From the NCBI RefSeq assembly GCF_001006305.1, contig NZ_LBHJ01000019.1, positions 248,001 through 312,000 on the forward strand: DNA of 64,000 bases, given 5' to 3'. The position numbers and the translations under genes were made by a program. Position 1 is the first letter of the stretch, and the number at the start of each line of letters is the position of its first letter. The notes beneath the pieces are model-generated. The model was not told where the DNA came from and ran no database searches. It worked only from the letters and a program-made list of their open reading frames with translations. Of this stretch, positions 1 through 64,000 are shown one piece after another. This DNA comes from Silvibacterium bohemicum (GTDB lineage Bacteria > Acidobacteriota > Terriglobia > Terriglobales > Acidobacteriaceae).

Positions 1-426
1 GCGGCGAATGCCGGGCATCGGATGATCGACTACCTGCGTGAGCGTCGCTTCCCACTTGCCGCGGATGGCGTCGACATCGATCTTGCGTGAGCGAATCAGC
101 CGGTCGATGACTTCACTGTGGCCGATGGTGCCAGCCAAGATCAGATCCTGCGATCCAAGAGATGATGGACAGCGGAGCTCGGGCTTAGCTCCGGTGACGC
201 GGCCAAAGTCGGCAGCGAGATCGCCTGCTGCGCGAGTTACACCAGCGTAGTCATTGGCTGCCACGCATAGCGGAAGCACATGACCATTCGCGGCGAGCGA
301 TAATGCGTCGGCGGTTTCGCTGGTGGCCACATACAGCGGGCCTTGCGTGGCGTGGGCCTTCGGACACGTGGTCCACATCGCGACCAGAACAAGAACGAGC
401 GGGAGACGCGCCGAAGGAGTTTTCAT
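1..426 (-). CDS. GH115 family alpha-glucuronidase, N-terminal part (runs off the window)
   Basis: Reading the minus strand from an ATG at 426 gives 142 residues that stay open to the window edge. Residues 1-26 form a signal peptide ending AHA. The region near residues 105-140 (GTIGHSEVIDRLI, then KWEATLTQVV and HPMPGI) matches the N-terminal domain of glycoside hydrolase family 115, which removes glucuronate or 4-O-methylglucuronate side chains from xylan. The start lies 8 nt after the mannonate dehydratase stop, so it is the last visible gene of a glucuronate operon. The catalytic domain lies outside the window, so activity cannot be judged. Confidence 0.8.
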   Translation of the reverse strand, partial: MKTPSARLPLVLVLVAMWTTCPKAHATQGPLYVATSETADALSLAANGHVLPLCVAANDYAGVTRAAGDLAADFGRVTGAKPELRCPSSLGSQDLILAGTIGHSEVIDRLIRSRKIDVDAIRGKWEATLTQVVDHPMPGIRR

Positions 427-434
427 TGAAAGCT

Positions 435-1643
435 CTACCAGTGAAAGAGCGTGCCGTCTTCTTTGCGATTCACCGGAAGATAGGCGCGTTGATAGGGAAA
501 CCGTTCGGCGAGTTTTTCGTCGATCTCCACACCGAGGCCGGGAGTATCGCCGGGATACATCATGCCCTCGCTGAACGAATAAGCGTGCGGGAAGGTCTCT
601 TCGGTCTCGGCGTTGTGCGCCATGTGCTCCTGAATGCCGAAATTGTTGATGGCGACGTCGAGATGCAGAGCGGCTGCCATGGCGACTGGAGATAGATCCG
701 TTGCTCCGTGAGAGCCGGTCTGTACATGGTAGAGAGCGGCGAAGTCCGCAGCCTTCTTCATGGCCGTGATTCCTCCGGCATGCACAACGGTCATGCGGAT
801 GTAGTCGATGAGCTGTTCGCGAATGAGCTGCTCCGCGTCATAGATGCTGTTGAAGACTTCACCCACCGCGATGGGCGTGGTCGTGTGCTGGCGAATGAGG
901 CGGAAGCCATCCTGCAACTCCGCCGCAACGGGGTCTTCCATCCAGAAGAGATGATGCGGTTCGAGCTCCTTGCCCAGACGCGCAGCCTGGATCGGGGTCA
1001 GCCGGTGATGAACATCGTGCAGCAGATGCAACTCTTCGCCCAGCCGGGTTCGCAGAGCATCGAAGAGCTTGGGTACATGGCGCAAATACTTCTCAGTCGA
1101 CCATAGACTCTCTGACGGTAGCCCGCGCTCTGCCGGCTCGTATGGCTTGTTGTCTTTCGGAACTCCGTAGGTTGATTTCAAGCCGGGGATGCCGCTTTGA
1201 GCGCGGATCGCGAGATAGCCCAGGTCTTTGTAGCGTGCAACTTCATCGATGGTCTGCTCGATGTCGACGCCGTTGGCATGCGCATAGACCACCGCGCCTT
1301 CGCGGCTTTTGCCTCCGAGCAGGTTATAGACCGGCACCTTGAGAGCTTTGCCTTTGATATCCCACAACGCCATGTCGATGGCGGCGATGGCGGTCATGGT
1401 CACGGGTCCGCGCCGCCAGTAGGCGCCGCGATAGAAGTAGTGCCAGATATCTTCCGTCTGAAAGGGGTCGCGACCGATGAGCGATGGAATCAAGTGGTCC
1501 TGCAGATAGCTGGCGACGGATAGCTCGCGGCCATTCAGAGTTGCATCGCCGAGACCGTAGATGCCTTCATCGGTCTCGATCTTCAAGGTAACGAAGTTGC
1601 GGCCGGGGCTGCAGACAATTACTTTGGCGCTGGTAATTTTCAT
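435..1643 (-). CDS. manD: D-mannonate dehydratase, ManD (RspA) type
   Basis: This 402-residue enolase-superfamily enzyme would dehydrate D-mannonate to 2-keto-3-deoxygluconate (KDG). The usual ManD active-site residues can be read at their expected positions: Tyr159 in STYG, metal ligands Asp210, Glu236 and Glu262, His212 in DVHHR, and His312 in GSHG. The length is that of the family. It sits between eda (11 nt upstream) and the GH115 gene (8 nt downstream), which fits a glucuronate route. Some ManD homologues are poor enzymes or prefer other acid sugars, so the exact substrate is inferred from context. Confidence 0.9.
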
Positions 1644-1654
1644 GGTGATCCCGG

Positions 1655-2332
1655 TTAGTTTCCTGACCGTGCTTCGCTCACCGCGGCGAGATAAAGCTTT
1701 GCCTGCTCGGTAATGATGTGCGCTTTGCCGGCGCTGATGGCCTTGGTATTAACCAGATCGGCGCCGATGCCGATGGCCACCGCTCCGGCGCGGATATACT
1801 CGCCGGCATTGTCGAGCGAGACGCCGCCGGTGGGAACGAACTTCACATCAGGCAAAGGCGCGCGCAGGGATTTCAGATAGCCAGGGCCTCCGCCCGCGCC
1901 CGCGGGGAAGAGCTTGACTGCATCCGCACCGGCGGTCCACGCGGTGACGATCTCGGTCGGAGTAAATGCTCCGGGCAAAATAGGAATTTCGTTGTCGCGG
2001 CAGTATTGAATCGTGGCGACATTCACCGCAGGACTGACGATGAAGCGCGCGCCCGCGGCCACACAATCCTTTGCGGCCTTCACGTCGAGAACGGTGCCGG
2101 CGCCGATCAGGCATTCCTCGCCGATGTCGCGGCTGAGACGTTCGATGAGCTTCACCGCTCCGGGCACTGTCATGGTGATCTCGAGCACGCCGATGCCTCC
2201 GGCGCGAAGCGCTTCGACTGCCTGGAGTGCGATCTCGGGAGATTCGGCGCGCAGCACGGGAACTACGCCATCTTTCAGAATGCGGTCGATTACTTCCTGT
2301 TTTTTCGTCTTTGTCATCGATTGATTTGTCAT
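1655..2332 (-). CDS. eda: KDPG (or KHG) aldolase
   Basis: The 225-residue class I aldolase splits 2-keto-3-deoxy-6-phosphogluconate into pyruvate and glyceraldehyde 3-phosphate. The Schiff-base lysine is Lys140 in DAVKLFPA and the catalytic glutamate is Glu51 in EITM. GAGTVL and PTGGV loops typical of the family are present. The ATG at 2332 lies 4 nt after the kdgK stop with an AGAG-type ribosome site. A second in-frame ATG at 2317 has a poorer one. The tight spacing suggests translational coupling with the kinase that makes its substrate. Confidence 0.92.
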
Positions 2333-2336
2333 CGCT

Positions 2337-3434
2337 CTAGCGGGCCACTCGGGCGCCTCCGCCTTTCATCACACGTTCCACGTCAGATAAGGTCGCCATG
2401 CTCACATCGCCGGGCGTGGTCATAGCCAATGCACCGTGCGCAGCTCCGCATTCGACCGCCCATTGCACATCGCGGCCGGTGAGCAGTCCATAGATCAGGC
2501 CGGAGCAGAAGGAGTCGCCGCCACCGATGCGATCGTAGATTTCCAGATCGGGGCGTTCGATGGAGCGATACAGTTTGCCGCCGTGCCACGCGATGGCGCT
2601 CCAATCATTGATGCAGGCGGTCTTGGCGTTACGCAGAGTGGTGCCGACAATCTTGACGTTCGGGAACTCGGCGACGACGCGCTCGATCATGCGCTGATAG
2701 CTGCCGATGTCGTGCTGGCTGTGATGCTCGTCCGCGTTTTCAACTTCGAAGCCGAGAGCGGCGGTGAAGTCTTCCTCGTTGCCGATCAGGACATCCACTT
2801 TACTCACCAACTCGCGGTTGACGCGAGTCGCTTCCTTCTGACCACCGATCGCCTTCCATAGCGAATCGCGATAGTTGAGGTCGTAGGAGACCCAAGTACC
2901 GTGCTGGCGGGCGGCGTCCATGGCTTCCGCGGCCACCTGAGGTGTGGTTGATGAGAGCGCGGCGAAAATACCCCCAGTGTGAAACCAGCGGCTGCCCTCT
3001 TCGCCAAAGATCTTCTGCCAATCGACCTGTCCCGCGGACAACTGCGAGATAGCGGTGTTGCCGCGATCGGAGCAGCCGGCGGCAGCGCGAACACCGAAGC
3101 CTCGCTCGGTGAAGTTCAATCCATTGCGGACGGTCCGGCCGACGCCGTCGTACTTCACCCACTGGACATGACTCTGGTCCACGCCACCCTGATACATGAG
3201 GTCTTCGACCAGGCGTCCGATAGGATTATCCGCAAGCGCAGTGACGACAGCGGTGTTCAGGCCAAAGCAGCGCTTGAGGCCGCGAGCTACGTTGTATTCG
3301 CCGCCGCCCTCGAAGACGCGGAACTGCCGCGCTGTCGCGATGCGGAAGTCTCCCGGATCGAGGCGCAACATGACTTCGCCGAGGCTGACCAAATCCCAGC
3401 GGGAGAGCTCTTTCTTGCGTAACTCCAGGCTCAT
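2337..3434 (-). CDS. kdgK: 2-keto-3-deoxygluconate kinase, PfkB family
   Basis: The 365-residue PfkB/ribokinase-type sugar kinase would phosphorylate KDG to KDPG. The N-terminal glycine-rich substrate signature (GGGEYNVARGL, about residues 43-53) is present. The C-terminal signature IGGGDSFCSG has the catalytic base Asp307 and the anion-hole glycines. It is the first gene of the minus-strand operon kdgK-eda-manD-GH115, with an AGAAGG ribosome site before the ATG. The order kinase, aldolase, dehydratase gives a complete mannonate to KDPG route. The length is slightly above typical KDG kinases because of an insertion near residues 230-245. Confidence 0.88.
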   Translation of the reverse strand: MSLELRKKELSRWDLVSLGEVMLRLDPGDFRIATARQFRVFEGGGEYNVARGLKRCFGLNTAVVTALADNPIGRLVEDLMYQGGVDQSHVQWVKYDGVGRTVRNGLNFTERGFGVRAAAGCSDRGNTAISQLSAGQVDWQKIFGEEGSRWFHTGGIFAALSSTTPQVAAEAMDAARQHGTWVSYDLNYRDSLWKAIGGQKEATRVNRELVSKVDVLIGNEEDFTAALGFEVENADEHHSQHDIGSYQRMIERVVAEFPNVKIVGTTLRNAKTACINDWSAIAWHGGKLYRSIERPDLEIYDRIGGGDSFCSGLIYGLLTGRDVQWAVECGAAHGALAMTTPGDVSMATLSDVERVMKGGGARVAR

Positions 3435-3493
3435 CTTCTAACCCTTCTCAATGATTATTCCAATGATCGAACTAATCTGCGCAGGCAGGTAGA

Positions 3494-3512
3494 TTATTAC
3501 ACGTTGTATTAA
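3494..3512. promoter_or_regulatory. operator-like imperfect palindrome upstream of kdgK
   Basis: TTATTACA, a 3-nt spacer CGT, then TGTATTAA. Seven of eight arm positions pair. It lies 60-78 nt upstream of kdgK in the divergent region, where a regulator of glucuronate genes could bind. The size and AT-rich form resemble GntR-type operators. That assignment is a guess, since no GntR gene lies nearby. Confidence 0.45.
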
Positions 3513-3663
3513 CTGTTTCGGGAGCAATTGCCGTTGGGACAGCAATCTTCCCGGTCAGCCGAAGTAGCCCTGTGAAGCCTCAGTCTGAGCGAGATTTCTG
3601 ACCTCCTGGAGCTCGCGACGCGGCGACATTTTCTGTTCTTGACATCTTCACTCAAAAATAAAT

Positions 3664-3693
3664 TTGACTAGGCAAGAAATATTGGACTAGGAT
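3664..3693 (+). promoter_or_regulatory. candidate sigma-70 promoter for the cupin gene
   Basis: TTGACT at 3664-3669 and TAGGAT at 3688-3693 are separated by 18 nt, inside the 406-nt divergent region (3435-3840). GACTAGG occurs twice, at 3666-3672 and 3685-3691, one in each promoter half. Apart from this and the palindrome at 3494-3512 I see nothing in the region. The implied leader to the ATG at 3841 is about 140 nt. Confidence 0.35.
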
Positions 3694-3840
3694 GCTGCGC
3701 GAATCGATTCAGGAAGAAATCGACGCGCGCAAATGTTCCTGCCCGGCTGCTTCCATAATAAGGAATTTGCAAACCGGCATGTTTTGCCAGCAGGGACCCT
3801 GCATCGCGCAGCCGAATCCGGATCGACAAAGGTGAGCGAG

Positions 3841-4281
3841 ATGATTACCCGCAGAGATTTATTCGTAGCCTTGATCGCCATCACCCTCACGGCAGGAGCC
3901 TTCGCTTTTACCAACAGCACGCCTATTTTGGGCTCCGCTGTCTTCGATTGGAATTCTATCCCGGACAAGAAGACCGATGTCGGTTCGGTGCGATCGTTTG
4001 TGAAAGCTCCCACGGCAACGCTCGATGAGTTGGAGATTCATGTGACCACTCTTGATCCGGGTAAGACGTCGCATCCGCCGCACAGGCACCCAAACGAGGA
4101 GCTGATCATCATCCGCCAAGGAACAGTGGAGACGCTCTCGAATGGGGTGTGGACGCGGGTGGGACCGGGGTCGGTGATCTTCAATGCCTCGAACCAACTC
4201 CATGGATTCCGAAATGTCGGCGCCGAGCCGGCCATTTATCACGTCATCAACTGGAAGTCCGCGGCTACTCCGAAGGAGTGA
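3841..4281 (+). CDS. exported cupin-domain protein
   Basis: A 146-residue small beta-barrel cupin protein of unknown substrate. The chosen ATG at 3841 follows AAGGTGAG. An open frame runs further upstream to 3733, but it has no signal sequence and no good ribosome site. Residues 1-22 form an export signal that starts TRR, so Tat export is possible. The metal-binding cupin motif 1 is clear (HPPHRHPNEE, about residues 78-87), followed by GTVETLSNG and a second half ending NQLHGFRN. It stands divergent to kdgK and upstream of a Tat-exported oxidoreductase, which suggests a periplasmic sugar role. I cannot name the reaction. Confidence 0.75.
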   Translation: MITRRDLFVALIAITLTAGAFAFTNSTPILGSAVFDWNSIPDKKTDVGSVRSFVKAPTATLDELEIHVTTLDPGKTSHPPHRHPNEELIIIRQGTVETLSNGVWTRVGPGSVIFNASNQLHGFRNVGAEPAIYHVINWKSAATPKE

Positions 4282-4383
4282 CGCGCCGTCTCCCGGCGGC
4301 GTTGAGCAGCGAGTACGGAAGACTTAATCCGCGTCCCGATTAAGAGGACTTCACAGAACCAAACTTCGTGACGGAGCAAATGG

Positions 4384-5556
4384 ATGCAGAGTGAAAGCAT
4401 AGGCCGGCGGTCGTTTCTCAAGACAATGGGATCGGTAGGGATGTTATCGGCGTTGCCGGACACGGCCTTTGGATTCGCGATCGGCAGCCACATTGCGCAT
4501 ACGGTCGCCGCGCCCGGATATGACGTCAAATCGAAGCCGAAGTACTCCATCAAATTCGGCGTGATCGGCCTCGATCACTATCACATCATGGGCATCACCG
4601 CTGCCGTGATCCGGGGCGGCGGCGAACTGGCGGCTTTTTACTGCACGCTGCCGCAGGCCATTGCCGATTTTCAAAAGCTCTATCCCAATGCCAAGCTGGC
4701 CAGGAGCGAGGATGAGATTCTGGATGATCCGTCGATCAAGCTGGTATGCGGAGCTCCGATTCCCTACCTGCGCGCGCCCCTGGGTATTCGTGCGATGCAG
4801 CACGGCAAGGACTTTCTCAGCGACAAGCCGGCAATCACCACCCTGGAGCAGCTCGCGGAGGCGCGCAAGGTCTCGGCTGAGACGGGAAAGATGTTTGCCA
4901 TTATGTACTCCGAACGGCTGGAGGTGCGGGCGGCGGTGCAAGCCGGCTATCTCATCCAAGCAGGCGCGATCGGGAAGGTAGTGCAGACGGTCAACATCGC
5001 TCCGCATAAGGTGAATGACATCTCTCGTCCCGACTGGTTCTGGGATCCGAAAAAGTACGGCGGCATTCTTACGGATATCGGATCGCATCAGGCGGACCAG
5101 TTTGTTTACTACACTGGCTCGACTACCGCTGATGTCACCGCGTCGCAGATCGCGAACGCGGCTCATCCGAATCATCCGGAGTTCCAGGATTTCGGCGACA
5201 TGATGCTGCACGGCAACGGCGGTGCGGGCTACGTGCGGGTGGATTGGTTTACACCGAATGGTCTTCCTGTGTGGGGCGACGGCAGGCTCTTCATCCTGGG
5301 TACGGAGGGTTATATCGAACTTCGAAAATATATCGATATCGCCGGGCGTCCCAAAGGAAACCATCTATTCATCGTGGATCAGAAGGAGATTCGCTACATC
5401 GACTGCAACGAAGTCGAGCTTCCTTTCGGCCAACAGTTCGTTTCCGACGTTGTGAACCGAACTCATACCGGGCAGAACCAGGAGCAGGCGTTGCTGGCCG
5501 CGGAATTGGTTCTGAAGGCGCAGAAGAATGCGAAGGTCCTTACTTTTTCTGCATAA
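4384..5556 (+). CDS. Tat-exported Gfo/Idh/MocA family oxidoreductase
   Basis: This 390-residue protein has a textbook twin-arginine signal near its N terminus (GRRSFLKTMG, residues 7-16), so it should be exported folded, with its nicotinamide cofactor bound. The Rossmann start is GVIGLDHYH at about residue 58 and the family lysine lies in SDKPA near residue 140. The C-terminal domain includes DIGSHQADQF. GGAG precedes the ATG. It follows the cupin gene by 102 nt in the same direction. Exported members of this family act on sugars or glycosides, but the substrate here is unknown. Confidence 0.85.
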   Translation: MQSESIGRRSFLKTMGSVGMLSALPDTAFGFAIGSHIAHTVAAPGYDVKSKPKYSIKFGVIGLDHYHIMGITAAVIRGGGELAAFYCTLPQAIADFQKLYPNAKLARSEDEILDDPSIKLVCGAPIPYLRAPLGIRAMQHGKDFLSDKPAITTLEQLAEARKVSAETGKMFAIMYSERLEVRAAVQAGYLIQAGAIGKVVQTVNIAPHKVNDISRPDWFWDPKKYGGILTDIGSHQADQFVYYTGSTTADVTASQIANAAHPNHPEFQDFGDMMLHGNGGAGYVRVDWFTPNGLPVWGDGRLFILGTEGYIELRKYIDIAGRPKGNHLFIVDQKEIRYIDCNEVELPFGQQFVSDVVNRTHTGQNQEQALLAAELVLKAQKNAKVLTFSA

Positions 5557-5873
5557 ATTTTGGCTGTTTCATGTGACAACGGAGCCGCTTCTCACTTCCC
5601 CCCATTGAAACGTTTCTATTTTTGGATCGAAGTAATTACCAGCCTTTCAACTATTCAGACTGGCCTGGGGCGCTTCTTTCTTGAACGAAAGCTGGAAATG
5701 ATTTTCTTCTGAAGAAAACCGTAATAGACTACGGACTTGATTCACGCAAAGCTCGCGAGCTCGTCTATCCGAAAGCTATTCCCGATAACGTCTGCCGGCT
5801 TTGTATTGAAGTGCGGCGTTCCGGATGAACGTGAGAAAAAACTTTCCATAGGTCTGCGGAGCAACCAAGACAG
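5557..5873. promoter_or_regulatory. regulatory gap before the ROK gene, with two palindromes
   Basis: This gene-free stretch holds GAAACGTTTC (5607-5616), a perfect 10-bp palindrome in the form of a LacI-family operator core. It also holds TTTTCTTC-T-GAAGAAAA (5702-5718), a perfect 8+1+8 inverted repeat 156 nt before the ROK start. A weaker CTTTC/GAAAG pair lies just upstream of the second. No clear -35/-10 pair was found. The second repeat is a natural candidate for autoregulation by the ROK protein. Confidence 0.45.
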
Positions 5874-7133
5874 ATGAAACCCGTTGCACGTTCCGAACCT
5901 GCAACACGCGGATTCAAGCGTATCGATCTAGCCTATGTGGAGCTGGCGTCGAGCGAGAACGCGCGCGACATCAACCGCGATATTGTTCTCGAAATCATTC
6001 GTTCGCGGCAGCCAGTAGCACGCGCCGACCTGGCCCGCGCGTCGGGTCTGCAGCCGAGCACGATCTCTGCAATCGTCGAACAGCTTCTTCAGGAAAAGTG
6101 GGTGAAGGAAGGAGCGATCGCACGCAGGCCGCGGGGACGACGGCCGACTCTGCTTTCGCTGAACGATGAGCTGGTAATTTTGACGGCGGACGTGCGGCCC
6201 AATCAGGCGATCGTTGCCGTGGTCGACCTTAATGGCCGCTTTCTTGCGCGGGAGGTGGTGCCTCTGGTTTCGGAACCGGAGCGCGCCATCGGCAAGATCG
6301 TTCAATCGATGGAATTGATGCGGGCCAGCCATCGCGACCGTTCATTTGAAGGCATCGGCGTGAGCTTGCCGGGGCGCGTCGATCCCGAGTCGCAACGGCT
6401 TATTCTCGCCCCTAATCTCAAATGGGGAGATTACGACATCAAGCGTGCCATCGAGGAGAAGATGCACCTTCAGGTGGAGCTAGCCAATGCCGCTAATGCC
6501 TGCCTGCTTTCTGAATTGTGGTCGGGCAAGCTGGATGGCGTGCGCAATGCGGTGCTGGTTACAGTGTCGGAGGGGATCGGCGCGGCAATTCTTGCGAATG
6601 GACAAATTATTACCAGCCGCAGTGGATTGGCCGGCGAGTTCGGGCATAGTCCCATCGATCCCACTGGTCCAGTGTGCGGCTGCGGGCAGCACGGCTGCTG
6701 GGAGGTCTTCGCGTCTTCTAACGCCGCGCTTCGTTATTATTCCGAGCTTGCTCCCAAGAGCCGAGCGGCGAATATCCATGATCTGCTGCAAAGAGCTGAA
6801 GAGGGAGACACGAAGGCTGTCTCCGCTGTTTCCCGCCAGGCTTCGTTCGTCGGTCGCGGTCTTCGCCTGATTACAGCAGCGCTTTCTCCGGAGGTCATTT
6901 TGATAACCGGCGATCTGACCACTTCGTGGTCGCGCTTCGGACATCTAATTCAATCCGAGCTGGAGAATACGATGCTGGCCGGGCCCGCGCCACGCCTGGG
7001 GATTACAAACGACGGCGAGCTCTCTCGACTGCGTGGCGCGGCAGCGGTGGTTCTGCAGCGGCACTCGGGCTATCGAAGATCGTCGCTGAACGCGAGCCGC
7101 TCGGGCCGCCGTGTAGCGAACGCTCATAAGTAG
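5874..7133 (+). CDS. ROK family transcriptional repressor
   Basis: The 419-residue protein joins an N-terminal winged helix-turn-helix (about residues 45-80, ARADLARASGLQPSTISAIV) to a ROK sugar-binding domain (about 95-395). The ROK zinc motif CGCGQHGCWE lies at residues 268-277, with GEFGHSPI just before it. The ATP-binding DxGGT of ROK kinases is not present (ADVRPNQ), which fits a repressor of the NagC/Mlc/XylR type and not a kinase. The ligand is probably a sugar or sugar phosphate from the neighbouring catabolic genes. A basic tail (about 400-419) extends beyond the family domain. Confidence 0.88.
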   Translation: MKPVARSEPATRGFKRIDLAYVELASSENARDINRDIVLEIIRSRQPVARADLARASGLQPSTISAIVEQLLQEKWVKEGAIARRPRGRRPTLLSLNDELVILTADVRPNQAIVAVVDLNGRFLAREVVPLVSEPERAIGKIVQSMELMRASHRDRSFEGIGVSLPGRVDPESQRLILAPNLKWGDYDIKRAIEEKMHLQVELANAANACLLSELWSGKLDGVRNAVLVTVSEGIGAAILANGQIITSRSGLAGEFGHSPIDPTGPVCGCGQHGCWEVFASSNAALRYYSELAPKSRAANIHDLLQRAEEGDTKAVSAVSRQASFVGRGLRLITAALSPEVILITGDLTTSWSRFGHLIQSELENTMLAGPAPRLGITNDGELSRLRGAAAVVLQRHSGYRRSSLNASRSGRRVANAHK

Positions 7134-7317
7134 CCGCTCGACACAATCCTTCGCAGAAATCTCGATTCGTAAAAAAATCTCGTGTTGAAAGCGAGTTCCC
7201 GGAGGTTCCATTTGCGGGACCGTTCTGCTGGATTTTTCTTAACAAATGCCTCTCGGTGTTCCCAAAGAAGTGAGCTCGTCCGCAAGGAGTTTTTGGCAGG
7301 AGGGGGACGAAACCGCG

Positions 7318-7346
7318 TTGACAGTGATTACGCCGATACATATAGT
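7318..7346 (+). promoter_or_regulatory. sigma-70 promoter for the beta-propeller gene
   Basis: A perfect -35 TTGACA (7318-7323) and TATAGT (7341-7346) are separated by exactly 17 nt. Transcription would start near 7353, giving a leader of about 63 nt before the ATG at 7416. A GTTTG/CAAAC inverted pair (7345-7349 and 7359-7363) covers the start point and could be an operator. Confidence 0.75.
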
Positions 7347-7415
7347 TTGCTGGTCGTACAAACCGGCTTCTATCCCTCACTGAACGATTATCGGCTCTTC
7401 GCGAAGGCTGCCTTC

Positions 7416-8969
7416 ATGTCAAAAAGTCCGACCCGGCGCTTGGCTGCGTTGTGTTGTTTCGGCATCGCTCTGTGCTCGTGGAGCAATGCGTTCGCCTTGC
7501 AATCGGAACCGCTCGGTATCTTCGAGGGCCAGTCCGATGTGGGCAGTGTGAAGCCCGCTGGTACGCTTCACTTCGATCCGGCCCGCGAGACTTATAGGAT
7601 CACGGCGGCGGGTGCGAATATCTGGTCGACGATCGACGCATTCCATTTTGTGTGGAAGAAAGTCTCGGGCGATGTTTCGCTCTCAGCGGATATTACGTTT
7701 CCTGAGAGCTCCGCCGCTTCGAATCCTCATCGCAAGGCGGTTCTATTGTTCAGACAAGGCCTCGATGCGGACGGTGTATATGCCGACGCAGCGCAGCATG
7801 GCTCGGGACTGACGGCCTTGCAGTATCGGCGCACCAAGAGTGACACGACGCAGGACATCGAACTGAATATTGATGCCCCGAAGCATCTGCGACTGGAGAA
7901 GCGCGGCGACACCATTACCATGTTCCTAAGCATGCATGATGAACCCTTGCATCAGATAGGGGCGTCGATCAAGCTTCCGTTCGACGGAGCGTTTTATGCC
8001 GGCATCGGGCTCTCTTCGCACAATGAGAATGTGGTTGAAAAGGCAGTATTTTCCAACGTCGAACTCAAGTCTCCAGAGCCCTTACCGGCAGCAGAAAAGC
8101 TGACGCTCTATAGTTCGCTCAAAACTATTCAGATCGACGCCAATGCCCGCGTTGCGACGGTGGTTGCCTCGAGGCCGGCATCGATGCAGGCTCCGAACTG
8201 GTCGAAGGATGGCAGCTATCTTGTCTTCAACCAGGACGGCCGTATCTGGAAGATCGCAGTGAAGGGCGGCGAGCCGGAGGCAGTGAACATCGGCGCTGCG
8301 AGCCGGTGCAACGGCAGCCACGGCTTCTCTCCGGATGGCAAATGGCTGGCCATCAGTTGCTCCATGCCCGACAAGCCGGAGTCGCACGTGTACGTCATTC
8401 CTGCGGAAGGCGGCACGCCGCGGTTGGTTACGTTGAATCCCAACTCGTATTGGCATAGCTGGTCTCCGGGTGGCAAAACGATCGCGTTCACTCGGCCGGT
8501 CAAGGGCGGCGGTGGAAACATTTATGCGATCTCTGCAGATGGCGGCCCGGAAATGCCGCTGACCACAGGCGCTGGAGTCAGCGATGACCCCGACTATTCG
8601 CCTGACGGCCGATACATTTACTTCAATTCGAACCGCAGCGGCAATATGCAGATATGGCGGATGCGTCCGGATGGGAGCAATCCCGAGCAGATGACTTCGG
8701 ATGAATTCAACAATTGGACGCCGCACGTTTCGCCAGACGGCAAATCGATGGTCTTCCTCACCTATGACAAGGGCGAGACGGGCCACCCCGCGAACAAAGA
8801 TATTGCTCTACGCATTATGTCGATGGATGACCGCAAGGTTCGCACGCTGGTCAATCTGGTCGGTGGATCGGGGACCGACAATGTGCCATCGTGGTCTCCG
8901 GACAGCCATCATTTTGCATTCGTCAGCTACCAGATGCTTCCTCTAGAGGAAGCTGGATCCAACCAATGA
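7416..8969 (+). CDS. exported TolB-like beta-propeller (PD40) protein
   Basis: I place the start at the ATG at 7416, after GAAGG and downstream of the promoter at 7318-7346. An open frame upstream to 7182 crosses that promoter and is not coding-like. The 517-residue product has a signal peptide (about 1-29), a concanavalin-like domain (about 35-215) and a C-terminal propeller with repeated SPDGK/SPDGR strands (about 240-517). PD40 propellers of this kind bind ligands or proteins in the periplasm. The lectin-like front half suggests a carbohydrate. No catalytic residues are evident. Confidence 0.82.
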   Translation: MSKSPTRRLAALCCFGIALCSWSNAFALQSEPLGIFEGQSDVGSVKPAGTLHFDPARETYRITAAGANIWSTIDAFHFVWKKVSGDVSLSADITFPESSAASNPHRKAVLLFRQGLDADGVYADAAQHGSGLTALQYRRTKSDTTQDIELNIDAPKHLRLEKRGDTITMFLSMHDEPLHQIGASIKLPFDGAFYAGIGLSSHNENVVEKAVFSNVELKSPEPLPAAEKLTLYSSLKTIQIDANARVATVVASRPASMQAPNWSKDGSYLVFNQDGRIWKIAVKGGEPEAVNIGAASRCNGSHGFSPDGKWLAISCSMPDKPESHVYVIPAEGGTPRLVTLNPNSYWHSWSPGGKTIAFTRPVKGGGGNIYAISADGGPEMPLTTGAGVSDDPDYSPDGRYIYFNSNRSGNMQIWRMRPDGSNPEQMTSDEFNNWTPHVSPDGKSMVFLTYDKGETGHPANKDIALRIMSMDDRKVRTLVNLVGGSGTDNVPSWSPDSHHFAFVSYQMLPLEEAGSNQ

Positions 8970-8992
8970 AGAGTGACCGAGGGAGTATCGCA

Positions 8993-9928
8993 ATGAAGAC
9001 TTTAACATTCGCAGCCATGGCTGCTGTGGCACTGCTGCCGGTTTTGCAACTTCACGCGCAGAGTTCGTCGGCGCGACCGGCGATCACAGGGGTGTCGCAC
9101 ATCAGCGTGTATACGACGGACGCGGCTAAGAGCGAATCTTTCTACGTGCATGACCTGGGCGGAGTGAAGCGCACCGACCCGGAAAATACTTCGGGCGTTC
9201 GTTACTATTTCAGCTCGATCCAGTTTGTCGAGGTGCTGCCTCTTCCGGCTGGCGACACATCAATCAACCGCCTGGATCATGTGGCATTCACGACTGCAAA
9301 CGCTGACAAGTTAAAACAGTATCTCTCCGCGCATGGCGTCACTGTGCCGTCGGAGGTAGAGAAGGGCAGCGATGGCAGCCGCTGGTTCAATGTTGAAGAT
9401 CCTGAAGGCAACAAGATCCAGTTTCTGCAGCCGCCCGCGAAGCCTGAGGCGGTAGCGGCAAATCCGCTCAGCAATCACATCATTCATGTGGGCTTTATCG
9501 TTCATAATCCCGCAACCGAAGATGTCTTCTTTCGCGCGCTCCTGGGCTTTCGCCCCTACTGGCATGGCGGTCGAACCGATACTTCGACGGAGTGGATATC
9601 ACAGCAAGTACCAGACGGCACGGACTGGCTTGAGTACATGACGGTAAAAGGGCCGGAGACGAAGGGCATTCCCGCCGATATGTCGAAGGACACGCTCGGC
9701 GTGCTGAACCATTTCTCGCTTGGCGTATTCAACATGGAGAAGACCGTCAACCTGCTCTATGCCGGCGATCGTCTTACTGCGAAGCACAGCCCACCGCAGA
9801 TTGGACGCGACGGCAAGTGGCAGCTCAATTTGTACGATCCGGATGGAACACGGGCCGAGGTAATGGAATTTCAGCCGGCGGTGAAGCCGTGCTGCTCGGA
9901 GTTTACGGCGGCAAGCCCGACAAAGTAG
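8993..9928 (+). CDS. exported protein with two VOC (glyoxalase-fold) domains
   Basis: The ATG at 8993 follows GGGAG and gives 312 residues with a signal peptide (about 1-22, ending LHAQ). The first VOC module spans about 30-155 (starting GVSHISVYT) and the second about 160-300 (starting NHIIHVGFIV). His and Glu residues at the ends of beta strands could bind a metal. It begins 23 nt after the beta-propeller gene and is likely co-transcribed with it. VOC proteins range from isomerases to dioxygenases, so the function is open. Secreted tandem-VOC proteins are less usual than cytoplasmic ones. Confidence 0.82.
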   Translation: MKTLTFAAMAAVALLPVLQLHAQSSSARPAITGVSHISVYTTDAAKSESFYVHDLGGVKRTDPENTSGVRYYFSSIQFVEVLPLPAGDTSINRLDHVAFTTANADKLKQYLSAHGVTVPSEVEKGSDGSRWFNVEDPEGNKIQFLQPPAKPEAVAANPLSNHIIHVGFIVHNPATEDVFFRALLGFRPYWHGGRTDTSTEWISQQVPDGTDWLEYMTVKGPETKGIPADMSKDTLGVLNHFSLGVFNMEKTVNLLYAGDRLTAKHSPPQIGRDGKWQLNLYDPDGTRAEVMEFQPAVKPCCSEFTAASPTK

Positions 9929-9993
9929 AGATCGCTCGCCACCGTAATTTATAGCTCCAATGCAGCGAAAAAAAGCAGCGTGGAGAAAACTTC

Positions 9994-10986
9994 ATGATCA
10001 AGCGACTGACGTGCGCTGTTCTTTGCGGCGTTTTTATCTCTGCAATAAACACGCCGCCGACTACTCCGAAGATTCACGTGATGTTGCTGGACGGAGAAAG
10101 CGCCGGTCCTTATCACAACTGGAGGCTCACGACTCCGGTGTTAAAGCTGGAGCTGGAAGAGACGGGGCTGTTCGACGTGACGGTGGTGACGGCTCCTCCA
10201 TCGAGCGAGGGCTTCAGCGGGTTCAATCCTGAGTTCAGTAAGTATCAGGTGATCGTTTCAAACTACGACGCGCCCGACTGGCCTGATAATCTGCGTCAGC
10301 CATTTGAGAAATACATTCGCGACGGCGGCGGGCTGGTGGTGGTGCATGCGGCCGATAATGCTTTTCCCAACTGGCCGGAGTACAACCTGATGACCGGTCT
10401 AGGCGGATGGCGGCATCGAACGGAGTCGGCTGGACCTTACCGGTATCTCAGGGACGGCAAGCTGGCGGCCGATCCTTCGCCGGGGCCAACCGGATCACAC
10501 GGAAACCGGCTTCCCTTTCGAGTAACGACACGCGAGCCCCAGCATCCCATCATGAAGGGATTGCCTTTTACATGGATGCACAGCCAGGACGAGCTCTATG
10601 CAACGCTTCGCGGTCCGGGCAAGAACATGACGGTGCTGGCGACAGCACATTCCGACCCCAAGAACAAAGGCACGGATCGCGATGAACCGATGCTCATGGT
10701 CGTGAGCTACGGCAAAGGACGGATCTTTCACACCACGATGGGGCATGACGTTTTTGCGCTGAGCGATGTCGGATTCATGACTACTTTTCAGCGGGGCACG
10801 GAGTGGGCCGCCACGGGCAGAGTGACTCAGAAGGTGCCGGGGACCTTTCCTACGGAGAAGACGGTGAGCTATCGCGTGGACATCGCCGAAATGGACCCTA
10901 CATTTATGGCGGGCGTACCAACCACGGTGGCTCCCGCAGGCGTTCAACCTGCTCCTCCGAAGAAGTCGACCCCGCAAATTCAATAG
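9994..10986 (+). CDS. exported ThuA-like domain protein
   Basis: The 330-residue protein has a short signal peptide (about 1-19) and a ThuA-like, glutamine-amidotransferase-fold domain (about 26-285). Family motifs include the YIRDGGGLVVVHAADN strand-loop and GKGRIFHTTMGHD near the end. ThuA-like domains are linked to sugar use but no reaction is established for most of them. The C-terminal 30 residues are proline and threonine rich. GGAG precedes the ATG. It follows the VOC gene by 65 nt, making a probable three-gene exported unit. Confidence 0.83.
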   Translation: MIKRLTCAVLCGVFISAINTPPTTPKIHVMLLDGESAGPYHNWRLTTPVLKLELEETGLFDVTVVTAPPSSEGFSGFNPEFSKYQVIVSNYDAPDWPDNLRQPFEKYIRDGGGLVVVHAADNAFPNWPEYNLMTGLGGWRHRTESAGPYRYLRDGKLAADPSPGPTGSHGNRLPFRVTTREPQHPIMKGLPFTWMHSQDELYATLRGPGKNMTVLATAHSDPKNKGTDRDEPMLMVVSYGKGRIFHTTMGHDVFALSDVGFMTTFQRGTEWAATGRVTQKVPGTFPTEKTVSYRVDIAEMDPTFMAGVPTTVAPAGVQPAPPKKSTPQIQ

Positions 10987-11076
10987 TCAGGCCAACGCTG
11001 GCGCTTTCCTGCATGCTCATCGCACTTATGGCGTTTCAGTGGCGGCTTCCTGATTGGGCCATCGTGCGTCCTTGAT

Positions 11077-12252
11077 CTAGAGAGGAACTTCGACCTCGGC
11101 GCCGCCGCGCTCTGCGGAGAGATAGCCTGCATAGATGGTGGCGATTGCGTCGCATGCCAGCTCGATGCCTGAGAGTGGCTCTCGACCATGAAAGATGCTT
11201 TCCATGAAGTCCTGAAACTCCTGCGGGTATCCGTGCTGCCAGGCTTCATCCGGTGCGGGATTGCTCCAGCCTTGCTTGCTCCCCAGCTTCTCCGTGATGT
11301 AAATGTCCTTGAAGATCTCTTCCTTGGGATTGAAGGTCTCGAGCGCATCGATTGGGTTGAGGTTGCATCGGGTACGGTGGTTGTTACAGATAATTTCCAT
11401 CCAGTTGTGGACGCCGCCGATGACCAGCTCCGAAGAGAAGATATCGGCCACGGTGCCGTCGGCGAACTTGATGTGAATCTGCGCATAATCTTCGGTGTCG
11501 TCGTACGCAGTGCGCAGGAAACCTTCATCGCGATAGCCAGGCATGCGAGTGATCTCGTGGGTTCGCGCGCTTACCGTTGCGGGCCGGATGGGCGCACCAT
11601 TTCGCGATTGACCTTCGATGCGTTTGAGGTAGAGAGCTGCGCTCAGGGGATGGCAGCCCTTGCCGACCAGCGACCCGCCGCCGGAAAATTTCCATGAACC
11701 GTAGTATGGCGAATGCGATCCGCTGTGAGATTGCTCGCCGAGCATCCACAGAATTTGGCCGCTGCTCTTGGCGAGGATCTCCGCCTCTTTCTGGATTGCT
11801 GGAGCATAGACCCAATTTTCTGCGTAACAAACGCGTTTGCCGCTGGCCTTGGCTGCCGCGAGAATGCGAGCACAGCTTGCAGTCGCTTCGCGAAGCATCT
11901 GCTCCTTCGAGAAGGCGCTGCCGTGAAATCCATCAGCTCCTGCACCGTAGTATCCGGTGAGCGGCTTCTCGATGATGACGTGCTTCCCCGCTTGCAAGGC
12001 TTCGATGGCGAGCTGTTCGTGCGACGACGGCGGGGTGCAGATATCGACGACATCGACTGCCGAACAGAGTTCGGCAAAGGATTCGAACGCGCGAATTCCC
12101 GTCTCGCGGGCGAAGGCATCGCGCGCTTCTGGGGTCTTCGAGGTTACACCGACGATCTCGACGGGCAGACCATATACGCGCCGTAAGCCATCCCAATGAA
12201 ACCTGGCCGCAAAGCGCGCGCCTACGATGCCGACTCGAACAGCCTCGGTCAT
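11077..12252 (-). CDS. Gfo/Idh/MocA family oxidoreductase
   Basis: A 391-residue cytoplasmic NAD(P)-dependent sugar oxidoreductase without a signal. The dinucleotide fold begins GIVGARFAARFH (residues 8-19), and the family lysine lies in EKPLTGYYGAG near residue 96. GGAGTGAAG precedes the ATG. The C-terminal domain contains the GSWKFSGGGSLVGKGCHPL element typical of the family. It converges with the ThuA gene (90 nt between stops) and lies 85 nt downstream of a GDSL esterase on the same strand. The substrate is unknown, probably a sugar or inositol derivative. Confidence 0.85.
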   Translation of the reverse strand: MTEAVRVGIVGARFAARFHWDGLRRVYGLPVEIVGVTSKTPEARDAFARETGIRAFESFAELCSAVDVVDICTPPSSHEQLAIEALQAGKHVIIEKPLTGYYGAGADGFHGSAFSKEQMLREATASCARILAAAKASGKRVCYAENWVYAPAIQKEAEILAKSSGQILWMLGEQSHSGSHSPYYGSWKFSGGGSLVGKGCHPLSAALYLKRIEGQSRNGAPIRPATVSARTHEITRMPGYRDEGFLRTAYDDTEDYAQIHIKFADGTVADIFSSELVIGGVHNWMEIICNNHRTRCNLNPIDALETFNPKEEIFKDIYITEKLGSKQGWSNPAPDEAWQHGYPQEFQDFMESIFHGREPLSGIELACDAIATIYAGYLSAERGGAEVEVPL

Positions 12253-12337
12253 TCTTCACTCCCGTCCTGATGGTGGCATACCCGATGAAGAGTGGGCCGC
12301 ACTTTGTATCGCGCGGCCGGGAAGATTCGCTCTTCGC

Positions 12338-13588
12338 TCATTGCGCGAAGAGCGAGAGCGGAATGGCTTCGGCCATGACCTTATAGCCGGCGGGTGAGGG
12401 ATGGAGGTGATCGCCGCAGTCGTAGGCGGGCAGCAAGCGCTCGGGGTGCGCGGGATCTCGTGTGACCGCGTCGAAGTCCACAACTGCGTCGAAGTGACCG
12501 GCGGCTCGAATCCATTGATTGATGGCCTGCCGATCGGCTTCGCTCGCGGGTCCGGGATGATAGTAATCCGAGCCGGTGTAAGGAAGGATGGTCGCACCGA
12601 AGACCTTGATGCCGGCTGCATGGGCGCGAACAATCATCTGTTCATAAGAGGCTAGGATGCGATGTACCAGCGCGGCATGTTCCGCAGGGCTCACGTCGCC
12701 CAGACGAGTGAGGCCGCCGAGATCGTTTACACCTTCGAGCACGATGAGATAGCGCGCGCCGGGCTGTGCCAGCACGTCGCGATCGAAGCGTGCCAGCGCA
12801 TTCGGTCCGAGGCCATCGGTGAGGAGATGATTTCCTCCGATGCCCTGATTGAGCACGCTGGTTGCCTTTGTTGCAGGCGATGCCTGAAGGCGCTGCGCGA
12901 GAACATCGGTCCAGCGGTCGTTTCCGTTTGTGGTGGCTCCGTGGCCATCAGTGATGGAATCGCCAAACGCAACGATGGATACAGCGTTCGGGAATGCGGC
13001 CACGTCGACTCCTGCCAGCAAATACCAGTGCTCCACTTTTTTGGCTTCAGGAAGATCTGCAGCGGAGACCAGAACGCCGTGGACAAAGTAAGAAGTAGAC
13101 CTCGAGCCGGGATGCCCGGTCTGCTGCGCCGGCGCGGCGTCGAGATGAAGGGTCACAGCAAGGTCAGAGAGCGCGGCCATCGGATATTCGATTGGGTCGG
13201 AGATGTATTCCGCGCCCGCAGGAACGATAACGTCGCTCTCTCCCGAGAAACTCAGCGCCTTGTCGGTCACAGGATCAATTTTCGCTGCACTCGTTGAGAG
13301 CGGTCGCGCAATGTGCACCGAGGTAAAGTGCAGCGGCGCCGTTCCGAAGGCATTGGATAGATGCACGCGCAGGGTTGAGCCACCGGTCGACAAGTGGACG
13401 ATCTGACGCAGCGTGGCATCGTGCAGATCCTCGGGCGCGAGAGCATTCTGCGGCTCGGGGATCTGCTGAGACGCGGCCCATGATCCGATCCAGTCACGCT
13501 TGATGGCTTGAGCGCTTGCGAATTGCATCGCTGCGAATCCCAGCGACAGCAGAATGACGGATAGACTTTTTCTTTGTGCTGATCTCAT
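12338..13588 (-). CDS. secreted SGNH/GDSL-type carbohydrate esterase
   Basis: The 416-residue protein has a signal peptide (1-28, ending ASAQA), an N-terminal accessory domain (about 30-190) and a C-terminal SGNH hydrolase. All four SGNH blocks are visible: Ser211 in FGDSIT, Gly251 in QGIGGN, Asn288 in GVNDLGG, and Asp393/His396 in DHLHP. This set is intact, so an active esterase is expected. The gene neighbourhood suggests deacetylation of xylan or another plant glycan, although a lipase-type role cannot be excluded. It may form a unit with the downstream oxidoreductase. Confidence 0.86.
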   Translation of the reverse strand: MRSAQRKSLSVILLSLGFAAMQFASAQAIKRDWIGSWAASQQIPEPQNALAPEDLHDATLRQIVHLSTGGSTLRVHLSNAFGTAPLHFTSVHIARPLSTSAAKIDPVTDKALSFSGESDVIVPAGAEYISDPIEYPMAALSDLAVTLHLDAAPAQQTGHPGSRSTSYFVHGVLVSAADLPEAKKVEHWYLLAGVDVAAFPNAVSIVAFGDSITDGHGATTNGNDRWTDVLAQRLQASPATKATSVLNQGIGGNHLLTDGLGPNALARFDRDVLAQPGARYLIVLEGVNDLGGLTRLGDVSPAEHAALVHRILASYEQMIVRAHAAGIKVFGATILPYTGSDYYHPGPASEADRQAINQWIRAAGHFDAVVDFDAVTRDPAHPERLLPAYDCGDHLHPSPAGYKVMAEAIPLSLFAQ

Positions 13589-13778
13589 GTGCCGGTATGG
13601 AACCGCTCCTTGTAAATCGATTTTCTACTAGGTGCAATGAGAAAAATAGCATCCCGGCACAGAGGTTTGTCCAGGTGAATTTCATTGCAACAAAATTTTC
13701 GGCAGGACGCAGCGGCAATCTTGGGCGACGATTCGTCCACGAGCCGCAAGCGGAATATATTGGGAGCGGGAGAGAACA

Positions 13779-14939
13779 TTGAGCACACGATCGGGAAGAT
13801 GCCTTCGCATGGGAATGGCAGGCGGGGGGCCGGGCTCTTTCATTGGCCCGGTTCATCGCATGGCAGCAGAATTGGATGGCAATATCGAGCTGGTCGCGGG
13901 CGCATTCAGCCAGGATGCCGGCAAATCCAAGGCGGCAGCGCAGACGTATGGCATCGATGAAGCGCGGGCGTATGCCAATTACGAAGAGATGATCGCAGCG
14001 GAAACAAAGCGCGCGGACGGAATCGACTTTGTCGCGATCGTTACTCCAAATCATCTCCACCTGCCGATCGCTCGCGCCGCGATGGAAGCGGGATTGCACG
14101 TGATGAGCGATAAACCGGCGACCGCGAATTTTCAGGAAGCGCTCGATCTGAAAAATATTGTGGAGCGCACCAACCGGCTTTATGCGCTCACCTTCACCTA
14201 TACCGGATATCCGCTGGTGCGCGAGGCGCGGGAGATCTGCCGCCGCGGCGAGTTGGGCGCGATTCGCAAGGTGATGGTCGAATATCTGCAGGGATGGCTG
14301 ACTCAGCCGCTGGAGAAGATGGGACAGAAGCAGGCGGAGTGGAGATCCGATCCAGCTAAGTCGGGGATCGGAGGGTGCATCGGAGATATCGGTGTACACG
14401 CATTCAACCTTCTCGAATACGTGACCGGACAGCCGGTGAAGAAGCTATCGGCAACGCTGCGCACCATGGTCGCGGGGCGTGCGCTCGATGACGATTGCTC
14501 GGCGATGCTGGTTTTTGAGAATGGCGCGCCGGGAATCCTCGCTGCATCGCAAATCGCTGTAGGCGAGCGCAATGGGTTGCGTTTGCGCGTGTATGGCGAG
14601 AAGGGCAGCCTGGAGTGGTACCAGGAAGATCCCAATCGACTGCAACTGAAGTGGCTGGATCGTCCGGATCAGACGCTGCATGCTGGCAGCGCGTTCCTGA
14701 GCGAGGCGGCGCGTCATGCGACCCGATTGCCGCTTGGACACCCCGAGGGGTTTGTCGAAGCTTTCGCCAACATCTATCGGGATTTTTCTCATGCAATTTT
14801 CGAGCGGCAGGAGAGGCCGGATGCATCGTTGAGCGGCAGCGTCTGCGGAATCGAAGAGGGAGTGCGGAGCATGGCCTTCATGGAACGCGCAATCGGTTCG
14901 AGCAAGGCCGACGGAGCATGGACCGCGCTGGAATATTAA
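13779..14939 (+). CDS. Gfo/Idh/MocA family oxidoreductase
   Basis: A 386-residue cytoplasmic sugar oxidoreductase. The nucleotide-binding loop is GGGPGSFIG (about residues 15-23) and the family lysine is in SDKPATA near residue 112. I use the TTG at 13779 because a GGGAGAG site lies directly upstream and family members carry a few residues before the loop. The ATG at 13809 is the alternative. A second signature, [15 protein letters not shown], marks the sugar-binding domain. It lies 27 nt before a TIM-barrel isomerase gene, a common pairing in inositol-like or sugar-acid pathways. Confidence 0.85.
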
Positions 14940-14966
14940 CTTTCGCTGCTTTCATTGAGGTTCACT

Positions 14967-16025
14967 ATGAAGACGATTCAAGGTCCGGGCCTGTTTATCG
15001 CGCAGTTTATCGGCGATCAACCACCGTTCGATTCTCTCGACAGTATTGCGGCATGGGCTGCGAGTCTTGGCTTCAAGGGATTGCAACTGCCCACCAACGA
15101 CGCGCGGTTTCTTGATCTGAAGGTTGCGGCGGAAAGCAAAAGCTATTGCGAAGATCTGCTAGGCACGCTGCAGAAGCACGGGCTATCTCTAACTGAGCTT
15201 TCAACGCATCTGCAAGGCCAGCTGGTGGCGGTGCATCCCGCATTCGATCAACTCTTCGCAAGCTTCGGTCCGGAGGAGCTTCGCAACCATCCTCAGGAAC
15301 GGCAGGCGTGGGCAACCGAGCAGATGCGCTTGGCCGCAAAGGCCAGCCGAAATCTAGGATTGCACGCGCACGCTACTTTCTCCGGCGCGCTGGCCTGGCC
15401 GTATTTCTATCCGTGGCCGCAACGTCCGCAGGGACTGATCGAAGAAGCATTTGCTGAGCTCGCCCGCCGCTGGACGCCGATCCTTGATGCTTTCGAAGAG
15501 ACGGGCATCGATGCATGTTTTGAGCTTCATCCTGGAGAAGACTTACATGATGGCGCGACCTTCGAGCGATTTCTGGAGGCGGTGAACAACCATCCGCGAG
15601 CCAAGATACTCTTTGACCCCAGCCATTTTGTGCTGCAGCAGCTCGACTCTCTTGCGTTCCTCGACATCTATCATCCATTCATCCGTGCATTTCATGCTAA
15701 AGACGCGGAGTTCCGCCCCAATGGCCGGTCTGGCGTGTATGGGGGCTATCAGGCATGGGTGGATCGCCCGGGTAGATTTCGCTCTCTTGGGGATGGGCAA
15801 GTGGATTTTGGAGCGGTCTTCAGCAAGCTTGCGCAGTATGACTATCCGGGCTGGGCGGTTCTCGAGTGGGAAGACTGCCTCAAAAACGGAGAAGACGGCG
15901 CGCGCGAAGGTGCGGCTTTCATGAACCGCCATATCGTCCGAGTCACCGAGCGGGCGTTCGATGATTTTGCGGGCGGTTCGAGCGATCCTCAATTGAATAA
16001 GGCCCTATTGGGGATCCGGCAATAA
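14967..16025 (+). CDS. sugar phosphate isomerase/epimerase, AP-endonuclease 2 type TIM barrel
   Basis: The 352-residue protein has the xylose-isomerase-like TIM-barrel fold, with metal-binding Glu and His at strand ends: CFELHPGEDLHD (about 183-194), LFDPSHFV (about 218-225), and HAKDAEF (about 247-253). The ATG at 14967 follows GAGG. It probably acts with the oxidoreductase just upstream (27 nt). The substrate is likely a keto-sugar or inosose but cannot be read from sequence. A perfect terminator hairpin follows 26 nt after the stop. Confidence 0.86.
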   Translation: MKTIQGPGLFIAQFIGDQPPFDSLDSIAAWAASLGFKGLQLPTNDARFLDLKVAAESKSYCEDLLGTLQKHGLSLTELSTHLQGQLVAVHPAFDQLFASFGPEELRNHPQERQAWATEQMRLAAKASRNLGLHAHATFSGALAWPYFYPWPQRPQGLIEEAFAELARRWTPILDAFEETGIDACFELHPGEDLHDGATFERFLEAVNNHPRAKILFDPSHFVLQQLDSLAFLDIYHPFIRAFHAKDAEFRPNGRSGVYGGYQAWVDRPGRFRSLGDGQVDFGAVFSKLAQYDYPGWAVLEWEDCLKNGEDGAREGAAFMNRHIVRVTERAFDDFAGGSSDPQLNKALLGIRQ

Positions 16026-16050
16026 TTCGATAGCTCAGCTATAAACAAAA

Positions 16051-16097
16051 AGAGCGTGGCCGGGATAAGCATAAGTGCTTTCTCCCGGCCACGCTCT
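16051..16097. terminator. bidirectional intrinsic terminator
   Basis: A perfect 15-bp stem (16051-16065 with 16083-16097) carries an extra inner 5-bp stem, AAGCA/TGCTT. T residues follow on the plus strand, and A residues precede it, giving a U tract on the minus strand too. It ends transcription of the TIM-barrel gene from the left and of the whole minus-strand EPS locus from the right. Confidence 0.9.
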
Positions 16098-16144
16098 CTT
16101 TTTTCCTTAATTACTGGATCAGCCGATTACATATCTACTGCTTA

Positions 16145-16591
16145 TTACAGTCCAGGCTCGCATCGATCGTTGTCGTTGCGTCGCTCGACCAGCTCGATGG
16201 GCAGAGGATCGTCTCCAACCAGCCAGCAGATGCGTCGACCGTTGAAAGCGACTGCTGCTTTTGGCTCGGAGATGAGCCGCATTCCGCCTTCTCCCAGCGC
16301 GGCAATCGTTTCCTCGAGGGGGCCGACTGTGTAGCAAAGGTGGTTGAGTCCTCCGCTTTTTCTGGCCGCGGTCGTGAGTGTGCTTCCCTGCCCATCTGGA
16401 GCTACAAACTCCAAATAGGCGCTGTCTTCGGCAAGCTTCAGGAATTGCACAAATGCGGTTTGCAGCTGATCGTGGATGATGCCGGTACTTAGTTCGTAGC
16501 CATAGCGTTGGACATACGCTTCGGCCATCGGTTCGATCGTTTTTACAGCGTATCCGACATGATGGAGCCGGAGAAGAGCAGTTCCACTCAA
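16145..16591 (-). CDS. VOC family protein, methylmalonyl-CoA epimerase-like
   Basis: The 148-residue single-VOC protein has the HHVGYAV start, EFVAP in the middle, NHLCYTV in the second half and a terminal IELVE. These elements resemble methylmalonyl-CoA epimerase and related metal-binding VOC enzymes. It is the last gene of the minus-strand EPS locus, 171 nt after the acyl carrier protein gene, and ends at the bidirectional terminator. Its place next to FkbH and ACP raises the possibility that it acts on the carried acyl group. That is inference only, and the pair of hairpins between the two genes may separate them. Confidence 0.75.
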   Translation of the reverse strand: MSGTALLRLHHVGYAVKTIEPMAEAYVQRYGYELSTGIIHDQLQTAFVQFLKLAEDSAYLEFVAPDGQGSTLTTAARKSGGLNHLCYTVGPLEETIAALGEGGMRLISEPKAAVAFNGRRICWLVGDDPLPIELVERRNDNDRCEPGL

Positions 16592-16651
16592 ATTAACCCT
16601 CCATCGCCTAGAACTTGCCTGATAAATGATTTATGGCTGACTATATTCAAT

Positions 16652-16702
16652 GGCTAAAGCCCAGTCATTCCAAGGTTCTAAACGGCACGACTAAGTCGTG
16701 CC
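16652..16702. repeat. two adjacent hairpins, REP-like
   Basis: A GGCT-AA-AGCC hairpin (near 16655-16664) is followed by a perfect 8-bp hairpin GGCACGAC-TAA-GTCGTGCC (16684-16702). No T tract follows on either strand. The form is that of short dispersed palindromic repeats between genes. Only one copy was found in this window, so the repeat status rests on resemblance. Confidence 0.45.
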
Positions 16703-16762
16703 CTGATACGAACCACCTATGAGACAGCGTCTAGTTCAACGTTCAATTTATCTTCGCGGAAG

Positions 16763-17011
16763 CTACTTCCCTTGCTGCTTCTCTGCAACCAGGTCCACCA
16801 TCTCTCCGACATTCTTCAGTTTTTGCAATTCGCCAAGAGTGAACTTTACTTTGAATTTCTTCTCCACGCCGGTCACGATGTTGATGTGCGAGAGCGAATC
16901 CCAGTCTTCCACCGTCAGTGCGCTCGATTCGCGGGTAACTACGAGGTCCGGCTGATCTAAAACATCGCGAAAGATCGGTTGCATATCCGCGAGAATCGCA
17001 TTGCTATCCAT
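16763..17011 (-). CDS. acyl carrier protein (EPS module 1)
   Basis: The 82-residue four-helix carrier protein has Ser39 in the motif WDSLSH as the phosphopantetheine site. Its start overlaps the end of the FkbH-like gene by 8 nt, and GGAGA precedes the ATG, so translation is probably coupled. The pairing of FkbH and a dedicated carrier protein is known from polyketide pathways, where FkbH loads glyceryl from 1,3-bisphosphoglycerate. Here no polyketide synthase is present and the neighbours are envelope acyltransferases. I infer that the thioester serves EPS acylation. Confidence 0.9.
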   Translation of the reverse strand: MDSNAILADMQPIFRDVLDQPDLVVTRESSALTVEDWDSLSHINIVTGVEKKFKVKFTLGELQKLKNVGEMVDLVAEKQQGK

Positions 17012-18800
17012 TTACAGTCTCCAGTATCCGAATGTGAGTGTTGCGTGGCTGGTATCCGGCCAAATCCAGTGTCCATTCCGAGGTTCCGTCCGCATCCATC
17101 CGAGTTTTTTCGAAGCCAAGACCAGCATAGTGTTCCATCACCATGCCGTTCTTCTTCGTAGGAAGATAATATCCTATTAACCGCGCCAGTCCTGACTGCT
17201 TGGCGCGCGCCACCAGTTCGTCCAACATGGCAACTTCCATATCGCGTTTCAGGACGCGGCAGCTCATCAACCATAAGTCGAGGAGCAAAGTGCCACCAGG
17301 AGCTTCGAAGTCCTTACGTCCGAGAACAATCGAGATCAGGCCGTTATCACCAAATCTGTCGATGAGCCGGCCATAAATACCAATGTAATTCGAATCTGTT
17401 GAGATGGACTCCATCTCAGCCAGCGTGTAGCGGCGCGTGGTGAGATTGAATTGGTTGGTCTTGTTTGTCAGTTGGGCGATACGCTCGATGTAGACAGGTT
17501 TGAATGTATCGATCTCCGCAACCATTTCGAGAGAGTCGAGATATTCGCCATAATTCGCGAATTTTCTTTCCAGAGCGGCACGTTGAGAATTTTCAGCGTA
17601 GAGTGCGGCTCTCTCCAGATCCTCTTTCGACAACGAAAGGGATTCGAAATAACGACCCTGCTCCACTATCTCTGCATACTTTGAGACTTCGCTGCCGACA
17701 TCAGGCACAGCTACCCCCGGCACCTGAGCCTCGACAATCGAGCGCTCGGCGGGATTGTCGTCGACGAAGACGAAGCTGTCGACTCCGAGGTTCAGTTCCT
17801 GAGCGATCGCCAGAATGTTTTCGTGCTTCGGCTCCCAGTTCGCTTTGAAGCAGGAGATATGCTCGAGCTTCAACACTGAGCTGGGGTGCTCGAAGCCAGT
17901 CTTGGCGATCTCCTCAGTATTTTTCGAGCAGACGGCAAGCAGGATGCCGCGATTGCGGAGCGAGAGGCAGTATTCCTGGAAGGCAGTGTAGGATTCAGCT
18001 ACCGGTGTTTCGCGACCAATCTGAATCTTATCTACGCCATCGTCGCCGATAACACCGCCCCACAAAGTGTTATCCAGATCGAGAACCAGCACCTTGCGGC
18101 TCTTGCCGTAGAGAGCACTCACGGTCGCTGCGAAGGAGCGCGCCAGCTCGAGGTGGGCTTCCGGAGTTAGCAGCAACTTATAGCTAAAGTAGCGAGTCCA
18201 ATCGAACCATTGCTTCAGGCCGAGCCTTGCGGAGATGCTGTGCACATCCTGCAGAATCACCTTCGACCGCTTGGCGATTTCCTGGGAGAGCGAGACATTC
18301 AACTGCAACAGGAAGCGAGTTAGGCCTCCGCTCGCAATCGCATCGTAGTTGCCGAGGATTGCGTAGGGCGGCGCTTCAAAGTTGTTCTGAATGACCTGGC
18401 AGCCGACATTGCGCTCGAGCGCGTCCCAAATTTCGGCATAGCGCGCTGTCTCGGTCTGCACATAGCTGGCAAGTTCCGCCTCGGTGCAGCTGAGCGGAGG
18501 CGCATTCTGTACATTACGGCAAGACGTATGAACGTAGACAAGGTCAGGCTTGAAATCAATGAGCGCCTGAGGATCGTGAACAGCGTCATCATAGAAACGT
18601 CCGTAATCCGACTGATAAAACACGGGACGAAAGCCATCCGACAGAAGCAGTAATTCGAACAAACCGACTAACTCGTTGGTGGTCGAGCCGCCAAGCACGG
18701 CGATCCGCAGCTCTTTCAAATCGGTCGAAGCTGAGAGCTGCCGCCGCAGGCTATTTCGCTTAGTCAGAAGTTCATCAACGGATAGTGAGTTCAGATCCAT
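17004..18800 (-). CDS. FkbH-like HAD-superfamily acyl-loading protein (module 1)
   Basis: The 598-residue protein has three parts. An N-terminal region (about 30-230) starts with a GGST loop. A HAD IIIC domain (about 235-400) carries DLDNT at 241-245, a conserved cysteine in VCSKN (Cys291) and DDNP at 347-350. A GNAT-like C-terminal domain (about 420-585) follows. FkbH proteins take a phosphoglyceryl group, dephosphorylate it and pass it to a carrier protein. The carrier gene overlaps its 3' end. In this locus it sits after MBOAT, SGNH and acyltransferase genes, pointing to a secreted polymer and not a polyketide as the acceptor. Glyceryl as cargo is inferred; lactyl is a known alternative. 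Confidence 0.87.
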   Translation of the reverse strand: MDLNSLSVDELLTKRNSLRRQLSASTDLKELRIAVLGGSTTNELVGLFELLLLSDGFRPVFYQSDYGRFYDDAVHDPQALIDFKPDLVYVHTSCRNVQNAPPLSCTEAELASYVQTETARYAEIWDALERNVGCQVIQNNFEAPPYAILGNYDAIASGGLTRFLLQLNVSLSQEIAKRSKVILQDVHSISARLGLKQWFDWTRYFSYKLLLTPEAHLELARSFAATVSALYGKSRKVLVLDLDNTLWGGVIGDDGVDKIQIGRETPVAESYTAFQEYCLSLRNRGILLAVCSKNTEEIAKTGFEHPSSVLKLEHISCFKANWEPKHENILAIAQELNLGVDSFVFVDDNPAERSIVEAQVPGVAVPDVGSEVSKYAEIVEQGRYFESLSLSKEDLERAALYAENSQRAALERKFANYGEYLDSLEMVAEIDTFKPVYIERIAQLTNKTNQFNLTTRRYTLAEMESISTDSNYIGIYGRLIDRFGDNGLISIVLGRKDFEAPGGTLLLDLWLMSCRVLKRDMEVAMLDELVARAKQSGLARLIGYYLPTKKNGMVMEHYAGLGFEKTRMDADGTSEWTLDLAGYQPRNTHIRILETVNG

Positions 18801-18855
18801 TATGGCGCCATCCTATAAATGTAATAAATGCGTTGACGGTAACAACAAACTTCAT

Positions 18856-20082
18856 CTATTTCGCGTAGGTTTCCACTGGCGTTGCACCGGCCTTTTCTCT
18901 CTGCTCAGCCCGCTGTCGAAAAATGAGTGTTTCTACATGACGGCGGAAGTAATCGGTGTTGCGCTCGAATAGTAAATATTGAATCCCAGCATAGAGATAC
19001 ACCAGAACAAAGAGCAATGCAGTGACTACGACCTTGTGACCAAAGAGCTGCGGAAACGTCGCCTCAGTGAAAGCAGCCAGGAAGATAGCCATGGGAATAT
19101 GAGACGCATAGAGAGTATACGAAGGGAATGACAATCCATGCGCCAGGCGCGAATATAGCGATGTTCGTGCTGGACCTGTGAGGTGGAGAATACCGTAGAG
19201 AAACAGCGTAAATGAAACTGCCAGGACCATATCCGCTCGCAGGGCGCCGATCGCTTTCGAGCGAAGAATATAGAGCACGGCCAGAAACTGCAGGAGAAGA
19301 AGTAGATTTACCGGCTTCAGCCAGGACTGCGGAACGCGCGGCGGGATGAGATAAGCGACGACACCTAAGCACCAGAGTGGGAAGTAAAGCGCAATGCGAG
19401 AGCCCACAAACCAAAGGCCGATGATCGCGAGAATGCCCAACCCTATACGCACGGCCTTCGAGGTTCTCGGAGAAAAAAGACAGACGGCGATAAGTGGAAA
19501 GAGCGCGTAATACCAGAACTCGCAGGAAAGACTCCACAGCGCACCATTCGAACCAAAGGCCACCGGGGCGAAGTGAGTTATCGTCTGCAAGAAAAACAGG
19601 TAATGCAGAAAGACGCCGATTCCTGGAAAGCCGGTGACATGCCGGCTGAACTCTCCACCGGTAAAGATTTGTGTGGACGAGTAGAAGTGAAGGCTTAAGG
19701 AATCGATGATTGCGCCAAGAACCAGCACCGGAATTAGCACTGTCCAAAGACGAGCTACGCGACGGAGCGCATACTTCGGCCAGGAGAAGGCATTGCGCTT
19801 CAAGTCGCGCAGCACGCTCCCGCCTACGAGATAACCGCTCAGCACAAAGAAAACGACGACGGCTGCGTGCCCGAGCCCAGTTGCATCCGCGGGATGCGAG
19901 GTTGGATCTGATTTATGCAGTGAACTGGCGGCGTTCGTATGTCCATAGACAATGAGATGCAGGTGTCCGTAAAAGACCACGAGCGCCGCTAATCCTCGCA
20001 CGAAGTCCAAGTGCAGAGAATAGGCGGGAAGAACGCGGCTCTTCTTTCGCTCTGTGTCGGTGAGGATTTGGTCTTGTGGCAT
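18856..20082 (-). CDS. acyltransferase 3 (OafA/NodX-like) membrane protein
   Basis: The 408-residue multi-pass membrane protein belongs to the acyltransferase 3 family. It shows the family start RGLAALVVFYGHLHL (about residues 29-43) with its conserved Arg and His, and about ten hydrophobic segments. Such enzymes move acetyl or other acyl groups onto polysaccharides. It lies between the SGNH gene (30 nt upstream) and the FkbH gene (55 nt downstream). It could use acetyl-CoA for a separate O-acetylation or take part in the module-1 acylation. The ribosome site before the ATG is weak. Confidence 0.87.
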   Translation of the reverse strand: MPQDQILTDTERKKSRVLPAYSLHLDFVRGLAALVVFYGHLHLIVYGHTNAASSLHKSDPTSHPADATGLGHAAVVVFFVLSGYLVGGSVLRDLKRNAFSWPKYALRRVARLWTVLIPVLVLGAIIDSLSLHFYSSTQIFTGGEFSRHVTGFPGIGVFLHYLFFLQTITHFAPVAFGSNGALWSLSCEFWYYALFPLIAVCLFSPRTSKAVRIGLGILAIIGLWFVGSRIALYFPLWCLGVVAYLIPPRVPQSWLKPVNLLLLLQFLAVLYILRSKAIGALRADMVLAVSFTLFLYGILHLTGPARTSLYSRLAHGLSFPSYTLYASHIPMAIFLAAFTEATFPQLFGHKVVVTALLFVLVYLYAGIQYLLFERNTDYFRRHVETLIFRQRAEQREKAGATPVETYAK

Positions 20083-20112
20083 AGTGTGTATTTTCGACCT
20101 AATTGGCGCGCA

Positions 20113-21387
20113 TCACCTTGATACAGAGGCGGAGGTTTGAGCGATGTTATCCGCTTGCGACAGCACAAGCCGATTGACGGACGCGGCCTGGGACGCGCCT
20201 TTTCCAACAGATCTCGCGGTCTGAGTGTCAGCCGGCGCTTGCCGGTGCACTATCTGGCTCTCCTGGCATAACTTTGCAGCTACGATCTCCCCGGCCAGCC
20301 GATTACCGAGAACGTTCCAATGACCGTAATTAGGAGCGGTGTTATAAAAGCCGTGGATATACGCATGGTTCTTCGCGGTATAGTCGGCAAGCGTTGGAGC
20401 AAGGGTAATATGCGGGATGCCGTTCTGCTCTGCGAAATTAGCGGCGCGGCGATCTGGGTAATATAAGTCGGAAACACCCAACTTATTTCGGAATGCTTCG
20501 CGGTCGGCGAGATCCGGATCTACCTGTTCATTCATATCCGGGGTGACTAGCCAAAACTCGGCGCCGTGTTGTGCAGCTTCATGCTTCATCTGACCCCAAA
20601 CGGCCTCTGAAACCGCCCATGCATTGATCGTCCCCGGATCCTTGGGCGGATAAAATTCCTGATGCTGATCGAGCAGGGCGTGCGGCCCCTGGTATCTGAG
20701 CATAGAAGCTTCGATCATCAAGGCTATCTGAGACTTGTTGATCATGTCCTTGATTTTGTTCGATTCGGCCAGACGCTTGGGATCAATTGGCTTTTGATCT
20801 TTAGTTATCTTGTCTGGTACAAGCTCTCCGTCTTGAACGAGGAAAAAGGGATACGCACCTGCGTTGTGCTTCGTCCTGCGATCGTCGTTCATGATGTCGT
20901 TATTTAAAGCTGCGACATCGATGACTATCTGCGGATCGAAACGCCACACATCCTTTCGGAGCGTGATCAACTGCTGCGCCAGTCCGTAGCCTTCCACTCC
21001 AAAGTTGAAGACTTCGACATGCTTCCAGGGAAGATTCGGGCAATCTTCCAGCTCTCTTTGAATAACGGACGTGAGGCTTTGCTCGTAGCTTACGTGATCA
21101 GCCTCGACGACAGAACTTCCGAGCACAGCAATTCTCAAAGTGTCTGCTGGGCGGGCTACAGCGTGCTCCCGATCATGGAATCCATAACTATTGATGACCA
21201 CGTAGCTGCGGCCTTCGCCCTTCCACCAGCCGTGAGCTCCCGGCCGAAGATGAATGAAGCGGTCGGAGTCGTGCATCATGAATGACGGGTTGAAGTCGGC
21301 TTCCGCGATGTGCATCCCCGCGTCGATCAGGATGACCCAACAAACCGTAATCACTAGAACGCTAACGATATCTCTAATAAGCCGCAT
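20113..21387 (-). CDS. SGNH-type acyltransferase partner of MBOAT (module 1)
   Basis: I use the ATG at 21387, which overlaps the MBOAT stop by 14 nt and follows GGCGGAGG. The 424-residue product has an N-terminal membrane anchor (about 8-24) and a periplasmic SGNH-like domain. Visible elements are Ser91/Ser92 in VLGSSVVE, Asn residues in AALNNDIMND (about 159-168), and His356 in NYGHWN replacing the usual DxxH. MBOAT/SGNH pairs work in series, and the SGNH serine receives the acyl group and passes it to the polymer, as for DltD and AlgJ. The last 50 residues are polar and look disordered. Confidence 0.8.
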   Translation of the reverse strand: MRLIRDIVSVLVITVCWVILIDAGMHIAEADFNPSFMMHDSDRFIHLRPGAHGWWKGEGRSYVVINSYGFHDREHAVARPADTLRIAVLGSSVVEADHVSYEQSLTSVIQRELEDCPNLPWKHVEVFNFGVEGYGLAQQLITLRKDVWRFDPQIVIDVAALNNDIMNDDRRTKHNAGAYPFFLVQDGELVPDKITKDQKPIDPKRLAESNKIKDMINKSQIALMIEASMLRYQGPHALLDQHQEFYPPKDPGTINAWAVSEAVWGQMKHEAAQHGAEFWLVTPDMNEQVDPDLADREAFRNKLGVSDLYYPDRRAANFAEQNGIPHITLAPTLADYTAKNHAYIHGFYNTAPNYGHWNVLGNRLAGEIVAAKLCQESQIVHRQAPADTQTARSVGKGASQAASVNRLVLSQADNIAQTSASVSR

Positions 21388-22849
21388 AGATAAACGCGCC
21401 TCCGCCGCTTGCCAGCACGTAAAGCAGAACATATGCAACCAGCACGCTCATCGCGGTGCAGGAGTAGACTGACCAGCGCGCCCAGCGCGGCAGAAGCAGT
21501 ACAGCGCCCCCGTCTTCGCTGTGGCGGCGATAGTAATCGCCCAGTTCGATCAGAACGTAGCCACCGAACCCAACTTCGATTAGGCGTCCCCAATAGCCCC
21601 AGAAGGTGACGAATTCCGAGGAGAGATGAGTGAGGCCACTGAAAGGATGACCTGACAGATAGAACGCATCGCTCATGTTCGGCGAACGGAAAAAGATGAG
21701 ACTGAAGGCGAATAGGTGGAAGGTGAGGACCGGACCTATCCAATCGGTGACACGGTCGGCGAGCTTGCTGCGCTTGTACCATCCTTTACGCGTTTTACGG
21801 CTGAGCGCGTCGACCGAAAGATATGCGCCCTGTAGAACCCCGAAGGTCACATAGGTCAGCTTGACACCATGCCAGAGCCCGATCGCAATCATGTTGACGA
21901 AGAGGGCAAACACAAGACCCGTTTGGCCCCACTCGCGAACGGTCATACGCACCGGCGTGAAGACGTAATCGGTGAGCCAGGTGGTGAGAGTGATATGCCA
22001 GCGGCGCCAGAACTCGCTGATGTTAGGCGCGGCAAAAGGAGCGATGAAGTTCTCAGGAGTTTCGATGCCCAGCAGAAGAGCAGAGCCGATTGCGATGTCG
22101 GTCAGGCCCGAGAAATCGGCGTACATCTGCAGGGGGAAAATATAGAAACCGAGAATGAGCGGCGTGCCGCCGAGGTGTAAATTCGTGTAGACATAGTCCA
22201 CCAGCTTCGCCATGTTATCGGCAACAACGAATTTCTTAAAGAGGCCGAGGAGGATGCGCTGAATGCCGAGAAGTGCGAGAGACCATGTCGCGTTAGGCGC
22301 GGCTTCAACCTGCGGCAGGAAGCTTTCGCTGCGCTGGATGGGGCCGGCAAGCATCTGCGGAAAGAAAGCGACGTAGGTTGCGAATGCGGTCAGATTCTTC
22401 TCGGCCGGTGTTTTCTCGTAATAGACGTCGAGAATATAGCTGAGAAGCTTGAACGAGTAATAAGAAAGGCCGAGCGGAACAATGAGGTTTGTTCTGAACT
22501 GGGAGAGAGCTCCCGATAAATGCATGCGCCAGAACGGATAAGTTTTATAGGCACATAACAACAAGAGCACGATGGCGACACCCACCGCCATGCTCAGTTG
22601 CTTCTTGCCCTTAGACTTTTGCGCCTCTATGGCCAGCGCCAAGTAGTAAGTGACCAGGGTGATCACGGCGAGGAGAAGGGTGAGCCAATGGTTCCATTCA
22701 AAATAGACAAAGTACGACGCAACCAGAAGGAGAGGTGCGCGCATAGTGCGGGGAGTGAGCCGATAAACGACCGCCAGCGCCGCCATGAATATCAGAAACA
22801 CGGGGGCTGTGAGGCTATAGATGGGAAGATATGAGTTCAGAAGGTGCAA
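21374..22849 (-). CDS. MBOAT family O-acyltransferase with C-terminal tyrosine shuttle (module 1)
   Basis: The 491-residue AlgI/DltB-like protein has about eleven membrane segments, WRRWH at 281-285 and the catalytic histidine His327 in GLWHG. Its extreme C terminus is FIYAAY (486-491), a hexapeptide with tyrosine at position 3 and an aromatic at position 6. That is the layout of the extracytoplasmic acyl-shuttle motif of DltX, here fused to the MBOAT. I read the start as TTG at 22849 behind GGAGAG. The SGNH gene overlaps its end. The predicted job is to carry an acyl group from the cytoplasmic carrier protein across the membrane. Confidence 0.88.
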   Translation of the reverse strand: MHLLNSYLPIYSLTAPVFLIFMAALAVVYRLTPRTMRAPLLLVASYFVYFEWNHWLTLLLAVITLVTYYLALAIEAQKSKGKKQLSMAVGVAIVLLLLCAYKTYPFWRMHLSGALSQFRTNLIVPLGLSYYSFKLLSYILDVYYEKTPAEKNLTAFATYVAFFPQMLAGPIQRSESFLPQVEAAPNATWSLALLGIQRILLGLFKKFVVADNMAKLVDYVYTNLHLGGTPLILGFYIFPLQMYADFSGLTDIAIGSALLLGIETPENFIAPFAAPNISEFWRRWHITLTTWLTDYVFTPVRMTVREWGQTGLVFALFVNMIAIGLWHGVKLTYVTFGVLQGAYLSVDALSRKTRKGWYKRSKLADRVTDWIGPVLTFHLFAFSLIFFRSPNMSDAFYLSGHPFSGLTHLSSEFVTFWGYWGRLIEVGFGGYVLIELGDYYRRHSEDGGAVLLLPRWARWSVYSCTAMSVLVAYVLLYVLASGGGAFIYAAY

Positions 22850-22914
22850 ACCATTTCTCTCCGTTTTTAAAGGGGGTCAATCGCCACCGCAACAGCTGTC
22901 GAATGGCAATAAAT

Positions 22915-24201
22915 TCAGTACTGCATGGCGGTCTTGGTTACTTCGACATTGGGCAATGAGTCTCTGCGAGCGACAGACGACTCATCAGCAGTGACCTCAT
23001 TGTAGAGTCCGAAGGTTATTGATATGTAGAGCACCCAATAAATGGAGTTGCCGTGAACGATGCTTGCTTCTGAAAGCTGACAGAGGATGATGAAAATGAG
23101 GAACAGCATCGGCCAGACTGCATCCTCAGTGCGGGCATTGCGAAATACGATCACTGCTCTGCGAACGGCGACAAAATAGCTCGTGAAATATAGTCCGATG
23201 CCTACCAGGCCGAAGTCCAAGAGAAGATCGAGATAGCCATTGTGCGAGGTCGGAGCCTGCCATCCGATGCTTTCGCGGATAGCCTCAGCTTCGTGGGAGG
23301 CCGGGCTCCAGAAGGCTCCGTAACCATGGCCTAGCAGCGGATGCTGGAACACGCTCTTGATCGCGAAGTCCCATAGATCGGTGCGTCCGGTGAGGGTTGC
23401 GTCTCGACCGAGCAGGGCGGCGGCCGCTTCTACATTATTCGAAACATAGTAGATTGCCGGAATAGCCACCATGAGCAAGAGAACAGAGGCGATCAAAAGA
23501 ATTTTGCGATGCCAGCGGAAGATTGCGCTGCCCTTATACAGGAGTATGAGCAGGACGACATACAGAAGCGCGCCCGCGGAATGTCCTTTAATGACAATAC
23601 CGACGAGAGCCACCATAGCGAGGCCCTTGACGATCGCTCCCTTTTGCGAGTGGACGGGATAGCTTAAGAAGGCTGCAGCGGTGAGAGCAAGAAAGCGTCC
23701 AAAAACATTCTTGAATTCGAATGCGCCCTGCCAGGCTGGCGAATCGTGGTACATCAACCCCGGCGCCAGCAACTCCGTTAAGACACTCAGTATCGTAATC
23801 AACCCCAGAACTGGGATTAATAGATTTAACTGCTCACTGAGCGTCCTGCGGACGGCAAGATCGAGTCCGACTAACGTGGTGCCCAGCAATACCAGGCCTA
23901 TATGAAGGGTCAAACTAGGGTCCACAGACCAAAGCAGCGAGCATGTAGACAGAAGGACCAAGGCAGAGAGCGCCTTGTTTGCGCGTATGAGCCGAGCGAC
24001 TTGCTGACGTCTCCTGATGCAGCGGATGAAAGCGATGAGGCTCATGCCTATCCACAACAGGCGGAGAACGGGAGATCCCGCCGCTCCGGACTCCATGCTC
24101 GACGTATCAATAAGCAGCGACTGAAACGCGCCTGTCGACAAAAACAGGACAGCGAGGTAATACCCGGTTTCAAGAACGCGGCGATTCGCGGAGAATGACA
24201 T
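22915..24201 (-). CDS. O-antigen ligase/polymerase-like protein (Wzy family)
   Basis: The 428-residue protein has about eleven hydrophobic segments and a large outer loop (about 260-320) ending in SHNGYLDLLLDFGLVG, the wzy/WaaL family signature with its conserved His. In this locus, with a flippase and an export system next to it, it most likely polymerises EPS repeat units. The start lies 2 nt after the upstream stop, so coupling is expected. Wzy proteins are too divergent for linkage to be predicted. Confidence 0.83.
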   Translation of the reverse strand: MSFSANRRVLETGYYLAVLFLSTGAFQSLLIDTSSMESGAAGSPVLRLLWIGMSLIAFIRCIRRRQQVARLIRANKALSALVLLSTCSLLWSVDPSLTLHIGLVLLGTTLVGLDLAVRRTLSEQLNLLIPVLGLITILSVLTELLAPGLMYHDSPAWQGAFEFKNVFGRFLALTAAAFLSYPVHSQKGAIVKGLAMVALVGIVIKGHSAGALLYVVLLILLYKGSAIFRWHRKILLIASVLLLMVAIPAIYYVSNNVEAAAALLGRDATLTGRTDLWDFAIKSVFQHPLLGHGYGAFWSPASHEAEAIRESIGWQAPTSHNGYLDLLLDFGLVGIGLYFTSYFVAVRRAVIVFRNARTEDAVWPMLFLIFIILCQLSEASIVHGNSIYWVLYISITFGLYNEVTADESSVARRDSLPNVEVTKTAMQY

Positions 24202-24203
24202 AG

Positions 24204-25403
24204 TTAAACGGGCCTGGAACGTACAACGGCAAAGCGTTCTTTCAGGTGCAAAAACGGTGTTTCAAGCCAGCGGTAAGAAACAGAGCTGAAGACCAGCGTG
24301 GCAAGAAGTCCGCACGCGGCGTACGACGCATATCCGATTACAGTGTTCGTTGGGAAAAACCGTCGCGCCAGTAATAGACCGGCCATGTGATAGACGTAGA
24401 GGCCGTACGAGATGCGTCCGAGATACCTGAGCCACGGTGCGGTCATCCACCGAAAACCTGCCGATGGAGCGCCGATGCAGGCGATCAACATTGCAATCGC
24501 GCCTACGGCAACCAAGGGGCGCCCGACCAGAGTACCGATCACCGGTGCGACAGCCTTTGGGGCATTGAGTCGAGCGAACTCTGACACGGTGCACCAGAGA
24601 GCGATCGAAGATAGGAATAGAAGCGCCCGCTGCAATCCGGATAGGCGGGGCGCGTCTTCGCCGAGCACCAACGCTACGATGATGCCCCATGCGATGGGGT
24701 CGAGGCGAGCGAAGGTGTTGTACTCCACTCCGGCACCGAGAACATGAGCCGACACCAGCCAAACTCTGGCCAAGTTCGCTACGACCAGAAGGCCAATCGC
24801 AATGCCGATCATTCCGCGCCGCGAAAGCCGCCGACAGACTAGCGGCCATATCAGATAGAACTGTTCCTCAATCGATATGCTCCACAGTGGTGTGGCGATC
24901 GAGATTGGAGGGCCGAGCCACGCGTACATCCAGTTACCGGCCAGCAGCAGATATCCGGCGACATAAGGCCAGCCCAAATGCTGTTCGCGAACGACAAATG
25001 AAAGCAACACTGCGATGGCGATGACGAAGAAGTATAGAGGCCATATTCGCAAGATGCGTCGAATATAGAAAAACTTGACGTGCAGGCCATCCGCTGACAC
25101 AGCTCGCTCGCGAATGAGCAGAACCGTGATTAAGTAGGAGCTCAGCGCGAAGAAGAGATCGACTCCAAATGCGCCTGCACCGCATACGGCGGTGAAAAGG
25201 CGCGCAACCGGCAGAGGGATAATCGGGTGTTGGAGGTAGAATGCCACGTCATGCGGCATGACATGAAAGATGAATACGCCCAAGAAAGCAAGAAACCGAA
25301 GCGTGTCGAGTTCAGGGCGATAGAAGCGCTTTTCGGCGGATTTCGAACTGACCGCACTGACTTGAGTGACGGAGACATCTGCTACCGTGTTCATCGTGGA
25401 CAC
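24204..25403 (-). CDS. acyltransferase 3 membrane protein
   Basis: The 399-residue multi-pass acyltransferase 3 protein has the family start LDTLRFLAFLGVFIFHVMPHD with Arg and His (about residues 31-51). A later SIEEQFYLIWP motif (about 173-183) is the classic OafA-type signature. It probably O-acetylates the EPS or a precursor. The start at GTG 25403 lies very near a GGGAGG site. The ATG at 25394 is the alternative. It lies between the flippase and the polymerase genes, so its acceptor is likely the lipid-linked repeat unit or the growing chain. Confidence 0.87.
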   Translation of the reverse strand: MSTMNTVADVSVTQVSAVSSKSAEKRFYRPELDTLRFLAFLGVFIFHVMPHDVAFYLQHPIIPLPVARLFTAVCGAGAFGVDLFFALSSYLITVLLIRERAVSADGLHVKFFYIRRILRIWPLYFFVIAIAVLLSFVVREQHLGWPYVAGYLLLAGNWMYAWLGPPISIATPLWSISIEEQFYLIWPLVCRRLSRRGMIGIAIGLLVVANLARVWLVSAHVLGAGVEYNTFARLDPIAWGIIVALVLGEDAPRLSGLQRALLFLSSIALWCTVSEFARLNAPKAVAPVIGTLVGRPLVAVGAIAMLIACIGAPSAGFRWMTAPWLRYLGRISYGLYVYHMAGLLLARRFFPTNTVIGYASYAACGLLATLVFSSVSYRWLETPFLHLKERFAVVRSRPV

Positions 25404-25468
25404 ATGCCTCCCTGGTGACTCGTAAACCGCAGTGCAACACTGTCAATGGAACTACGCATACGTAAAAG

Positions 25469-26740
25469 CTATTGGACCTGCAACACCATTTTTTTCTGCG
25501 AGCGCCGGGATAACACAAAGGCGGCCGTGCAGATGAGACATGCGAGGAGCCCATCGGAGGCGATGCTTGCCCATGCTGCACCACGCCAGGAGTAAGCAGG
25601 AATCAACCAAAGATTGATCAGCACATTAAATACAGCGACTGAAGCCTGTATGCCGCTTCGCAGTGCCTGATGCCCTGCTCCGGTGAGAGCATCTGAAATG
25701 AAGTAATGGATGGTCTTCAGTATCGGGAGCGGCGCCAGCCAGCGAAGCGCTTCAACCGTTCGAGCATATTCAGCGCCGAGAACGTGAGGCACGACTCCGG
25801 CTAGCAGCAATATCCCGACACAAATTACTGAGGCGTACAACAATGCCTTGCGTAACAACGATCGCGCGTGAGCGAGGCTTGGGCCAAGGCCACCTGCCCC
25901 CTGGCGAAAGAATTTAGGATAAGCGGCATAGAGCAGCGCGGAGACAGGAGAAAAGCTCACGTCGATGAGACGATAGGCAGCACCGTAAATGCCGGTCGCT
26001 CCAAAGGTGCTCAAGCGGACGAGCATGGTCTTGTCGATATCGTTATAGATCGATTGCGCGCTTAAGCTGATCGAGAAATAAACGCCATCCAAGATCTGGC
26101 GCGGCGAGCGACGCAGGCTTATTTTTGGCGATCCGAGTTTCTGCGTCACCATCAGGTAGGCGGCGATGACCACGGCCAAGGTGCTGCCGAAATATATGTA
26201 TCCCCATTGGAGCGGCGAGGGATGATGCACAAAGGCAATGAGAAGAAGTGCGCCAATCAAGCGGCAACTGCTGATCATTATGTTGATTACTGCAGTCCAC
26301 TTGAGCAGTTCAAAAGCTTGAAACGCCTGCCCGGCAATGCCGATGATGCTCAATCCAAATAGATCAGAGAAGGCCACGAGGAAAACCAATGCGGTTGGAA
26401 TAGTGGCCGGAATTAGAAATCGCGAAACGATCAGCAGGATGCCAAGCAGGATGGCGCTGACACTCACTGTGGTGCCAATAGCCTCGCCCCAACAACGCGC
26501 GAAGGCGCTCTTATCCTTGGCGACTTGCCTGATTAGAAGATGGCCACTTCCAAGGGAACCAAACGGAAAGGCAACCGCAACAAACGCGGTAACGCCGACA
26601 AAGGCGCCATAGTTACTTACCCCCAGAGATCGCGCGATGGCGGTAAAATAAGCCGCCTGAATGCCCAGCCTTAACCCCTGGCCGGCAAACATCCAGGCAG
26701 TATTGCGAGCCACGACACTTCTGCGCATGAGATCGAACAT
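25469..26740 (-). CDS. Wzx-type polysaccharide flippase
   Basis: The 423-residue protein has about twelve hydrophobic segments and the RfbX/MATE-like start (ARNTAWMFAGQGLRLGIQ, about 10-27). It would flip the polyprenyl-linked repeat unit to the periplasm. TTGGAG lies before the ATG. With the neighbouring polymerase-like gene and the Wza/Wzz homologues upstream, the locus has a full Wzx/Wzy-type set. It is separated from the GT2 gene upstream by 134 nt in which I see no gene. Confidence 0.86.
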   Translation of the reverse strand: MFDLMRRSVVARNTAWMFAGQGLRLGIQAAYFTAIARSLGVSNYGAFVGVTAFVAVAFPFGSLGSGHLLIRQVAKDKSAFARCWGEAIGTTVSVSAILLGILLIVSRFLIPATIPTALVFLVAFSDLFGLSIIGIAGQAFQAFELLKWTAVINIMISSCRLIGALLLIAFVHHPSPLQWGYIYFGSTLAVVIAAYLMVTQKLGSPKISLRRSPRQILDGVYFSISLSAQSIYNDIDKTMLVRLSTFGATGIYGAAYRLIDVSFSPVSALLYAAYPKFFRQGAGGLGPSLAHARSLLRKALLYASVICVGILLLAGVVPHVLGAEYARTVEALRWLAPLPILKTIHYFISDALTGAGHQALRSGIQASVAVFNVLINLWLIPAYSWRGAAWASIASDGLLACLICTAAFVLSRRSQKKMVLQVQ

Positions 26741-26874
26741 TGGGCTCCAAGAAATAAGTAGGCCGACCTAGCGTCGGTTCAGTAATCAGAAGTGATCACG
26801 GGGCGAATGTGCCTGAAAGTCTACGTTCGATGCGCAAGTTGACCATGAGCGGCCAGCCGCAGCGAGCACATGCA

Positions 26875-27801
26875 TTATGCTGTCGATCGCCCTTTGATGA
26901 CTCTGTATGGCTCATATCGAAAGCCTATCAATCCGGAGAGCATTCCGACGCCGGTGCAAACTCTTCGCATTGATTCCAAGGCGGCGACACGACCCTTTAA
27001 AACTGCCACCATTACTTCGATTATACCTTGGACCGTTCGAGCACAGCCCTTCGCAAACCTCGTGATCCACGCCGATATTCCGGTATCAAGCGAGCGCTCG
27101 ACGAATACCTGGCAATTGCCTCCCTGATAGGCCCTCTTCAAGATGCTCTGGACATTGGCGCGATCGGCATCGATGACTTCACTTACGATCGCATCTTTCG
27201 CGAAGACTATTTTGAAGCCAGCGCGATGCACCTTCATGGAATATTGCAGGTCTTCTCCGCCCGTCAGTTGGAACCGCTCGTCGAAGGAAGAGAGTTGGTT
27301 GAGCACACGTCTCGAGATCAGAACATTATTGGTGGCAAACCAATTGAGCGCTTTCCCGGATTCGTGGATCTGCCGGTAAAAGAACTTTCCTGCCTTTATC
27401 CAATCAGCCACATCTTCAGTGAAGATCGGAACCACGGGGCCCGAAACTACGTCGGCATTGAACTGCGAGCGTGTCCACAAAAGCTCATCGAGCCATTCAG
27501 GCGCCGGCGCCTCGTCGTCGTCTATTAACGCGATGAAATCTGCGTTTTCTGCATTGCGGAGAGCCCGATTTCTTGCCGATGCGATGCCGCGCTTCGGTTC
27601 GATGACGTAGGTTAGAGGCCACGGAAGCGATACTTGCTGACAGACGTCCTTCGCGGTACCGGCAGCGTCATTGTCCACGACAACGATACTTATTTGAGGA
27701 ACGGGGTTTGTTCTCTCAAAAGTTAACGCTGAAATATTGAACAAAAGCTGTTCCAAGAGCTTCGGCCGCTTGCAAGTCGCAATACAGATAGCCACGTGCA
27801 T
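26875..27801 (-). CDS. glycosyltransferase family 2
   Basis: I use the ATG at 27801, behind TTGGAG. The 308-residue GT-A enzyme starts VAICIATCKRPKLL, has VVVDNDA near residue 45 and the DxD-like metal site ALIDDDEAP near residue 92. GGEDLQYSMK near 165 resembles the family's ED base region. The C-terminal third is hydrophobic and may touch the membrane. It adds one sugar to the EPS repeat unit, but the donor and linkage are unknown. Confidence 0.86.
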   Translation of the reverse strand: MHVAICIATCKRPKLLEQLLFNISALTFERTNPVPQISIVVVDNDAAGTAKDVCQQVSLPWPLTYVIEPKRGIASARNRALRNAENADFIALIDDDEAPAPEWLDELLWTRSQFNADVVSGPVVPIFTEDVADWIKAGKFFYRQIHESGKALNWFATNNVLISRRVLNQLSSFDERFQLTGGEDLQYSMKVHRAGFKIVFAKDAIVSEVIDADRANVQSILKRAYQGGNCQVFVERSLDTGISAWITRFAKGCARTVQGIIEVMVAVLKGRVAALESMRRVCTGVGMLSGLIGFRYEPYRVIKGRSTA

Positions 27802-27905
27802 CTCAATGTGCTCCAAGGTCGTGATTAATACTATTTATTCAAACTAAAAAATGCGGCTCTACCTGCCTGTAGATCTACATTTCAGCCAGCCGAAGCAATT
27901 GAGTG

Positions 27906-29186
27906 TTATGCGGATTCAGCGCCTGGCACTTTTGCCTTCTTGATGAAGCTCTGCGACGGAGACTGGGCAATGATCTCGGAAAACCATTCGTAGGCTTTGC
28001 CAACAACTTCGTCTACCGTAAATTCTGCTGCGCGCGGACGCGTGCCGGCCCGGATTAACTCTGCTTCGGCCTCTGACATGTTCGCAAAGCGTACAAGCTG
28101 ATCGGCAAACGCTTGTATCACTTCCTCAACGGACCGCTTGGAGACATCGATGGCCGCTCCGCAACTGGAGTCGACGATCACACCGGGGCCACCAAGTTTC
28201 AGACATACAACCGGGGTGCCGTGAGCCAGCGCTTCCAAAAGCACCATTCCGCCAGAGTCATGGAGGCTCGGCAAAACGAAGAGATCGTGCTTTTCATATT
28301 CATCGAGCACCTCGGCCCGAGGCATGCGCGCAATCCATTCGATACTGCCCTGCAGGCTTTCCGTCTTTTCCAAGGCTCGCAGCGAGGCTTCGTACTGGCC
28401 ATCCCCGATAATCGTCAACAGAATGTCGGGCACGGTCTTTCGAGCTATGGCCAAAGCGCGGATGGCAAACTGAACGCCCTTCCACTCCAATAGCCTTCCG
28501 ACAAATAAGACCCGATAAGGACGGCGACCTGAGGTGCGGCGACCGTTCTTTTCATTCGTTACAGCTGGTGTGGTGATGGTAGGAAGAACCTTGCATTTGG
28601 AGCGATACTTTTCGGGGACAAGCAGCCGCGTTTCCTGGGTTGCAGTCAGGATCAAAGCGGGGTGTCGCCAGACCAATCCATCCATCGGCGCGAGCGAACT
28701 TGCGATGTTGAGACCGATACGCGCGAACTCGTGTATTTTTCCCTTGAGCGACATGCCCTTCGTCATTCGGACGGGAGCAACTTCTCCTCCACCGACTGGA
28801 CCGAAGATTGAAGGAACGCCGAGCCACGCTAGGAAGAACGGAGTTCGATAGCTGGCGTAGGTGATGTGATGAATGCAGTCGAAGCTAGATAAATCTTCCA
28901 GCTTTTTAATAAGGAGATACGCCTTGAGTTGCCATGCCCAGTAGAAGGGATAAACACTGAGCCCGATGATCTTGTATGGAACTCTGCGTACCTCCAGGTA
29001 AATGAACCTGAGATTTGGAATGGGCTCGGCCAATTGCGCCGCTTCAATCGATACCCGATGACGATCTCTCGTCAACACGCAAACATCGTGACCCATTTTG
29101 GCTAGCTGGTATGCCCAAGTCCACCCGACACCTGGCTCCGATCCTTGCGCAGGGTCACAGGCAAACGCGGACAAAAGTATCTTCAT
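27906..29186 (-). CDS. glycosyltransferase family 4
   Basis: The 426-residue GT-B enzyme has a glycine-rich N-terminal loop (GSEPGVGWTWA, about 15-25). The C-terminal nucleotide-sugar site includes RVLFVGRLLEWKG (about 223-235), and HDSGGMVLLEALAHGTPVV (about 311-329) contains the E-x7-E-type region. GGAG precedes the ATG. It is one of two GT4 enzymes in the locus. The sugar donor cannot be read from sequence. Confidence 0.88.
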   Translation of the reverse strand: MKILLSAFACDPAQGSEPGVGWTWAYQLAKMGHDVCVLTRDRHRVSIEAAQLAEPIPNLRFIYLEVRRVPYKIIGLSVYPFYWAWQLKAYLLIKKLEDLSSFDCIHHITYASYRTPFFLAWLGVPSIFGPVGGGEVAPVRMTKGMSLKGKIHEFARIGLNIASSLAPMDGLVWRHPALILTATQETRLLVPEKYRSKCKVLPTITTPAVTNEKNGRRTSGRRPYRVLFVGRLLEWKGVQFAIRALAIARKTVPDILLTIIGDGQYEASLRALEKTESLQGSIEWIARMPRAEVLDEYEKHDLFVLPSLHDSGGMVLLEALAHGTPVVCLKLGGPGVIVDSSCGAAIDVSKRSVEEVIQAFADQLVRFANMSEAEAELIRAGTRPRAAEFTVDEVVGKAYEWFSEIIAQSPSQSFIKKAKVPGAESA

Positions 29187-29296
29187 CGATTTCTCCAGCT
29201 CTCACCCGCCTGACGAGGACCAGCCGTACGCGAAGAGACGCCGTGCCATGATCCTCGATGGTTGATTCTCACCGCACAGCATGCATGTGCGGTGAT

Positions 29297-30250
29297 TTAT
29301 GCCGCGATATTCTTCTGCGCTTCCGTCTTTTGGTCGGTTTGTAAGGTGGATTGGGGAGAGGTCTCTTTGCCGAGCGACGCGAGCCTACGCCACTTTGTGG
29401 CGAGCGACATAGGATTTAGTAAAGTTCCGGCGAGTCCTAGAAGGCACGCGCGCAGTAGTTGGCCTTTTTTGGCGTGGAAGAGCGATTCACGCAGCAATCG
29501 ATCGCCGCGCCACGATATCCCCTTCCGCAGCCGCGTGGTCCACGGGAAGCTGCGTCGATACCAATCCTCGAGTTCGCTATAGCTGATTTCTGGACTTCCA
29601 TTTTTCCGCCGTCTTGCATTTTCGCTTGCGAGCTTCCAGGCCATGCGCTCGCGGAGAAAGGATCGGTGTGCGATCCCGGTTAAGTTCAGGCGGTAAAACA
29701 TCAGCGGCTTCGGTACGCCGTCCTTCTTGTACATCACGTCGAAACGCGAAAGAAATTCAGGAAACTCCGAGGCTACCCATTCCGGATTAAACGGAACATC
29801 CAACGCTACGGACTTTTTTATGAGACAAGCTGATGGCCAAAAAAACTCTCGCCGTACTGCACCAATGGACGAATCGAACATTTCGCGGTAAAAGCAACCG
29901 ATCATGTCTACGTCGGGATTGCCTGCAGCGAATGCCAGTTGATCCGACAGCTTGTCTTCGGCCCACAGGTCGTCGGAGTCAAGAAGGGCAATCCAGCTTC
30001 CCTTTGCTTCTCTGATCGCGGTATTTCTCGCCGCAGACAGGCCGCAGTTTTGCTTCATTTCGATGACCCGTAGCGATGGATGCTGTTTTGCCATTTCGGC
30101 GACAATGCTGCCTGTGTCGTCCGTCGATGCGTCGTTTACCACTATGATTTCCAACGGCGGTGCAGTCTGGTTTAATGCGGATTCAATGGATTGCGCGATT
30201 GTTGCGCTTGCATTGAACGCGGGCATAACTACTGAGACGTCCGTATTCAT
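29297..30250 (-). CDS. glycosyltransferase family 2
   Basis: The ATG at 30250 follows GGAGAT and begins directly with the GT2 domain. An open frame to 30295 adds 15 residues without a ribosome site. The 317-residue enzyme has VSVVMPAFNAS at residues 5-15, VVNDASTDDT near 38 and the DxD-type site ALLDSDDLW near 90. It adds a sugar to the EPS unit. The basic C-terminal region (about 220-300) may bind the membrane surface. Confidence 0.87.
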   Translation of the reverse strand: MNTDVSVVMPAFNASATIAQSIESALNQTAPPLEIIVVNDASTDDTGSIVAEMAKQHPSLRVIEMKQNCGLSAARNTAIREAKGSWIALLDSDDLWAEDKLSDQLAFAAGNPDVDMIGCFYREMFDSSIGAVRREFFWPSACLIKKSVALDVPFNPEWVASEFPEFLSRFDVMYKKDGVPKPLMFYRLNLTGIAHRSFLRERMAWKLASENARRRKNGSPEISYSELEDWYRRSFPWTTRLRKGISWRGDRLLRESLFHAKKGQLLRACLLGLAGTLLNPMSLATKWRRLASLGKETSPQSTLQTDQKTEAQKNIAA

Positions 30251-30334
30251 TTTTATCTCCAAGATCGTGCTTGCAGCACCAAAAAGAGGGTGCAAGGGAC
30301 GTGCATGACTTGAAGCACAGCTAACAGATAGGAG

Positions 30335-31105
30335 CTAAGAGATCGAGTATCTTCTGAAGCCGCAAAGTTGAAGGCAGGTAAGCCACATAAACCGGGGATT
30401 GTTTTTAAGATATCTTCCGGCTAGACGCTGCGGCTCCTCGATCATCCGATATAGCCACTGCAGGCCGGCCTTCTTCATCCATGCAGGGGCATCTTTGAGA
30501 TGACCGCTATTGATGTCGAAAGCCGCGCCAACGCCTACCATCAGTTTTACAGGCAACTTACCGCAATACTGAGCCATGAAGCGTTCTTGTTTTGGAGTGC
30601 TGAGACCGCACCAAAGGACATCGGCCTGCGAACGCTCCAACTGGAGACTAAGGTCGGCCTCTTCGTCGGCATTCAAAGGCCGAAAAGGAGGGGTATAAGT
30701 ACCGACGATTTGCAATCCTGGAAAGCGCTCGACCAAGGTTCTCTTGAGGTCTTCCGCTACTCCAGGCTTTCCGCCATAGAGGAAGTGTTTATAACCGCGC
30801 TCGACAGAGAGTTTGCATAACTCGAGCATGTAATCGGGGCCGTAGACCCGAGTCATGCCTTTGAATCCCTGTAGATGACCGAGCCAGACGGTTGGCATGC
30901 CGTCTGGCGTGGTGAGAAACGATCCGTTGAGAATATCTTTGAACACATGATCGGACTGAGCTTCCATGATTCCATGGACACCCGTAACGCAGATATATCC
31001 CTGCGAACCGTTCTGCAGAAGCGTGTCTGAGTGACGAACGGCGTCGTCCATCGAAATGGCGCTAACGCCGACGCCGAGTATATTCGCTCTCTTTATCTGG
31101 CTCAT
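30335..31105 (-). CDS. WecG/TagA/CpsF family glycosyltransferase (GT26)
   Basis: The 256-residue protein has the GT26 motifs TPDGMP (about 66-71), GKPGVAEDL (about 113-121) and STPKQERFM (about 168-176). Family members transfer N-acetylmannosamine(uronate) or glucuronate onto lipid-linked sugars. In EPS loci of this type they may transfer glucuronate, as GumK-like enzymes do by another fold. It starts 24 nt after the epimerase stop. The C terminus is basic and aromatic, as expected for membrane attachment. Confidence 0.9.
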   Translation of the reverse strand: MSQIKRANILGVGVSAISMDDAVRHSDTLLQNGSQGYICVTGVHGIMEAQSDHVFKDILNGSFLTTPDGMPTVWLGHLQGFKGMTRVYGPDYMLELCKLSVERGYKHFLYGGKPGVAEDLKRTLVERFPGLQIVGTYTPPFRPLNADEEADLSLQLERSQADVLWCGLSTPKQERFMAQYCGKLPVKLMVGVGAAFDINSGHLKDAPAWMKKAGLQWLYRMIEEPQRLAGRYLKNNPRFMWLTCLQLCGFRRYSIS

Positions 31106-31129
31106 ACGATTTTCTCCGCGGCAAAGCGT

Positions 31130-32131
31130 TCAGTCACCGGAGCTAACACTGAGGGCAACTTCTACCTGCTCCCCAATCCAGTCATACGTTTTGCGCAAAC
31201 CCTCACGCAAAGACGTGGATGGCTCCCAGCCAAGGTACTGCTGGATCAAAGTATTGTCGCTGTTGCGGCCGTTCACGCCTTTGGGAGCACTGAGGTTGTA
31301 GTTTCGCTTGAGTTTGATGCCGGCGAACTCCTCTGCGAGATCGACCAACTGATTAATTGTGACCATCTCGCTGCTGCCGAGGTTGATCGGCTCATGGATT
31401 TCGCTCTCCAAAATCATGCGCGAACCCATGGTGCAGTCATCGATATACATGAAGCTCCGCGTCTGATTGCCGTCGCCCCAGATTTCGATCTCGTGCCGGC
31501 CTGAAAGTTTCGCCTCCCAGACCTTCCGGCAGATTGCTGCGGGAGCCTTTTCACGTCCACCTGTCCAGGTGCCCAGCGGCCCATAGACGTTGTGGTAGCG
31601 GGCCACGCGGCACTGCAAGCCGAAGTCTTCTTCGAAGTGACGGCACATGCGCTCGCTGAACAGCTTTTCCCATCCGTAGCCGTCTTCCGCCAGGGCCGGA
31701 TACGCGTCGCTCTCTTTCAACGGAGTGACATTCGCGTCCCGCTGTTTGTCGCCGTTATAGACGCAGGCCGAAGAGGAGAAGAAATACCGGGTTATGCCCG
31801 CCTCCTTCGAAGCCATTAACAGGTGGGTATTCGTAAGGACACTCAGCATGCACAATGCTTTGTTGTTCTCGATGAAGCCCATTCCACCCATGTCCGCGGC
31901 GAGATTGAACACCACGGTCGCACCGTCAACGGCGCTTTCGCAGGCTTCGAGGCTCTTCAGGTCCGCTTCCACATTTTCGACGCCTTCCGAAGCTTGGTAC
32001 CACTCGTGCAGAGGCTTGATATCCAAGGCGCGAATGACGTCGATTCCGTCATCGAGAAGCCTCTTCACAAGATGGCCACCGATGAATCCGCCAGCACCGC
32101 AGACAATTACCTTTTCATTGTTGAGTTTCAC
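31130..32131 (-). CDS. GDP-mannose 3,5-epimerase-like NAD-dependent epimerase
   Basis: The 333-residue SDR enzyme starts IVCGAGGFIGGHL (nucleotide loop). It has AADMGGMGFI (about 78-87), SSSACVY with the catalytic cysteine (about 119-125), YGWEK as the Tyr/Lys pair (about 152-156), and YGPLGTWTGGREKAPAA (about 184-200). The DMGGMGF and TGGREKAP elements are the hallmark of GDP-mannose 3,5-epimerase, which makes GDP-L-galactose and GDP-L-gulose. The start is a GTG at 32131, 6 nt after GGAGG. This suggests an L-galactose-type sugar in the EPS, although related epimerases with other donors exist. Confidence 0.85.
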   Translation of the reverse strand: MKLNNEKVIVCGAGGFIGGHLVKRLLDDGIDVIRALDIKPLHEWYQASEGVENVEADLKSLEACESAVDGATVVFNLAADMGGMGFIENNKALCMLSVLTNTHLLMASKEAGITRYFFSSSACVYNGDKQRDANVTPLKESDAYPALAEDGYGWEKLFSERMCRHFEEDFGLQCRVARYHNVYGPLGTWTGGREKAPAAICRKVWEAKLSGRHEIEIWGDGNQTRSFMYIDDCTMGSRMILESEIHEPINLGSSEMVTINQLVDLAEEFAGIKLKRNYNLSAPKGVNGRNSDNTLIQQYLGWEPSTSLREGLRKTYDWIGEQVEVALSVSSGD

Positions 32132-32304
32132 GATTTCCTCCTAGAGATTTATGGTTGTTCACACAGCTGCATACAGCGGCGCATCCACTTATTTAAGAAG
32201 TAAGAGAATATGACTGCGAAGGATTGTTCCTACTACCGAAACAACAGCGTTTAGCGACGTCGCTCCATCGTTATGCCCGGCCCACGCGATGGATAGAAGA
32301 AAGA

Positions 32305-32874
32305 TTATGAATAGACCGGCACACTCATTGGAATTCCATGCTCGTGAAGTAATTGAGATTCATGCTCATGAATCAAATCATCCGAGGGGAAACGCCGTCC
32401 TATGCTTTGCGCGGGCACTCCCGCAGCAATGTCGTAAGGGGCGATATCTTTACTAACTACGGATCCGGCTGCCACGATGGCGCCGCGACCAATTTTTGTA
32501 CCGGACAGCACGATGGCTCCGTAGCCGATCCAAACGTCTTCGCCGATATCTACGACCAGCTTCGGTTCCCCGACACGATGATCTGCGTCCCAGACGTGAG
32601 GCGCCTTGCGGATAGTCTTTCCCACGACGCGATAATCATGATCGAGTCTTCCGATGATGCCGACGGTGTTGGCGATCATGGTGTGGGCGCCAATTCTTCC
32701 GTCGCATTCAATGGTGCAGAACTTTCCGATATAGACATCGTCTTCGACACGAAGCGAGGCCGGGGCCTGCAGAATCGAACCTATTCCGATATGGACCCGC
32801 TCGCCCAGCTGAACCCCGCGACGAACCGCATAAATTGCATTAACTTTTTGAAAGATCGTTTTTGCAAGTGACAT
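32305..32874 (-). CDS. left-handed beta-helix acetyltransferase (WcaF/WbbJ-like)
   Basis: I use the ATG at 32874, 10 nt after the upstream GT4 stop. The frame is open to 32931 but there it overlaps that gene. The 189-residue protein is a hexapeptide-repeat transferase with repeated [LIV]-G-x4 units (about 40-160, for example IGKFCTIECDGRIGAHTMI) and the late block IGRGAIVAAGSVVSKDI. These enzymes O-acetylate sugars in the cytoplasm using acetyl-CoA. The acceptor sugar is unknown. Confidence 0.86.
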   Translation of the reverse strand: MSLAKTIFQKVNAIYAVRRGVQLGERVHIGIGSILQAPASLRVEDDVYIGKFCTIECDGRIGAHTMIANTVGIIGRLDHDYRVVGKTIRKAPHVWDADHRVGEPKLVVDIGEDVWIGYGAIVLSGTKIGRGAIVAAGSVVSKDIAPYDIAAGVPAQSIGRRFPSDDLIHEHESQLLHEHGIPMSVPVYS

Positions 32875-32884
32875 AGATTCGTCT

Positions 32885-34030
32885 CTACCCGGCCGACGGC
32901 GCTTGGATGGCTTGCAGAACGCCAGCTGCAAACTTCGCAGCCATTGCCTCTACCGTGTATGTTTGAGCGCTTTGTTGCGCCTTGTCGCGCAGGTATGGAA
33001 GCAGACCGGGATCAGTGAGCGCGCCGGTTACTGCTCGCGCATAGGCCGAGACGTCGTCATCGGAGATGAGACCATTTTGCCTGTCGGTCACGTAGTCGAT
33101 TTCCGGGCTGTGAAACGGATATTTCGTCGTGACAATGGGCGTCCCGAGAGCGAACGAGTCGAGGACCGCGAGCCCAACCAGGCCGGGCATTAGAAATATC
33201 TCCGCAAGAGAGAAATAGGTGACACGCTCTAAGCCGAACATCGGTCCGACATAGTGAACCCAGGGACGAGTAGCAGCGAACTCCTCTGCGATTCTTGCGT
33301 CCGGCCCAGCGCCAATCAAGATGAGCTCGAAGCCTGGAACCTCGCGCCTTACTGTCTCACACGCTTCAAAGAGGAAGTCGAGCCGCTTCTCCGGATACAT
33401 TCCACCACAGTAGATACCGACGGGTCCGGGGCCGAGCCCCAGCTTTTCGCGCAAAGCCTGCTTCTGTGACTCGGAGACCTCGCCAAGCGCTTTGATGAGG
33501 CTTTTCGTGTCGATAGCGTTATTCACTACCGTGATGCGGTCCCCGGGAAATGGCATCGACTGGACCAGCTGGGCAACTTTGTCGGTGTATGCGAACCACC
33601 AATCTACTTTGGATGAATACTGCTTTTTCCACCAGTTGGAAAGACCAGCGGATTGTTCCTGAAAGTTGATGCCGTGTCCCCACAAAGCGACGCGTATGCC
33701 GCGACGGCGAGCGAGAAACGATACTACATAATTACTAAGGATCTTATTTTCCTGCATCAGGATGATGAGGCTGGAATCATAGATCGACTTGGGCAAGCGC
33801 TGATACAGCAGGTGCTTCCCCGAAATACTCAGCTTCATCTGCGGGACAATCGTGCCCCAGGGCAAATGAGCTTCGTCCTTCTTTACATTCGAGATCGCTT
33901 TCGAATATAGCAAGTTGAGGTCGACGCCTTCGGCATCAAGCATTGACCTCAATTGCTCGAAGAAATCGACCCGATACTGAGGAAGCATGCGGTAAATGAT
34001 CGTTACTTGCTTTCTCTTACTACGATCCAT
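32885..34030 (-). CDS. glycosyltransferase family 4
   Basis: The 381-residue GT-B enzyme starts VTIIYRMLPQYRVDFFEQL and has VGIYCGGMYPEKRLD (about 203-217) and a C-terminal LAEIFLMPGLVGLAVLDSFALGTPIV region in place of the usual E-x7-E (about 275-300). The ATG at 34030 is preceded by GGAGG. It is the first glycosyltransferase after the priming enzyme in gene order and might add the second sugar. The donor is unknown. Confidence 0.87.
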   Translation of the reverse strand: MDRSKRKQVTIIYRMLPQYRVDFFEQLRSMLDAEGVDLNLLYSKAISNVKKDEAHLPWGTIVPQMKLSISGKHLLYQRLPKSIYDSSLIILMQENKILSNYVVSFLARRRGIRVALWGHGINFQEQSAGLSNWWKKQYSSKVDWWFAYTDKVAQLVQSMPFPGDRITVVNNAIDTKSLIKALGEVSESQKQALREKLGLGPGPVGIYCGGMYPEKRLDFLFEACETVRREVPGFELILIGAGPDARIAEEFAATRPWVHYVGPMFGLERVTYFSLAEIFLMPGLVGLAVLDSFALGTPIVTTKYPFHSPEIDYVTDRQNGLISDDDVSAYARAVTGALTDPGLLPYLRDKAQQSAQTYTVEAMAAKFAAGVLQAIQAPSAG

Positions 34031-34163
34031 TCATTCCTCCGCATCGCGCTTGCAACTGTCTTGGTCTCAACCTTGCAGTTTTGCATACGGCGATACATTT
34101 GTGGCCGCGGCATATCGACAAGCGTAAAGCTGCGCGCTGTTCAAAAGACTACTGGGTGATTGC

Positions 34164-34206
34164 AGTGGAGGCGAGTTCGAGAACCGGGCTCTTCGCCGCC
34201 TCCACT
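34164..34206. other. intra-operon hairpin in the EPS locus
   Basis: A perfect 10-bp stem (AGTGGAGGCG at 34164-34173 and CGCCTCCACT at 34197-34206) has a 23-nt loop. It lies 10 nt downstream of the priming transferase stop, in a 186-nt gap. No T tract follows on the minus strand, so it is more likely an RNA stability or partial termination site than a full terminator. Confidence 0.5.
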
Positions 34207-34216
34207 GGAGATCTTG

Positions 34217-35653
34217 CTATGCGGCGCCTTCGCCCTTTAGGACGGCAGGAACGGTCTTGGCGAGGATCTTAAAGTCCAGCCAGAGAGACCACTCATCCAT
34301 GTACTGGAGGTCGAGCAGCATCCACTGGTTGAATGAGATTCCGCTGCGTCCGCCCACTTGCCAGAGACAGGTGATGCCAGGCTTAACGCTGAATCGCCGC
34401 CGCTGCCAATCCTCATTAAAGCCCTCGTAGTCGCGGACGGGAAGAGGTCGTGGACCTACCAAGCTCATGTCACCCTTGAGGACATTGATCAATTGCGGCA
34501 ACTCATCCAAACTGCTTCGACGTAGGAATTTGCCGATCGGAGTGATGCGCGGGTCATTCTTGATCTTGAAGACGGGACCCGACATCTCATTTTGCTTCTC
34601 AAGGTTCGCTATGAGTCTTTCGGCATTGGGAACCATGGTGCGGAATTTGAAAATCTTAAAGCGGCGTTTGTTGATACCGATACGCTCTTGCAGGAAGAAA
34701 AGTGGACCGGGCGAGGACATCTTGATGGCAATCGCGACAGCAATCAAGATGGGCGATAGAGCCAGCAAGGCGCTCGCAGAGACGGCCATATCGATCAACC
34801 GTTTTGCGGTTCGCGGCCACACTTCATTGTTTCCCGTGTAAGTGGCAATGTATTGATCGCCGTCGAACTCTTCTGCGCGCCACCGTGCCGTTTTCAGGCC
34901 AAAGATATCGGAGTTATAGCGCATGGTGATTCCATGCTGCTCGCAGAGAGCGGCAACCTCGAAGGAGTGCCTATAGAAAGACCCGAAGGGTAGATAGATG
35001 GCGACTTCGTCGACAACATTGCGGCGTAGGTATTCGGCCAGACCGGCGTAGTCACTGACTACTTCAAAACCGGCCTTCGCCAGACCAGGAAGGCCCGGCC
35101 AATCGTCATCTACGAATCCCAGAAGACGATATCCGCGATCGCGGCGGGCGAGAATCCTGTTTGCGAATTCGATGGCCCGAGGATTCGTTCCCAGAATCAG
35201 CATGTAGCGCAGGTCTTTACCGTGAATGCGGATACGCCCAGCAACAAGGCGAATCGCCATTCGTGCGCCGCATAGGATCAGTGTGCTGAGAGCCCAGAAT
35301 ATCGCCAGAAACGGAATTGTAACCATCTGGATAGCAAATAGCCAGCCCAGCACCACGAAGCATGCGATGTTCAGCGTCGTCGCTTTAAGAATGTCGACGA
35401 TTTCCGCCTTGCGGCTTGAAAGCCGCATGGATCTGTAGAGCCCGCACACGTAAAACACTAAGTGACAAATAACCAAAGCCATGAGGAAGATCACGAAGTT
35501 CGATACCTTCGTCCTCATCGAGAGGAACTGTTCAAGAGATGACTGCTGCTTCTCTTGCACAATCAACGCCGTTGTCAACCCAAACGCGAGCACCACGAGA
35601 AAAAGGTCAAACAGCTTAAGTAGGCTTATGAGAAGACGGTTCCTATCGTTCAC
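34217..35653 (-). CDS. polyprenyl-phosphate sugar-1-phosphate transferase (WcaJ/GumD-like)
   Basis: The start is a GTG at 35653, 6 nt after GGAGGGG. A further GTG at 35668 lies inside this ribosome site. The 478-residue protein has four N-terminal membrane segments (about 5-110), a central CoA-binding-like Rossmann domain (about 130-240), one more segment near 275, and the sugar transferase domain with FKIFKFRTM and LVGPRPLPVRDY. It links the first sugar phosphate, often glucose or galactose, to undecaprenyl phosphate, and so starts EPS assembly. Confidence 0.92.
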   Translation of the reverse strand: MNDRNRLLISLLKLFDLFLVVLAFGLTTALIVQEKQQSSLEQFLSMRTKVSNFVIFLMALVICHLVFYVCGLYRSMRLSSRKAEIVDILKATTLNIACFVVLGWLFAIQMVTIPFLAIFWALSTLILCGARMAIRLVAGRIRIHGKDLRYMLILGTNPRAIEFANRILARRDRGYRLLGFVDDDWPGLPGLAKAGFEVVSDYAGLAEYLRRNVVDEVAIYLPFGSFYRHSFEVAALCEQHGITMRYNSDIFGLKTARWRAEEFDGDQYIATYTGNNEVWPRTAKRLIDMAVSASALLALSPILIAVAIAIKMSSPGPLFFLQERIGINKRRFKIFKFRTMVPNAERLIANLEKQNEMSGPVFKIKNDPRITPIGKFLRRSSLDELPQLINVLKGDMSLVGPRPLPVRDYEGFNEDWQRRRFSVKPGITCLWQVGGRSGISFNQWMLLDLQYMDEWSLWLDFKILAKTVPAVLKGEGAA

Positions 35654-35883
35654 GATGCCCCTCCGCACAACTGTTTGTTAACTTCAAAATCTTAGACAAG
35701 TATCTGTGCCGGAGGACCGACGTCCGTCCAGCAAAGACAGGGGGATACAGCGCGTACGCAGAGAAACACTCTGCCGCTGCGAGAAACTACAAAGGGAGGT
35801 GGAGTGAAAAGATCTACCGACTCACAGGTAGACCCTCTTCTGAATTTTGTCGTGCATCGATCCGCTGATTGAGTCGTGAAGAC

Positions 35884-36633
35884 TCAGATGCGGTTGTAGA
35901 TCCGCTCGGGAATCGGGAAGGTACGCTTGTTCAGGACGGCGGCCAGTATGGAGATGTTGGCTGACCGCACGTTTGCCGCAACCACCGCGGCTGCTTCTTT
36001 ACGAGTGGAGTCCGCCTCTAAAACCAGAACCAGGCCATCGGCACGCTGGCCGAGGGCGATGGCGTCCGAATAGCGAGTCAAGGGAGGCGCATCAATGATT
36101 ACAAAATCGAATTCTTCGCGAAGCTCTAACAATCTGTCGCGGAGATGGTCGGAAGCAAGCAGATTGGGTGAATCTGCCGCGAGGGCGCCGGCGGACAACA
36201 GCCAAAGATTTTCCAGATCGACCGGCTTGGTGAATGCACTGATCGGGAGATCTTTCTTGAGCAGGGCATCGGTAAGGCCGTGGTGATTGGTGGCTCCAAA
36301 CATTTCGGGCAAACCCGGCGAGCGAAAATTCGCTTCGACCAGGCAAACCGGCCGGCGAGCGTTCTTCGCCAGTGTTTCCGCAACCGACGCGCAAATCTGG
36401 CTGCAGCCATTTCCATGGTCGATGCCGGCGAAGACCACGATGCGCGGCGGATCCTGGGCCTGCAGGAGAAATACCTGCTGAACCAGCCTCAGCGCTTCAT
36501 CGTTCGCCCACCGGCTGGGACTGTACCCATAGCTTGGTTCGCGCACAGATTGCACCGTGGAGGAAGAGGGGCGTTCCTGGTTGAACTCCCGCTCTCTTTC
36601 CAGTTGCTGCATCAGCTCGAAGTGTTTGCTCAT
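35884..36633 (-). CDS. CpsD/BY-kinase-like P-loop protein with degenerate Walker A
   Basis: The 249-residue protein has the fold of the cytoplasmic ATPase part of bacterial tyrosine kinases. Walker B is intact (FDFVIIDAPP, about 176-185). At the Walker A position it reads GIDHGNGCSQ (about 69-78), so the normal GKS/GKT lysine is absent. The Walker A' aspartate is replaced (CLVEANFRSP, about 96-105). There is no C-terminal tyrosine cluster, only one tyrosine in RIYNRI. I infer that it is a non-kinase regulator of the Wzz protein or a weak nucleotide binder. It lies between the ExeA-like gene and the priming transferase. Confidence 0.82.
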   Translation of the reverse strand: MSKHFELMQQLEREREFNQERPSSSTVQSVREPSYGYSPSRWANDEALRLVQQVFLLQAQDPPRIVVFAGIDHGNGCSQICASVAETLAKNARRPVCLVEANFRSPGLPEMFGATNHHGLTDALLKKDLPISAFTKPVDLENLWLLSAGALAADSPNLLASDHLRDRLLELREEFDFVIIDAPPLTRYSDAIALGQRADGLVLVLEADSTRKEAAAVVAANVRSANISILAAVLNKRTFPIPERIYNRI

Positions 36634-36682
36634 TGTTGGCCTTTCTTCGCGGTTTTGGGGAGAGTCATGGTCGGTGCTCGCC

Positions 36683-38032
36683 TCAATTTTTCATCGAAGG
36701 AGTTAGAGTGATCGGGATACGAATTTGCTGGCCTGACTTGATATGGTTCGCGTCGGCGAGGGGCGGATTGAGCTCAACGATCTTTCGCAAATTTTCAGGA
36801 CCACAGTCGATGAAGTGTTCAATGCAGATACTGTGAAGCGTTTGTCCTCTGCGAACCGGTACCCACTTGGATGGGATCGAAGACGGCGCGGGCTGCGGAG
36901 GAACTGAAACATCCGGCTGCGGCGCAGCCGCAACTTCGGGTGGAGGCGCTGCTACCACCGAAGCAGCAGGTTGAGGCGATACCGCCGGGGCTGCAGCTGC
37001 GACGGTACTGTTGCGTGCCTGTACTGTGGGCGCGGTCGCCACATCCCGGTTGGATCTCAAGATGAACAACGCGATCCCGATCGCGATGATGCACAACACC
37101 GCAAACCGCATGTAGCTCGAAGCGATCAGCCGCTTTCCCAAACTTGTTTCCTGCTCTGGCTGCCGCCGAACCGACAGCACGTCGTTCATGGCGGGGGCGG
37201 ATGCCGTTTTCTTTCCGTCGGCGGGCCGCATGCCGAGATCCGCGAGCACTTCCAAAATCAAGTCTGCGTTGATCGTCGTTTGTTGGAGCGCAAAGGCGGT
37301 CGAGAGCGCATTGAAGCAGATATTGTTGATATTCCGCGGTATGCCGCCGCTGTACTCCGCGATCAATCCTAACGCGCCATGGGTGAACAACCGCACCGGC
37401 GAATCATAGCCTGCAATCTGAAGCCGGTGCTCGATGTAGGCCGTCGTCTCACTCGGCGACAACGGGTCAAGGCGGGCAAAGATCGAGATTCTTTGCCGTA
37501 GCTGTAACAGCGAGGGAGAGGCGAGCTTTGCAGCCAACTGGGGCTGGCCAGAGAGAACAATCTGCATGAGCTTCTGGCTCGGCGTCTCGAAGTTGGAGAG
37601 CATTCGAACCAGTTCGAGGATGGGGTCGTCGAGGTTCTGCGCTTCGTCGACGACTAACACGAGAGGCGTTCCCGATGCGCATTGGCTTACCAATGTTTCG
37701 TTGAGCCGGGCCTGAAGATCTACCAGACTTCCCTGCGTATCCTTAATTCCTAAATCAATCAGGATTGCGCGCATGAGATCCAGAGGCGTCGCAATCGTCT
37801 GGAAGAGGAAGATCGTCTTCTTCGCCGACTGGATCTTGCTCATCGTTTCGAAGAGCAGCGTGGTCTTGCCCATGCCCGGCTCCGCGGTAAGCGCTACGAA
37901 GCCGAGACCGGACTGAAGCCCGTACAGAAGCGAAGAGAGCGCCTCACGATGAGTAGCACTCGCGTATAAGTACCGAGTGTCCGGCGTTACGCCGAAGGGC
38001 TGCTCTCGCAAGTGGAAGTGGCGGAGGATCAT
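36683..38032 (-). CDS. ExeA-like AAA ATPase with transmembrane segment and C-terminal LysM
   Basis: The 449-residue protein has an AAA domain (about 1-270) with Walker A AEPGMGKTT (about 50-58) and Walker B LVLVVDEAQ (about 125-133). One membrane segment follows (about 313-332), then a Pro/Ala-rich linker (about 340-392), and a LysM domain begins at PVRRGQTLHSICIEHF (about 397-412). The ATPase would sit in the cytoplasm and the LysM in the periplasm on peptidoglycan. ExeA-type ATPases occur in export loci. In EPS loci they may gate the export complex. It lies 12 nt after the Wzz gene. Confidence 0.87.
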   Translation of the reverse strand: MILRHFHLREQPFGVTPDTRYLYASATHREALSSLLYGLQSGLGFVALTAEPGMGKTTLLFETMSKIQSAKKTIFLFQTIATPLDLMRAILIDLGIKDTQGSLVDLQARLNETLVSQCASGTPLVLVVDEAQNLDDPILELVRMLSNFETPSQKLMQIVLSGQPQLAAKLASPSLLQLRQRISIFARLDPLSPSETTAYIEHRLQIAGYDSPVRLFTHGALGLIAEYSGGIPRNINNICFNALSTAFALQQTTINADLILEVLADLGMRPADGKKTASAPAMNDVLSVRRQPEQETSLGKRLIASSYMRFAVLCIIAIGIALFILRSNRDVATAPTVQARNSTVAAAAPAVSPQPAASVVAAPPPEVAAAPQPDVSVPPQPAPSSIPSKWVPVRRGQTLHSICIEHFIDCGPENLRKIVELNPPLADANHIKSGQQIRIPITLTPSMKN

Positions 38033-38044
38033 ACCTGGCGCCGG

Positions 38045-39544
38045 TTACGCGCTCTTCTTCTTCGATACGGTGACTACTACTGGAATGCCCAGCATATCGA
38101 CGACCTGTGCGGGCGTATGGAACGAGGAATCGAAGTAGTCCGCAGCATATGCCGTAGACAGGCTCAGAACTCCTGCCACTCCAATTCCGGCGATGATGAT
38201 TAGCGGCCATCCATAAGTAGGAAGGACGGGGATTGCGGGGGGCACCGCGATCGCGACGTTTGCGATTCGGGTGGAATCCAAAGCGTCCGTAGTACGTTCC
38301 TGCTCCCGCTTAGATAGATAGAGGAGATAGTTATCCTCGTCAGCTTTGACCTCGCGGAGCAAATCGTTTTGAGAGATGGACTTCTGATCGAGATCGACCA
38401 TCTGTCCCTGGATCGCCTGAATGCTGCGTTTTGTCGCCGCCAGATTTGCACGCTGAGCAGCTAAATCTTCTTGCGACTTAACCAGATCCTCGCGGATAAG
38501 CTCGAAGGTAGGGTCGCGATCCGTGGTCTCTGTGACGTAACGCGTCTTCTCGGCTTCTACGATAGCTGCTTTCGCCTGAGCGACTTCCTGATCCGCTTCT
38601 GTCACCAGGGGAAAGCTCGGATCGTATTTCGCGGCCATCTGGGTGCGCTTTGTTTGCGCGGCCAGCAGTGTGGCATTGAGATCTTCAAGCAGCTTGTCGG
38701 CTGCAGCGGTGGACTGCTGCGTGGCCGAGCGCTGAGGGGTCGACGTCAATTGCGATTGATCGTTGCGAACACGCTCTTCGTCCGAAGCGATTGCCTGCTC
38801 AGCCAAATGCTGAATGCCGATAGAGGTCGCCACCTGAAGCGCTAAGTTCGTACGCTGGAGGTCCGGCGCAGCGACGTCATTCTCACGGCTGAAGTTTCGC
38901 AGCTTGGCTTCAGCGCTATCGAGCTCATCCTTATAACGCTGCGTTTCGTGAGCGAAGAAATCGTAGGAGCCGGCCGGCCGATGCACCGCGACGTGTTTCG
39001 CCGTGTAAAGCTCACCCAGCGATTTGAGAACCCCGTAGGCCAGCTTCGGATCGCCTGAACTGTATTGGACCTCGATCACATTCGTCTTGGTCGTGACATT
39101 AGTCTTGATCTTCTTGGCCAATCCCGTTGCGGTGCGGGCGATGCGATCTTCTTCGGATATTGGCTTACTCGAATGAAACCACGAGGACTTTTTGGGCTTT
39201 TCCAGCCCATTTGCTACGACGACCTTTTCTAGCACATCGCGGCTGGTTAACAACTCGATTTCGGAGTTGACTTCCTCGGGACTCACCGGCGTGCTGGTGG
39301 TGACCATCTGGGTGGTCGCCTCAGTCGAAACCAAGGGATCGAGACGCTCGCGATTGACGAGAATCGCCATATGCGAGGTATACTTCGGCCCCATCAGCGC
39401 GAAGAGCAGAATTACTGCGGCAAAGACCCCTAGAAAAGTGAGGAGTATAAGACGCTTCTTGCGAAAGAGCGGGGCGACCAGGTCGCGCATGGAGATATCC
39501 GCAGCGTCTTTGTTTTCCGAAAACCTATTGTTCATCTCTCTCAT
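38045..39544 (-). CDS. Wzz/GumC-type polysaccharide chain-length and co-polymerase protein
   Basis: The 499-residue inner-membrane protein has an N-terminal membrane segment (about 32-51) and a Wzz domain with VSPEEVNSEIELLTSRDVLEKV (about 86-107, quoted in part: SRDVLEKVVV). A long periplasmic coiled-coil region (about 190-400) and a second membrane segment (about 445-467) follow. There is no fused kinase domain; the CpsD-like protein is separate. It controls EPS length and bridges to the outer-membrane exporter encoded just upstream. The ATG at 39544 has GAGG 4 nt before it. Confidence 0.9.
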   Translation of the reverse strand: MREMNNRFSENKDAADISMRDLVAPLFRKKRLILLTFLGVFAAVILLFALMGPKYTSHMAILVNRERLDPLVSTEATTQMVTTSTPVSPEEVNSEIELLTSRDVLEKVVVANGLEKPKKSSWFHSSKPISEEDRIARTATGLAKKIKTNVTTKTNVIEVQYSSGDPKLAYGVLKSLGELYTAKHVAVHRPAGSYDFFAHETQRYKDELDSAEAKLRNFSRENDVAAPDLQRTNLALQVATSIGIQHLAEQAIASDEERVRNDQSQLTSTPQRSATQQSTAAADKLLEDLNATLLAAQTKRTQMAAKYDPSFPLVTEADQEVAQAKAAIVEAEKTRYVTETTDRDPTFELIREDLVKSQEDLAAQRANLAATKRSIQAIQGQMVDLDQKSISQNDLLREVKADEDNYLLYLSKREQERTTDALDSTRIANVAIAVPPAIPVLPTYGWPLIIIAGIGVAGVLSLSTAYAADYFDSSFHTPAQVVDMLGIPVVVTVSKKKSA

Positions 39545-39600
39545 ACGTCCTCACCCTTCATCTCTTGAGATTTCACGAACTGCCCTGGAAGATTCGCAGC

Positions 39601-40323
39601 CTAATTCGGCTGCACAAAAGTTCCTGTCGTCGCTGAGTAAGGCACATACTTGCGGAAATTGGTGATGAACTTTTCAGGCACGTAAATCATATCCCCGGGC
39701 TGCACCATGGCATCTTCATCGAGTTTCTTGCCACGGAGGATTTCCTTAAGATTGACTCGCTTTACCTCGTACCAGTCGTGCGAGGTCCGGTGAAAGAGAT
39801 AGACCTGCGTCTTCGCGCTGGTCATGACCATGCCGCCGGCGACGGCCAGAGCCTCGGCCACCGTGAGGTCGGAGCGCAACTCATACTGGCCCGGCTTCCC
39901 TACCTGGCCGGAGACGGTAAACATGGGCTTCTGAAAGTCCGCCAGATCCACGTTGATGATGGGATTGTGCAGAATGTGCCCATATGCCTGCTGGATCGCC
40001 TGGGTGACCTCGGGGACCGTCATCCCCTGCACATGGAGGCTGCCGGCCACCTGTAGATTGATGAACCCGTCAGGCTGCACGGTCACCGTTTGATTGAGCT
40101 CCGTCGAAACAGGAAAAGTAAGAAGCAGGGAATCCTCGCGCTGAATAATGTAGCGAGGATAGCGCTGCTGAAGCGAGGGGCTGGACGCTTGTCCCGCAGG
40201 CGCATCGACTTTGGCGATGGCCGGCGTTGCGTCGGCGGGCGGCTGCTGCGCGTAAGCTCCAGCAGCGGCGGCGGCGATTGAGAAAACTACGACGGCCGTG
40301 GCACGGAATATTGTCCTTCGCAT
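39601..40323 (-). CDS. polysaccharide export protein (Wza/GumB/BexD-like)
   Basis: The product has a signal peptide (to AYAQQ), a Poly_export domain (YIIQREDSLLLTFPV then VQPDGFINLQVAG) and an SLBB domain (FTVSGQVGKPGQYEL). It forms or joins the outer-membrane channel. I use the ATG at 40323 behind GGAG (240 residues). A GTG at 40350 has a perfect GGAGG 6 nt upstream and overlaps the stop of the NusG-like gene, so it is a real alternative. There is no lipobox cysteine, unlike E. coli Wza. Confidence 0.9.
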   Translation of the reverse strand: MRRTIFRATAVVVFSIAAAAAGAYAQQPPADATPAIAKVDAPAGQASSPSLQQRYPRYIIQREDSLLLTFPVSTELNQTVTVQPDGFINLQVAGSLHVQGMTVPEVTQAIQQAYGHILHNPIINVDLADFQKPMFTVSGQVGKPGQYELRSDLTVAEALAVAGGMVMTSAKTQVYLFHRTSHDWYEVKRVNLKEILRGKKLDEDAMVQPGDMIYVPEKFITNFRKYVPYSATTGTFVQPN

Positions 40324-40346
40324 ACTCTCACTCCTGTCTTGATTTT

Positions 40347-40934
40347 TCACAGCTGGCCTCCAAGGGCAATTTCAGTGCGGCTGACGTTGAGCGAATTCAT
40401 ATCGCCTGGAACAACCGGCTCTACATCCTCACGCGATACCCGAACCGCCACCGACCGGGAAATCATTTCGATCGAAATCACGAGTTCGGTACGGGAACCA
40501 GCCCTGACGAGAGTTCCCTCGAGCCCTGCTAGCGCTCCGCGTACTACCCGGACGCGGTCGCCTTCCTGCAGAAAAGGATGAGGCGCGCATGGCGTTCCTT
40601 CCGCAAGCACTCTGCGAACAGCGTCTATCTCGAAATCAGGAATAGGCGACGGTCCGTATTGGTTTCCAACGAAACCGACGACTCCAGGCGTCTTAAGAAT
40701 AGGTAGCGTACTTTCTCTGCCCGGGTTCACGCGAACAAACAAGTAACCCGGAAACAAGGGGAAGTCAACCATCCGTTTCCGGTCGCTCCATTGACGAAGC
40801 TCGGAGGAAACCGGAAAGAAATTGATTACGCCTAAGGCGTCGAGCATTGCGGCAGCTGTTTTTTCGTGGCGCGAGCGAGTTGTGATCGCGTACCAGCGAA
40901 TATCCATCGTGGGATCATTCGCAGCGATGCTCAT
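40347..40934 (-). CDS. NusG-like antiterminator (UpxY/RfaH/LoaP type)
   Basis: The 195-residue NusG paralogue has an NGN domain starting WYAITTRSRHEKTAAAML (about 14-31) with FPLFPGYLFVRV (about 58-69). A KOW segment, FLQEGDRVRVVRGALAGLEG, spans about 121-140. Its place as first gene of a 24-kb EPS operon is that of specialised NusG proteins, which let RNA polymerase pass terminators in long surface-polysaccharide operons. The 548-nt region upstream is the likely site where it is recruited. The housekeeping nusG would be elsewhere, next to ribosomal protein genes. Confidence 0.9.
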   Translation of the reverse strand: MSIAANDPTMDIRWYAITTRSRHEKTAAAMLDALGVINFFPVSSELRQWSDRKRMVDFPLFPGYLFVRVNPGRESTLPILKTPGVVGFVGNQYGPSPIPDFEIDAVRRVLAEGTPCAPHPFLQEGDRVRVVRGALAGLEGTLVRAGSRTELVISIEMISRSVAVRVSREDVEPVVPGDMNSLNVSRTEIALGGQL

Positions 40935-41482
40935 AGATCCAGCCCTCTCCTAAAGCTACTTAGTTTCCGAAAAGCCGAATGGGTTGCCTTCGTAAGTTCG
41001 GAGACAGATATAGCTTCGCCCTCTCAGTCCCATCGCCCGATGGCAGGGTCAGTCCGTAATGCGCATTTCTCTTCATGCTTCGTAGTGGCGGTTGCTGTTT
41101 TTATCTCAACACTTGCTACAACAATTTATTCGCTTTGCCGACACCATCGATGAGGTCCAACTAATGCAAGAAGAGAGAAAAATCGAGAGTCTCTCCCGGA
41201 GCGCTACGAGTCTTACAATTAATCCGATGCTTCCTGAAGCTGCGGCTCGCTCGAATCGATCTATCTTGAGACTAAATTCGGAACGATAAAGAGTAAGTAA
41301 GCGAAGATTACTGAAAGGTAACCACTGCAAGATTACTCAGCGATGAAAGAATTGCGATAATCAGTTACCGCCCCAAGTTACCTGCCGGGATTGCTAGCCA
41401 GTTAAACCCCGAAGTAAATTCGCTTTGTTCTCGACCAGCGCGCATTGACAACATTTTTTGGTCGAGACTAAAAATGACTTGC
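40935..41482. promoter_or_regulatory. long leader region upstream of the EPS operon
   Basis: There is no coding signal in these 548 nt. By position it should hold the EPS operon promoter and the recruitment element of the NusG-like protein. I found no convincing -35/-10 pair on the minus strand and no match to the E. coli ops element. Several GTTACC or GGTAAC half-sites cluster at 41325-41395 (for example GGTAACC, AGTTACC twice), which could be protein sites. Confidence 0.4.
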
Positions 41483-41833
41483 CTATAGATGAACCTGTCG
41501 CGTAAGGTGATCGTCGTCGAAAGTGCCATGAACTCCGAAACCGCTGCATCCCGGCTCGCTCACAACTCGCATCACCTTACCGACGCACTCGATACGCAGT
41601 TCCTCGGCGCTCTGGTCGGGCGAGGGCAGCAGGATTTCGATACGAACTTCACTCCCTACCCTGGGGCATCTGCTGCTGAGGATGAATGCTCCATCCAGTG
41701 CAACGTCAACTGTGAAGCCCCCTTCGGTGTGGTCCGCGCCATCGTTCCAGTGAAAGATGACCGGAAGACGCAAGCGATATCGAACGGCGGCTCGGCGTTG
41801 CAGACTTCGCTCTATAACGGGCACCAGATTCAT
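41483..41833 (-). CDS. PilZ domain protein, probable cyclic di-GMP sensor
   Basis: The 116-residue single-domain protein has the PilZ RxxxR-type start (RRAAVRYRLRLPV, about 12-24) and the second element DVALDGAFI (about 44-52), a variant of the usual (D/N)xSxxG in which Ser is replaced by Ala. Binding of cyclic di-GMP is therefore likely but not certain. It lies upstream of the EPS operon on the same strand. The start has no clear ribosome site. A post-translational link between cyclic di-GMP and EPS production is a reasonable inference. Confidence 0.78.
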   Translation of the reverse strand: MNLVPVIERSLQRRAAVRYRLRLPVIFHWNDGADHTEGGFTVDVALDGAFILSSRCPRVGSEVRIEILLPSPDQSAEELRIECVGKVMRVVSEPGCSGFGVHGTFDDDHLTRQVHL

Positions 41834-42326
41834 ATCTGAGCCAAGGATAAGAGAGCTCCCAAGCCTCTACAAGCCGCCGAACGTTTAGAAATCGGATGAG
41901 AAAGAAGGGCGGGGCGTTGCCGTAACCTTCTCCTCCCCAGACGAAAAAGACCCCAAACTTCCTGTCTCCCAGGAGTGAAGCTTCTCTATTTTCAACAGAG
42001 AAGAAAGTTTGACGGAAATTTTTATTGCAAATCCTTCCGAATCCCGTAAAGTAAAAACACATGGTTAACGTTGATCGCTCTCTGACTTCGGCCTCAACGG
42101 CCACGTGTTTTTGAACGACAAACCTCCTGGTGCGTCATCATGATGTCACCTCCCCGGGCCTTCTCAGAGTGATTGCAACTCTCGACGTACGTAGATCGAG
42201 TCCCGGATAGAACTCAACATGCTTGCCCGCAATTGCATCGTAAGATGTGGTCAGCAGCGGGCTTGTAAATTGCCTCGGCGCCGACGAAATGCCCGGAACT
42301 TCCACCCCCTGAGAGGAAGTCGTTGG
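41834..42326. promoter_or_regulatory. divergent regulatory region between PilZ and LuxR-type genes
   Basis: These 493 nt should contain both divergent promoters. TTGACG at 42009-42014 is a possible -35 but has no good -10 partner. A 10-bp palindrome CATCATGATG lies near 42138-42147. Open frames in this stretch lack ribosome sites, and the frame continuing into the LuxR gene from 42219 does not look coding. Confidence 0.35.
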
Positions 42327-43070
42327 ATGTCATTAAAAATGAGTAGTGAAGAGCGAGTTCTCAAGATTGCCCAACATCCAAGTCCTGCGCTGCACGCGCT
42401 GATTGCGGATAGGGATTCGATGAGTAGCCACCTTCTTGCGGACGCTCTTGTCCGGAACCGCAAGTGCGATGCTACGGCTATACACCCGTCTGATCTGATG
42501 GAGGTGTTGGCTGTCCGCGAGATCGATCTGGTGGTTATTGGCGCCGAGATCAATTCGGATGCAAGCGGCGGCTTTGATCTGGCGGACACAGTGTGCCGGA
42601 CATATCCGGACCTCATGATTGTTCTTCTTCTCAATGAAACGACTCATGAGGCGGTGGTCAACGCGTTCCGCTCCGGCGCGCGGGGAGTTTTTTCAAGACA
42701 AAAGCCGATCGGCGAGTTCCTCGATTGCATTGAACACGTAAGCAAGGGATATATTTGGGCGGGCAGAGAGGAAACCACTTCCCTACTCGAAGCGTTCCGG
42801 AATATTCCTGCTCCGAGCGTGTTGACTGCCGACAATGCATTGCCTCTCACCAAGCGCGAATTTGAAGTCGTGCAATGCGCAGCCAAAGGCAAAACAAATA
42901 AGACCATCGCCAGTGAACTCGGCCTTAGTGAACACACGGTAAAGAATTATCTTTTTCGAGCCTTCGACAAATTGGGCGTATCCAGCCGTGTCGAATTGCT
43001 GTTCTATCTAACGATTCGCGGACATACCTTCGGCGCAGTCAAACCCGAAGCAGATCTCAGATTCGAGTAA
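42327..43070 (+). CDS. LuxR/FixJ-type regulator with atypical receiver domain
   Basis: I use the ATG at 42327 after GAGGAAG, giving 247 residues. The N-terminal receiver-like domain (about 22-140) has ALIADRDSM at the first strand. At the phosphorylated aspartate position it reads DLVVIGAEI, with Gly in place of Asp. The lysine near FSRQKPI is kept. The C-terminal LuxR domain is normal (LTKREFEVVQCAAKGKTNKTIA with SEHTVKNYLFRAFDKLGV). A phosphorylation-independent regulator is inferred. It faces away from the EPS operon and precedes the second acylation module, and could control either. Confidence 0.85.
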   Translation: MSLKMSSEERVLKIAQHPSPALHALIADRDSMSSHLLADALVRNRKCDATAIHPSDLMEVLAVREIDLVVIGAEINSDASGGFDLADTVCRTYPDLMIVLLLNETTHEAVVNAFRSGARGVFSRQKPIGEFLDCIEHVSKGYIWAGREETTSLLEAFRNIPAPSVLTADNALPLTKREFEVVQCAAKGKTNKTIASELGLSEHTVKNYLFRAFDKLGVSSRVELLFYLTIRGHTFGAVKPEADLRFE

Positions 43071-43135
43071 CTCTTCCTCCGGCTGGACGCACACGCGGCC
43101 GCGCAGCCATAGAGAAACCTTTATAGCCGGGCCGT

Positions 43136-43156
43136 GGAGAGGATTTCACCCTCTCC
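43136..43156 (+). terminator. hairpin downstream of the LuxR-type gene
   Basis: A perfect 7-bp stem GGAGAGG (43136-43142) and CCTCTCC (43150-43156) has a 7-nt loop and is followed by a T/C-rich run. It lies 66 nt after the stop and 40 nt before the next gene. Confidence 0.5.
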
Positions 43157-43195
43157 TCTTCCTGTGTCCTGTCTTTCGAAAAAATAGCGAGTCTT

Positions 43196-43528
43196 ATGAA
43201 AACGTCCCTCATGTTCTTGGCGCTTCTGTTCGGCCAGCTGGTTACCTCTCAAGACAAGCCGGTGATTCACCTACAGCCACACAGCGGGTCGATCGATCTT
43301 CTGGATGGGGGGAAACGCGTTGACCTCATCAATGCTCCGCCGACTGTTCATTTGCCGCATCCTCCCCCGAAGCTGGATCTCGATGGAAACCTCTGGGCGG
43401 TCGATGTGAAAAATCTGGGTCCAAAATCTGTAACCGTATTGGGTGACAATCAATTCAGCGTGATCGTCAATGTCAACCAGACCGTTCATATTCATTCGAA
43501 CGGAAGTGTGTTCACCTTGAAGCCGTAG
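43196..43528 (+). CDS. small exported protein of unknown function
   Basis: The 110-residue protein has a signal peptide (about 1-18, ending LVTSQ) and a mature part rich in beta-forming sequence, with a proline-rich patch (HLPHPPPKL, about 52-60). Cys is absent. The C-terminal half, with WAVDVKNLGPKSVTV and FSVIVNVNQTVHIHSNG, looks like a small beta sandwich. I do not recognise a family. It sits alone between the LuxR-type gene and the second FkbH gene. Codon use and the clear signal support a real gene, although the ribosome site (GCGAG) is modest. Confidence 0.68.
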   Translation: MKTSLMFLALLFGQLVTSQDKPVIHLQPHSGSIDLLDGGKRVDLINAPPTVHLPHPPPKLDLDGNLWAVDVKNLGPKSVTVLGDNQFSVIVNVNQTVHIHSNGSVFTLKP

Positions 43529-43773
43529 ACCGTACATTCTGACCAACAGACTCCAGCGCAGTCGGGCGAGAAGGGTCGGATTTAACGCTCAGCGGCCGAA
43601 CAATTGACTCCATCATTCTTGACCACGCGACTGTTACAAATTCTTCGTAGCGATTCATAAACGGAAGCCGCCGCCCTGGGAGACCGCATGCTCAACGTTG
43701 CTCGCTATGCGACCATTCTGCACATCAGCTTTCCCAAACCTGCGCGCCATTGAAAACATGCTGCGTGCGGTTG

Positions 43774-43786
43774 ATTGACTGTCAAT
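43774..43786. promoter_or_regulatory. 13-bp palindrome just upstream of the second fkbH-like gene
   Basis: ATTGAC-T-GTCAAT is a perfect 6+1+6 inverted repeat, 20 nt before the ATG at 43806, with TTGA-AC-TCAA following at once (43786-43795). This is a likely protein site controlling module 2. Confidence 0.4.
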
Positions 43787-43805
43787 TGAACTCAAACGGG
43801 GGGAA

Positions 43806-45779
43806 ATGACCTTGACTTATGAAGGCCGCTTCGATAGACCTAATTCTATGGGCGACACCAAGACCGTTGGCAACGCGCTCCACCAGGCTCCCTCAGAATC
43901 GACAATTCAGGCGCATGAAACTCGCGGATTGAAGGATCTACTCAGGGATAGCGATTCGTCGTTCGTACCGCTGCTCAAGTCCAAGACGAAGGAAGCACGA
44001 TCGTTCAGCGAGGTTCTCGCACTCAACACTTTGAGGAAAAGAGCGAGCCAGACAAATCTCTGGCCTTCTTCTAAGTCGACTCTGCGACTGGCAATTATTG
44101 GTGGCTGCAGTCTTCGACCGCTGGCTGATCTTATCGAACACTTCACGATCGTTCTTGGCGATGTCAATCTTCAGTTATGGACTGGTGATTATGACAACTA
44201 CATCTCCGAGATAATGGATGAAGACAGCAACTTATACGCATTCAAGCCAGAGTTAGTTTTTGTCCTACCCTCGGAACGCCGCTGCCGCTACACCGGAAGG
44301 CTGGCCGATCCTCTTGCGCTTCAGGAAGCGGAAGCAAATCAGGCAGTCACTGACATTCTCGGCCTCATTGCACAAATCCATGACCGCTCCGGCGCGTCCG
44401 TGGTTGTTGGCAATTTCCGCTTGCCTCCTTATTTCGATCCCGGCGCCATGCGGAATTCCGGACTTAGCTCCGAGTATGCCTTCCGGAAATATGTAAATTA
44501 TCAGATAGGGCTGAACTTACCCGCATACGCGCATATCTGCGATATAGAGTTTCTTGCGAATCGCCTTGGGACTGTGCGCGCTTTTGACGAGCGCACCTGG
44601 TTTGAAAGCAAGCAGCCTTTCTCCACCGATCTGATGGTGGAAGTAGCCAGAGAGTTTGCCCTTCTCGCCGCAAGCCTGAAACGGGCGACCAAGAAAGTCA
44701 TCGTTCTGGATCTGGATAACACGCTTTGGGGTGGCGTGATTGGGGACGATGGCCTGGAAGGCATCGAAATCGGGACTACTTCTCCGCGTGGCGAGGCCTA
44801 TCGCGACTTTCAGCAAACCCTGCTGGAAATCTCCAAACGCGGCGTCTTACTCGCGGTTTGCAGCAAGAATGATCACGACAAGGCCATTGAGCCTTTCCTG
44901 AAGCATCCTGAAATGGTGCTTCGGCTTTCCAATATCGTGAACTTCAAGGCTAACTGGGAGCCTAAGTCGGAAAATATTCGCCAGATAGCGCTCGAGCTTA
45001 ATCTTGGGGTCGACAGCTTTGTCTTCTTCGACGACAACCCTGCGGAAATCGATATTGTCAAACAGTTCGTTCCTGAAGTGGACGCGATCTGGCTGGGCGA
45101 AGATCCTTCCACCTACGCCACCACGCTCAAGGACTGCCGTCACTTTGAAATGCGGTCTGTGACCAAAGAAGACCTGGAGAGAGTTCAGCTCTATCAGCAG
45201 GAGGCGAAGCGCCAGGAGTTGCAGAGCACTGCGACGGACATGGATGCCTATCTCTCGTCCCTGGAGATGACCGCTACGATTTCGGAATTCACTCCAATTG
45301 ACGTGCCCCGCATCACGCAACTCATCAATAAGAGCAATCAATTTAATTTGACGACGCAGCGGCGAACCGAAGTTGAAGTTCGCGCGCTCATCTCAAGCAC
45401 TGACCACGCCAGCTTTACCATCCGGCTTTCCGATCGTTTTGGAGATCACGGTCTGATCGCCATCGTGGTAACGAAGATCGACGGAGCGGAACTGCTGATT
45501 GACACCTGGCTGATGAGCTGCCGGGTATTGAAGCGACAGGTTGAGGAAGCTACGCTGAATGAGATCGTTCGTGTTGCCAAGGAACGCGGCTGCGAACGCA
45601 TCGTCGGGACTTACAAACCGACTGCCAAGAATGGCATGGTTCGCGATCTCTATCCGCGGCTCGGATTTGCTCCGGGAGATCTCGCCGATGAGACTTCTAC
45701 TTATATATTAGATGTAGCGAACTACTCGCCCAGCAAGACCAAAATTCAAGTAGCGGAGCCAGCCGGTGCAACAATCTGA
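43806..45779 (+). CDS. FkbH-like HAD-superfamily acyl-loading protein (module 2)
   Basis: The 657-residue paralogue of the module-1 FkbH protein has an N-terminal extension of about 60 residues. The HAD domain carries DLDNTLWGG near residue 302, the VCSKN cysteine near 353 and FFDDNPAE near 410. A GNAT-like domain forms the C-terminal part (about 480-645), with TNKTN-like INKSNQFNLTT and WLMSCRVLKR. It should load glyceryl, or a similar hydroxyacyl group, onto the carrier protein whose gene overlaps its end by 14 nt. The start ATG follows GGGGGGA. No polyketide genes are near. Confidence 0.87.
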   Translation: MTLTYEGRFDRPNSMGDTKTVGNALHQAPSESTIQAHETRGLKDLLRDSDSSFVPLLKSKTKEARSFSEVLALNTLRKRASQTNLWPSSKSTLRLAIIGGCSLRPLADLIEHFTIVLGDVNLQLWTGDYDNYISEIMDEDSNLYAFKPELVFVLPSERRCRYTGRLADPLALQEAEANQAVTDILGLIAQIHDRSGASVVVGNFRLPPYFDPGAMRNSGLSSEYAFRKYVNYQIGLNLPAYAHICDIEFLANRLGTVRAFDERTWFESKQPFSTDLMVEVAREFALLAASLKRATKKVIVLDLDNTLWGGVIGDDGLEGIEIGTTSPRGEAYRDFQQTLLEISKRGVLLAVCSKNDHDKAIEPFLKHPEMVLRLSNIVNFKANWEPKSENIRQIALELNLGVDSFVFFDDNPAEIDIVKQFVPEVDAIWLGEDPSTYATTLKDCRHFEMRSVTKEDLERVQLYQQEAKRQELQSTATDMDAYLSSLEMTATISEFTPIDVPRITQLINKSNQFNLTTQRRTEVEVRALISSTDHASFTIRLSDRFGDHGLIAIVVTKIDGAELLIDTWLMSCRVLKRQVEEATLNEIVRVAKERGCERIVGTYKPTAKNGMVRDLYPRLGFAPGDLADETSTYILDVANYSPSKTKIQVAEPAGATI

Positions 45780-46011
45780 AGTTCTCGAACGACTGCAGGG
45801 GGTTTTCGATGAGATTTTTCTCGAAAAAGTCGTAGTGACTCCCGAATTAACGGCGAACGATGTATCCGAGTGGGATTCGCTCCTACATGTCTCACTGATT
45901 CTCGCGGTCGAGCAAGAGTTCGGCATCCGTTTTCGTGTAGGCGAAGTAGAAGGCACCAAAAATGTTGGAGAACTCGCCGATCTCATCGCAAAGCGCACGG
46001 AAAAGAAATAA
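45766..46011 (+). CDS. acyl carrier protein (EPS module 2)
   Basis: The 81-residue carrier protein has Ser38 in EWDSLLH as the phosphopantetheine site. It starts with GTG at 45766 inside the fkbH-like gene, so translation is coupled. It is clearly related to the module-1 carrier, and the two share the WDSL core and the KNVGE motif near the C terminus (about residues 66-70). Its likely job is to hold the group loaded by FkbH and present it to the MBOAT at the inner face of the membrane, as DltC does for D-alanine. Confidence 0.9.
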   Translation: MQQSEVLERLQGVFDEIFLEKVVVTPELTANDVSEWDSLLHVSLILAVEQEFGIRFRVGEVEGTKNVGELADLIAKRTEKK

Positions 46012-46054
46012 CTCCGGCCTTGCCTGGCGCCTGAATTCAAAAGAATTCCGAGCG

Positions 46055-46086
46055 CGTAACTGAAAGCGCAAAGATTTTCAGTTACG
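46055..46086 (+). other. hairpin between carrier protein and microprotein genes
   Basis: A perfect 11-bp stem CGTAACTGAAA (46055-46065) and TTTCAGTTACG (46076-46086) has a 10-nt loop. There is no T tract, so full termination is unlikely. It could separate expression of the soluble genes (FkbH, ACP) from the membrane genes that follow. Confidence 0.5.
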
Positions 46087-46126
46087 GACTTGGAATAAGT
46101 GTCTCCCCGTTGCGTTGGAGGATGGT

Positions 46127-46303
46127 ATGGCGAAGTCGCAAGGAAATCCTGAAACCGATAAGAAATCTTCGGGAGCAGCGAGCAGCACGGTAGATACTGC
46201 GGTGTTGGTTCTTGCGGTTATCCTTTGCACTGCTTCCTGCGCGGTTATGCTGATGCTGAATCCGCACTCGCTCGATGTTGGCTCGGTCTATCAGGGATTC
46301 TGA
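46127..46303 (+). CDS. 58-residue membrane microprotein with C-terminal tyrosine motif, DltX-like
   Basis: The ATG at 46127 has GGAGG 6-7 nt upstream. The product has a lysine-containing polar N terminus (1-21), one membrane segment (about 22-44) and a short tail that should face the periplasm by the positive-inside rule. The last six residues are SVYQGF (53-58): tyrosine at position 3, aromatic at the end. DltX, the microprotein of the Dlt system, has the same size, topology and C-terminal tyrosine hexapeptide, which carries the acyl group between DltB and DltD. Here it lies between the carrier protein gene and the SGNH and MBOAT genes. No overall sequence similarity to DltX is claimed. Confidence 0.75.
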   Translation: MAKSQGNPETDKKSSGAASSTVDTAVLVLAVILCTASCAVMLMLNPHSLDVGSVYQGF

Positions 46304-46506
46304 TCTGATTTTTTCTCACCGCGGCGCACTGTCGGCAGGCTGTTTCGATCAAAATCTGCTGAGCAGGCCTTGAGTCGATGTTGCAGCGGCTTCGAAAGTG
46401 ATTGGCTGAGCTCCTGGCTGGAGCGGCAAAGCATTTCGTTTCGTTGCTTGCTGAAGACTGCCCAAAGAATCGCTCTATCTGACACGAAAGGAACCGGCAA
46501 GGTCTG

Positions 46507-47568
46507 ATGTATCCAGCATTCCGTTCCAACAGATCTGCACTCGCGTTTTGCCTGCTCCTGATATTTCTGCTGGCTCTGCCCGTCATCTTATCCTGGATGC
46601 CGCCTGTGTCTGATGAGCAGGATTTCATCAGCATGTCGAATCAGGTGGGTCCCATCGGCTGGGACGCGCAACAAGTCTATGAGGACCCCAAAGACGCGGA
46701 TGTCGTGTTTCTGGGCAGCTCCCGGATTATGGAGGGAGTTCGTGCGGACCTCGTCGAGAAATCATTCAGCGCACGCCTTGGCCGTCCGGCCCATGTGGCG
46801 ATGCTCGCGTTGAATTGGCCGGGAGAAGATCTCCACTACTACATGCTGCGGGACTATCTTCAGCATCATCATGCAGCGCTCATCGTTTGGAATCTTCCCC
46901 AGCCCGGCTCATTTACGAACGAGCCTCATGTGCAGTCGTCTCACTGGATCAGATTCGATCGCAACGACAATACCTTGAGCAGTTTGCCCGTTCGCGATCG
47001 ATTGAGTCTTTATTCGGAGATGGTATTTGGCGCTCCGAGAGCGCTGCTCGCGAAGATCAGGCCCAATCTCATCGGCGACGATGAAAAGACGTTTGCCGCC
47101 TACGGAAGATACAAGAACGAAGATCCGGAACGCAGGCTAGGCTATTACGGCACGCCTTTCGTGCAGGATAGTATGCCCGTGCCTTCGATCGGAGACGGGG
47201 CTCTGATATCCGTTAGCTCTCCTGCTCTTGATAATGCCGGTCCCTATCCCGAGCCGTATCAACTCCATTACATCCAAGCGATCGTAGACCTCGCCAAACA
47301 GCATGGTTCGAAGCTGGTCTTTCTCCATCTTCCGACAGTAGAAGAATTCGGTGACACCACGCTTCCTGAGATCGCATCCTGGTCGCAGGTGATGGGACCG
47401 AACTACAGCATGATCGGAGTTCCGGGAGATGTGCTATTTGCTGGAGTGACTCGCGAGAGACTGCCGAATTTCTTTGCCAACCACAACCACTTCAATCGAA
47501 ATGGCTCGACGTGGTTTACGGAGACGATAACGCCCGCGCTCCTGAAGGCTTACAGCTTGAACCAGTGA
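46507..47568 (+). CDS. SGNH-type acyltransferase partner of MBOAT (module 2)
   Basis: The 353-residue protein has an N-terminal membrane anchor (about 12-30) and a periplasmic domain. VVFLGSSRIMEG (about 66-77) holds the candidate nucleophile Ser71/Ser72. LNWPGEDL follows near 100, and NHNHFN (325-330) replaces the DxxH motif. This pattern is that of DltD/AlgJ-like proteins and not of free esterases. It should take the acyl group from the microprotein tyrosine and pass it to the polymer. It is only distantly similar to the module-1 SGNH protein. Confidence 0.78.
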   Translation: MYPAFRSNRSALAFCLLLIFLLALPVILSWMPPVSDEQDFISMSNQVGPIGWDAQQVYEDPKDADVVFLGSSRIMEGVRADLVEKSFSARLGRPAHVAMLALNWPGEDLHYYMLRDYLQHHHAALIVWNLPQPGSFTNEPHVQSSHWIRFDRNDNTLSSLPVRDRLSLYSEMVFGAPRALLAKIRPNLIGDDEKTFAAYGRYKNEDPERRLGYYGTPFVQDSMPVPSIGDGALISVSSPALDNAGPYPEPYQLHYIQAIVDLAKQHGSKLVFLHLPTVEEFGDTTLPEIASWSQVMGPNYSMIGVPGDVLFAGVTRERLPNFFANHNHFNRNGSTWFTETITPALLKAYSLNQ

Positions 47569-47598
47569 CATCGTTTTCGCTATTGGAGTGATGGCCGG

Positions 47599-47641
47599 CT
47601 CAGGGAAATAAGTCCCTGAGTGTATCGAAAGCCTTCGATAC
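47599..47641 (+). other. tandem hairpins between SGNH and MBOAT genes
   Basis: Two perfect 8-bp hairpins lie side by side: CTCAGGGA/TCCCTGAG (47599-47620) and GTATCGAA/TTCGATAC (47622-47641). A T-rich run (TGTTCTTTT) follows. They may cause partial termination, tuning the MBOAT level, or protect the upstream RNA. Confidence 0.55.
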
Positions 47642-47696
47642 TGCTGTTCTTTTACATATTTCCTGGCTTTGCCTGTTTCGATTTTCGGGGGAAGAA

Positions 47697-48971
47697 ATGC
47701 TTTCTCGCAACGCGCCGTTAGCCACCTTGCTTTTTACTTTCGCCGCATATCCCATTGCCGCATGGCTGGTGCTGCGTTTTGTGCGCGGGGGTTTGAAAAC
47801 GTGGTTGTTCGCGCTTCTGAACGTGGTGGGGGCTTATGTTGCATGTCTCGCGGCGCTGATCGATAACAGAACCGCGATGAAACCGCTACTCCTGAAGACC
47901 GTAGGCGCCGCATTTCTGGTTTACTTCCTTCTGGTGCTGGTCAACTACTGGCTGCTGAAGCGGACGAAAAACGGTACCGAGACGTGGGGAACCGTCGCAC
48001 TTTGGTTCCCGATCGCGATCCTCATCGTGATCAAATATGTTCCGATTCTCGACTCTTCGTTTGCGCCGGCATTGCATGCCGTCCTTTTAAATCATGTAGC
48101 TGCGCTCTTTCTTGGCCTCTCCTATTTGACTTTTCGCCTTTGCCACCTCGTTCAGGAGGTGCGGAACGACTTAGTCGAGATGCCGACATTGTCGGAATAT
48201 CTTTCTTTTGCGTTTTTCGTTCCGACATTGTCGATAGGGCCGATCAGCCCATACAGCCGATATATCGCTTCCTATCGGGATCCAATTCAGGATCCTGCCG
48301 TTAAGCGCAGAGCGCTGCTCAGAGTTCTTGTCGGTCTAACTAAGTATCTATTCCTCTCGTCTCTGTTGAGCCAATACACTTATTCGGGTCTCTTGCTTGA
48401 CGGACACCCCCATCACAGGATCGATCTGCTCGTCGCGCTCTTCGGCTACACGCTCTATCTGTACTGCAATTTCTCGGGCTTCTGTGACATGGTCGTGGGC
48501 ATGTCAGGTCTTCTCGGCATCGACGTGATGGAGAACTTCAACGTCCCATTCTCGGCGCGAAATCTTCAGGAGTTTTGGAACAGGTGGCACATCTCGCTGT
48601 CGACATGGCTGCGGGATATGATGTTCACCCCCATGGTCAAAATGCTGGTGAGGATCTTCGGTCCCAAGAGCGCCAACAACGCTATCGCCTTCTCGATCTG
48701 CGCTGTTTTCGTAGTTATCGGCGTCTGGCACGGGGTCGGCATCAACTTCGCCCTGTTTGGACTTTTCCACGGCATAGGCTTAGCCAGCGTCCACTACTAC
48801 GGCATATTCATCAAGAAGCGCCTGGGCAAACAGGGCTTTCTCGCATACCGCGAAAACCGCGTGATCGGCGCCGTCGGCACGGCTCTAACCTTCACTTATT
48901 TCTCCCTGTCCCTCTTTCTCTTTGCAAATAGCTGGGAGAATATGCACCAGATATTCAAGGTGCTCGTTTAG
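47697..48971 (+). CDS. MBOAT family O-acyltransferase (module 2)
   Basis: The 424-residue multi-pass protein has NRWH at 295-298, LSTWLRDMMFTP just after, and the catalytic His345 in GVWHG. GGGGGAAG lies before the ATG. Its C terminus ends HQIFKVLV without a tyrosine hexapeptide, unlike the module-1 MBOAT. This matches the presence of a separate microprotein in the same operon. The role inferred is transfer of the carrier-bound acyl group across the membrane to that microprotein. Confidence 0.88.
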   Translation: MLSRNAPLATLLFTFAAYPIAAWLVLRFVRGGLKTWLFALLNVVGAYVACLAALIDNRTAMKPLLLKTVGAAFLVYFLLVLVNYWLLKRTKNGTETWGTVALWFPIAILIVIKYVPILDSSFAPALHAVLLNHVAALFLGLSYLTFRLCHLVQEVRNDLVEMPTLSEYLSFAFFVPTLSIGPISPYSRYIASYRDPIQDPAVKRRALLRVLVGLTKYLFLSSLLSQYTYSGLLLDGHPHHRIDLLVALFGYTLYLYCNFSGFCDMVVGMSGLLGIDVMENFNVPFSARNLQEFWNRWHISLSTWLRDMMFTPMVKMLVRIFGPKSANNAIAFSICAVFVVIGVWHGVGINFALFGLFHGIGLASVHYYGIFIKKRLGKQGFLAYRENRVIGAVGTALTFTYFSLSLFLFANSWENMHQIFKVLV

Positions 48972-49896
48972 GGCCGTCGACCGAGCCTGACTGACCGGAA
49001 AATTGAGCGCCTGGAACACGGCTCGGCCCCATTTCAGCTGAAGTGGGGCCGAGTCGCGTTGGCCCATTGTCGCAACCGTTCGACTTCAATACCAATTCAT
49101 GTCACCGGCATCAGCCGGTAGGATCGTGCTGCCCCAATAACTGTGCGTGCAAGCTGTTGCTTATCCGTCGAGGGCATGTGAGTATCCCCTGTTCGGATTC
49201 GATCTCGGACTGAGGTTCGCTCATGATGCCGGAGATTCAGATGCTGCCGACATTCGCCGTGTAAGTCGATCCTGCAGGCCGTTGGATGTCAATTGGGTTT
49301 CACCCCACCAAACCCTCGCACCGAACCCGGATGAGGTTGTTGAATTTCCATCCCCCTCAGCACAATAAATAACACGTCTCCGAGTTACTAACTTATAGGA
49401 AGATATAACTTATATCTCTTTTTAAGTTATTAACTCAGCTCTTAACTTAGTTCCGGAAATGATCGGCGATTTTCCTCGAATTCATTACTCCCGCCTGCGC
49501 GAGAAATGCGTTCAAGCGTGTCTTGAGGCAAATTACTGCGCTTTCGAGATCAACGATTTCAATTGAATTGAAGCGGTTACGTGCTTCTACACGTTTCAAA
49601 ATACATGCGCTCTATAAGAAAAGCGCGTTCGGGGTTGCCTGAACAAAACCAATTCTCATGCACCGAATGCATTCAGAATTTCAGTGTGTCAAAAAATCCA
49701 ACCTCCCCAGAAATGGTTATCACTTTAGTAATCTTGAATAAGTCAATATGTGCGCTAAAGTAATTCACGTAACTATTACTTAAGAAGGCACCATGGAGTG
49801 CCTCTTTGCTTTGCAGGTTGTTGCTCCCACGGCATCCGCCATTCTTTTTGACCCGTTTGCGTTTTCTTTTTTTGCATGCAAAGGAGCAACGCTACA
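48972..49896. other. 925-nt intergenic region with clustered palindromes
   Basis: After a hairpin at 49022-49053 the region carries an AT-rich block. It contains AGTTA-C-TAACT (49383-49393), AGATATA-ACT-TATATCT (49401-49417) and AGTTA-T-TAACT (49425-49435). The two AGTTANTAACT sites are 42 nt apart, about four helical turns. Short open frames at 49147-49368 and 49581-49763 lack ribosome sites and family features. I see no RNA gene. The promoter of the Ig-like gene should lie at the right end. Confidence 0.45.
49022..49053 (+). terminator. strong hairpin downstream of module 2
   Basis: A stem with 13 of 14 pairs (49022-49035 and 49040-49053) closes an AGCT loop, 50 nt after the MBOAT stop. 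It is GC-rich but lacks a T tract, so termination strength is uncertain. Confidence 0.6.
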
Positions 49897-50985
49897 GTGA
49901 ATAGCCGTCATATTGCCTCATCATTTCTTGCCACGGTCGTGACATCCGCTGATCGGGCTTTCCGTCATGATCACGATTTCGGATGTTTCAATACCGTTTC
50001 GCCGCCTCTCAAAAATCGTTCCCGGAAGCACGCTCAAGCACTTCTTTTCATTGGCTTCGGTCTTCTACTTACGGGCTACGGAATGATTAGCCCGCGAACT
50101 GCGGCCGCCGCAAGTGCTTCTGGAGCCACCTCCGGCAGCGCATCCGGCATTTCAGTCGCGGTTTCGCCGAGTGCCGTCAACCTCATGCCCGGCCAGAGCC
50201 AGCAACTGGTGGCGACGGAAACCGGCTCATCGGATAATGAAGTCATCTGGGAGGTCAATGGAGTCCAAGGAGGCAGCTCGGCGGCAGGAACGGTATCCGC
50301 AACGGGCCTTTATCAGGCTCCCTCCGCAGTTCCCACCGGTGGCGCCGTGAGCGTTACCGCGGTTAGCGTCGACGACAATACGCAGAGTGCAACGGCCGTT
50401 ATATCCATCGCCGATAACGTCACTATTAATCCTCTGTCGGCCGGCATCACAAGCGGCGCGACCCAGCAATTCACCGCAACTCTCAACGGATCGGCCAGTA
50501 CGGCGGTCACCTGGAGTGTGGCCGGAGTTACAGGCGGAGGCGCAGCTACGGGAACGATTTCGACTACGGGGCTTTATACAGCGCCGTCGACGGTTCCTAG
50601 CTCCACTGTAACGGTGACGGCCGTCGATGCTTCGGATAGTCTTGCCTCCGCATCGGCTCAGATCACCGTTACGGAAAACCCCGCGATTGCCTCGGCCCAA
50701 AACGGGTGGCTGGCTGGCGCGGCACAGGCCGCATTGAATTACGGCTGCACCTCGGTCGCAGTTCAGCAACAACCGACAGAAACGGTGACCCAGGCCATTA
50801 GTCTCTTCGTTCAAACAGCTCAGGAAGGAAGCTGCCTGGTCCTTTCCCCTATCTCCACGAATGTCTCGACACAGACTTACTCCTACGCGTGGGGCGGGAA
50901 CGTCAACGGAATTGACATCTGGTACATGTCCGACGTTAACGAAATGCGGATATGGAACGGTGTCGACGTTACGGGCCAGCCATGA
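49897..50985 (+). CDS. exported protein with Ig-like (BIG2-type) repeats
   Basis: I use the GTG at 49897, 10 nt after AAGGAG. The ATG at 49876 has no ribosome site. The 362-residue product has a long N region and a signal or anchor segment (about 48-72), then two Ig-like repeats (about 85-175 and 175-260) with the recurring GTISTTGLYTAPS-type element. A C-terminal region of about 95 residues with three cysteines and many aromatics follows. Repeats like these occur in secreted adhesins and carbohydrate-active proteins. The C-terminal part is not recognised. It precedes a beta-helix gene by 62 nt. Confidence 0.75.
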   Translation: MNSRHIASSFLATVVTSADRAFRHDHDFGCFNTVSPPLKNRSRKHAQALLFIGFGLLLTGYGMISPRTAAAASASGATSGSASGISVAVSPSAVNLMPGQSQQLVATETGSSDNEVIWEVNGVQGGSSAAGTVSATGLYQAPSAVPTGGAVSVTAVSVDDNTQSATAVISIADNVTINPLSAGITSGATQQFTATLNGSASTAVTWSVAGVTGGGAATGTISTTGLYTAPSTVPSSTVTVTAVDASDSLASASAQITVTENPAIASAQNGWLAGAAQAALNYGCTSVAVQQQPTETVTQAISLFVQTAQEGSCLVLSPISTNVSTQTYSYAWGGNVNGIDIWYMSDVNEMRIWNGVDVTGQP

Positions 50986-51047
50986 TTACCGGCGCATCTG
51001 ATGTTCATGTCGTCCCTAACTTTTGGAGAGATACCAGGCGGAGTTAT

Positions 51048-52487
51048 ATGAAAATACTTGTCTCACGGATTTATGCATTCTTTGCTTTGTCGGCCTGCTT
51101 TGCAACTGGCTCCATCTCACTGGCGCAATCCACCGCACCTGTAACCGTGCAGCTCTCACCGGGCAGCAATGTTCAGGCCGCAGTGAGTGCGGCGCCCCCC
51201 GGCTCAACCTTTAAGTTCGCTGCCGGTGTTTACCGCATGCAGAGTGTCGTGCCCCTGGCAGGCGATATTTTCAAGGGGAAGCTCGGAGTGATTTTCAACG
51301 GCTCGCAGGTTTTGACCTTCCAGCTCGATCCTGCGGGAAGCGGTTATTGGGTTGCGAGCGCAACTGCGAGTACCGCGCAATCCGGCACTTGCACAACCGG
51401 CTTTCCTTTGTGCGGATACACCCAGGATTTATTCATCAACTCCAAACTGCAAACCCCGGCGAGCACGAATACTGGACTGCAACCGGGGACCTGGTATTTC
51501 GACCGCGTAAATAACTTAGTTTATCTTCCAGCCAATCCTACCGGGCAGACGGTTGAATTGGGCATGAGTCAATATGCGTTTTATGGGAGCGCCCCAAATG
51601 TGCAGGTTCAAAACATAGTGGTCCAGGAGTATGCCAATCTCGCGCAAACCGGCGCTGTTGGCGGAGATACATGGACCGATGGATTGGGGTCGGGGTGGAT
51701 CGTCACCGGCGTGGAGGCCAAGTGGAATCATGGAGGAGGGATCGTTCTCGGAACGAATTCTCAGATCATGAATTCGTTTATTCATCACAATGGGCAGATA
51801 GGAATTAAACTCTTCGGAACCAGCTCCGTGGCCGCCAGCAATGAAATATCGTGGAATAACTACGCTAACTATGCAACCAATTGGGAAGCTGGCGGTAGTA
51901 AGTTCTCAACTACGACGAATCTCACGGTGCAATTCAATTACGTTCACGATAACAACGGAAATGGATTGTGGACCGATATCAACAACACAGGAACCTTGTA
52001 CCAGAACAACACGGTGCTGCATAACCTGGGCTCTGGCATCGTTCATGAGATCAGCTACACGGCAACGATCAAGAACAATGTGGTGAAAGGCAACGGCTAC
52101 GGCCCAACGGTATGGTTGTGGAATGCCCAGATCGCAATCCTGAACTCCCCCAACGTCAATGTCTTCGACAATACTGTCGAAGTGCCGAACGGGGCGGGAA
52201 ATGGGATCGCCGTGATTAATCAAAATCGTGGCACAGGCACCCTGGGACCGTGGGTGGCAACAAACGATGCCGTACACAACAATGTCATAACCTATCTCGG
52301 TCCGGGAGGGGCATCGGGGCTTGCGGATGATACAGGCGGAACCTCCGCGGTCGGTGATCAGTTCGACTACGATCGCTACATCCTGGCCAATGGCGGAACA
52401 AACCATTGGTACTGGCTCACAACATCGATGAACTGGAGCGCATTACAGGCGGCAGGGCACGAACAGCACGGAACCTGCTGCCAGTGA
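51048..52487 (+). CDS. secreted right-handed beta-helix protein, pectate-lyase-like fold
   Basis: The ATG at 51048 follows GGAG. Residues upstream in frame (from 50952) overlap the previous gene. The 479-residue protein has a signal peptide (about 1-28), a SNVQAAVSAAPPGSTFKFAAG start typical of parallel beta-helix enzymes (quoted only in part: AAVSAAPPGSTFKF) and many Asn-rich coils (for example FNYVHDNNGNGLWTD and NNTVLHNLGSGI). No lyase or epimerase active site can be named. Its position after module 2 suggests it cuts or edits the EPS made here. Pectin or another plant glycan is the alternative target. Confidence 0.78.
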   Translation: MKILVSRIYAFFALSACFATGSISLAQSTAPVTVQLSPGSNVQAAVSAAPPGSTFKFAAGVYRMQSVVPLAGDIFKGKLGVIFNGSQVLTFQLDPAGSGYWVASATASTAQSGTCTTGFPLCGYTQDLFINSKLQTPASTNTGLQPGTWYFDRVNNLVYLPANPTGQTVELGMSQYAFYGSAPNVQVQNIVVQEYANLAQTGAVGGDTWTDGLGSGWIVTGVEAKWNHGGGIVLGTNSQIMNSFIHHNGQIGIKLFGTSSVAASNEISWNNYANYATNWEAGGSKFSTTTNLTVQFNYVHDNNGNGLWTDINNTGTLYQNNTVLHNLGSGIVHEISYTATIKNNVVKGNGYGPTVWLWNAQIAILNSPNVNVFDNTVEVPNGAGNGIAVINQNRGTGTLGPWVATNDAVHNNVITYLGPGGASGLADDTGGTSAVGDQFDYDRYILANGGTNHWYWLTTSMNWSALQAAGHEQHGTCCQ

Positions 52488-52505
52488 TTCTCGCTTAATC
52501 CCAAC

Positions 52506-52538
52506 CATTCTGGTGCAGCTTAAGGCTGCACCAGAATG
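52506..52538 (+). terminator. perfect hairpin after the beta-helix gene
   Basis: A 14-bp perfect stem (52506-52519 with 52525-52538) and a 5-nt loop TTAAG lie 18 nt after the stop. A C-rich run follows instead of T residues. Confidence 0.65.
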
Positions 52539-52762
52539 CCCCCTCCTGCCCCGCCAATTTTCGCCCTGAAGGTCACTGTAGATCTATTGTCTGGTCCGCT
52601 TCGACTCTGCGGCTTTTTGTCTCCCAGCCGATTCACCCCGGCCCTCCGCGCTCGCGGTGCCCGCATAATTGCCGGCAAAGAAGATTCAAATCAATGAAAT
52701 CCCTTGGCGGTTATTCTTCTGGATGCGAGGATAGACAAATTCCAACCATTCGAGGAAGAGTA

Positions 52763-55447
52763 ATGTCCCGCCGCTCACTTCGCTGCCTGCTCCGCTGTTT
52801 TCTCATTCTTGCGTTGCCTCTTTTTTTCCGCTTTGCAACGGCTCATGCGCAGGTTGCCACGCCAGCCTCAGTGCTGGGGCACAATCCTGGTGACGATTTC
52901 TACCTCGCCGATTACGACGACGCCATCCGCTACTTCCATGCGTTGGCCGCGAGCTCGGATCGGGTCAAGATGTTCAAGGTGGGCAAGTCGACTCGTGGCG
53001 AAGAGTATGAGATTGCTGTCATCTCGTCGCCGGAAAATCTGGCGCGGCTGGACGAATACAAATCGGCTGCCCGCAAGCTGGCGGACTCACGCGATCTGAC
53101 TGAGGCGCAGGCCAAGGAGCTGGCGCGCACCTCGAAGGTGATCGTGCATATCGACGGGGGCATGCATTCGAGCGAGGTGGCCGGTGGCCAGCACTCTATT
53201 CAGCTGGCCTACAAGCTGGCATCGACGCAGGGGGATCCGCAGATCGATGCGATTCTCAACAATGTGATTCTGGTCTTGTGGCCCACGCTGAACCCCGACG
53301 GCCAGAACATGATTGTGCATTGGTATCGCCAGAACCTCGGAACGCAGTTCGAGGTAAGCCCAATGCCCTATCTCTACCAGGAGTATGTGGGCCACGATAA
53401 CAATCGCGATGGCTATATGCAGAACATGATCGAGTCGCAGGTGGTGACGAAGGCAGAGATGGACTGGAGCCCGGTCATCTTCTACTGCCAGCACCAGACC
53501 GCGCCCTTCCCTGCCCGCATCTGGATTCCGCCATTCTCCGATCCCATCTCGTCGAATATCAGCCCCTACATGCGCAGCTGGCTCAACGTTGTCGGCACGC
53601 AGATGTCTGCCGCGCTGCAACAGCAACATATGCCGGGTGCGATCTCCCAGGATGAGTTCGACAACTGGTATCCGGGCTTTCTCGACTTCACGCATGTCTT
53701 CCGCAATGAGATTTCATTCTTCACGGAAACGGCGCTTTATCGCTACGCCACGCCGCGTTTCTACACCGTGGATGAATTCCCCAAGCAGTATCAGGATCTG
53801 AAGGCGCTGACCATGTACACCGATCCCTGGCAGGGTGGATGGTGGCGCCTGGGCGATGCGGTGAAGTACATGGTCACCGGCTCCATGTCGGTTCTGGATA
53901 CGGCGGCGAAGTATCGCGAGCAGCTTCTTTTCAATCGCTGGCAGGCCGCACACGACAATATCGAACACTTTAAGCACGCGGCGCCTTACGCTTACGTGCT
54001 GCCCAATCCGCAGGCCGATACGCCGGAGGCGGCGCAACTGGCGCAGATCATGATCGAAAACGGCATCGAGGTACACCGCGCGAAGGAAAGCTTCCATGCG
54101 AACGGTTCGACTTACGCGGCCGGCTCGTGGGTGATCCTGATGGACCAGCCGTTCTCAGGGCTGGTGAAGGAGCTCTTCGAAGTCCAGCATTATCCGCAGG
54201 CGATTTTGAATAGCGGAGGCGACAGCAGCGGCAAGCCTGTCACCCTTCCATATGACGTAACGGGATGGACGCTGCCTATGCAGATGGGCGTGCGCGCCGA
54301 TGCGGTGACCGATCCGGTGGGCGAAGACCAGCGCGCGGCTCTGGAGCTGGTGAGCAAAGCGGATGTTGCTGGCGGCGTTGATGGTGCGGGGCCGAGTTTT
54401 GTGCTCAGCCATCAGGCAAATGCCAGCTTCGAGGCGGTCAACGACATCCTCGCGGCCGGCGGCTCGGTCGGTTTCACGAAGGATGCGGTGCCGACCAGCG
54501 AGGGCACCGAAACCGGCGCGTTTGTCGTAAGCGGTCTGGGACGAGCCAATCTCTCATCGATCCTCGAGAAGCGCGGCGTGAAGGCGGTTTCTTCTTCCCA
54601 TGGCGGAGAAACGATCGCACTGCACAAAGCTCGCGTCGGTTTGTATCGCCCCTGGGCGCCGTCCATCGACGAGGGCTGGACGCGCTGGGTGCTAGAGAAG
54701 TATGGATTCGCTCCGATCAGCATTTACAACGCCGGGATGAAAGCCGGAAATTTAAAAGCACAATATGACAGCATCATCATTCCCGATATTTCGAAAAACC
54801 TTCTGCTCAACGGCTTCAAGACCGGCATCGTGCCCAGCCAATACTCGGGGGGCTTCGACAACGACGGGGTTGAAGCGCTTCGGGACTTCGTGCAGCAGGG
54901 CGGAACGCTGATCGCCTTCAACCAGGGCGCGGCGGCGATGATCGATCTGCTGGGGCTGCCGGTAACCAACATCCTGGATGGAGTAAGCAGCGACCAGTTC
55001 TTTTGCTCCGGCGCTCTGCTGCGTGTGGAGTTGAAGGATCGCTCGCGGCCGGGAGTTTATGGTCTGCCCGAGAATCCCATTGTGATGTTCGAGCGCGGTC
55101 CGGCCTTCGAGCCCAAGCCGGGATTCAAGGGGGCGATTCTCGCCAGCTATCCGAAGGGAGTAAATCCCCTGGAGAGCGGGGTTCTGCTTCATCCCGAAAA
55201 GATTGAAGGACAGGCTGCGGCCGTCGAAGTCGCGTACGGCAAGGGACATATCTTTCTTTATGGATTCAAGCCGCAATGGCGCGGCCAATCGCATGGGGCG
55301 TACAAGTTTTTCATGAATGCTCTGTATAAGTTCGACGAGCCGGCGTTCGGCGAACTACCCGCTGTAGAGGTTGCGAAAGATGCTCACGGCGATAAGGCTG
55401 CCTCCAAAAAGAAGGTCGAGGAAGAGGACGAAACTCCTGACGAATAG
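52763..55447 (+). CDS. exported M14-family zinc carboxypeptidase-like protein
   Basis: The ATG at 52763 follows GAGGAAGAG, and the upstream in-frame stretch to 52694 is unlikely to be coding. The 894-residue protein has a signal peptide (about 1-30, ending AHAQ). The peptidase M14 domain contains the zinc motif GMHSSE (about 133-138) and NPDGQN (about 178-183). A large C-terminal half resembles an amidotransferase-like or ThuA-type Rossmann region (about 600-880, ending AYGKGHIFLYGF). The tail is Lys/Glu rich. Such long secreted M14 proteins are frequent in acidobacteria. The substrate is unknown. Confidence 0.85.
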   Translation: MSRRSLRCLLRCFLILALPLFFRFATAHAQVATPASVLGHNPGDDFYLADYDDAIRYFHALAASSDRVKMFKVGKSTRGEEYEIAVISSPENLARLDEYKSAARKLADSRDLTEAQAKELARTSKVIVHIDGGMHSSEVAGGQHSIQLAYKLASTQGDPQIDAILNNVILVLWPTLNPDGQNMIVHWYRQNLGTQFEVSPMPYLYQEYVGHDNNRDGYMQNMIESQVVTKAEMDWSPVIFYCQHQTAPFPARIWIPPFSDPISSNISPYMRSWLNVVGTQMSAALQQQHMPGAISQDEFDNWYPGFLDFTHVFRNEISFFTETALYRYATPRFYTVDEFPKQYQDLKALTMYTDPWQGGWWRLGDAVKYMVTGSMSVLDTAAKYREQLLFNRWQAAHDNIEHFKHAAPYAYVLPNPQADTPEAAQLAQIMIENGIEVHRAKESFHANGSTYAAGSWVILMDQPFSGLVKELFEVQHYPQAILNSGGDSSGKPVTLPYDVTGWTLPMQMGVRADAVTDPVGEDQRAALELVSKADVAGGVDGAGPSFVLSHQANASFEAVNDILAAGGSVGFTKDAVPTSEGTETGAFVVSGLGRANLSSILEKRGVKAVSSSHGGETIALHKARVGLYRPWAPSIDEGWTRWVLEKYGFAPISIYNAGMKAGNLKAQYDSIIIPDISKNLLLNGFKTGIVPSQYSGGFDNDGVEALRDFVQQGGTLIAFNQGAAAMIDLLGLPVTNILDGVSSDQFFCSGALLRVELKDRSRPGVYGLPENPIVMFERGPAFEPKPGFKGAILASYPKGVNPLESGVLLHPEKIEGQAAAVEVAYGKGHIFLYGFKPQWRGQSHGAYKFFMNALYKFDEPAFGELPAVEVAKDAHGDKAASKKKVEEEDETPDE

Positions 55448-55449
55448 TT

Positions 55450-55488
55450 AGGCGCTCCATGCCCCAAAAACGGGACATGGGGACGCCT
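55450..55488 (+). terminator. imperfect hairpin terminator after the M14 gene
   Basis: AGGCG (55450-55454) pairs with CGCCT (55484-55488) and encloses CCATG/CATGG, with bulges. A CTCTCTTTT run follows shortly after. Confidence 0.5.
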
Positions 55489-55552
55489 GGCGGCTCTCTT
55501 TTGCATCCTGTTGGCAATCTGGCGCGTCCAACAGGCACTGCGCAGAGGCTTC

Positions 55553-56707
55553 ATGAAAATTGGAATTACCTGTTATCCCACCTACGGCGGTAGTGGTGTT
55601 GTGGCTACGGAACTTGGCATCGAACTAGCCGCCAATGGGCATGAAGTTCACTTCATTACCTATTCGCAACCATTCCGGCTGACTGGCCGCGAGCACGGAA
55701 TCTTTTACCATGAGGTTCCGGTCTCGAACTATCCGCTCTTTGAGTATCCGCCGTACGATCTGGCGCTGGCCACGCGCATGTCCGAGGTCGCGGCCTATTA
55801 CCAGCTCGACCTGCTGCACGTTCACTACGCCATTCCGCATTCGATCTCGGCTTATCTGGCGCGCCAGATGCTGGCGGAGAAGAATCGCCGGCTGCCCTTC
55901 GTCACGACGCTGCACGGCACTGACATTACCCTGGTAGGACTGGACCATTCCTACCTGCCCATCACCCGCTTCGGCATCGACCAGAGTGACGGCGTCACTG
56001 CGATCTCGAGTTATCTTCGCGATCAGACGGTCGAGCAGTTCAAGGTGAAGCGGGAGATCGAGGTCATTCCGAATTTCGTCAACTGCGATGTCTATACGCC
56101 TCTCAGTCCGGAGATCCGAGAGGCAGGCCGAGCGCAGTACGCCGAGCCAGGCGAAAAAATCCTGATTCATCTTTCAAACTTTCGGCCGGTTAAGCGGGCT
56201 GTCGATGCGGTTGAGATCTTTACCCGGATCGTCGAAGAGGTGCCGGCGCGGCTGCTCATGGTGGGAGACGGTCCTGACCGCTCGCAGGCTGAATGGCTGG
56301 CGCGCAGCAAGGGTATCCAGGAGCGCGTCCACTTCCTGGGCAAGCAATCGAGCGTGAATGACCTGTTGCCGCTTGCCGATCTGATGTTGATGCCGAGTGA
56401 GATGGAGTCCTTCGGATTAGTCGCGCTGGAGGCAATGGCCTGCAAGGTTCCGACCATCGCGACGCGGGTCGGCGGGGTTCCGGAATTGATCGACGATGGG
56501 TTGAACGGACGGCTCTTTCCGGTCGGCGATATTGCGGGGATGGCTGACGCGACGATCGATCTTCTCAGCGATGACCGGAAGCATGAGCAGTTCGCAGTCG
56601 CAGGCCGCCAGACCGCACAGCAGCGCTACTGCGCCTCCAAGATTATTCCGAAGTACGAGGCCTACTACGAGCGCGTGGTGGAGCGTGAGGGCGCCAGCGT
56701 CTCCTGA
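55553..56707 (+). CDS. bshA: N-acetyl-alpha-D-glucosaminyl L-malate synthase
   Basis: The ATG at 55553 has GAGG 5 nt upstream. The 384-residue GT4 enzyme starts ITCYPTYGGSGVVATELG (residues 4-21), with VHYAIPHS and TTLHGTDITLVG (about 116-127) and SNFRPVKRA near 206. These are the BshA signatures. It joins GlcNAc from UDP-GlcNAc to L-malate, the first step of bacillithiol biosynthesis. The bshB and bshC genes are not in the window. Its 3' end overlaps the convergent histidine kinase gene by 43 nt. Confidence 0.92.
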   Translation: MKIGITCYPTYGGSGVVATELGIELAANGHEVHFITYSQPFRLTGREHGIFYHEVPVSNYPLFEYPPYDLALATRMSEVAAYYQLDLLHVHYAIPHSISAYLARQMLAEKNRRLPFVTTLHGTDITLVGLDHSYLPITRFGIDQSDGVTAISSYLRDQTVEQFKVKREIEVIPNFVNCDVYTPLSPEIREAGRAQYAEPGEKILIHLSNFRPVKRAVDAVEIFTRIVEEVPARLLMVGDGPDRSQAEWLARSKGIQERVHFLGKQSSVNDLLPLADLMLMPSEMESFGLVALEAMACKVPTIATRVGGVPELIDDGLNGRLFPVGDIAGMADATIDLLSDDRKHEQFAVAGRQTAQQRYCASKIIPKYEAYYERVVEREGASVS

Positions 56708-58023
56708 TCGTCCGCGCCGTAGGCGTCGCCGTTTCGATGGCGCAGGGGCATGGCAAGCGTAACCTTGGTTCCACGGCCCGGGCGGCTGGTCACATCGAAG
56801 AGCGCTGCCTGCCCATAAAGCACTTCGAGCCGCTCGCGCACATTCTTCATACCGATGCCTGTGCCGCGCAACACCCCGCTCGAATGGGAGCGACCCGGCG
56901 CAATGCCCACGCCGTCGTCTTCGACCTCGATGATGACCTGGGCGCCCTCGATGCGGCTGCGCAGAGTGATGGTCCCTCCGCCGATGCGCGGCTCGAGGCC
57001 GTGCTTGATGCTGTTTTCCACCAGCGGCTGGAGAAGCATGCTGGGCACCGGGATCTCCAGGGTTCGCGGATCGATCTCCTTCACCACCTTCAGTTTGTCA
57101 GCTCCAAAACGCACGACCTCGATGCCGAGGTAGTCGTCGGTGAAGCTCAATTCATCACGCAGAAGGATGTAGGAATCATGGTCCTTCAAGAGCGCGCGGA
57201 GGATGTTGGCCAGCTTCACGATGAGCTCGCGCGCCTGTTCGGGACGGAAGCGCACCAGGGAAGCAATCGAGTTCAGCGTGTTGAAGAGGAAGTGCGGATT
57301 GATCTGCCGCTGAAGGGCGTCCAGCCGCGCTTCCAGCAGCAGGCGCTTCTGCTCTTCGAGAGAACGCTCGGTTCGGATCGCGTTCCACACCTTGAGCGGA
57401 ATGCCGACGACGATGGGCGCGCAGGCCCAGATGGCAAATCGGATAGGCCAACTGTGCGTGATGAGGGCGAAGAGCAGCCGAGGATAGAGATGATGGAGCC
57501 ACTCGCGTGTGATCTCCATCGAGACGATGAGGATCATGAGCAGCACCTGGCGGTCGAAACGCGGCTTGCGGAGATTGCGCCGCACCCAGCGGTAAATGCT
57601 CAGATCGACAAACGGCGAGAAAGACCAGACCTCTTCCTCCTCGACGAACTTGCCGAATACGCCAGCGATGAGAGCGACAGCGAGATTGAAGGGCAAGGCC
57701 AGATACTCGTGGTGCAGCAGAGCGGGAAGCGCCAGAAAGGCTCCTCCGGCCAGAGCTGCAAGGGGGCCGAGCAGAACGCCGAGGATCACGGTTGTTTCGA
57801 AGGCGATGTCGGCAGCCTGAAAGTTCGGGACGGTGAATCGCATCCAAACGCCGAGCGCAAGCGGAATACAGATAAACGCCAGCAGACCGAGGGTCTGGGA
57901 CGAACCACGCCGCTGGCCGAAGATGAGATTCTGAAAGGTCCGCGAACGGGCCAGCGCCGCTGAAACGGCCGCAGCCACACCCAGCTTGACCAGCAAGGTG
58001 ATCAGAATGAGCGTCGAATTCAC
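56665..58023 (-). CDS. LytS/YehU-type sensor histidine kinase
   Basis: The 452-residue protein has about six membrane segments with the 5TM-type sensor layout (1-210). A His_kinase domain follows with the phosphorylated His244 in NPHFLFNTLNS, and an ATPase domain with LVENSIKHGL and GTGIGMKNVRERL. Partners are usually LytTR response regulators. None lies next to it here, so its regulator is elsewhere. The last 15 codons overlap the 3' end of bshA on the opposite strand, which may allow antisense effects. Confidence 0.9.
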   Translation of the reverse strand: MNSTLILITLLVKLGVAAAVSAALARSRTFQNLIFGQRRGSSQTLGLLAFICIPLALGVWMRFTVPNFQAADIAFETTVILGVLLGPLAALAGGAFLALPALLHHEYLALPFNLAVALIAGVFGKFVEEEEVWSFSPFVDLSIYRWVRRNLRKPRFDRQVLLMILIVSMEITREWLHHLYPRLLFALITHSWPIRFAIWACAPIVVGIPLKVWNAIRTERSLEEQKRLLLEARLDALQRQINPHFLFNTLNSIASLVRFRPEQARELIVKLANILRALLKDHDSYILLRDELSFTDDYLGIEVVRFGADKLKVVKEIDPRTLEIPVPSMLLQPLVENSIKHGLEPRIGGGTITLRSRIEGAQVIIEVEDDGVGIAPGRSHSSGVLRGTGIGMKNVRERLEVLYGQAALFDVTSRPGRGTKVTLAMPLRHRNGDAYGADDQETLAPSRSTTRS

Positions 58024-58096
58024 ATCTTTACTCTACGCTGACGATGGCCTGACAAGGGAATGACAATGCGGGAATCGCCCAGCAGAATCAGGCATC

Positions 58097-58102
58097 TATA
58101 AT
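58097..58102 (+). promoter_or_regulatory. -10 element placed for a leaderless ribA transcript
   Basis: A perfect TATAAT lies 6 nt before the ribA ATG, so transcription would start at or next to the A of the start codon. No ribosome site is visible between them. A good -35 is not evident at the right distance. Confidence 0.55.
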
Positions 58103-58108
58103 TTAACT

Positions 58109-58762
58109 ATGCCGTTGCAGAGCGTTCGAAAAGTGGCTGATGCAGATTTCCCCAGTCGCTGGGGCCGCTTCCGTATTTTAGGTTTTGAAGGCGATGTCGT
58201 TTCACCGGAACCTTGCCGTGAAGGAATGGCGGTGCCCTCTGTCCGCGTCGAAGACGCCGTCGCACTGGTGATGGGCGACATCTATTCGGCTCCTCCCATC
58301 GTCCGCATACACTCGCAGTGCCTCACCGGAGACGTCTTTCACTCCCTGCGCTGCGATTGCCGGCAGCAGCTGGAGCTGGCGCTGGCGAAGATCGTCGAGG
58401 AAGGCGCAGGTATTCTGCTTTATGAGCAGCAGGAGGGCCGCGGGATCGGCCTAATGGCCAAGCTGAAGGCTTATGAGCTTCAGGATCAGGGCCTGGACAC
58501 GGTCGAAGCCAATCTCAAGCTCGGCTACAAGCCGGATTGCCGCGAGTTCGAGCTGCCCGGAGCGGTTCTCAATCTCATGGGCATTCGCGCAGTGCGGCTG
58601 ATCACGAACAATCCTGAGAAGGTGGAAGCTCTGGAGTCGGCGGGCATCACGGTCGTCGAACGCATCTCCGCCGAGATCGAGCCGGAAGAGACCTTCGAGC
58701 GCTATCTCAAGGTCAAGCGCGAAAAGATGGGCCATCTCTACGACAGCCTGCCTGTTAAGTAA
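58109..58762 (+). CDS. ribA: GTP cyclohydrolase II
   Basis: The 217-residue enzyme opens GTP to 2,5-diamino-6-ribosylamino-4-pyrimidinone 5'-phosphate, the first committed step of riboflavin synthesis. The zinc ligands are the cysteines in SQCLTGDVFHSLRCDC (about 70-85), and the catalytic stretch YEQQEGRGIGLM (about 109-120) is intact. It is a stand-alone RibA, not fused to RibB. The start at 58109 lies directly behind the -10 box, so the mRNA is probably leaderless. It is divergent from the histidine kinase gene (85 nt apart). Confidence 0.93.
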   Translation: MPLQSVRKVADADFPSRWGRFRILGFEGDVVSPEPCREGMAVPSVRVEDAVALVMGDIYSAPPIVRIHSQCLTGDVFHSLRCDCRQQLELALAKIVEEGAGILLYEQQEGRGIGLMAKLKAYELQDQGLDTVEANLKLGYKPDCREFELPGAVLNLMGIRAVRLITNNPEKVEALESAGITVVERISAEIEPEETFERYLKVKREKMGHLYDSLPVK

Positions 58763-58970
58763 TCGAAATCTGACAGGCTGTCGATTTTCCGAGTGACGGA
58801 AGCTCTGATCCACGTCCGCTTGCGAACATGCTTGATTCGAAAGCGGACACCACAGCGGGAATTCCCTGCTTCTTTACCTTCTTAAAATTAATAACTTAGC
58901 TCGTTGCTCAGCGTGGCAGCCGGCGTGCAAGTTCCTCTGCGAGGCAGTAGTTCCCCCAAAGGAGCGAGCC

Positions 58971-61409
58971 ATGCGGACCCTGTTGCACGACTTTCGGTTT
59001 TCCTTCCGGCAATTGCAGAAGAGCCCTGGCTTTGCGCTCACCGCAGTTCTCTCGCTCGCCCTCGGGATCGGTGCGACGACTGCAGTCTTCAGCGTGATCT
59101 ATGCCGTCCTCATGAACCCATATCCGTACGCCGCTCCTGACCGAATGGTCCATATGCGGCTGCTGGATTCGTCCGCCAAACAGCGATTTGCGGGACTCAC
59201 CGGGTCGCAGTGGCAGACGATCCGCAAGTCGCCGGTCGTCGAAGACGCCTTCATCTCCGATGATTGGAACCTGACGGTCACGGGACATGATCTTCCCGAG
59301 GATGTGAACGGGGTCTACATGACCTCGAACAGCTTCAACTACATGGGAGTGCCTCCAGCGCTGGGGCGCGGACTGATACCGTCGGACGCCATCGATGGCC
59401 AGGACCCTCAGCCGGTGGCCGTGCTCGGATACAAGTTCTGGCAGCGCCACTTCAACGGCGACCCTGCTGTTCTGGGTCAGACCATGCAACTGGTCCGCAA
59501 GAACTATCGTATTGTGGGCGTGGCCGCGCCGCGATTTACATGGGACGACGGCGACGTCTATCTCCCCTTGAAGATTACGCAGGACCCGGCGCGCAGTTTT
59601 TATGTCGGACTTAGGCTGAAGCCGGGTGTGACGCATGCGATGGCCGCAGCCGCTCTGACGCCGCTGATTCAGCAGTTCGCCAAGGAAACTCCCGATCATT
59701 TCCCGAAGGACCGCTTCACCTTCCAGGTCATCGGATTGAACGAGGATTTCATCCACCAGATCGGCGGAACGCTCGCGCTGCTGTTTTGTGCGGTCGCTCT
59801 GTTGCTGGCCATCGGATGCGGGAATGTCTCGATTCTGCTGCTGGCGCGAGGCACTGCGCGGCAGCATGAATTCGCGGTAAGGGCGGCCATCGGCGCTACG
59901 CGGCGGCGAATCGTTCGACAGCTGCTCACTGAGGCGCTGCTGCTCTCCCTCACCGGAACGGCTTTGGGTGTCGTGCTCGCCTACCGGCTGGTTGCGCTGA
60001 TCGTGGCCATGCTGCCACCGTACTCTTTTCCGCACGAAGCCGCGATTGCGATCAACTTGCCGGTTCTTGCCTTCAGCGTGGGCGTCGCGCTGCTGACCGG
60101 CATCCTTTTCGGGCTTTGGCCGGCGGTGCAGCTCTCGCATCCCGAGGTGAGCCAGGTGATGCAGTCAAGCACACGCCGCATCGCCGGCGGGGTTCGCGGG
60201 CGCTCCACGAACAATGTGCTGATCGCCGGCCAGATTGCGCTGACCCTGCTCATGCTGGCGGGTGCGGCAGCTGCCATGGAGGGCTTCCTGAAGCTGCTCC
60301 ATACGCCGCTCGGATACGACCCGCACAACGTCATCTCGGTCGGAATTCCGGTGCATGAGAATACCTACACAACGGTCGCCGAGCGCGCCGCTTATTTCGA
60401 ATTGCTCCGGAAGAAGGTTGCGGATGTACCCGGAGTGACCATGGCGGCTATTTCGTCGAATGCGACGCCGCCCGCCAACGGCTCCGACCAGGGAATCGAA
60501 ATTCTCGGCCGACCTCCAAAGGACGAGCAGAAGATTCGCGTGAACTTCGTCAGCCCCGGGTATTTTCCTATCCTGCATATCCAACTCGCGCACGGCAGAA
60601 TCTGGGATGAGACGGAAAATCACAATGCGGCGCGCCTCGCGGTCATCAACCAGACCATGGCGCGTCTCTATTTCCCCAACGGCGACGCCATCGGGCGCTC
60701 CTTCAAGATTCCGGATCTTCAGAGCCAGGCTCGATTCGTCCTCTCGCCGATGATGTCGCCGGAATACCTTGAGATCGTAGGAATCATTGCCGACAAGCGA
60801 GACGATGGACTGCGGAATTCGATTCTGCCCGAGGCCTTCATCCCGTATACGCTCTCGATGCGCATGTATACCCAGATCCTGGTGCGATCCGACGTCCCTC
60901 CGCTTTCTCTTCTGCATACAATCGGAGCGGCGGTGAACTCGGTCGATCCCGATCAGCAGATTAACGCCAACGTGCAGGACCTGGAGCACTGGATCAGCGA
61001 CCAGCAGGAATGGCAGCAGGAGCATCTCGTCGCGTGGCTCTTCGGCTCCTTCGCGGTGCTGGCTCTGGCATTGGCCGCAGTCGGTCTGTACAGCGTGGTG
61101 TCCTACACGGTGGCGCAACGAACGAATGAATTCGGGATTCGCATGGCCCTGGGCGCGCAGCGAGCGCATGTGCTACGTATTGTCTTCCTGTCTACAGTGG
61201 CGAGTGTAGGCGGCGGCATCCTCGGCGGGATTGCGCTGACGCTGGCGCTGCAGAAACTTCTCGCCCGGTGGGCGGAAGGCAGTTCGCGCGATCCACTGAT
61301 TTTGCTGGGTGCGGTCGGCGTACTGGGAACAGTCGCCGCGATTGCCTGCCTCTTACCCGCACTACGCGCATCCCAGGTCGACCCCATGACAGCGCTGCGC
61401 TATGAGTAA
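58971..61409 (+). CDS. MacB/FtsX-type ABC permease, acidobacterial duplicated orphan type
   Basis: The 812-residue protein holds two MacB periplasmic plus FtsX permease halves in one chain. It starts with an RFSFRQLQKSPGFALTAVLS-type amphipathic lead and first membrane segment (about 21-43). Three-segment FtsX blocks lie near 265-385 and 690-800. It ends PALRASQVDPMTALR, as the family does. No ATPase gene is adjacent, fitting the orphan-permease family that is greatly expanded in acidobacteria. Its role is unknown, perhaps efflux or envelope stress. AAAGGAG precedes the ATG. Confidence 0.92.
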   Translation: MRTLLHDFRFSFRQLQKSPGFALTAVLSLALGIGATTAVFSVIYAVLMNPYPYAAPDRMVHMRLLDSSAKQRFAGLTGSQWQTIRKSPVVEDAFISDDWNLTVTGHDLPEDVNGVYMTSNSFNYMGVPPALGRGLIPSDAIDGQDPQPVAVLGYKFWQRHFNGDPAVLGQTMQLVRKNYRIVGVAAPRFTWDDGDVYLPLKITQDPARSFYVGLRLKPGVTHAMAAAALTPLIQQFAKETPDHFPKDRFTFQVIGLNEDFIHQIGGTLALLFCAVALLLAIGCGNVSILLLARGTARQHEFAVRAAIGATRRRIVRQLLTEALLLSLTGTALGVVLAYRLVALIVAMLPPYSFPHEAAIAINLPVLAFSVGVALLTGILFGLWPAVQLSHPEVSQVMQSSTRRIAGGVRGRSTNNVLIAGQIALTLLMLAGAAAAMEGFLKLLHTPLGYDPHNVISVGIPVHENTYTTVAERAAYFELLRKKVADVPGVTMAAISSNATPPANGSDQGIEILGRPPKDEQKIRVNFVSPGYFPILHIQLAHGRIWDETENHNAARLAVINQTMARLYFPNGDAIGRSFKIPDLQSQARFVLSPMMSPEYLEIVGIIADKRDDGLRNSILPEAFIPYTLSMRMYTQILVRSDVPPLSLLHTIGAAVNSVDPDQQINANVQDLEHWISDQQEWQQEHLVAWLFGSFAVLALALAAVGLYSVVSYTVAQRTNEFGIRMALGAQRAHVLRIVFLSTVASVGGGILGGIALTLALQKLLARWAEGSSRDPLILLGAVGVLGTVAAIACLLPALRASQVDPMTALRYE

Positions 61410-61415
61410 AGGCGC

Positions 61416-62444
61416 TTAACTTTCCTGCGGCGGATTTTCTTCCGGGATTTCGATTGTCTTCAGCGGCAGAGCCGGCGCTATGCCGCCGATCTGCACCAGT
61501 TGCGGAGGAGCCGGCTCCGCTGCCGCAACGCCCATGGCGGCCTCGTGTTGGCGGCGCGCAATGGCGTCCACATCGACAGGCATGCCCCCGGCAACGATCA
61601 CCGGCTGCGCATATTTGTGCTTGAGGTCGCCGGTCGCGATATACATCACGATCAGCAAAACCAGCATGACGACTGCGCAGATCGCGCTTCCCTCAGGACC
61701 GTAATCGCCGCCGGTGATCCATGCCGGCCCGATGGTATTGGTGGCAAAGACCGGAGAAAAATTGGTGATCCCACTGATGGGCAGGCCGAAGAGAATGCCC
61801 ATGATCACGTTCCAGGCAACGTGGAAGCCCCAGCCTACCCATAGCGCGCGGGTGCGCAGATAAGTGAGCGCAAGCAGCCAGCCGGCCAGGAAGGTGACCA
61901 GCGTACTCGCCGCTGTGGAGCCGGGATTATTCCAGTGAATCAGCGCGAAGAGGATCGAGATCAGAAATGTGGCTGCGCCTGGTCCGATGGCGTCGATCAG
62001 CCGCTGGAAGGGATAGCCCCGAAAGGCCACTTCTTCCGCCAGCGCAGCAATGGCGAGAATCGCGAAATCGAGAAAGATGAGCGCAAACTGGTGCCAGGTG
62101 GTGTAAATGGTAACCACCAGCCCGCCGATGAGAGCGATGGGCAGCACGCAGGCGATGATTCCACCCCAGCCGATGGCCGCTCCCAGACCGACCTCGCGCC
62201 GCCAGCCAGGCCGCAGCTCCAGCCCCATTCTGTCGACGGGGTGAAGCTGCTGCTGGCCGATATAGCCCATGGCCGCATAGCCGACGATGAGGAGGAAAAG
62301 CAGAACCGTGCGGTTGACCAGCTCCAGCCAGTCGCCGGAGCTCAGGCCGAGAGCAGCGCGTATGGCGATGTCCCGCGCGAAATAGAAATAGCCGGCCGCG
62401 ATGAAAAACCATAGCAGGGCGCGAATGCGCGAGGTCGACCTCAT
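61416..62444 (-). CDS. CPBP family intramembrane metalloprotease (Abi/CAAX-like)
   Basis: The 342-residue protein has about eight membrane segments and the complete CPBP motif set: Glu137-Glu138 with Arg142 in EEVAFRG, His170 in LIHWNN, and His208/Asn212 in FHVAWN. It resembles Rce1-type proteases or self-immunity proteins. The C-terminal 75 residues are cytoplasmic and proline rich. It converges with the permease gene (6 nt between stops). No substrate or bacteriocin gene is visible nearby. Confidence 0.88.
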   Translation of the reverse strand: MRSTSRIRALLWFFIAAGYFYFARDIAIRAALGLSSGDWLELVNRTVLLFLLIVGYAAMGYIGQQQLHPVDRMGLELRPGWRREVGLGAAIGWGGIIACVLPIALIGGLVVTIYTTWHQFALIFLDFAILAIAALAEEVAFRGYPFQRLIDAIGPGAATFLISILFALIHWNNPGSTAASTLVTFLAGWLLALTYLRTRALWVGWGFHVAWNVIMGILFGLPISGITNFSPVFATNTIGPAWITGGDYGPEGSAICAVVMLVLLIVMYIATGDLKHKYAQPVIVAGGMPVDVDAIARRQHEAAMGVAAAEPAPPQLVQIGGIAPALPLKTIEIPEENPPQES

Positions 62445-62502
62445 GCGCCGATACTCGCTGGCACGGCCTTGCGGCTATCGTTCTCGCGGGGGGAAGAAGG
62501 CA

Positions 62503-63354
62503 TCAGACGGTATAGAACTGCGCGATGTTGCGGAATTTATCGTAGCGGCGTTTCAGCAGTTCATCCACGGACAGGCTCTGAAGCTCCTTGAAATGCCAGC
62601 GCAGTTTTTCTGCGAGCAGATTTGCCGCAGCAGCCGGGTCTTCGTGGGCTCCGTCGCCTGGCTCGAGTACGATATCGTCCACGCATCCGAATCCTTCCAC
62701 ATCCGCAGCCGTGGCCTTCAAGGCTTCCGCCGCCAAGGCACGCTTTGAGGCATCGCGCCAACTGATCGACGCGCAGGCTTCCGGTGAAATCACCGAATAG
62801 ATCGCCTTCTCGAGGATGAGCACGCGGTCGGCAACGGCCAACCCTAACGCTCCGCCAGAACCACCCTCTCCGGTGATGGTGGCAATCGTCGGTACGCGCA
62901 GGCGTGACATCTCGCGCAAATTGCGGGCGATCGCTTCGGCCTGTCCGCGCTCTTCTGCGCTGACTCCAAGCCATGCGCCCATCAAGTCGATGAAGGTGAA
63001 GATGGGACGGTTGAACTTCTCGGCGATCTTCATTGCGCGCAGAGCCTTACGATAGCCTTCGGGGTTAGGCATTCCGAAGTTGCGCAAGGCTTTCTCTTTG
63101 GTCGAGCGCCCTTTGAGGTTGGCGATGACCATGACTTCTTCGCCATCGAAGCGGGCGAAGGCACAATACATCGCCGGATCGTCGTTGAAATAGCGGTCGC
63201 CGTGGATCTCGCTCAGATCCGTGAAAATTGCATCGATAAAATTCATCGGATCGGGGCGCTGCGGATGCCGCGCCAACTCCGTCTTGATCCATGCGGAAGA
63301 AACAGGTTTTGCCTCGGAAATCTGCGGCGTGGCGCCTGATGCTTGATCAGTCAT
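62503..63354 (-). CDS. accA: acetyl-CoA carboxylase carboxyltransferase, alpha subunit
   Basis: The 283-residue protein carries the crotonase-like carboxyltransferase domain, with ELARHPQRP (about 26-34), IHGDRYFNDDPA (about 49-60), TIATITGEGGSGGALG and VISPEACASI. With AccD it transfers carboxyl from biotin to acetyl-CoA for fatty acid synthesis. It is shorter than E. coli AccA, mainly because the N-terminal helical region before ELARHP is nearly absent. It lies 118 nt after dnaE on the same strand, a neighbour pair seen in many bacteria. Confidence 0.93.
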   Translation of the reverse strand: MTDQASGATPQISEAKPVSSAWIKTELARHPQRPDPMNFIDAIFTDLSEIHGDRYFNDDPAMYCAFARFDGEEVMVIANLKGRSTKEKALRNFGMPNPEGYRKALRAMKIAEKFNRPIFTFIDLMGAWLGVSAEERGQAEAIARNLREMSRLRVPTIATITGEGGSGGALGLAVADRVLILEKAIYSVISPEACASISWRDASKRALAAEALKATAADVEGFGCVDDIVLEPGDGAHEDPAAAANLLAEKLRWHFKELQSLSVDELLKRRYDKFRNIAQFYTV

Positions 63355-63472
63355 AGTTCAAACAATTTCGGGAGCCAGCCCAGTGTACATGGCGAAGCTC
63401 CGTCGCTCTTTCGATTGTATGGGTGGTAGCTGGGTTAGACAAACCAGCCCGGATTTGCGACGGCCATCGCGG

Positions 63473-64000
63473 TTAGTCCAGCGCCTGCACCACCCCGCGG
63501 CCGAGCAACGATTCGGTGCGCTCGATGAACCCCTTGTCGGCGGCCACCGTCAATTCTGCCGGCTCCATGATGACGCAGTATTCGCCGCGCTGCTCCAGAT
63601 TCAGCATGAGTTTTCCGGGACCGGGCGCGCCGACCAGGATATCCCGGAGCTCGACCAGCATCGCTTCGCTGGCACGTTCCAGAGGAACCTTGATACGGAC
63701 GTTGAGCGGCAGTTTTACCTTCACGTCCTCGAGCGTTTGAATCGATTGAACGGCAATCTTGGGGGCGGCATCTTCTTCCGCGCGAATGTTGCCTCGGATC
63801 AGCACCGGGACTTCGATCTTGAGGTTCTGCGCGAGGCGCTCGTAATCCTTTGGGAAGCAGATCAGATCGATCTTGCCCACCGTATCTTCGAGCGACGCCT
63901 GCGCATAAAGCTCTCCCGACCGCTTCGATTTGGCTACCTTCAGGCCGACGATTACTCCGGCGACAGCAACATCCGGCTCGGGAGCCTGCCCGCGGCGCGG
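63473..64000 (-). CDS. dnaE: DNA polymerase III alpha subunit, C-terminal part (runs off the window)
   Basis: The minus frame is open from the window edge at 64000 to a stop at 63473, giving 175 residues. It covers the OB-fold region: VAVAGVIVGLKVAKSKRSGE, then LEDTVGKIDLICFPKDYERL (quoted only in part: FPKDYERL), followed by the C-terminal part of DnaE. The catalytic polymerase domain is outside the window. The reading frame has no visible start here, so the gene is incomplete at its 5' end. Confidence 0.88.
   Translation of the reverse strand, partial: PRRGQAPEPDVAVAGVIVGLKVAKSKRSGELYAQASLEDTVGKIDLICFPKDYERLAQNLKIEVPVLIRGNIRAEEDAAPKIAVQSIQTLEDVKVKLPLNVRIKVPLERASEAMLVELRDILVGAPGPGKLMLNLEQRGEYCVIMEPAELTVAADKGFIERTESLLGRGVVQALD

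Follow-up and report, generated by a model that had tools for sequence, protein, structure and literature searches.

Genes of the cassette

The window analysed here is a 64-kb stretch (64,000 nucleotides) of the Silvibacterium bohemicum genome. A set of five genes on its forward strand, spanning positions 43806–48971, encodes in order an FkbH-type protein, an ACP, a microprotein, a 353-aa SGNH-fold protein, and an MBOAT. The features of this cassette are as follows.

43806..45779, + strand: FkbH-type glyceryl loader, 657 aa, with stop (TIGR01686, PF21211)
45766..46011, + strand: stand-alone ACP, 81 aa, GTG start, overlapping the FkbH gene by 14 bases (PF00550)
46117..46121, + strand: ribosome-binding site GGAGG of the microprotein gene, 5 bases ahead of the ATG
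46127..46303, + strand: microprotein gene, candidate acyl shuttle, 58 codons plus stop (58 aa)
46289..46291, + strand: codon of Tyr55, the proposed acyl acceptor, an invariant column of alignment A6
46507..47568, + strand: SGNH-fold transferase, 353 aa, with an N-terminal helix at residues 8–29 (AlphaFold, Foldseek, alignment A4)
47697..48971, + strand: DltB-like MBOAT, 424 aa, without a C-terminal Tyr motif (PF03062, TIGR04091, PDB profile matches, alignment A1)

The microprotein begins MAKSQGNPETDKKSSGAASSTVDT, continues with one hydrophobic helix, and closes with NPHSLDVGSVYQGF, its C terminus being SVYQGF. The N terminus ahead of the hydrophobic segment contains K, and the C-terminal tail after it has no K or R. 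The frame, the GGAGG site, and the hydropathy profile agree with the original prediction of a 58-codon gene with a strong ribosome site, one membrane helix, and an SVYQGF end. Two features set this member apart from its relatives. It is 58 aa long vs. 40–45 aa elsewhere, owing to an N-terminal extension unique to the window, and its gene precedes the SGNH gene, unlike in all other loci.

The window FkbH matches TIGR01686 with 321.8 bits, above the curated cut-off of 146.65, and PF21211 with 30.2 bits (cut-off 27). The ACP matches PF00550 (PP-binding) with 23 bits (cut-off 20.8), and its DSL serine is residue 38, which we take to be the functional residue. The MBOAT belongs to family PF03062 (67.4 bits, cut-off 27); its score against TIGR04091 (DltB), 206.3 bits, falls below the curated cut-off of 375 for the DltB equivalog. 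W344-H345-G346 of the MBOAT is invariant in alignment A1, placing His345 within a WHG motif. The MBOAT profile gave two matches among PDB sequences, both to DltB (E 5e-47). The MBOAT ends ENMHQIFKVLV, which bears out the earlier statement that the MBOAT of this gene set lacks a terminal tyrosine motif.

The intergenic gaps within the cassette are 115, 203, and 128 bases. A terminator-like site occurs between the SGNH and MBOAT genes, from a scan not clearly above chance (9 vs. 6.0 +/- 2.2). An FkbH/ACP/SGNH/MBOAT operon had been claimed. The neighbours were confirmed by the profile matches and the SGNH-fold model, while co-transcription as one operon is plausible, judging from gene order and strand. 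A LuxR-type regulator gene (42219–43070, + strand; GerE, 66 bits) is located upstream on the same strand and could control the cassette.

The SGNH-fold transferase

The 353-aa protein had been read by eye as an SGNH protein. It matches no Pfam SGNH family at E 0.1 and no PDB sequence at E 1, but its AlphaFold model, built from 30 sequences, has an SGNH fold (mean pLDDT 84.3, pTM 0.85), in keeping with the earlier reading. The best Foldseek matches of the model are DltD (E 6.6e-5, TM-score only 0.40). VIA-align gave Z scores of 10.9 to DltD (248 residues aligned) and 10.8 to PatB (177 residues aligned), in a range (Z 10–12) that many SGNH folds reach against this model.

Gly70, Ser72, and His328 are invariant in all 30 rows of alignment A4, several of which share loci, and Ser72 and His328 are the putative catalytic residues. 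The SGNH motif DxxH has an Asp three residues ahead of the catalytic His. The position of this triad Asp varies: it is present in many relatives (YADPAHFN), shifted by one residue in Edaphobacter (YYDQHFN), and replaced by Asn in the window transferase (ANHNHFN). Some cassettes contain two or three SGNH genes in tandem, namely those at loci L037 (4280–6784), L041 (3260–6852), and L043 (4336–6852). In L037, each of the two SGNH genes is followed by a separate microprotein gene, hinting at SGNH-microprotein pairs.

Distribution of the cassette

A tblastn search with the 58-aa protein retrieved the same gene neighbourhood in three other genomes (E 6e-6, 3e-4, and 1e-3). Among 396 Acidobacteriota genomes, MBOAT matches at E 1e-40 were found in 11, namely the own genome, five close relatives (49–51% MBOAT identity), and five distant ones (32–35%). 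By tblastn, the five close genomes also encode FkbH (51–55%) and ACP (61–67%), plus SGNH and MBOAT, and reading of their DNA revealed a gene for a 42–44-aa microprotein placed between those for SGNH and MBOAT. Six of the 396 Acidobacteriota genomes, own included, have this MBOAT or one closely related to it, as do 5 of 300 in the family; the SGNH protein was matched in one of the 61 nearest genomes, which is the own genome. The cassette is accessory.

Scanning of an 84,980-species collection with the MBOAT alignment yielded 35 loci, of which 30 are near relatives (identity at least 39%). Loci L015, L017, and L019 are on the same contigs as L036, L028, and L039 and were counted once. A microprotein on the + strand, with a hydrophobic segment and a YxxF end, is encoded in the cassettes of 28 of the 30 near-relative loci. 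The two others are cut or rearranged: the contig of L031 starts inside the cassette, and in L053 FkbH runs into half an MBOAT. Conservation of the frame had been set as a test of the original prediction; 28 of 30 relatives thus have the frame together with an MBOAT of the same type. FkbH and ACP are each present in 25 of the 30 loci. FkbH is encoded outside the stretch read in the genomes of L031, L033, L045, and L052 (51–61% identity), and the L035 genome has only a fragmentary copy (46%) and a distant one (36%). Where tblastn found an ACP in relatives, its identity is 59–67%, save in L050 (56%). The position of the microprotein gene is not fixed, yet it remains linked to the cassette. It lies between the SGNH and MBOAT genes in most loci; in L050 and L051 it lies before the MBOAT gene, with SGNH further downstream.

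According to the host labels, the cassette is distributed over at least three phyla. The hosts include Edaphobacter and other Acidobacteriota, Verrucomicrobiota (subdivision 3, Limisphaerales), and Pseudomonadota (Magnetococcales, Thiotrichales). Melainabacteria and Methylacidiphilales are further labels, and many of the loci are metagenome bins. In the genus of genome G119, the MBOAT was found in 10 of 62 genomes and the microprotein in all 10; nine of these were already in the set and one (L120) is new. Only G448 itself was recovered when 387 genomes of its phylum were sampled. When the microprotein profile A6 was searched against the 396 Acidobacteriota genomes, 51 were matched at E 0.05, with strong matches (E up to 7e-14) in six. 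All six strong matches are in the operon and are rows of the profile, and the next match (8e-4) is a 412-aa frame. This search shows the specificity of the profile, not extra members.

Conservation, selection, and predicted topology

A total of 32 microproteins from 31 loci, the window's included, were compared. They are 40–58 aa long, each with a single hydrophobic segment by hydropathy, and in size and single helix they correspond to DltX. Only Met1, Tyr(-4), and Phe(-1) are invariant in these 32 proteins, which are related sequences and not 32 independent events, and which were picked by their YxxF ending, such that variants with another ending would escape. Conservation of Tyr55, also set as a test beforehand, accordingly takes the form of Tyr and terminal Phe in 32/32. 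The rest of the tail is less strict: 31 proteins have V at position -5 and one has I, 25 have Q at -3, and 30 have G or A at -2. In a control with 28 of these loci, read on both strands, the YxxF end occurred in one of 97 other frames of at least 34 codons whose tail is strongly hydrophobic, the one being a fused MBOAT, vs. 29 microproteins ending YxxF; this control addresses chance, not missing variants.

Pairwise NG86 dN/dS values for eight microproteins of the Edaphobacter group, computed without L027 on account of its length, are 0.068–0.338 in 27 of 28 pairs, and one pair is saturated. The gene is under purifying selection in the relatives.

Charges flanking the hydrophobic segment are distributed unevenly. 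Over the 32 microproteins, the N-terminal side has 54 K/R and 17 D/E, and the C-terminal side has 19 K/R and 29 D/E. In 24 proteins the N side has the higher net charge, in seven the two sides are equal, and in one the N side is lower. A cytoplasmic C terminus had been named as an outcome that would speak against the shuttle; the charge balance favours an N-in/C-out orientation, with the tail predicted outside.

Fused and free forms of the tyrosine tail

The window contains a second FkbH system on the reverse strand, with the following features.

21374..22849, - strand: second, fused-type MBOAT with C terminus FIYAAY (PF03062, 78.9 bits), reaching 88 aa past the end of the split MBOAT
20113..21438, - strand: SGNH-like protein, assigned by eye and place, with no Pfam match at E 0.001
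18856..20082, - strand: putative AT3 acyltransferase, assigned by eye
17004..18800, - strand: FkbH (PF21211, 32.5 bits)
16763..17011, - strand: ACP (PF00550, 22.5 bits)

This set (16763–22849) adjoins a minus-strand exopolysaccharide cluster reaching 40934, which includes an O-antigen-ligase-type gene, a flippase, a sugar transferase, Wzz, an export protein, and a NusG-like gene. The free-shuttle cassette starts after the end of the same cluster, at 43806 on the + strand. Since both systems adjoin the cluster, its exopolysaccharide is the likely acceptor for both. A structural model of the fused MBOAT (pLDDT 75.5) matches DltB, and its tail residues 444–491 have pLDDT values under 50, so the tail Tyr has no placement in the model.

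Altogether, the loci examined yielded 52 MBOAT frames. Thirteen of them end Y..[FY] and reach 68–96 residues past the end of the window MBOAT, while the other 39 extend 0–5 residues. The extensions of the fused forms mostly contain two more hydrophobic segments, with one in the second MBOAT of the window and three in two others. Within the 0.3–3 kb flanks examined, a separate YxxF microprotein was found beside none of the 13 fused MBOATs, and the MBOATs of the FkbH clade without the C-terminal motif come with a free microprotein. This pattern, seen in 13 of 13 fused MBOATs, agrees with the expectation that the shuttle is separate when the MBOAT has no motif.

Five outlying motif-less MBOATs, at L021, L024, L056, L058, and L067, also have a microprotein. 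The candidates end QFVYVNF in L021 (end 10310), TFIYRGF in L024 (end 10645), TPIYAGF in L056 (end 8012), and TPIYARY in L058 (end 7985). The hosts of these four loci are Acidobacteriota and Actinomycetota, and FkbH was not found at the loci. L067, on a Leptolinea plasmid (Chloroflexota), has a 47-aa "hypothetical protein" (4268–4411) ending LWIYQGF just before the motif-less MBOAT, with no FkbH among the annotated genes nearby. L058 and L059 have near-identical stretches of MBOAT plus microprotein despite very different organism names; the label of L059, Bifidobacterium breve, is probably a binning error. Among the four DltB loci used, a DltX frame was found in three (L063, L064, L068) and none in L069. 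L065 (3153–4340) is a lone plasmid DltB after an annotated bactofencin gene and ends YVKF, without the fused-tail extension.

In the tree of 51 MBOATs, the 29 rows with FkbH and a split shuttle form one group (100/100). The fused FkbH MBOATs of L020, L022, and L023 join this group (95/84), followed by DltB (88/83). At least two changes of state on well-supported branches are required to explain the fused form. The tree was computed without L037 (MBOAT frame cut at 7888), L031, L053, L054, L057, L059, and L065, and the long branches L055, L067, windowB, L029b, L024, L021, and L060 have unsure places in it.

Proposed function and alternative explanations

Taken together, the gene at 46127–46303 very probably encodes a stand-alone transmembrane acyl shuttle, which would receive a glyceryl group or a derivative from FkbH by way of the ACP and the MBOAT on Tyr55, and hand it by way of the SGNH transferase to an exopolysaccharide. 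FkbH would take glyceryl from 1,3-bisphosphoglycerate and load it on the ACP. FkbH/ACP pairs of natural-product pathways have been proposed to make glyceryl-ACP (PMC7489565). The MBOAT, with His345, would then shift the glyceryl from the cytoplasmic ACP arm to the Tyr55 hydroxyl in the outside tail, by analogy with DltX and PatA; an acetyl-Tyr has been demonstrated in PatA, and Tyr transfer has been reported in the case of DltX (PMC12148441, excerpts). From the tail, the acyl group may move on to Ser72 of the SGNH transferase, and this enzyme would esterify a sugar in the exopolysaccharide that the neighbouring cluster makes. In comparative-genomic terms, the predicted DltX-like acyl shuttle is supported by the conserved tail, the gene linkage, and the complementarity of fused and free forms.

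The group that is moved may differ among hosts, as some loci have MaoC, SDR, or methyltransferase-like genes. MaoC-type dehydratase genes are present in 12 of 30 loci, query locus included (L030, L031, L034, L037–L040, L043, L044, L046, L050, and L051), and an SDR gene in 11 of 30, query locus included. These genes suggest that glyceryl-ACP is modified before transfer in about a third of the relatives, perhaps to a lactyl-like group. In L035, the gene ahead of the ACP was read by eye as a methyltransferase. Within the 64-kb window, the MaoC and SDR queries gave no match at E 1e-4, and plain glyceryl is the simplest guess for the acyl group of the window.

Small membrane proteins often serve as structural or regulatory subunits, and the microprotein could likewise be a subunit that docks SGNH on the MBOAT, with the tail as a docking peptide whose Tyr bears no acyl group. 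The conservation of Phe(-1), equal to that of Tyr, would fit such a role. We nevertheless consider it unlikely: conservation is limited to the YxxF tail while the helix drifts, the MBOATs with this tail in their own chain are precisely those that lack the free protein, and the equivalent PatA tail is an acetyl acceptor (PMC12148441, excerpts). Another explanation accepts the shuttle but regards the cassette as a diverged Dlt pathway with its loader replaced, moving an amino acid or acetyl group and not a glycerate derivative. DltB as the nearest relative of the MBOAT among solved structures and DltD as the best Foldseek match of the SGNH model are compatible with this. Against it stand the recurrence of FkbH and ACP in most loci, the FkbH genes in the other tested genomes (a fragment and a distant copy in the case of L035), and the glyceryl-ACP proposed for FkbH pairs (PMC7489565); DltA was noticed in none of the loci read, by reading only, and we give this explanation little credence. 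Short frames are common, with 144 ORFs of at least 40 aa overlapping 18 kb of the window, but a chance open frame or a decayed MBOAT tail is barely conceivable in view of the conservation, the dN/dS values, the control frames, and the ribosome site; 46127–46303 is a real gene.

Returning to the acyl shuttle, we lean towards a broader reading in which the cassette represents a third way of acylating polymers across the membrane, next to D-alanylation and to acetylation fed by acetyl-CoA. It would combine an FkbH-loaded glyceryl (or lactyl-like) group, a Tyr ester, and a free microprotein. Free shuttles would then be a general bacterial option, gained or lost repeatedly. They would be accompanied by FkbH in Acidobacteriota, Verrucomicrobiota, and Pseudomonadota, whereas no nearby FkbH was seen in Actinomycetota, Chloroflexota, and other Acidobacteriota. 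The Tyr shuttle has so far been regarded as peculiar to Gram-positive D-alanylation, and the cassette places a candidate outside Dlt and separates the shuttle from the chemistry. With the free and the fused version in one window, nature has set up an experiment on what makes the shuttle a separate chain in some systems. For annotation, an MBOAT of this kind without a C-terminal Y..[FY] should have a microprotein partner, a rule that could recover overlooked genes of 40–60 aa.

Comparison with DltX and other known systems

The DltX profile PF12459 matched none of the 32 microproteins at E up to 10, a threshold at which HMMER filters drop most matches above 0.1, and it had no match in the own genome. 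A profile-profile comparison of the microproteins with three DltX sequences returned no alignment. With no match from either search, the resemblance to DltX is one of size, topology, the YxxF end, and context. The published Dlt motif is FxYxxF (PMC12148441, excerpts). A DltX-type tyrosine hexapeptide had been predicted for the window; its YxxF part holds in 32/32 microproteins, while the Phe at -6 is found in 0/32. The gene context also differs from that of DltX (DltA, DltB, DltC, and DltD), with FkbH as loader and an MBOAT under the TIGR04091 cut-off. In our interpretation, the window microprotein works like DltX yet is not filed as DltX, because it lacks the PF12459 profile match, the FxYxxF motif, and a DltA loader.

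Direct sequence comparison gave no clear sign for or against descent from DltX or from a fused tail. When A6 was compared with 143 segments, the top score was 16.5 bits for the L024 microprotein, followed by 12.2 for the fused tail of L066, 10.7 for a non-tail MBOAT segment of L055, and 9.9 for the L067 microprotein; two DltX scored 3.5 and 2.7 bits.

No description of an FkbH/ACP/microprotein/SGNH/MBOAT cassette was found in the open-licence literature, in agreement with the original prediction, which knew of no description of an FkbH-linked microprotein of this kind. Open-licence papers pairing FkbH with MBOAT concern aeruginosin or suomilide peptides (PMC13122637, PMC10143770), and nothing was found there for FkbH with O-antigen or for FkbH with lactyl and ACP. 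Among the matches listed, the term "DltX-like" occurs in the open-licence MBOAT/SGNH/FkbH/microprotein literature only in PMC12148441. Excerpts of that 2025 paper state that non-Dlt MBOAT-SGNH pathways have no similar carrier protein and no DltX-like microprotein, and the loci reported here look like exceptions to both stated absences.

The Dlt system (DltX/DltB/DltC/DltD) and the cassette share a single-helix microprotein of 40–60 aa ending YxxF, a carrier protein, a motif-less MBOAT, and an SGNH-fold transferase. The cassette has FkbH where Dlt has DltA, its microproteins lack both the Phe at -6 and a PF12459 match, and its hosts are of Gram-negative type. Its microprotein gene lies beside SGNH or MBOAT, whereas the DltX gene of L063 lies before dltA. 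PatA/PatB and the fused MBOAT-SGNH pairs (AlgI, WssH; PMC12148441, excerpts) likewise have an MBOAT, an SGNH partner, and a Tyr tail of the same size and spacing. In the PatA type, however, the tail is part of the MBOAT chain and the donor is acetyl-CoA instead of ACP, while in the cassette the tail is a free protein. The 13 fused MBOATs read here resemble the PatA type in their tail extension (68–96 aa) with hydrophobic segments. The fused FkbH/ACP/MBOAT systems (window 16763–22849; L020, L022, and L023) share with the cassette FkbH, ACP, and MBOAT in one locus, but their shuttle tail (FIYAAY; DIVYKAF) is within the MBOAT chain, and no free microprotein occurs in the flanks examined. In the tetronate and methoxymalonate pathways, the group handled by FkbH/ACP enters a polyketide, whereas in the cassette the pair is accompanied by membrane acyltransferases and polysaccharide genes. 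We propose that FkbH/ACP pairs can also act on surface polysaccharides.
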